This document shows positions 1 to 32,475 of a stretch of DNA of 32,475 bases, in pieces. The DNA is taken from positions 1 through 32,475 of the forward strand of contig JAGXAF010000012.1 in assembly GCA_018971675.1 (NCBI GenBank). Reading direction: 5' to 3'. The translations under genes and the position numbers were made by a program. This DNA is from Bradyrhizobium sp. (GTDB lineage: Bacteria; Pseudomonadota; Alphaproteobacteria; Rhizobiales; Xanthobacteraceae). A model generated the notes under the pieces. The model did no database searches, had not been told where the DNA came from, and saw only the letters and a program-made list of their open reading frames with translations. How positions within the stretch are numbered: position 1 is the first letter of the stretch; the number at the start of each line of letters is the position of its first letter.

Positions 1-195
1 CCCCGGACCAGGATCGAGCGGCTCGCCAATGAGCAAATTGGCGTGACCGCCGACACCGCGCTTCGTTTGTCAAAGGCGTTCGGTACGACAGCGGAACTGT
101 GGCTCAATCTGCAGAACCGCTTCGATGTTCAAACCGCACAGGGCAGGATTGCCGATGAACTGAAGCAGATCGAGCCCATCAGAGCGGCTTCCTAA
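1..195 (+). CDS. HigA-family (XRE) antitoxin, C-terminal part, 5'-truncated by the window edge
   Basis: Frame 1 reads PRTRIERLANEQIGVTADTALRLSKAFGTTAELWLNLQNRFDVQTAQGRIADELKQIEPIRAAS*, typical of the HigA/VapI C-terminus (TALRLSKAFGTTAELWLNLQ). Confidence 0.8.
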   Translation, partial: PRTRIERLANEQIGVTADTALRLSKAFGTTAELWLNLQNRFDVQTAQGRIADELKQIEPIRAAS

Positions 196-250
196 CGCCC
201 TCACACGGGAGAGGTCCAAGGTTCGATCACTTGTGGCAACCGCAGCGCAT

Positions 251-2527
251 TCAGCTTATCAGCGACTCCATCGCCGCAGCCTCGCGATTCGCGCTCTCGA
301 CGCGGTCGGAGAGCGTACGCACGACAAAGTCGTAGAAGGCGTTCGCCAGATCGGGGCGCTCTCGCTGCATCCGTTCAAAATTGGCGCGGGTCAACGCGAA
401 AATGGTGGCCGGCCCTTCCGATGAAACGGTGGCCGACCGCAGGGAGCGCCTGAAGAAACCCATTTCGCCAACTACGGTGTGCATCATGATGCGCCGCAGG
501 TGTACGTTCTCGTCCCTGCCGGTCGCGAGGTCTATTGCGAGGCGGCCTGCAGCGACGAGATCGATGGTGTCGGCGACCTCGCCCTGACGATGCAGGACCA
601 CCGAACCGTCGAGGTCCTTCCGCTCAAAATACGCGATGAGGTCGGCCGGATTTACGTTCGCACCAATTTGGCGCTGTAGCCAGGGCGCGAAGCCGCCGAC
701 CTCCGCATCTATAACGACGTTTGACTCGGCCAGCAGCCTGTCTTCGCACCAGGCAAGCGCAGCGTTAAGGTTCGGGAAGGCCCGGTGCTGGCTCTTGCCA
801 CTGATGACGCCGCTGCGTTCCAGAGCGGCACGCGTGGCTCGTGAGAGTGAGCAGTAGATGATCGTTGTGCCTTGCTGCCTGCAATAGTTACCTAATTTGG
901 ATAAACTGACATAGGCTGAAGAATCGGTCCCGGACACGGCCTCGAAATTGAGAATGACGTAGGCGACCCGGCGCGGCAGGACTGTCTCGATGTCGGCTCG
1001 GATGCGTTCGAAAACACCCTCCGAGGAGCCGAAGAAGATATAGCCGGAAAGCCAGTACAGCTGGATCGCATCGCCGACCTCGCGCAGATGTTGTCTCGCT
1101 TCTGGCGATCGATCGACGCGACTGGCGAACTGGGCGCTCGTCAGGTGTCGGCGCACGACACCGAGACGCGCATAGCTTATCGCAAACAGCAGACAGGCGC
1201 ACACGATTCCGGCCAGCACCCCAATCAGATAGCCATACTTGATGCACACGATCATGATGGCGACAGTCAGCAGCAGATCGCGCCAGCTTCGCTGCGAATA
1301 GGGCCGCCAAAGAGCGTCGACAATAAAAGTGTAGCCGAGAGACAGGACGAGGCCGGCTACAATGGGAATCGGAATTAAGCCTGGCAGATCGAAATTTGTA
1401 AGGCCGACCAGGCCAAGAGCGAGAGCGCTTGCCAGTCCGCTCATCCGGGTTGCGCCTCCGGCATGCTCCAACAGACAGCTAGAGCTGGGCTGGAGCGTGC
1501 TGGCGAGGCCCCCGAACGGAGCGGCGATGAGACTCGCGATACCGTGGCCCCGAAACTCCCGATCAATATCTCCGGCCGTTTGTCGAATGATCTCGAGGCT
1601 GGATACCTTGGTCACGAGCGAGATGAGAGCGACGATCGTCACCGCGAGCAACTCGGGGACAATCTGGACCAGCATCGGCCATGTGAGATGCGAGGTCCTG
1701 GCCACCCGAAGAGGCGACCAGGCAATTAAAGTCCCGAGCGAGTGAAAGTACCAGCCGTGTTCGACCCCGGAAAGTCCAAGGCTGCGAAGGGTTGCGGCGC
1801 CCGCAAGCCACATTGCAATGAGTGCGGCTGGCATCGACAAGGGCGACTTCACCAGCCGACGCAGGGTCAACAGTACCCCAAAGACAACAATGGCACTGGC
1901 AAGCTTTGCAGTGTCGGTCGTGGTCCAATCCGAAAGGCTGACGAGAGCAAGGGCTCTCCGGCTGGTCGCCATCCGAATGGCGCCCGCAATCAGGAAATAG
2001 CCGGCAGCCGCGAGAAACCCTCCGACGACTGGATAGGGGACGAATCGGAAATAGGAGCCCCACCTGAAGGCACCGAGACAACAGAACAGCGCGCCTGAAA
2101 GGAAAGTCGCCGCCGTAAAAACCAGCATGACGGTTTGAATCGCTGCTTCCGGGCTGCCACCCGCGCCCCGAACGTCGGATGCGGTCATGGCACTTAGCAG
2201 GATAAGTACGGCACCCGTCGGGGAGTCGATACCCGTCGCGATCGGCGGCAGTGAGGTCGTTAATGCGATGCACGCGCCGCCGATGCAGCCGCCGATCAGC
2301 ATCGCCCATATCGCAGTTGGGATTCCGGGGCTCAGATCGCCCGGAAACATGAGCGCGCCGAACGAGACGATGTTGGCGATGAGCACCACAGAGGCCAGAA
2401 GCCCCGCTATCGCATCTTTAAGAATGTTGCGGGCGGCGCCGAGTGTTTGGGTCCTCGCATTCAGGGGCGTGCCGGCCCGGCCATTTCCGCTTTCGCGCAT
2501 TCCTGTCCCCTCAGCTGCGTGCGGCAT
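251..2527 (-). CDS. SulP-family anion transporter with STAS and C-terminal cyclic-nucleotide-binding-like domains
   Basis: 758 aa ORF; many hydrophobic segments, a STAS-like region (VAYVILNFEAVSGTDSSAYVSLSKL) and a cNMP/Crp-like C-terminus (GSVVLHRQGEVADTIDLVAAGRLAI...VVGEMGFFRRSLRSATVSSEGPATIFALTRANFERM). Confidence 0.88.
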   Translation of the reverse strand: MPHAAEGTGMRESGNGRAGTPLNARTQTLGAARNILKDAIAGLLASVVLIANIVSFGALMFPGDLSPGIPTAIWAMLIGGCIGGACIALTTSLPPIATGIDSPTGAVLILLSAMTASDVRGAGGSPEAAIQTVMLVFTAATFLSGALFCCLGAFRWGSYFRFVPYPVVGGFLAAAGYFLIAGAIRMATSRRALALVSLSDWTTTDTAKLASAIVVFGVLLTLRRLVKSPLSMPAALIAMWLAGAATLRSLGLSGVEHGWYFHSLGTLIAWSPLRVARTSHLTWPMLVQIVPELLAVTIVALISLVTKVSSLEIIRQTAGDIDREFRGHGIASLIAAPFGGLASTLQPSSSCLLEHAGGATRMSGLASALALGLVGLTNFDLPGLIPIPIVAGLVLSLGYTFIVDALWRPYSQRSWRDLLLTVAIMIVCIKYGYLIGVLAGIVCACLLFAISYARLGVVRRHLTSAQFASRVDRSPEARQHLREVGDAIQLYWLSGYIFFGSSEGVFERIRADIETVLPRRVAYVILNFEAVSGTDSSAYVSLSKLGNYCRQQGTTIIYCSLSRATRAALERSGVISGKSQHRAFPNLNAALAWCEDRLLAESNVVIDAEVGGFAPWLQRQIGANVNPADLIAYFERKDLDGSVVLHRQGEVADTIDLVAAGRLAIDLATGRDENVHLRRIMMHTVVGEMGFFRRSLRSATVSSEGPATIFALTRANFERMQRERPDLANAFYDFVVRTLSDRVESANREAAAMESLIS

Positions 2528-2917
2528 GCGCCCCGCCAGCGAAATCGCTGGCGCGCCTTCTCGTTCAGTTTATGCCAGCGCCGTAGTCGAGCCCGAAATG
2601 GATCATAGGGAGAATGAGGACGATACACTAGGCTAAAGGCTGCGATTGAGCCCTGCAATCCCTGCAACTGTAGCTTACACAACGCACATGTCCCGAAATG
2701 TAACGTGCTTCACACTCTCGCACCGCTTTTCGCGACCACGGTGGTGAGGCGATCGGATGGGAAGCGCGCTTAACACGCCGTCGTGAAATCGACGTTGATG
2801 TGTTGCAGGCTCCAAGATTCCAACTACGCTGTTCTTTCCGGCTGAGTAAAAACAAGGAAGAATGTCATGTAAGTTGCGGGCACTGGATCACGCCAGCCAT
2901 AACAAAAGAGACAACAC

Positions 2918-3691
2918 ATGGATCTGCAGCTCAAAGGAAAAATCGCGCTTGTTACCGGCGCAACGGCGGGTATCGGCCTGGCAATCGCGAAGCGGCTCGT
3001 GGCCGAGGGAGCTGAGGTAGTGATCTGCGGACGAACCCGGGCGAAGCTCGATGCGGCGACGGCGCAGAGCGGCGCGCGCGGCATACTGGCGGATCCGGCA
3101 ACCGCCGACGGCGCCGCGACGCTGGTCGCCGCAGTTCCGGCGGTCGATATTCTCGTGAACAATCTTGGCATTTACGAATCCAAACCGTTCACGGAGATCA
3201 CCGACGAGGATTGGCGCCGCTTCTACGAAGTTAATGTGCTCTCGGGTGCCAGGCTTGCACGGGCTTATTTCCCCGGCATGATCGCGCGCGACTGGGGCCG
3301 GATCATCTTCATCGCCAGCGATTCTGCGGTCATTGTACCGCCGGACATGATCCACTACGGAATGACCAAGACGGCCCAGCTTGCGATCTCGCGTGGTCTC
3401 GCCGCGGCGACCAAGGGCACGCGGGTCACGGTGAACTCGGTGCTACCGGGAACGACCCGATCGGAAGGCATCGTCGATTTCCTCAAGAGCGTGTCGGCCG
3501 ATCCCAACGCATCGGAGACAGACATCGAACGGGCCTTCTTCGCCAAGGAGCGGCCGACCTCGCTGATCCAGCGCATGATCGAGCCCGAGGAGATTGCCGC
3601 TCTCGTCGCCTATGTCGCGAGCCCGCTTTCGGCTGCCACGAACGGCGCCGCGCTGCGCGCCGACGGCGGCATCACCCCGACGATCGTCTGA
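2918..3691 (+). CDS. SDR-family NAD(P)-dependent oxidoreductase
   Basis: 257 aa; N-terminal VTGATAGIGLAIAKRL, NNLGIYE, YGMTKTAQ catalytic motif, C-terminal ADGGITPTIV. Confidence 0.9.
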   Translation: MDLQLKGKIALVTGATAGIGLAIAKRLVAEGAEVVICGRTRAKLDAATAQSGARGILADPATADGAATLVAAVPAVDILVNNLGIYESKPFTEITDEDWRRFYEVNVLSGARLARAYFPGMIARDWGRIIFIASDSAVIVPPDMIHYGMTKTAQLAISRGLAAATKGTRVTVNSVLPGTTRSEGIVDFLKSVSADPNASETDIERAFFAKERPTSLIQRMIEPEEIAALVAYVASPLSAATNGAALRADGGITPTIV

Positions 3692-3850
3692 CGAAGGCGC
3701 ACCGCCATCGAGCCGGTCATCAGCCATCTCAGATCAGAGCATCGCATGGGCCGGAACTGCCTCTGGCACCGCCAAGCGATGCCATCAATTCGCGGCCTCC
3801 GCTTCGCCGTTCGCCCTGGCAGCAACGGACCGGCTCTATTGCGCCGGCGT
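3692..3850 (+). pseudogene. IS5-type transposase C-terminal remnant (frameshifted)
   Basis: Frame from 3692 reads RRRTAIEPVISHLRSEHRMGRNCLWHRQ..., matching the IS5-family C-terminal motif (R)RRxAIEPVIGHLKxxHRMGRNYLxxRxGDAINA. Inserting one base near 3778 restores HRQGDAIN. No N-terminal part or catalytic D,D present. Confidence 0.62.
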
Positions 3851-4345
3851 GCGTATCGGTCACAGGCGACCCAATCAGGGAGGAAACATGCTCGACTTTT
3901 TCTTTTCGGCGATTACAATCGTGACCCTGGGCTATGGGACGCCACATTGCGTCAATTCGAGTCCACGGCCCAAATTGCCAAAGGCCGGCAGCGACGGATT
4001 TTCTGACGGCGGCTGAAACGATCCCGATTGCCAACGCTATGGCAATTGCGACACAGGCATGCCCAGCTCAGGCAATCGATCTCGCGCGGCAGGCCCCAGA
4101 GGTGAAACCCGCGGGCTCAATGCCGGTGTTGAAAGGCCGACAATAATCGGTCCCGACGGTCGATGCATCGTCCGCCACATCGGGAGCGGGGCCGGTGCGG
4201 GAGGTGCCGACACCGCAATCCAATCTAGCGCAGCGCAGGAGCTTTTTTCGCAGGTTGATAAATGCAGCCGAGATGATCCGGCAATACTTGACGACAAGGG
4301 GCGCTTCGATACGGCATTTGCCGCCGCGGTGATGCAGCCCGTTGA

Positions 4346-4391
4346 ATCAGGAGGCAGCCATATCAGGAGGCAGCCATCAGGAGGCAACCAT
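4346..4391 (+). repeat. Three near-identical tandem copies of a ribosome-binding segment (atcaggaggcagccat)
   Basis: 4346-4361 atcaggaggcagccat, 4362-4377 atcaggaggcagccat, 4376-4391 atcaggaggcaaccat; the last runs into the mddA-like ATG at 4390. Confidence 0.9.
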
Positions 4392-5118
4392 GACCGCACT
4401 TATTTATGGAGTGTTTTGTTACTTTATCTTCTTGTTTGCTTTCTTGTACGCGATCGGTTTCGTTGGAAACATCATCGTACCAAAGTCGATTGACAGCGGC
4501 AGCCCCGTAGCCATGACGACGGAAGCGCTGATTGTGGATGTCGTGCTGCTTGGCCTGTTCGCAATCCAACACAGCGTAATGGCACGACAAGGCTTTAAGC
4601 GCTGGTGGACCAGACTTATCCCGCAATCGATAGAACGTAGCACATACGTGCTTCTTTCAAGCCTTGCGCTCATCCTCTTGTACTGGCAGTGGCGGCCACT
4701 GACCGACGTTATCTGGTCTGTGAGCAGCCCGACCGGTGCGGCTGTCCTTCATGCCTTATTTTGGCTTGGATGGGGGATCGTCCTGCTCAGCACCTTCATG
4801 ATCAATCATTTCGATCTGTTTGGCCTTCAGCAGGTGTACGCGCATTGGCAAGGAAGGGTGGCGGAATCACCGAGCTTCCGAACGCCATTGCTCTACAAGG
4901 TGGTTCGTCATCCGATCTATTTCGGCTTTCTGTTGGCCTTCTGGTCCGCACCGACCATGACGGCAGGGCACCTGCTCTTCGCATTTGCGACGACCGGCTA
5001 CATTTTCATAGGCATCCTGCTGGAAGAGCGCGATCTCGTCGGCTTTCACGGCGACGCCTACATTGAATACCGCAAGCGCGTATCGATGATTATTCCGCGG
5101 CCGCCAAGGAGACTTTAG
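4390..5118 (+). CDS. mddA: Methanethiol S-methyltransferase-like integral membrane protein (MddA / isoprenylcysteine methyltransferase-like)
   Basis: [37 protein letters not shown]...[30 protein letters not shown]...[27 protein letters not shown]; multi-TM with the RHPIYFGF and EERDL motifs. Start set at 4390 because an AGGAGG precedes it. Confidence 0.8.
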
Positions 5119-5237
5119 GGCGCCCGACAGAGCCCTCCAACTGACGACCCAATGCTCGGCGCATCGGATCGTGCCGTCGCGTTACTCCAATGACCGATCC
5201 GCTTACGCCGGTGCGTTTACTCGCAGCGCAGTTCGCC

Positions 5238-5384
5238 TCAGATCGCGAAAATCCAGACCGCGACGATGGCCCCTAACGTGGCCAGCCCGCTGATGGTCCA
5301 GCCCGCGGCATAGGCGGCCTGATCGTCGACGTTGCCGCGCATGTCGTCAAGCCTGTCGCGGGAAACCCTCCAATGGTCCGACAT
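5238..5384 (-). CDS. Small single-TM protein, 48 aa (not in the supplied ORF track)
   Basis: Reverse strand reads MSDHWRVSRDRLDDMRGNVDDQAAYAAGWTISGLATLGAIVAVWIFAI*, preceded by AGGAGG (aacgcaggaggcgatcATG). Confidence 0.6.
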   Translation of the reverse strand: MSDHWRVSRDRLDDMRGNVDDQAAYAAGWTISGLATLGAIVAVWIFAI

Positions 5385-5589
5385 GATCGCCTCCTGCGTT
5401 CTTTTGCAGGATAACGACCGGCCGGAGAGCGGGTTCCCGCGTCCGCCACAAAATCGCCGTCACGCAACCGCGGGCGGCTTGCTTCAAGCGCCGGGAAAGC
5501 CAGCTTGCCAACCGGGTATCGACCACGCCGCCGATAACTCGATGGCGAACATGCCTTCCCCAGGCCGAAGCCTGTCATTTGACGTAATC

Positions 5590-7137
5590 TTACATCAAAA
5601 CCTCGATCAGCCGCGGTCCCTTTTCGGGAATCGCTTCCGAAAGCGCCTTGACGAAATCGTCGACATTGTCGGCCGAGCGCGCCGGCACGCCCATGCCCCG
5701 GGCGAGCGCCACGAAGTCGAGGGTCGGACGATCGATTTTCAACATATCCTGCGCGCGCTTGCCGGGTTCGCCGGCGCCGACGCCGTCGAATTCACCACGC
5801 AGGATCTGGTAGATGCGATTGGCGAACACGATGGTGACGACGTTGAGGCCCTCGCGCGCCTGCGTCCACAAGGACTGGATCGTGTACATCGCGCTGCCGT
5901 CGCCGACCATGCAGATCACCTTGCGATCCGGACAGGCGACCGCGGCCCCGGTCGCGACCGGCGTGGAAAATCCGATCGAGCCGCCCATGTTCTGCAGCCA
6001 GTCGTGGGGAGCCGCGGCCGCAGTTGGCGGAAAGAAGCCGCGGCCGGTGGTGATGGATTCGTCGACCACGATGGCATTTTCCGGGATCGCCATCGCGATC
6101 GCCTGCGCGATCGAGGCATGGGTCAGGGCGCCGGTCGGCTTCGAAAGCTCCATCAGCTTCTGCGGCTTGATGTCGGCAGGCCTGGCGCCGAGCGCACCCG
6201 CCAGCGCCGCCAGCGCCGCTGTGGAATTTTCGCCCCACGACGTCATGCGGTGAACCTCGCAGCCCTCGGGCTTGAGCATGCTCGGCTTGTTCGGATAGGC
6301 GAAGAACGCCACGGGGTCATTAGCCTCGACCAGCACGATATGCTTGAAGTCCTTCAGGATCGGCAGCGCCTGCTCGATCACATAGGGAATCCGGTCGATC
6401 GAGAAGCGGCCCTGCCCGCGCGCCATGCGCGGGTGATAGGTCTGACCCATCACCTTGCAGCCGGTCTTGCCGGCGATCTGCTGGGCGAGTTTCAGCGCCT
6501 GCTCCGTCAACGCACTGCCGGTCATCAGCACCAGGGTATGGGCGGGATCACCGCGCAGCACCCTGGCGGCCTCCTCGACCGCCTTCGGCGAATAGCTGAC
6601 GCGCTGACTATCGGCGGGCACCGGCGCGATGCCATCGGCCTCGTTCCAGGCGGTATCGGCGGGCAGGATCAGGGTCGCGATCTGCGGCGGCGAGCTTTTG
6701 GCGGCGGCGATCGCCGCGGCGCCATCGGCGGCAACCGATCTGGCGTCCGGCGAGGTGCGTACCCAGGCCGACATCGTCCGTGCCAGGCCCTCGATATCGG
6801 AGGTCAGCGGCGCATTGTAGTCGATGTGGTAGACCGCGTGCTGGCCGACGATATTGACGATGCCGGAATGGGCCTTCTTGGCATTGTGCAGGTTGGCAAG
6901 CCCGTTGGCGAGGCCCGGCCCGAGATGCAGCAGCGTCGAGGCGGGCGTCCCCCTCATGCGGAAATAGCCATCCGCGGCACCTGTGACCACCCCCTCGAAC
7001 AGGCCGAGCACGCAGCGCATGCCCTCGACCCGGTCCAGCGCGGCGACGAAATGCATCTCCGAGGTGCCCGGATTGGCAAAGCAGACGTCGACGCCACCGG
7101 CCACCAAAGTGCGCACCAGGCTTTCCGCGCCGTTCAT
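5590..7137 (-). CDS. Thiamine-pyrophosphate-dependent acetolactate synthase large subunit-like / benzoylformate decarboxylase-like protein
   Basis: 515 aa; VCFANPGTSEMHFVAALD, FEGVVTGAADGY, GPGLANGLANLHNA, and a TPP-binding region VGDGSAMYTIQSLWTQAREGLNVVTIVFANRIYQIL. Confidence 0.87.
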   Translation of the reverse strand: MNGAESLVRTLVAGGVDVCFANPGTSEMHFVAALDRVEGMRCVLGLFEGVVTGAADGYFRMRGTPASTLLHLGPGLANGLANLHNAKKAHSGIVNIVGQHAVYHIDYNAPLTSDIEGLARTMSAWVRTSPDARSVAADGAAAIAAAKSSPPQIATLILPADTAWNEADGIAPVPADSQRVSYSPKAVEEAARVLRGDPAHTLVLMTGSALTEQALKLAQQIAGKTGCKVMGQTYHPRMARGQGRFSIDRIPYVIEQALPILKDFKHIVLVEANDPVAFFAYPNKPSMLKPEGCEVHRMTSWGENSTAALAALAGALGARPADIKPQKLMELSKPTGALTHASIAQAIAMAIPENAIVVDESITTGRGFFPPTAAAAPHDWLQNMGGSIGFSTPVATGAAVACPDRKVICMVGDGSAMYTIQSLWTQAREGLNVVTIVFANRIYQILRGEFDGVGAGEPGKRAQDMLKIDRPTLDFVALARGMGVPARSADNVDDFVKALSEAIPEKGPRLIEVLM

Positions 7138-7374
7138 CGTTCAGCTCCCGATCGCGATATCTTTTCAGGCCACCGAAGATCAATCATTCCCGACGCGGTT
7201 CGTCAAAGGCCGATGGCACATTGCTGCCATCGCCAGAAATGATATCGCGCGTGCTTTTTTTGACGCAGAATTCGGAAATCGGCGCCCCGGTCGGCTTTCG
7301 CTATGGCCTTGGCTTGCGAAATCGCGGCAATATGCTCGTCTCATACCCAAGCCGGATTTTGCACGAGGAGAGCC

Positions 7375-7944
7375 ATGACCCGCGCCCTTGCGTTCCTGAT
7401 CGCAGCCGTCGCCCTGCTGGCCGCCAGTCATGCCCAGGCCGAGAGTTTCGATACGCGGGAGATCATGGGCAGCGGCCCCTATTTCGGAGCCGGCGGCTCA
7501 AGTCCGATTCCGCGCACCACGGTGTATTTCAACAGCCATTATGCCCCCGGCACCATTGTGGTGAACACCGCCGAGCGGCGGCTGTATCTCGTGCTGCCCA
7601 ACGGCCAGGCGCTGCGCTATGGCATCGGCGTCGGCCGCGACGGGTTTCGTTGGTCCGGCGTCCACAAGATCAGCGCCAAGAAGGAATGGCCAGGCTGGAC
7701 TCCGCCTTCGCAGATGCTGGCGCGGCGTCCAGATCTGCCGCGTCACATGGCGGGCGGCATCGACAATCCGCTGGGCGCGCGGGCGATATACCTCGGCTCG
7801 ACGCTGTACCGCATCCACGGCTCGAACGAGCCGGAAACGATTGGCCAGGCGGTGTCGTCCGGCTGCTTCCGCATGACCAATGACGACGTCACCGATCTCT
7901 ACAACCGCGTCTCGGTCGGCACTACTGTCGTGGTGAAGAACTAG
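7375..7944 (+). CDS. L,D-transpeptidase (ErfK/YbiS/YhnG family), secreted
   Basis: Signal peptide MTRALAFLIAAVALLAASHAQA; YkuD-domain motifs IHGSNEPETIGQAVSSGCFRMTNDDVTDLYNRV. Confidence 0.9.
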   Translation: MTRALAFLIAAVALLAASHAQAESFDTREIMGSGPYFGAGGSSPIPRTTVYFNSHYAPGTIVVNTAERRLYLVLPNGQALRYGIGVGRDGFRWSGVHKISAKKEWPGWTPPSQMLARRPDLPRHMAGGIDNPLGARAIYLGSTLYRIHGSNEPETIGQAVSSGCFRMTNDDVTDLYNRVSVGTTVVVKN

Positions 7945-8059
7945 CCGAAGCGCTGGGTTCTTCGGTGCTGTGCGGCATCATGTAAATTTGCGCGGCGGTG
8001 GCAGCCGTTTGCCGGATCGAGCCTTGCGGAGGCCCGCCCGCTGCGGCAGCGTTGACGCC

Positions 8060-8938
8060 ATGAGCCTCATTCGCTGGCCCTTCTGTGTCTTGCGAATACC
8101 GACGGTCCGGACCTTCACGGTCGTGCTGGCCGGCCTGGCGTTCGCCAGCGCGGTCCTGGCTCCGGCCGCGGCAGGTGAAATTCCCGCCATCGCATCGCGC
8201 CAGCGCGCCGAGAAGAAGAACTTTACCGACAGCGAGATCATCGAAGGCTTCCTGAATACCGCGTTCGGCGCCGAATATCATCTGGCCGGCCGCGTCGACC
8301 GCATCCGGAAATACGACGTCCCGGTGCGGGTGTTCGCCGTCGGCATCGATCGCGCGGATCGCAAGGTCCAACTCGCCAGGGTTGTCGCCGATATCGGCCG
8401 GCGCGTTCGGCATCTCGACATTGCGATGGCGTCCGGCAACGGCGAGGCCAATGTCGTGGTCGATCTGGTGCGGGACCGCGATCTGTCGCGCACCATCACC
8501 AAATTCTACGGCAGCGAACGCGCCAGGGAGATTCGTACCTCGCTCGATCCGCAATGCCTGTCCGGATTCCGCAAGAACGAAAGGTTTGAAATCGAGCATT
8601 CCGACGTGATCCTCACCGTCGACAGCGGCGACTTTGTCTTCCTCGACTGCGCCTATGAAGAGCTGCTGCAGTCCCTCGGACCGATCAACGACACCAGTTC
8701 GGTGCCCTGGACCATGTTCAACGACGAGGTATCGATGGGATTTTTCGACGTCTACGATCAGTACATTCTGAATTTGCTGTACGATCCCCGCATCAAGGCC
8801 GGCATGACCGTGCAGGAGGTCAAGGCGGTACTGCCCGAGGTGCTCGCCGACGTGCGGGCCTGGGTCGCCAAGGAAAATAATCTGCAAAATAATTTGCAAA
8901 ATAATCCGCAAAACAATTTGCCGGAGCAACGACCATGA
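8060..8938 (+). CDS. DUF2927-like exported protein
   Basis: Signal-like N-terminus (RTFTVVLAGLAFASAVLAPAAAG) then IIEGFLNTAFGAEYHLAGRVDRIRKYDVPVRVFAVG...; internal ATG 8060 preferred over 7970. Family assignment from memory. Confidence 0.7.
   Translation: MSLIRWPFCVLRIPTVRTFTVVLAGLAFASAVLAPAAAGEIPAIASRQRAEKKNFTDSEIIEGFLNTAFGAEYHLAGRVDRIRKYDVPVRVFAVGIDRADRKVQLARVVADIGRRVRHLDIAMASGNGEANVVVDLVRDRDLSRTITKFYGSERAREIRTSLDPQCLSGFRKNERFEIEHSDVILTVDSGDFVFLDCAYEELLQSLGPINDTSSVPWTMFNDEVSMGFFDVYDQYILNLLYDPRIKAGMTVQEVKAVLPEVLADVRAWVAKENNLQNNLQNNPQNNLPEQRP
8874..8921 (+). repeat. 12-bp x 4 coding tandem repeat (aaaataatYtgc) encoding NNLQ-type units
   Basis: aaaataatctgc / aaaataatttgc / aaaataatccgc / aaaacaatttgc; protein NNLQ-NNLQ-NNPQ-NNLP at the C-terminus of the DUF2927-like ORF. 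Confidence 0.9.
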
Positions 8939-9032
8939 CGCGCCGCCGCATTGGCGAACGCGCGCGCCTCCGCGTTCTCGCAGGGCGCGATGCGTCCGGC
9001 GCACTCCCTATCCGGTGGACAAAATCGGCTTT

Positions 9033-9275
9033 TTAGCGGATGGACGCTGATAGCCGGGCCAGAAGCTGCCGAAGCCGGGCATTCTCCTCGCGCAGCAAAT
9101 AAACTTCCGAAACTTCGCTGTGATGCTCGTGATGTTCCTTATCGTCACGACGTGCCGGCCGATCCTCGCGAAGCGCAGTTTGAATCCGCGCAAGAACGTC
9201 GTCGATCGGCTCGTCCGCCCAAAGTGACGGTTCGCTGCGCCGGCGCCTGTGATGCTTCGGAAAGTCTGTTCGCAT
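9033..9275 (-). CDS. Small hypothetical protein with C-terminal coiled-coil-like segment
   Basis: 80 aa MRTDFPKHHRRRRSEPSLWADEPIDDVLARIQTALREDRPARRDDKEHHEHHSEVSEVYLLREENARLRQLLARLSASIR; leucine-rich charged C-terminus. Confidence 0.45.
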   Translation of the reverse strand: MRTDFPKHHRRRRSEPSLWADEPIDDVLARIQTALREDRPARRDDKEHHEHHSEVSEVYLLREENARLRQLLARLSASIR

Positions 9276-9430
9276 GACTGATACTCCAATCCAGATAGCC
9301 GAACGTGCCCCCAGCCGCTCGCTTCGCGGGGCCAGCGTGAATCGATTCGGCAGGCAAATTTGCGACTGAAATTGGAACCGGATTGCGCCAATGCGGCGTC
9401 ATTGCGGCGCCGCATCCGCGCGCATTGGCT

Positions 9431-9526
9431 CTACATGACCAATGCTGCCAATTGATAAAGCGCGTAGCTGGCTTCCAGTCCGAGCAGAACAAGTCCCGCG
9501 ATCATCACGTAGAAACCAAAATGCAT
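9431..9526 (-). CDS. Possible 31-aa single-TM microprotein
   Basis: MHFGFYVMIAGLVLLGLEASYALYQLAALVM*; one hydrophobic helix; no strong SD seen. Confidence 0.3.
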   Translation of the reverse strand: MHFGFYVMIAGLVLLGLEASYALYQLAALVM

Positions 9527-9729
9527 GGAGGACTTGCAACCGATCGCGTGTTGTGGCGCGCGGATCGCGCCGGCATTTTGAACCAAACTCGATGCACGGC
9601 GGAAAACATCATCGCCCGGCGAAATATCTCGCCGGCACGAAGAACAGAAAGCTTCCGCCGCCGCGGAAGGGATGCGTTCGTCGCGAACCTTTTCGAATGA
9701 AGGTCTCCCGACGGCAGCTTCCTGTCTGT

Positions 9730-9828
9730 TCACGTGCCGTGGAAAATCCTGATTCCCCACAGCACGACGACGATGGCCGATATCAGGGTGGCCGCCGTCA
9801 ATACACCTTCTATGGAAGCGACTCTCAT
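9730..9828 (-). CDS. Possible 32-aa single-TM microprotein
   Basis: MRVASIEGVLTAATLISAIVVVLWGIRIFHGT*; preceded by GGAGAG (gcGGAGAGtggtATG). Confidence 0.4.
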   Translation of the reverse strand: MRVASIEGVLTAATLISAIVVVLWGIRIFHGT

Positions 9829-10071
9829 ACCACTCTCCGCTTCCCAGCCCCGCCAGCGGTCTAGATGATTCGTCGATTCCGCGGCAATCGTCCCGGCGCC
9901 CCCGCCGCGAACGTTGACCGCGGCTGTGCCCTCAGCGCCACATCTTCCGCGATCGTCGGTCAGATTTTCCCGGCGGCCGCCGCCTTGCAGATGGTCTTGA
10001 GCGAGCGCCACTCCTCCGCCGTCAGGAACGACGGGGTTCATGGACCGAAAGGCAATGCGGCGCGCGGCTTT

Positions 10072-11244
10072 TTACGCCGACTTCTCGAACAGTTCCCGCC
10101 CGATCAGCATGCGCCGGATTTCGCTGGTGCCGGCGCCGATCTCGTAGAGCTTGGCGTCGCGCAGCAGGCGGCCGGTCGGATAATCGTTGATATAGCCGTT
10201 GCCGCCGAGCAACTGGATGGCGTCGAGCGCGCATTGCGTCGCCCTCTCGGACGCATAGAGAATGGCGCCGGCGGCATCCTCGCGCGTGGTCTCGCCGCGG
10301 TCACAGGCCTTGGCGACGGCGTAAACATAGGCGCGCGACGCGTTCATCGTGGTGTACATGTCGGCAAGCTTGCCCTGCACCAGCTGAAACGCGCCGATCG
10401 GCTGGCCGAACTGCTTGCGCTCGTGCACATAGGGCATCACCACGTCCATGCAGGCCTGCATGATGCCGAGCGGCCCGGCGGCGAGCACCGCGCGCTCATA
10501 ATCGAGGCCCGACATCAGCACATTGACGCCGCGACCAACCTCGCTCAGCACATTCTCCTCCGGCACCTCGCAATTGTCGAATACCAGTTCGCAGGTGTCC
10601 GAGCCGCGCATGCCGAGCTTGTCGAGCTTTTGCGCGGTGGAGAATCCCTTCATGCCTTTTTCGACGAGGAATGCCGTGATGCCGCGCGGGCCGGCCGAGG
10701 CGTCGGTCTTGGCGTAGACCACCAGCGCGTCGGCGACCGGGCCGTTGGTGATCCACATCTTGCTGCCGTTGATGACATAACGGTCGCCCTTCTTGTCGGC
10801 GCGGGTTGTCATCGACACCACATCGGAGCCCGAATTCGGCTCCGACATCGCCAACGACCCGACATGTTCGCCGGAAATCAGCTTCGGCAGATATTTCCGC
10901 TTCTGGCTTTCGTTGCCGTTGCGACGGATCTGGTTGACGCACAGATTGGAGTGCGCGCCGTAGGACAGCCCCACCGCCGCCGAGGCGCGCGATATCTCCT
11001 CGAGCGCAATGCAGTGCTCGAGATAGCCTAGGCCCGAACCGCCATATTCCTCCTCGACGGTGATGCCATGCAGGCCCAACGCGCCGAGCTTCGGCCAGAG
11101 GTCGCGGGGGAATTGATTGCTTTTGTCGATTTCGGCGGCGCGAGGCGCGATCTCGTTGCTGGAAAAGTCCTGCACGGTTTCGCGGATCGCGTCGGCGGTC
11201 TCGCCGAGATCGAAGTTGAACATCCGATGCGCGTTTGGGATCAT
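10072..11244 (-). CDS. Acyl-CoA dehydrogenase, isovaleryl-CoA dehydrogenase-like
   Basis: [70 protein letters not shown]...[15 protein letters not shown]...[43 protein letters not shown]; start set at ATG 11244. Confidence 0.9.
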
Positions 11245-11555
11245 GGTGGCCTCCGGACAAGCATGCGCCCTGGGGCGCACAGCCTTATGCGTTGCAAATA
11301 AGCTTGTCACGGGCCGGCTGGCCTGAGAAGGGTCTGAATTTGGTCCGCTGCGCCGCGCCAATTTTGCGGCCGTCATGCTCCGCGAACAGCGGTGTATCGC
11401 GTATTCCGGGGCATTTCGGCCCTGATCAAAGCCTGAAACGCCGGATCGGACGGTGAAGCCGGACGATGACGCCTTGCTGCGGCGACGCAACCCTTGCCCT
11501 GCCGGGCGCAAGAGGATGTAATTCGCAAAAAGGCGCTCTTTCGGGATCAGTTACG

Positions 11556-12830
11556 ATGACCGTCCAGACCACAATGAAAACCGACAAAGCCGAGCTGCAG
11601 CGCCTCGCCCGCGAACAGGCCTATGCCACGCCCCTGAAGGATTTTCATCCCGGCGCGCCCGCGCTGTTCCAGAACGATACGCTGTGGCCATGGTTCGAGC
11701 GGCTGCGCAAGGAAGAGCCGGTGCACTACTGCGCGAACTCGCCGATCGAGCCCTATTGGTCGGTGACCAAATACAACGACATCATGCATGTCGACACCAG
11801 CCACCATCTCTTTTCCTCGGATGTCAGCCTCGGCGGCATTTCGATCCGCGACGTCCCGCCGGGCTATGACTGGCCGAGCTTTATCACGATGGACCAGCCG
11901 CAGCATGCCGCCCAGCGCAAAACCGTCTCGCCGATGTTCACGCCCGACCATCTCGACCAGCTTGCGGTCTTGATTCGCGAGCGCGCCGGCAAGGTGCTCG
12001 ATACGCTCCCGCGGAACGAGACCTTCGATTTCGTCGACCGCGTGTCGATCGAACTGACCACGCAGATGCTGGCGACCCTGTTCGATTTCCCCTGGGAGGA
12101 ACGCCGCAAGCTTACCCGCTGGTCCGATGTCTCGACCGCGCTGCCGAAAAGCATGATCGTCGAATCCGCCGAACAGCGTCGCGCCGAGATGGACGAATGC
12201 GCGGCCTACTTCACCAGGCTGTGGAACGAGCGCGTCAACGCTCCTCCGCGCTACGATCTGATCTCGATGATGGCGCACAGCGATGCGACGCGATACATGA
12301 GTCCCGACAATCTGATGGGCAACATCATCCTGTTGATCGTCGGCGGCAACGACACCACGCGCAACACCATGAGCGGATCGGTGCTGGCGCTGAACGAGAA
12401 CCCCGACCAGTACAGGAAATTGCGCGAAAACCCCGACCTGATCGACTCGATGGTGCCGGAAGTCATCCGCTGGCAGACGCCGCTGGCGCATATGAGGCGA
12501 ACCGCGCGTGCCGACACCGAACTCGGCGGCAAGATCATTCGCAAGGGCGATCGCGTGGTGATGTGGTACGTCTCCGGCAATCGGGACGAAGAGGTGATCG
12601 AGAAGCCCAACGAGTTCATCATCGACCGCGCCCGGCCCCGCATCCATCTGTCGTTCGGATTCGGTGTCCACCGCTGCGTCGGCATGCGGCTCGCCGAATT
12701 GCAGCTCAAGATCGTCTGGCAGGAAATGCTGAAAAGGTTTGCCAAAATCGAGGTCGTCGGCGAGCCGAAGCGGGTCTATTCCAGCTTCGTCAAGGGCTAC
12801 GAGTCGCTGCCGGTCCGGATTTCGGCTTAA
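11556..12830 (+). CDS. Cytochrome P450, CYP153-like (alkane/fatty-acid omega-hydroxylase type)
   Basis: I-helix LIVGGNDTTRNTMSG, ExxR region PEVIRWQTPLAHMRRTA, heme motif HLSFGFGVHRCVGMRLAELQLKIVW, C-terminus VVGEPKRVYSSFVKGYESLPVRI; resembles CYP153 from memory. Start set at 11556 (MTVQTTMKTDKAELQ). Confidence 0.88.
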   Translation: MTVQTTMKTDKAELQRLAREQAYATPLKDFHPGAPALFQNDTLWPWFERLRKEEPVHYCANSPIEPYWSVTKYNDIMHVDTSHHLFSSDVSLGGISIRDVPPGYDWPSFITMDQPQHAAQRKTVSPMFTPDHLDQLAVLIRERAGKVLDTLPRNETFDFVDRVSIELTTQMLATLFDFPWEERRKLTRWSDVSTALPKSMIVESAEQRRAEMDECAAYFTRLWNERVNAPPRYDLISMMAHSDATRYMSPDNLMGNIILLIVGGNDTTRNTMSGSVLALNENPDQYRKLRENPDLIDSMVPEVIRWQTPLAHMRRTARADTELGGKIIRKGDRVVMWYVSGNRDEEVIEKPNEFIIDRARPRIHLSFGFGVHRCVGMRLAELQLKIVWQEMLKRFAKIEVVGEPKRVYSSFVKGYESLPVRISA

Positions 12831-12968
12831 AGCAGACCAGCACTGTCAATTCGCGGCTTGACCTTTCAGGCGGTTCAACGCCATGACAGCGCAGGATTTC
12901 GCTTGCGCCTGAGGCCGGTATCGTCAGCGTTCCCTGGTCGACCCGGGCCCCGACCTTCCAGAGCTCCG

Positions 12969-14135
12969 ATGACCCATACCGAGCACGACGATCATGCCGA
13001 CATCCGCGACGCCATCGCCAAGCTGTGCGCGCAATTTCCCGGCGAATACTGGCGCAAGCTCGATCGCGAAATGGCCTATCCCGGCGAATTCGTCGATGCG
13101 CTGACCAAGGCCGGCTATCTGTCGGTGCTGATCCCGGAAGAGTATGGCGGCGCCGGTTTGAAACTATCCGCCGCCACCGCGATCCTCGAGGAAATCCACC
13201 GCGCCGGCTGCAATGCCGGCGCCTGCCACGCCCAGATGTACACCATGGGTACCGTGCTGCGGCACGGCAATGACAAGCAAAAGGCCAGATATCTGCCGAA
13301 AATCGCCAGCGGCGAATTGCGGCTGCAGGCGTTCGGTGTCACCGAGCCGACCAGCGGCACCGACACGGCATCGCTGAAGACCGTTGCACGGCGCGACGGC
13401 GATGACGGCTACATCGTCAACGGCCAGAAGATCTGGACCAGCCGCGCGCAATATTCCGATCTGATGGTGCTGTTGGCGCGCACCACGCCGAAAGACAAGG
13501 TGAGGAAACGCACCGACGGCCTGTCGGTATTCCTGGTCGACATGCGCGAAGCAAAAGGCCACGGGCTCGAAATCCGTCCGATCCGCACCATGATGAACCA
13601 CTCCACCACCGAGGTGTTCTTCACGGACATGCGGGTGCCGGCCGAAAACCTGATCGGCGAGGAAGGCAAGGGCTTTCGCTATATCCTCTCCGGCATGAAC
13701 GCCGAGCGCATCCTGATCGCGGCGGAATCGATCGGCGACGCCAAATGGTTCATCGCCAGGGCCACCGCCTACGCCAGGGAGCGCATGGTGTTCGGCCGCC
13801 CGATCGGCCAGAACCAGGGCATCCAGTTCCCGATCGCCAAGGCCTATGCGGCGATGCGCGCGGCCGAATTGATGGTGAAGGAAGCCACCCGCAAATACGA
13901 GGCCGGCCTCGAATGCGGCGCCGAAGCCAACATGGCCAAGATGCTGGCGGCGGACGCGGCCTGGGATGCAGCCAATGCCTGCGTGCAGACCTTTGGCGGT
14001 TTTGCCTTCGCCGAGGAATACGATATCGAGCGCAAGTTTCGCGAGACCCGGCTCTATCAGGTGGCGCCGATCTCGACCAATCTGATCCTGTCGTTTGTGG
14101 CCGAGCACGTGCTGGGCATGCCGCGCTCCTATTGA
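12969..14135 (+). CDS. Acyl-CoA dehydrogenase family protein
   Basis: MTHTEHDDHADIRDAIAKLCAQFPGEYWRKLDRE...AFGVTEPTSGTDTASLKT...QTFGGFAFAEEYDIERKFRETRLYQVAPISTNLILSFVAEHVLGMPRSY. Confidence 0.9.
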   Translation: MTHTEHDDHADIRDAIAKLCAQFPGEYWRKLDREMAYPGEFVDALTKAGYLSVLIPEEYGGAGLKLSAATAILEEIHRAGCNAGACHAQMYTMGTVLRHGNDKQKARYLPKIASGELRLQAFGVTEPTSGTDTASLKTVARRDGDDGYIVNGQKIWTSRAQYSDLMVLLARTTPKDKVRKRTDGLSVFLVDMREAKGHGLEIRPIRTMMNHSTTEVFFTDMRVPAENLIGEEGKGFRYILSGMNAERILIAAESIGDAKWFIARATAYARERMVFGRPIGQNQGIQFPIAKAYAAMRAAELMVKEATRKYEAGLECGAEANMAKMLAADAAWDAANACVQTFGGFAFAEEYDIERKFRETRLYQVAPISTNLILSFVAEHVLGMPRSY

Positions 14136-14141
14136 GAAGCA

Positions 14142-15275
14142 ATGATGCTGCCGCTTGAAGGGATAATTGTCGTCGCCGTCGAGCAGGCGGTTGCCGCCCC
14201 TTTCTGCAGTTCGCGGCTGGCGGATGCCGGCGCTCATGTCATCAAGATCGAGCGGCCGGAAGGCGATTTTGCCCGCGGCTATGATGCGGCCGCCAAGGGA
14301 CAGAGCAGCTATTTCGTCTGGCTCAACCGTGGCAAGGATTCCGTCGTCGTCGACCTCGCGACCAGGGAGGGTCGCGCCGCCCTCGAGCGATTGATCGCGG
14401 GCGCCGACGTGCTGCTGCAAAACCTCAAACCCGGCTCGATGGACAAGCTCGGTTTCTCGCGCGCGCGGCTGACCCTGGATTATCCGCGGCTGATCTGCTG
14501 CACCATTACGGGCTATGGCGATGACGGCCCCTACGCTCACCGCAAGGCCTATGACCTCTTGATCCAGGCTGAGAGCGGGCTCGCCTCGATCACCGGCGGA
14601 CCCGAAGGCCCTTCGCGCGTCGGGGTGTCGATCGTCGATGTCGCAACCGGCGCCACCGCGCATGCCTCGATCCTGGAAGCGCTGATCGCACGCAGTCGCA
14701 ACGGCAAGGGCGCCGACATCCGGATATCCATGTTCGACGTCATGGCCGACTGGCTCACGGTGCCCCTGCTCAATGCCGAGGCCGGCAACCCGCCGCAGCG
14801 CATGGGCCTCGCCCATCCCTCGATCGCGCCCTATGGCGTGTTCCGCTCGAAGGACGGCAGAGACATCCTGATCTCGATCCAGAGCGAGCGCGAGTGGAAG
14901 AAATTATGCGCCGAGGTACTGGATCAGCCGGACCTGCCCAACGATCCCAGGTTCGCCAACATGGTCGAGCGGGTCCGCAACCGCACGCTCACCGACCAGA
15001 CCGTCGGCGACCGTTTTGCGAGGTTGTCGCGCGATGAATTGCTGAAACGGCTGTCGGATGCCGACATTGCGTTCGCCGAGGTCAACACCATGGCCGACCT
15101 CGCGATACATCCGCATCTGCGGCGCATCGAGGTCGGTACGCCGAACGGAAAGGTCAGCTATCCCGCGCCCGCCGCGATTTGTGTCGGCGAACCGCGCCAC
15201 TATGCCGCCGTGCCCGGCATTGGCGACCACAAGGATACCACGAAAAGACTTCTCGCCGAGCGCAAGACATCATGA
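14142..15275 (+). CDS. CaiB/BaiF (class III) CoA-transferase, copy A
   Basis: MLPLEGIIVVAVEQAVAAPFCSSRLADAGAHVIKIERPEGDFARGYD...GYGDDGPYAHRKAYDLLIQAESGLASITGGPEGPSRVGVSIVDVATG; 4-nt ATGA overlap with the next gene. Confidence 0.92.
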   Translation: MMLPLEGIIVVAVEQAVAAPFCSSRLADAGAHVIKIERPEGDFARGYDAAAKGQSSYFVWLNRGKDSVVVDLATREGRAALERLIAGADVLLQNLKPGSMDKLGFSRARLTLDYPRLICCTITGYGDDGPYAHRKAYDLLIQAESGLASITGGPEGPSRVGVSIVDVATGATAHASILEALIARSRNGKGADIRISMFDVMADWLTVPLLNAEAGNPPQRMGLAHPSIAPYGVFRSKDGRDILISIQSEREWKKLCAEVLDQPDLPNDPRFANMVERVRNRTLTDQTVGDRFARLSRDELLKRLSDADIAFAEVNTMADLAIHPHLRRIEVGTPNGKVSYPAPAAICVGEPRHYAAVPGIGDHKDTTKRLLAERKTS

Positions 15276-16129
15276 CCGAAAAACTCGACATCGATCATCT
15301 GCGCCAATGGATCGGCCGCACCACCGAAGCTTCCGACATCGTCACCGCGCAACTGGTCAAAGGCCTGCGCGCGACGCTGTTTCAGGAGATCGGCGAGCCG
15401 AAGCCGGGCGACGCCGCGCCGTTCACGGTTCATTGGTGTCTGGCCCAACCGGTGGCTCCGATGTCGATGCTGGGCCAGGACGGTCATCCGACCCGCGGCG
15501 GTTTCCTGCCGCCGGTGCCGCTGCCTCGCCGGATGTGGGCGGGCGGCGAGCTCGAATTTGTCGATGCGCTGCGCGTCGGTGACGAGGCCCGGCGAACCTC
15601 GCGGATATCAGACGTCACCATGAAGACCGGCAGCACCGGCATGCTGTGCTTCGTTTCCGTCGAACATGTGGTGACGACCTCGCGCGGAATCGCGATCCGC
15701 GAGCGGCAGGACATCGTTTATCGCGACATCTCGGGCTCGCCGCAGCCTGCGTCGGCCAAGCCACCCCCGCCGCCCGTCGCAAAGCACCGCGAGACCCACA
15801 TGGCCGATCCGGTGCTGCTGTTTCGCTATTCGGCGCTGACCTTCAACGGCCACCGCATCCATTACGACCGGCGCTACGTCACCGAGGTCGAGGGCTATCC
15901 GGGCCTGATCGTCCACGGCCCGCTGATCGCGACGCTGCTGCTCGACCTGCTGCGCCGCGAGCAGCCCGACGCCGAGGTGGCCACCTTCCGCTTCAAGGCC
16001 GTGCGGCCGACCTTCGACCTGCACGCCTTCCACGTCCACGGCGCGCCGCAGCCCGACGGTTCGGTGCGGCTGTGGGCCGCCGACCACGAGGGCTGGCTGA
16101 CGATGGACGCCAGCGCCACGCTGCGCTGA
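15272..16129 (+). CDS. MaoC/FAS1-like (hot-dog) enoyl-CoA hydratase, mesaconyl-CoA-hydratase-like; putative hybrid gene
   Basis: MTEKLDIDHLRQWIGRTTEASDIVTAQLVKGLRATLF...VLLFRYSALTFNGHRIHYDRRYVTEVEGYPGLIVHGPLIATLLLDLLRR...; GC3 and codon usage change inside the ORF near 15,830-15,900. Confidence 0.88.
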   Translation: MTEKLDIDHLRQWIGRTTEASDIVTAQLVKGLRATLFQEIGEPKPGDAAPFTVHWCLAQPVAPMSMLGQDGHPTRGGFLPPVPLPRRMWAGGELEFVDALRVGDEARRTSRISDVTMKTGSTGMLCFVSVEHVVTTSRGIAIRERQDIVYRDISGSPQPASAKPPPPPVAKHRETHMADPVLLFRYSALTFNGHRIHYDRRYVTEVEGYPGLIVHGPLIATLLLDLLRREQPDAEVATFRFKAVRPTFDLHAFHVHGAPQPDGSVRLWAADHEGWLTMDASATLR

Positions 16130-16140
16130 GGAGCCGATCC

Positions 16141-17337
16141 ATGCAACCGCTGAAGGGCATCACCGTCGTCACGCTCGAGCACGCGATCGCCGCGCCGTTC
16201 GCGACGCGCCAGCTCGCCGACCTCGGTGCCCGCGTGATCAAGATCGAGCGCCCGGGCAGCGGCGACTTCGCGCGCGGCTACGACGAACGCGTGCGCGGCC
16301 TGGCCTCGCATTTCGTCTGGACGAACCGCTCAAAGGAAAGCCTGACGCTCGACGTCAAGCACCCGCAGGCGGCGGCGCTGCTGCGCCGGCTGATCATCGA
16401 GCAGGCCGATGTCGTCGTGCAGAACCTCGCGCCCGGCGCGGCGGCGCGGCTGGGTCTGTCGTTCGAGGCGCTCGCGGCCGAGAAGCCCGGCCTCATCGTC
16501 TGCGACATCTCGGGCTACGGCGACGACCGCCATCGCCCCGGCCCCTACCGCGACAAGAAGGCCTACGACCTGCTCGTGCAGAGCGAGGCCGGTTTCGTCT
16601 CCGTCACCGGCACGCCCGACGAGCCGAGCAAGGCCGGCCCGTCGATCGCCGACATCGCCGCCGGCATGTACGCCTACACCAACATCCTCGCGGCGCTGAT
16701 GCAGCGGCGCATCGACGGCCGCGGCCGCCGCATCGACCTCTCGATGCTCGAGTCGCTGGGCGAATGGATGAGCTATCCGCTGTACTACGCCTTCGACGGC
16801 GCGCCGCCGCCGCCGCGCACCGGCGCCAGCCACGCGACGATCTACCCCTACGGCCCGTTCCCGGCCGGCGACGGCAGGACCGTGATGCTGGGCCTGCAGA
16901 ACGAGCGCGAATGGCAGGCCTTCTGCGCCCAGGTGCTGCTGCAGCCGGCGCTGGCGCAGGACCCGCGCTACACCAGCAATTCGAAGCGCAGCGCCGCGCG
17001 CGTCGCGCTGCGCGCGATCATCGTCGAGGCCTTCGCGACGCTGAGCGCCGCCGAGGTGCTGGCGCGGCTCGATGCGGCGCAGATCGCGAACGCCCAGGTC
17101 AACACGATGGCCGAGGTCTGGCAGCACCCGCAACTGGCCGCGCGCGGCCGCTGGCGCGAGGTCGAGACCGCCGTCGGCCGGGTGCCGGCCCTGCTGCCGC
17201 CCGGCAGCTGGGACGACGGCGACGGCCCGCGCCTGGACGCGGTGCCGGCGCTGGGCCAGCACACCGAGGCGATCCTGGGTGCGCTGGGGCTGGACGCTGC
17301 GGCCATCGCCGCACTGCGTGCCGCCGAGGCGGTCTGA
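16141..17337 (+). CDS. CaiB/BaiF (class III) CoA-transferase, copy B
   Basis: MQPLKGITVVTLEHAIAAPFATRQLADLGARVIKIERPGSGDFARGYD...; aligns end to end with copy A (14142-15275). Confidence 0.92.
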   Translation: MQPLKGITVVTLEHAIAAPFATRQLADLGARVIKIERPGSGDFARGYDERVRGLASHFVWTNRSKESLTLDVKHPQAAALLRRLIIEQADVVVQNLAPGAAARLGLSFEALAAEKPGLIVCDISGYGDDRHRPGPYRDKKAYDLLVQSEAGFVSVTGTPDEPSKAGPSIADIAAGMYAYTNILAALMQRRIDGRGRRIDLSMLESLGEWMSYPLYYAFDGAPPPPRTGASHATIYPYGPFPAGDGRTVMLGLQNEREWQAFCAQVLLQPALAQDPRYTSNSKRSAARVALRAIIVEAFATLSAAEVLARLDAAQIANAQVNTMAEVWQHPQLAARGRWREVETAVGRVPALLPPGSWDDGDGPRLDAVPALGQHTEAILGALGLDAAAIAALRAAEAV

Positions 17338-17352
17338 GGAGGCTGAAGTGAA

Positions 17353-17430
17353 TCCCCCCCGAAGCGCCTTCGGCGCTCCCCCCCGGGGGGGCGACGCCAG
17401 CGGCCCGGCAGAGCCGATTCCGCGGCGTCC
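17353..17430. repeat. GC-rich multi-hairpin intergenic repeat (Burkholderiales/Comamonadaceae-type)
   Basis: AGCGCC-TTC-GGCGCT hairpin, CCCCCCCGGGGGGG perfect 14-nt palindrome (17378-17391), then GACGCCaGCGG...CCGCGGCGTC enclosing CGGC-AGA-GCCG. Confidence 0.75.
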
Positions 17431-17486
17431 GCTTGACCCATGGATTCATGCGTCGAGGGTGGCCACGGCTGCCATGGAGAACTGAG

Positions 17487-18302
17487 ATGAGCACCGCCCC
17501 ACGCACCTACCTGTTCGTCCCCGGCGACCGGCCCGACCGCTTCGACAAGGCGCTGGCCGCCGGCGCCGATGCCGTCGTGCTCGATCTCGAGGACGCCGTC
17601 GCGCCGGCCGCCAAGGCGCGCGCCCGCGACGCCGTCGCCGAGCGCCTGCACAGCGCCAGCGACGCCGACCACCAGCGCCTCGTCGTGCGCATCAACGACG
17701 AAGCGACGCCCGAGTTCGAGGCCGACCTGGCGATGCTCGCCCGCACCCACGCCGCGCAGGTGATGCTGCCCAAGGCCGAGCGCGTCGCCACGGTCGCGCG
17801 CGTGCGCGCGGCCTGCCCCGGCATCGCCGTGATCGCGCTGATCGAGACGGCGCGCGGCGTGCTCAACGCCGAGGCGCTGGCCGCGGCCGACGGCGTGCAG
17901 CGGCTGGCCTTCGGCACCATCGACTACGCGCTCGACCTCGGCCTGAGTGGCGACCCGGCCGGCTTCGACCCGGCCGCGAACCGGCTCGCGCTCGCCTCGC
18001 GCGCCGCCGGGCTGGCGGCGCCTGTCGCCGGCGTCACGCCCGAGGTCGCCGACCCGGCGCCGCTGCGGGCCGACCTGCAGCGCGCCCGCGCCCATGGCTA
18101 CACCGCCAAGCTCTGCATCCACCCGAAACAGGTGGCGCTGGTGCACGAAGCGCTGCAGCCGAGCGCCGCCGAGATCGACTGGGCGCGGCGCGTGATCGCC
18201 GCCGCCGAGGGCGCCGCCGGCGCCGTGCAGGTCGACGGCCGCATGGTCGACAAGCCCGTGCTGCAGCGCGCCCAGGCCTTGCTCGCCCGCGCGGCGCGCT
18301 GA
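17487..18302 (+). CDS. CitE/HpcH-HpaI family CoA-ester lyase
   Basis: MSTAPRTYLFVPGDRPDRFDKALAAGADAVVLDLEDAVAPAAKARARDAV...VMLPKAE...IALIETARGVLNAEALAAADGVQRLAFGTIDYALDLG...AKLCIHPKQVALVHEAL. Confidence 0.93.
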   Translation: MSTAPRTYLFVPGDRPDRFDKALAAGADAVVLDLEDAVAPAAKARARDAVAERLHSASDADHQRLVVRINDEATPEFEADLAMLARTHAAQVMLPKAERVATVARVRAACPGIAVIALIETARGVLNAEALAAADGVQRLAFGTIDYALDLGLSGDPAGFDPAANRLALASRAAGLAAPVAGVTPEVADPAPLRADLQRARAHGYTAKLCIHPKQVALVHEALQPSAAEIDWARRVIAAAEGAAGAVQVDGRMVDKPVLQRAQALLARAAR

Positions 18303-18340
18303 ACACCGCCACCATTCCATCCCTTCCCGAGGACACCGCC

Positions 18341-19687
18341 TTGCCTTCCACGATCATCGACTCCGCCATCTTCGGCGACATCTTCAGCACCGCCGCGATG
18401 CGGCGCGTCTGGTCCGACGAGAACCGCACCGCGAAATACGTCGCCATCGAATCGGCGCTGGCCCAGGTGCAGGGCGCTCTCGGGCTGATCCCGGCCGAGG
18501 CCGCGGCGGAAATCGTGCGCGTCTGCCACATCGAGAACATCGACCTCGTCAAGCTCAAGGCACAGACCGAGCGCATCGGCTACCCCATCCTCGGCGTCGT
18601 CTCGCAGATCAACGCGCTGTGCCGCGACAAGCTGGGCGAGTTCTGCCACTGGGGCGCGACGACGCAGGACATCACCGACACCGCCACCGTGCTGCAGATC
18701 CGCGAGGCGCTGGAGATCGTCGACGGCGAGCTCAAGGCGCTCGGCGACGCGCTGGCCAAGCTCGCGCGCGAGCACCGGCTGACGCCGATGATCGGCCGCA
18801 GCAACCTGCAGCAGGCGGTGCCGGTGACCTTCGGCTACAAGATGGCCGGGCTGCTCGCCGCCGTGGCGCGCCACCGCGAACGGCTGGCGCAGATCCGGCC
18901 GCGCGTGCTGCAAGGCGAGTTCGCCGGCGCCGCCGGCACCCTGGCCTCGCTCGAGACCGGGGCGATGGAGACGCAGGCCGGCCTCTGCGCCGAACTCGGC
19001 CTGGCGCAGCCGGTGATCGCCTGGCACACGGTGCGCGACACCATCGCCGAGGTCGGCACCTTCCTCGGCCTCGTCGGCGGCACGCTGGGCAAGATCAGCA
19101 TGGACGTGAAGCTGATGATGCAGACGGAGGTCGGCGAGGTCTACGAGCCTTATGCGCACGGCCGCGGTTCGAGCAGCACGATGCCGCAGAAGCGCAACCC
19201 GATCTCGAGCTGCTACATCCACGCCCAGATCTCGGTCCTGCGCCAGCATGCGGCGGCGATGCTCGACGCGATGGTCGCCGACCACGAGCGCTCGACGGGG
19301 CCCTGGGAGATCGAATGGATCGTGCTGCCCGAGGCCTTCTGCCTGCTCGCCGGCGCGCTCGCGCAGTCGCGCGCGGTGATCGAGGGGCTGGAGGTCGACA
19401 CCCGGCGCATGCGCGCGAACCTCGACATGACGCATGGCCTCGTCGTCTCCGAGGCGGTGATGATGGGCTTGGCGCCCTACATCGGCCGCGAAACCGCACA
19501 CGACCTGGTCTACGACATCTGCCGCCTCGCGATCCAGCAGGAGCGCCCGCTGCTCGAGCTGCTGGCCGGGAACGCCGAGATCACCAAACACGTGACGCGC
19601 GAGCAGCTCGCGGCGATGTGCGACCCGGCGGCCTACCTCGGCCAGTCGGGGCTGATGGTCGACCGGGTGCTCGCGCGCTGGGGATGA
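18341..19687 (+). CDS. Fumarase/aspartase superfamily lyase (adenylosuccinate lyase / 3-carboxymuconate cycloisomerase-like)
   Basis: 448 aa; HWGATTQDITDTA, superfamily signature GSSSTMPQKRNPISS, TTG start at 18341. Substrate not assignable. Confidence 0.88.
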   Translation: MPSTIIDSAIFGDIFSTAAMRRVWSDENRTAKYVAIESALAQVQGALGLIPAEAAAEIVRVCHIENIDLVKLKAQTERIGYPILGVVSQINALCRDKLGEFCHWGATTQDITDTATVLQIREALEIVDGELKALGDALAKLAREHRLTPMIGRSNLQQAVPVTFGYKMAGLLAAVARHRERLAQIRPRVLQGEFAGAAGTLASLETGAMETQAGLCAELGLAQPVIAWHTVRDTIAEVGTFLGLVGGTLGKISMDVKLMMQTEVGEVYEPYAHGRGSSSTMPQKRNPISSCYIHAQISVLRQHAAAMLDAMVADHERSTGPWEIEWIVLPEAFCLLAGALAQSRAVIEGLEVDTRRMRANLDMTHGLVVSEAVMMGLAPYIGRETAHDLVYDICRLAIQQERPLLELLAGNAEITKHVTREQLAAMCDPAAYLGQSGLMVDRVLARWG

Positions 19688-19715
19688 AAAGCGCCCCCAG
19701 ACCCGCCGCTGCGCG

Positions 19716-20654
19716 TCAGGCCCCCCGCGGGGGCGCGGGGCGCCCGGATGCCGACTTGCGCTTGCCCTTCATCTCGCCGAAGAAGGCGTAGAGCTGCTGC
19801 GCTGCCGGCGACAGCGTGCGGCCGCGGCGGCGGATCAGGCCGATGCGGCGCGTCACCACCGGATCGGCCAGCGCCACGCTGACGAGCAGCGGATGGTCGG
19901 CCGCCGGCATCGCCAGCGACGGCACCGCGGCCACGCCCAGGCCCGCTTCGACGAGGCCGAGCATGGTGGTCACATGCTGGGCCTCGTAGATCGCCTGCGG
20001 CCGGCCTTCCAGCCCCGACAGCGCCTGGTCGAGCAGCAGCCGGTTGCCGGACGACCTGGCGACCGAGATGTTGTCGTAGGCGGCCAGCTCGGTCCACGTC
20101 ACCTTGCGCTTCTTCGCCAGCGGGTGGTCGCGCCGGCAGGCGGCGACGAAGCGCTCCTCCAGCAGCGGCTCGAACTCGATCTCGGGCTCCTGGCTGCCCA
20201 TGAAGTTGAGGCCGAAATCGGCCTCGCCGCGGGTCACGGCCGCGAGCACCTCGTTCGCGCTCGCGTCGTGCATCTTGACCCGGATGCGCGGATAGCGCTC
20301 GTGGTAGCGGCGGATCACCTGCGAGACGAAGTAGTAGACGGTCGAGGGCACGCAGGCGATCGTCACCTCGCCCATGCGCGTCGCCGCGAAGCCGCGAATG
20401 CCGAGCAGCGCGCCGTCGAGCTCGTCGAGCACCTGCTGCACGGTGCGCGCGAAGTCGCGCCCCACCGCCGTCAGCTGCACCTTGCGCGTCGTGCGCTCGA
20501 GCAGGCGCACGCCCAGCGCCTGCTCGAGCTTGTCGATGCGCCGGCTGAACGCCGGCTGCGAGATGTGCACCGCGTCGGCGGCCTTGCGGAAGTTGCCCAT
20601 CTCGGCCACGGCGCGAAAGGCGTGCAGGTCGTTGAGGTCGAAGGCGGCGGCCAT
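19716..20654 (-). CDS. LysR-family transcriptional regulator
   Basis: FDLNDLHAFRAVAEMGNFRKAADAVHISQPAFSRRIDKLEQALGVRLLERTTRKVQLTAVG; N-terminal wHTH and substrate-binding domain. Confidence 0.94.
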   Translation of the reverse strand: MAAAFDLNDLHAFRAVAEMGNFRKAADAVHISQPAFSRRIDKLEQALGVRLLERTTRKVQLTAVGRDFARTVQQVLDELDGALLGIRGFAATRMGEVTIACVPSTVYYFVSQVIRRYHERYPRIRVKMHDASANEVLAAVTRGEADFGLNFMGSQEPEIEFEPLLEERFVAACRRDHPLAKKRKVTWTELAAYDNISVARSSGNRLLLDQALSGLEGRPQAIYEAQHVTTMLGLVEAGLGVAAVPSLAMPAADHPLLVSVALADPVVTRRIGLIRRRGRTLSPAAQQLYAFFGEMKGKRKSASGRPAPPRGA

Positions 20655-20775
20655 GGCGGATCTCCGGTCCCTGCAGCGCAGGCAGTGCGGTGATTTTGCG
20701 CCATCAGGTGCATCAATCGTTCGTATCCATGCAAGTGCGCGACCGCCGCCGTCGAGCCCCGGGCGCGGCCGGCCA

Positions 20776-21240
20776 TCAGGCGGGCTTGACGGCCGCAGCG
20801 CGATCCTCGAGCGCGACGGCGCCGGTCTCCAGCATCGACTTGAGGTTGGAAATGATCATGGGCCAGCCGCCCGAGACCGCCCGGATGAGCTTCGATGGTT
20901 CGCGTTCGATGGTGTGGGTGATGGAGAGCTTCATGGCGCTTCCGGCAGATTCCATTTCCATCGTGCAGAGCGAATCGCCCTCGGCCTTGAGCTCGGGATT
21001 GTCCTGGTGCTGCCAGCGTATGACGAGGCGCCGCGGCGGCTCGGACTCGATGATCTCGCCGGCATCGCAGACGCTGCCGTCGGCGCGGACCATCTTCCAG
21101 GGCGACCCGGCCGTCCATGCGCTTTCGCAATGCATGCCGAACCAGTACTGCCGCATGAACGCCTTGTCGGTCAATGCCGACCAGAGTTTTTCGGGCGTCG
21201 TGCGGATATACGTGACGTAGACAAAAGCGGACTTAGTCAT
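20776..21240 (-). CDS. SRPBCC/AHSA1-domain protein
   Basis: FVYVTYIRTTPEKLWSALTDKAFMRQYWFGMHCESAWTAGSPWKMVRADGSVCDAGEIIESEPPRRLVIRWQHQ. Confidence 0.9.
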   Translation of the reverse strand: MTKSAFVYVTYIRTTPEKLWSALTDKAFMRQYWFGMHCESAWTAGSPWKMVRADGSVCDAGEIIESEPPRRLVIRWQHQDNPELKAEGDSLCTMEMESAGSAMKLSITHTIEREPSKLIRAVSGGWPMIISNLKSMLETGAVALEDRAAAVKPA

Positions 21241-21568
21241 CAGGGTTCTCCAGTCGTCGTTTCAGTTTGTCGAGCGCCTTCAGGCGCGGCCTTTCGAACT
21301 TCGCGATCCAGCGCTCGTAGAGGTCCTGCAGCGGCACAGGATTGAGGAAATGCATCTTTTCGCGCCCACGCCAGACGACCGCGACGAGGTTGGCTGCCTC
21401 GAGCAAGCCCAGGTGCTGCGTCACGCCCTGCCGCGTCATGTCCAGGTGCTCGCACAGTTCGCTCAGCGTGCGGCCATCGTGGGCGTGCAACAGATCCAGC
21501 AGCCGGCGTCGACTGGGATCGGCAAGCGCCTTGAACAGCAGGTCGGGATCGTCTGCGGGGTCGGTCAT
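21233..21568 (-). CDS. ArsR-family (HTH) transcriptional regulator
   Basis: DPDLLFKALADPSRRRLLDLLHAHDGRTLSELCEHLDMTRQGVTQHLGLLEAANLVAVVWRGREKMHFLNPVPLQDLYERWI; overlaps the AHSA1 start by 8 nt. Confidence 0.92.
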   Translation of the reverse strand: MTDPADDPDLLFKALADPSRRRLLDLLHAHDGRTLSELCEHLDMTRQGVTQHLGLLEAANLVAVVWRGREKMHFLNPVPLQDLYERWIAKFERPRLKALDKLKRRLENPDD

Positions 21569-21847
21569 CGCTCGTCATATGCAAGTGATCAGTTGCATGA
21601 ACTATAGGCAACTATTTACTTGCATGTCAAGTCCCGCGCGAATTCGGCGAGCGGCCGGCCACGCGCCATCCGGGTTTCGGGTCCGGCAGCCGCTTGGCGA
21701 CCGGCCGACCCAGCGGACGATCGCCTGGGTGCCCGCGGCGCAGCGCGGGCGCGGCGCCGATGTCCGTTGCCGCCGGGCCCGCGCATCTGCATCGAGGTGC
21801 GGTAATGTGCCGCCCTCGATGCCGCCGCTGCGGTGCAGGAGATCGCC

Positions 21848-22204
21848 ATGGAATTCGTTCTGACATTTCATCAGCCCGCCGAGGTCTACGAGACCAATGC
21901 CGACCCGGTGCGGGGGGCCGCGCCGATGCAGGCCTGGCGCCAGTACATGGACGCGATGCAGGCCGCGGGCGTGCTGCGCGGCGGCAATCGCCTCGACGCC
22001 TTCGGCGCCACCAGCGTGCGCGTGCGCGACGGCCGGCGCCAGGTCCAGGACGGGCCCTACGCCGAAACCAAGGACCTGCTCGGCGGCTATGTCGTCGTCG
22101 AGGTGCCGTCGCTCGACGAAGCGCTCAAATGGGCCGAACGCAGCCCCAGCTCGGCGGTCGGCAGCACCGAGGTCTGGCCGGTGATGACGATGGCGCCGCG
22201 GTGA
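21848..22204 (+). CDS. YCII-related (DGPF) domain protein
   Basis: MEFVLTFHQPAEVYETNADP...VRVRDGRRQVQDGPYAETKDLLGGYVVVEVPSLDEALKWAERSPSSAVGSTEVWPVMTM; canonical DGPYAETKDLLGGY. Confidence 0.92.
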   Translation: MEFVLTFHQPAEVYETNADPVRGAAPMQAWRQYMDAMQAAGVLRGGNRLDAFGATSVRVRDGRRQVQDGPYAETKDLLGGYVVVEVPSLDEALKWAERSPSSAVGSTEVWPVMTMAPR

Positions 22205-23418
22205 CGGCGGCGCGCGCGGCGGCGGACGCCGCGCGTCACAGCTACGGCCGGCTGCTGTCGTGGCTGGCCTGGCAATGGCGCGACATCGCCGCGGCCGAGG
22301 ACGCGCTGGCGGAGGCCTTCGCGCAGGCACTGACGCGCTGGCCCCTGGACGGCGTGCCCACGGCGCCCGACGCCTGGCTGCTGACGACGGCGCGCCGCCG
22401 CCTGCTGATCGCGGCGCGGCGCCAACGCCTCGCCGACGATCCGACGCTCACCGTGCTCTGGCCTTGCGAGCAGGACGCCCAACCCGAGGCGCTGGCGATC
22501 CCGGACCATCGCCTGCGGCTGATGCTCGTCTGCGCGCATCCGGCGATCGATGCCGGGGTGCGCAGCGCATTGATGCTGCAGACCGTCCTCGGCCTGGATG
22601 CGGCGAGCATCGCCAGCGCCTTCCTCGTCAAGCCCGAGGCCATGACCAAGCGGCTGGTGCGGGCGAAGCGCAAGATCAAGACGGCCGGCATCCGCTTCGA
22701 GGAACCCGAGCCGGCCGACTGGCCGGCGCGGCTGGACGCCGTGCTCGAGGCGATCTACGCCGCCTACACGCTGCACTGGGGCCATGCCGAGGAAGCGACG
22801 GGACGGCAATTGGCCGACGAGGCGATCTACCTCGCGCGATTGACGAGTTCGCTGCGGCCCGGCGAGCCCGAGGCGCTGGGGCTGACCGCGCTGCTGTCGT
22901 ACGCGCAGGCACGCCGGCCGGCGCAGCGCGATGCGCGGGGCGGTTTCATTCCGTTGGACGAGCAGGACACCCAGCGGTGGGACGGCGACCTGTGGGCCCA
23001 GGCCGATGCCCTGCTGGCGGCGGCCGCCGCGCGCGGTCGGCCCGGCCCCTACCAGCTCGAAGCGGCAATCCAGGCCGCGCATATGGAAGGCCTGAGGAGC
23101 CATGCCGTCCCCTGGGCCGACCTGCAGCGGCTCTACGAAGGCCTGCAGGCGCTTTCGCCGACGCTGGGCGCGGCGATCGGCCATGCCATCGCCGTCGCCC
23201 ACGCGGCCGACGACCCGCAAGCGGGTCTGCGCCTGCTCGACGCCCTCGAGGCGAGCCGCGTCGCCGACCATGCCCCCTGGTGGGCCGCCCGCGCGCGCCT
23301 GCTGGCCTGGGCCGGGTTCGGCGAGGCCGCGGCGCAGGCCTACCGGCGCGCCGGTGCCTTGACGGGCGATCCGGCGGTACGCGAGTGGCTGATCGGAAAG
23401 CTGGAAGCGCTCGGTTGA
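22201..23418 (+). CDS. RNA polymerase sigma factor, ECF42-like, with long C-terminal (DUF6596/TPR-like) extension
   Basis: GTG start overlapping the YCII stop (GTGA); WRDIAAAEDALAEAFAQALTRWPLDGVPTAPDAWLLTTARRRLLIAARR...MLVCAHPAIDAGVRSALMLQTVLGLDAASIASAFLV...LNLI-like helical C-terminus. Confidence 0.9.
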   Translation: MTAARAAADAARHSYGRLLSWLAWQWRDIAAAEDALAEAFAQALTRWPLDGVPTAPDAWLLTTARRRLLIAARRQRLADDPTLTVLWPCEQDAQPEALAIPDHRLRLMLVCAHPAIDAGVRSALMLQTVLGLDAASIASAFLVKPEAMTKRLVRAKRKIKTAGIRFEEPEPADWPARLDAVLEAIYAAYTLHWGHAEEATGRQLADEAIYLARLTSSLRPGEPEALGLTALLSYAQARRPAQRDARGGFIPLDEQDTQRWDGDLWAQADALLAAAAARGRPGPYQLEAAIQAAHMEGLRSHAVPWADLQRLYEGLQALSPTLGAAIGHAIAVAHAADDPQAGLRLLDALEASRVADHAPWWAARARLLAWAGFGEAAAQAYRRAGALTGDPAVREWLIGKLEALG

Positions 23419-23721
23419 CAGCGATCGGGACCGCCGTTCACGGGCCGACCGCCCTCATGCCACTCGATCGTCCATGGCCGGTCGCCGCTCAGAGGCGAAC
23501 GGGCCCATCCAGGGCCGGCGCGATCGGGCGTCAGTTCATAGATGTCCACAAAATATCCGAAATTTGGACATGGATCGAGAACATCCTCCGGCCCTCGCCC
23601 CTGCTCGGCGGGTGCCGGGCGGGCGTTCTGATTCCCTCGGGGACAGCGGGATCGGTTGTTGTGCAGGCACCGATCCCGAGTCCGGACTTTGTGGCGAGCT
23701 TGCGTCGTTCGAGCGCGGTGG

Positions 23722-24924
<1,203 letters not shown>

Positions 24925-24954
24925 GGTCGATTCTTCTCCCGGGATCCCGCTTGA

Positions 24955-25776
24955 TCAAACAGCCGCATCGAAGCGCGGCGCGCGTCGCTGGCTCAGCGCG
25001 GCGTACCCTGCGCGGGCGTCGGCGCCGCCGAATCCGATGATCTCCAGCGCCAGCGAATGCTCGAACGCCGGCCAGGCCGCGCGCAGCCAGTGGTTCAACG
25101 AGCGCTTCGTGAACGCCAGCGCGGTCGCGCTGCCCTGGGCCAGATGGAGCGCGATCTCGCGCGCCTTGGCCTGCAGCTCGTCATCGGGCACGGCCAGGCT
25201 CACGAGCCCGATGCGCTCGGCCTCGACACCGTCGATGGCGTTGCACATCAGCAGGTGGTACTTGGCCTTGGCCATGCCGCACAACAGCGGCCAGACGACC
25301 GCCGCGTGGTCGCCCGCCGCCACGCCCATCTTCGTGTGCCCGTCGATGATCCGGGCTCGATGGCCGGCGACCGAGACGTCGGCGAGCAGCGCGACCGCCG
25401 CTCCGGCGCCGACGGCGGCGCCATTGATCGCACTGACGATGGGCAGATCGCAATCGATCATGCCCTGCACGATGGCCCGGCCCTCGCGCATCACGCGCAG
25501 CCGGGCGGCTTCGCTGCCCAGCATCTCCTCGACGACTTCAGGCGTGCCGCCGGCGCAGAAGCCCTTGCCCACGCTGCGCACCAGGATCACGCGCACGCCC
25601 GCTTCGGCCTGCAGTCGCGGCCAGATCGTCGCGAGTTCGGCATGGCCGCGGGCATCGGTGTAGGGCATCGCGCCCTCGGGTCCGAAGATGACTTCGGCAA
25701 TGCCATCGCTGCCGATGGCGACGCTCAGGCCGGTGCTCAATTCAATGGATTTCGTCGTCGCGACATGCGTGGCCAA
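24955..25776 (-). CDS. Enoyl-CoA hydratase/isomerase family protein (1)
   Basis: Crotonase fold motifs GKGFCAGGTPEVVEEM..., AINGAAVGAGAAVALLADVSVAG; TTG start with GGGAG upstream; overlaps the 3' end of the upstream gene by 35 nt. Confidence 0.87.
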   Translation of the reverse strand: MATHVATTKSIELSTGLSVAIGSDGIAEVIFGPEGAMPYTDARGHAELATIWPRLQAEAGVRVILVRSVGKGFCAGGTPEVVEEMLGSEAARLRVMREGRAIVQGMIDCDLPIVSAINGAAVGAGAAVALLADVSVAGHRARIIDGHTKMGVAAGDHAAVVWPLLCGMAKAKYHLLMCNAIDGVEAERIGLVSLAVPDDELQAKAREIALHLAQGSATALAFTKRSLNHWLRAAWPAFEHSLALEIIGFGGADARAGYAALSQRRAPRFDAAV

Positions 25777-27304
25777 ATGAATGCTCCCAGATACCTGCCC
25801 TGCGCCTGAGCCAGGGACTGACGCGATAGCGCTCGCCGCGGTAGGCCGCGTCCAAGGCCTCGACGACCGCGATCACGCCGGCGCCGCTCCATTGCGCCAG
25901 CCATTCGAAAGGCCCCGCCGGATAGTTGACGCCCAGCTTCATCGCCGCGTCGGCGCCCTCGGGCGTGCAGACGCCTTGCTGCACGGCGTCGGCGGCCTCG
26001 TTGATCAGCATCGCCACCGTGCGGGCGACGATGAGCCCCGGCGCGTCCTGCATGCGTTGCGGCGCGTACCCCAAGGCCTGCAGCCACGATGCGGCCGCGG
26101 CCTGCCAGGATGCGCTGGTTCCGGCATGGACGCTGTAGGCCAGCGGCGTTGCCGCGGCCACGGGCCGGCACAGCGGCAGATCGAACACCACGACATCGCT
26201 CAAGCCGCCGCGCCTGGCCACCTCATGCGCCGGCGTTCCGTCGCTCAGCATCAGGCGCGCGCCGTCGACCTCGATGCCGATCCAAGGGCTGTCCGGCGCA
26301 AGTTGCGCAAGCCCGCCCTGGGATTCGAGGATGCGCGATGCAGCCGACACGAGCGCCTGGGCGACGGGCCCCGCGCCATGGACCGTGACGTTGCGCGCTG
26401 TCGGCACCGGGCCGCATGCGGACGGCGGCAGCGGCGGTGTGCCCTCGGGGTAGCCATAGAAGCCGCGGCCGCTCTTGCGCCCGAGCAGGCCGCCGTCGAC
26501 CATCTCGCGCTGGATCAGCGACGGCACGTAGCGCTTGTCGCCGAAATTCGCCTCGAACACCGAACGCGTGACGGCGAAATTGGTGTCATGGCCGATCAGG
26601 TCCATCAGCTCGCAAGGCCCCATGCGGAACCCCGCCGCGCGCAGGCAGGCGTCGAGCACCTGCGGCGTCGTCGCCTGTTCCTGCAACAGCGCCAGCGCCT
26701 CGGCGTAATAGGGCCGCGCAATGCGATTGACGATGAATCCGGGCGTGCTCCTGGCATGCACCGGCACCTTGCCCCATGACCGGGCGAGCTCGAATGCGCG
26801 GTCGGCGACATCCGGCGCGGTCAGCAGTCCGTGCACGACCTCGACGAGTTTCATCAGCGGCACCGGATTGAAGAAATGCATGCCGACGACGCGCCCCGGA
26901 TGCTCGAGTCCATTGGCGATGGCCGTCACGCTGATCGAACTCGTGTTGGTGCAGAGGATCGCGTCGGCAGACAGCAGGCTTTCCAGCGCGCGGAACAGGC
27001 TGCGCTTGGCGTCGAGGTTCTCGACGATGGCTTCGACGACGACGCCCGCCGCCGCCGCGGCGTCGAGCCTGGCTATCGGCTCGATGTTCGCGAGTGTCGC
27101 CGCGACGGTCTCGGCCGCGAGCTTGCCCTTGGCGACCAGACCGTCCAGCGTCGCACCGAGCTTGCGTTTGGCATCGCCCGCCGCGCCCTCGCGCAGGTCA
27201 AAGAGAAACACCGGATGACCGGCCTGCGCGGCGACCTGGGCGATGCCGGCGCCCATGATGCCGGCGCCGATGACGAGGACGGTGGTTTGATTCGTCGCTG
27301 TCAT
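25742..27304 (-). CDS. 3-hydroxyacyl-CoA dehydrogenase (PaaH/PaaC-type, 520 aa)
   Basis: MTATNQTTVLVIGAGIMGAGIAQVAAQAGHPVFLFD...HFFNPVPLMKLVEVV...GFIVNRIARPYYAEALAL...GFRMGPCELMDLIGHDTNFAVT; the 796-aa track ORF is extended by an upstream shadow frame. Confidence 0.92.
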   Translation of the reverse strand: MTATNQTTVLVIGAGIMGAGIAQVAAQAGHPVFLFDLREGAAGDAKRKLGATLDGLVAKGKLAAETVAATLANIEPIARLDAAAAAGVVVEAIVENLDAKRSLFRALESLLSADAILCTNTSSISVTAIANGLEHPGRVVGMHFFNPVPLMKLVEVVHGLLTAPDVADRAFELARSWGKVPVHARSTPGFIVNRIARPYYAEALALLQEQATTPQVLDACLRAAGFRMGPCELMDLIGHDTNFAVTRSVFEANFGDKRYVPSLIQREMVDGGLLGRKSGRGFYGYPEGTPPLPPSACGPVPTARNVTVHGAGPVAQALVSAASRILESQGGLAQLAPDSPWIGIEVDGARLMLSDGTPAHEVARRGGLSDVVVFDLPLCRPVAAATPLAYSVHAGTSASWQAAAASWLQALGYAPQRMQDAPGLIVARTVAMLINEAADAVQQGVCTPEGADAAMKLGVNYPAGPFEWLAQWSGAGVIAVVEALDAAYRGERYRVSPWLRRRAGIWEHSFGHACRDDEIH

Positions 27305-28086
27305 CGCGGTATCCAGGCGGCGGGGCGCTTGTCGAGGAAGGCATCGAATCCCTCGCGGGCCTCGGCCGTGCCGCGTACGCGGGCGATGGTCTGCGCCGTC
27401 AGTTCGATCACCTCCGGTGCGTTCGCGCCGACCTCGAGCGCAGCGAACAGCGCCTTGATCTCGCGCTGCGCGTTCGGTCCGCCGGCCAGCAGTTCGGCGA
27501 CACGGGCATCGACGGCGGCGTCGAGCTGGTCGGCGGCAGCCACCTGATGCACGAGCCCCATTGCCAGCGCTTCGGCGGCGCCGATGCGCTCGGTCGTCAG
27601 CGCCAGTCGGCGTGCCTGCCGCTTGCCCACGGCATTCGTCACATAGGGTCCGATGACCGCGGGCAGGATGCCGAACTTCGCTTCGCTGACCGCAAAGCTG
27701 GCGTTGTCGGCAGCGACCGCGATGTCGCAGGCGCAGGTCAGTCCCACGCCGCCGCCCAGCGCCGCGCCCTGCACGCGCGCCACGGTGGGCTTGGCGCAGC
27801 GGTCGATGCGCGCCAGCATGGCGGCGAAGCGGCGCGCATCGGCGACATTCCATTCCAGCGTCGCCTGGCTGGCGCGCTGCATCCATTGCAGGTCGGCGCC
27901 GGCGCTGAAATGCCGGCCCTCGCCGGCCAGCACGATGACGCGCACCGAGGCATCGCCCTCGAGCGCTTCGAAGGCCTCGTCGAGCTCGGCGATCATCGCT
28001 TCGTCGAAGGCATTGAATACCGCGGGCCTGGCCATCGTGACCTGCGTCACCCCGGGGGCGCGCTGCGACAGTTTGAGCGTCTTCAT
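27301..28086 (-). CDS. Enoyl-CoA hydratase/isomerase family protein (2)
   Basis: [39 protein letters not shown]...GRHFSAGADLQWM...RVQGAALGGGVGLTCACDIAVA; stop overlaps the next gene start (ATGA). Confidence 0.92.
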   Translation of the reverse strand: MKTLKLSQRAPGVTQVTMARPAVFNAFDEAMIAELDEAFEALEGDASVRVIVLAGEGRHFSAGADLQWMQRASQATLEWNVADARRFAAMLARIDRCAKPTVARVQGAALGGGVGLTCACDIAVAADNASFAVSEAKFGILPAVIGPYVTNAVGKRQARRLALTTERIGAAEALAMGLVHQVAAADQLDAAVDARVAELLAGGPNAQREIKALFAALEVGANAPEVIELTAQTIARVRGTAEAREGFDAFLDKRPAAWIPR

Positions 28087-29366
28087 CAATAAGTCTCGAG
28101 ATGCAGTCGTCCCGCGCGCTTGAGCGCGGCACCGACGAGGTCCCAGTTCAGTCCCGCGGCTTCGGCGATCTCGCGCAGCGTGAGCACGACGCCTTCTTCC
28201 ATCGCCTTGAGGCCGCAGACATAGAAATAGGCGTGCGGATCGGTCAGCAGCGGTGCGAGGTCGGCGCTGCGCTCGCGCATCAGGTCCTGCACGTAGCGCC
28301 TGGGCTGGCCGGGCGTGCGGCTGAAGGCGAAATGGATGTCGATGAAGTCCCTGGGCAGGTTCTGCAGCGGACCGAAATACGGCAGTTCCTGCTGCGTGCG
28401 GGCGCCGAAGAACAGCAGCAGCTTGCCGCCCTCGAACTTGCCCGAGGCGCGCAGCCGGCGCCGCCATTCGGTCATCGCGCGCATCGGCGCGCTGCCGGTG
28501 CCGGTGCAGATCATCACGATATGGCTCTTCGGGTGGTTGGGCATCAGGAAGCTGGTGCCGAAGGGCCCGATCACCTGCACCTTCTCGCCCACCTTCAGGT
28601 CGCACAGGTAGTTGCTGGCGACGCCGCGCACGGGGCGGCCCTGGTGGTCCTCGAGCACGCGCTTGATCGTCAGCGAGACATTGTTGTAGCCCGGGCGCTC
28701 GCCGTTGCGCGGGCTGGCGATCGAATACTGGCGCGCATGGTGCGGCCGGCCCGCGGCATCGGCGCCGGGCGGGACGATGCCGATCGACTGGCCCTCGAGC
28801 ACCGGGAACGGCATCGCGCCGAAGTCGAGCACGAGGTGGTGGGTGTCGTACTCATGCCCGACCTCGGTCACCCGGACATTGCCGACCACGGTCGCGGTGA
28901 TCGACTTCTCGGCTGCCCTGGGGCCGTAGAGGTTGGTGTAGGCATGCGCCGCCGACCAGGGTGGCAGCTTCGCGTTGTAGCGCCCGCTGTCGAATCCGGC
29001 CTGCCCGGCCGGGTCGGTCGCGACCGCCGGCGCCGCCACCGGCGCCGACTCGACGTCGGCCACGGCGCCGGCCTCGGCCAGCTGCGTCGGCGTCAGCTCG
29101 GCCGGCAGCATGTCCCACAGCAGCTGGGCCTCGACGCTGTAGGCCTGCCGGCGCGGCATGCGGCGGTAGTTGTCGATGCTGCCGGTGGGGCAGGGCGAAA
29201 TGCAGTCGTTGCACCAATTGCATTTCGCCGCATCGACGACGTAATTGCGCGCGTCGTGCGTGATCGCGCCCGTCGGGCACATCGTCTCGCAGGTGTTGCA
29301 GCGGATGCAGATCTCGGGGTCGATCAAATGCTGCCGGATGAGCTCCGAAGCGACGCTTGCGTCCAT
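28086..29366 (-). CDS. boxA: Benzoyl-CoA 2,3-epoxidase reductase component BoxA
   Basis: Two 4Fe-4S ferredoxin motifs [12 protein letters not shown] and [12 protein letters not shown] followed by an FNR-type flavoprotein reductase ([26 protein letters not shown]); adjacent to boxB and boxC. Confidence 0.95.
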
Positions 29367-29371
29367 GGCCT

Positions 29372-30799
<1,428 letters not shown>

Positions 30800-30825
30800 T
30801 GGGCTGTGCTCCAGGAGGTGTTTGC

Positions 30826-32475
<1,650 letters not shown>

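Follow-up and report, generated by a model that had tools for sequence, protein, structure and literature searches.

A contig binned with Bradyrhizobium is probably a cross-class chimera joined within a conserved stretch of a hydratase gene

The window analysed here (32,475 bp), which makes up the whole or almost the whole of contig C64 in a Bradyrhizobium bin (G000), is very probably a chimeric contig in which an assembler joined DNA of two bacterial classes at a conserved stretch, a reading to which we give a probability of about 0.93. A metagenome assembler would have connected reads from an uncultured Bradyrhizobium, covering 1 to ~15,811-15,870, with Burkholderiales reads, covering ~15,812-15,870 to 32,475, by passing through a stretch (15812-15870) that is near-identical in two distantly related genes for MaoC-type hydratases, and the joined contig would then have been binned with Bradyrhizobium. 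Because such a join runs along aligned homologous codons, the reading frame stays open and the product looks like a fusion gene. The first-pass annotation had offered two readings, an in-frame hybrid gene or an assembler join through a shared k-mer; these alternatives were well framed, and the evidence favours the assembler join strongly, if indirectly. We infer that the joining step took place in the assembler and not in the cell, since the junction is confined to a single contig of a fragmented bin and seen in no Bradyrhizobium relative, the right half of the contig is foreign to the bin as sampled, and a cross-class identity of 59 bases, seen among sampled orthologs, lies exactly at the switch.

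Table 1. Features of the window, with positions counted from its first base.
Feature	Position	Strand	Basis or remark
Bradyrhizobium part of the contig	1-15811		Pfam; collinearity; composition equal to that of the bin
MaoC/FAS1-like hydratase ORF, probably chimeric	15272-16129	+	N-terminal part Bradyrhizobium, C-terminal part Burkholderiales
Junction interval	15812-15870	+	59 bases conserved across classes; encodes the hydratase motif FRYSALTFNGHRIHYD
Burkholderiales part of the contig	15871-32475		Pfam; collinearity and identity with G380, G064 and G061
Interspersed repeat of Burkholderiales genomes	17344-17440		Single copy in G000, in this contig only

The hydratase ORF was described from the start as intact, and its frame is indeed open throughout, with 285 aa and no internal stop. 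Pfam assigns it a FAS1-like dehydratase domain (PF13452, E 1e-12); MaoC also matches, at residues 180-245, but stays below its cut-off. The two ends of the gene have opposite nearest relatives. Over 15272-15811, DNA identity is 91.2% to the closest Bradyrhizobium relative found for the hydratase (G219) and 53.9% to the closest Burkholderiales relative (G380); over 15926-16126 the corresponding values are 47.9% and 91.5%. In BLASTN comparisons with orthologs, Bradyrhizobium matches begin at or near base 1 of the gene and mostly end at base 654 (window 15925). Burkholderiales matches reach the end of the gene, and their strongest piece often begins only at gene base 530-541 (window 15801-15812). 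In trees, residues 1-179 pair with G219 inside Bradyrhizobium with support of 100/99. Residues 200-285 fall with support of 97/91 into a nine-row, mostly Burkholderiales set (Burkholderiaceae, Caenimonas, Variovorax, Skermanella and the plasmid copy of one Bradyrhizobium), outside of which the native Bradyrhizobium genes are placed. The lineage thus switches within the hydratase gene, as had been proposed from its codons and gene content, and a comparison of the two halves taken separately, suggested at that stage, did not return the same lineage for both. A search of the rest of the G000 bin found neither the gene's native 3′ end nor a second hydratase copy.

A codon-aligned likelihood comparison with orthologs places the switch at 15810-15871. 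This overlaps the conserved segment within 15780-15920 to which it had been assigned by eye, and whose motif FRYSALTFNGHRIHYD we take to be the catalytic segment of MaoC-type hydratases. Together with 15482-15541, the junction interval is the most conserved DNA of the gene. In the window it is identical at 59/59 bases to Bradyrhizobium orthologs L012 and L020 and 95% identical to a Burkholderiales ortholog (L204), and the nearest sampled relatives on either side deviate from it at a few of the 59 positions. Diagnostic bases for Bradyrhizobium lie, for example, at 15797-15800 and 15862, and for Burkholderiales at 15926-15928 and 15932; at 15871-15873 the window deviates from all Bradyrhizobium. 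The source genomes are absent from the collections (the closest are 91% identical per side in the gene), so that exact sharing was shown between other orthologs. In a set of 63 alpha and 35 beta-grouped hydratase orthologs, exact alpha-beta sharing reaches 59 bases at most, in a run that covers exactly the junction interval; this run is shared by L053 (alpha) and L070, the latter labelled Pseudomonadota and counted as beta-grouped from its place in the tree. The earlier suggestion that unrelated genomes could share an identical stretch at this point therefore has a concrete instance, and such identity among sampled orthologs makes a join through a shared k-mer feasible. Exact runs of 27 bases or more occur somewhere in the gene in 25% of alpha-beta ortholog pairs. 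A de Bruijn graph assembler with the usual short-read k could therefore merge two such organisms at the junction. The position of the junction speaks against a random join; it is equally the likeliest site for true recombination and so does not discriminate between the two.

The bin to which the contig was assigned groups with Bradyrhizobium genomes and comprises 3.45 Mb in 313 contigs, 83.2% complete with 3.9% contamination, a size and fragmentation which suggest that it is a metagenome bin. All compositional measures change at one shared point in the window, and the step persists to the end of the contig. Overall GC is 0.619 in the left part versus 0.700 in the right part. Within the hydratase ORF, GC3 rises from 0.796 (15272-15829) to 0.960 (15830-16129); the three genes directly before the ORF have the same GC3 as its left part (~0.80). 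By gene, GC3 is about 0.65-0.85 on the left and, in clearly framed genes, mostly 0.84-0.96 on the right. The first-pass annotation had reported many A/T third positions before about 15,830 and codons ending almost always in G or C from about 15,900 to 32,475. The step itself is real and holds to the end of the contig, but "many" was an overstatement since the left half still has a GC3 of 80%. A tetranucleotide step, which had been proposed as a check alongside GC3, is also present: measured against 20 other bin contigs, the distance is 0.25-0.34 for the left side and 0.64-0.77, two to three times as large, for the right, against a leave-one-out range of 0.19-0.39 within the bin itself. The log-ratio of fourth-order Markov models (bin versus Burkholderiales) grows steadily from position 1 to a maximum of +496.5 at 15830 and has dropped to +156.9 where the window ends, the right half scoring -20 per kb. 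By the same ratio, all of 40 other bin contigs (395 kb of the 3.45 Mb) lie on the side of the bin, with no negative 3-kb stretch among them; one of the 40, C6, has its bases withheld.

The repeat at 17344-17440 provides a second, genomic mark of the right half. Its unit of ~80-95 bases folds strongly (folding z-score -2.5) and matches no Rfam family. G066, G061 and G064, all Burkholderiales, carry 42, 10 and 6 copies, and three other Burkholderiales genomes carry 2, 1 and 0; two Bradyrhizobium genomes contain none. It is probably a REP-like element of some Burkholderiales. Composition and this repeat both mark the right half as foreign to the bin as sampled.

Gene content and gene order divide in the same way. 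The left part encodes a sulfate permease, an SDR, a TPP enzyme, an L,D-transpeptidase, acyl-CoA dehydrogenases, a P450 and a CoA-transferase III by Pfam, and also holds the N-terminal 180 residues of the hydratase; 5591-15925 is piecewise collinear with Bradyrhizobium loci at 76-92% DNA identity. The right part encodes the C-terminal part of the hydratase, a CoA-transferase III, an HpcH/CitE-like lyase, a PcaB/adenylosuccinate-lyase-like protein, LysR, AHSA1 and ArsR-like proteins, a thiolase, an enoyl-CoA hydratase, a 3-hydroxyacyl-CoA dehydrogenase, a box-type ferredoxin reductase, a PaaA/PaaC-like (boxB-like) protein and an enoyl-CoA hydratase-like (boxC-like) protein. Here 15494-20733 is collinear with G380 at 84-89% identity, and 28084-32475 matches G064, G061 and others at 83-87%. 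In Bradyrhizobium the order is an own acyl-CoA dehydrogenase and CoA-transferase followed by the hydratase; in the Burkholderiales relatives a complete hydratase directly precedes the right-hand CoA-transferase and the right-hand genes that follow. CoA-transferase III genes flank the hydratase ORF on both sides, and apart from a second, distant CoA-transferase III gene the hydratase is the contact of the two gene contexts. The initial recognition of Bradyrhizobium-like genes on the left and Burkholderiales-like genes on the right is thus borne out by Pfam, DNA identity, collinearity and trees. Within the right part, 20734-23700 (AHSA1-like, ArsR-like and sigma-factor-like genes) is collinear with none of the relatives examined, which may be a normal difference in gene order or a second join. 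With matches of 72% and 67%, genes of the bin's own (G000:C127:9260-12219) correspond to the right-hand boxB-like and boxC-like genes, which makes the set at 28086-32406 a redundant foreign copy.

The main competitor of an assembler join is a recent inter-class homologous recombination at the 59-bp stretch, which would have created an in-frame hybrid of the native hydratase (first 180 residues) and an incoming Burkholderiales one (last 85-100) and imported at least 16.6 kb, with the donor's own hydratase operon and box-type benzoyl-CoA genes. We consider this unlikely. The perfectly open frame is a counterpoint to the assembler join, as a true recombinant would show it too, and recombination would likewise be favoured at the switch site. 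A further counterpoint is that Burkholderiales-type operons do occur in Bradyrhizobium: at least five genomes (G257, G141, G088, G131 and G132) carry a second hydratase and CoA-transferase copy with 70-73% identity to the window. That of G257 (L163, G257:C2) is carried by a plasmid of 900 kb in Bradyrhizobium sp. CB82 (NZ_CP121651.1), in an operon of hydratase, CoA-transferase, CoA ester lyase and adenylosuccinate-lyase-like genes of Burkholderiales-Azospirillaceae type, and pairs with Skermanella in the tree; comparable operons are found on Azospirillum and Variovorax plasmids. The other four copies (L164-L167) are related to one another, distinct from the native gene and form a tree group of their own. 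However, these second copies have their own N-terminal half, and their identity to the window compares with 84-89% for G380, on which ground we rejected recombination with a resident copy of this type as the source. The operon does transfer into Bradyrhizobium, but whole and from another source. An origin from a plasmid was rejected as well, the plasmid records compared matching 15272-20700 at only about 71-77%. Against a genuine hybrid there is also the search of 272 Bradyrhizobium genomes (G000 and 271 others) with a junction-spanning query: among the matches listed, only G000 crosses the junction (0/271 in the others), and matches to native genes stop at about 15921-15977. The other lineage's gene is only ~48-57% identical over 15272-15811 and 15926-16126, which is very low for homologous recombination. 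Moreover, the foreign part has undergone no amelioration, keeping Burkholderiales composition to the right end, and the Burkholderiales repeat that it carries occurs nowhere else in the bin. Neither a tRNA anywhere in the window nor, at the junction, any RNA gene that could serve as an integration site was found; no mobile-element family was matched among the window proteins scanned (Pfam), and no second boundary lies within the contig, which ends before one could come into view. Homeologous recombination is known to give mosaic genes with a breakpoint in a conserved segment, as here; unlike in such genes, the donors would come from separate classes, there is a single visible boundary, the foreign part extends to the end of the contig and no relative shares it.

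Two further explanations are far less probable still. The window could belong to a single organism, an older core adjoining a high-GC island with an ordinary compositional shift and no switch within the gene. The continuous hydratase frame would fit this, but two gene parts with opposite nearest relatives at strong support, and the step of every compositional measure at the same point, leave it hardly any room; a uniform single-lineage gene with a compositional gradient was ruled out by the split in nearest relatives in both trees and identities. A laboratory chimera, in which templates were joined during PCR or whole-genome amplification and then faithfully assembled, would leave the same sequence picture, including a join at a conserved stretch. 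Such a rare molecule would not normally outcompete two abundant parents in assembly, however, and as nothing in the data requires it we regard it as highly improbable. Contigs that chimerically join species are a known outcome when metagenomes are assembled from short reads. In one benchmark, megahit gave 22.15 chimeric contigs per genome and SPAdes 2.63 (PMC11261854), while the authors of GUNC call misassembly rarer than mis-binning (PMC8201837). The contig resembles described interspecies chimeric contigs (PMC8201837, PMC11261854, PMC8171044) in that its non-overlapping parts match different lineages, that it is joined at a stretch conserved between them and that its bin is fragmented. It differs from typical cases in that the join lies inside a protein gene, keeps the frame open and resembles a fusion gene, which is expected where the shared stretch is homologous and codon-aligned.

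The apparent hybrid gene is thus most likely a warning of contamination and not new biology. In its PF13452 match, its MaoC match below the cut-off and its adjoining CoA-transferase III, the predicted protein resembles MaoC/PF13452 hydratases encoded beside CaiB-type CoA-transferases; unlike these, it is probably a composite created by artefact, and the two parental proteins are the real ones. Left as it is, the contig would mislead annotation by suggesting a fusion enzyme that is probably not real, would credit Burkholderiales box-type genes to a Bradyrhizobium with boxB/boxC-like genes of its own on C127 and would provide a false case of inter-class transfer. It would also illustrate clearly how a perfectly open chimeric ORF can result when an assembler makes its join within a conserved motif. 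Positions 15,871-32,475 should leave the Bradyrhizobium bin, and the predicted fusion protein should not be counted as real.

Two relatives of the hydratase locus show irregularities of their own. G219 (L162 6526-6527) is missing 1.9 kb corresponding to 13235-15130 of the window, where the acyl-CoA dehydrogenase ends and most of the CoA-transferase lies; since other relatives are collinear with the window over this interval, the gap is a deletion or misassembly in G219. The hydratase ortholog at G028:C223:69532-70435 (L103) matches in two pieces, residues 1-140 and 143-283, with ~60 bases between them, which suggests a frame disruption or an insertion.
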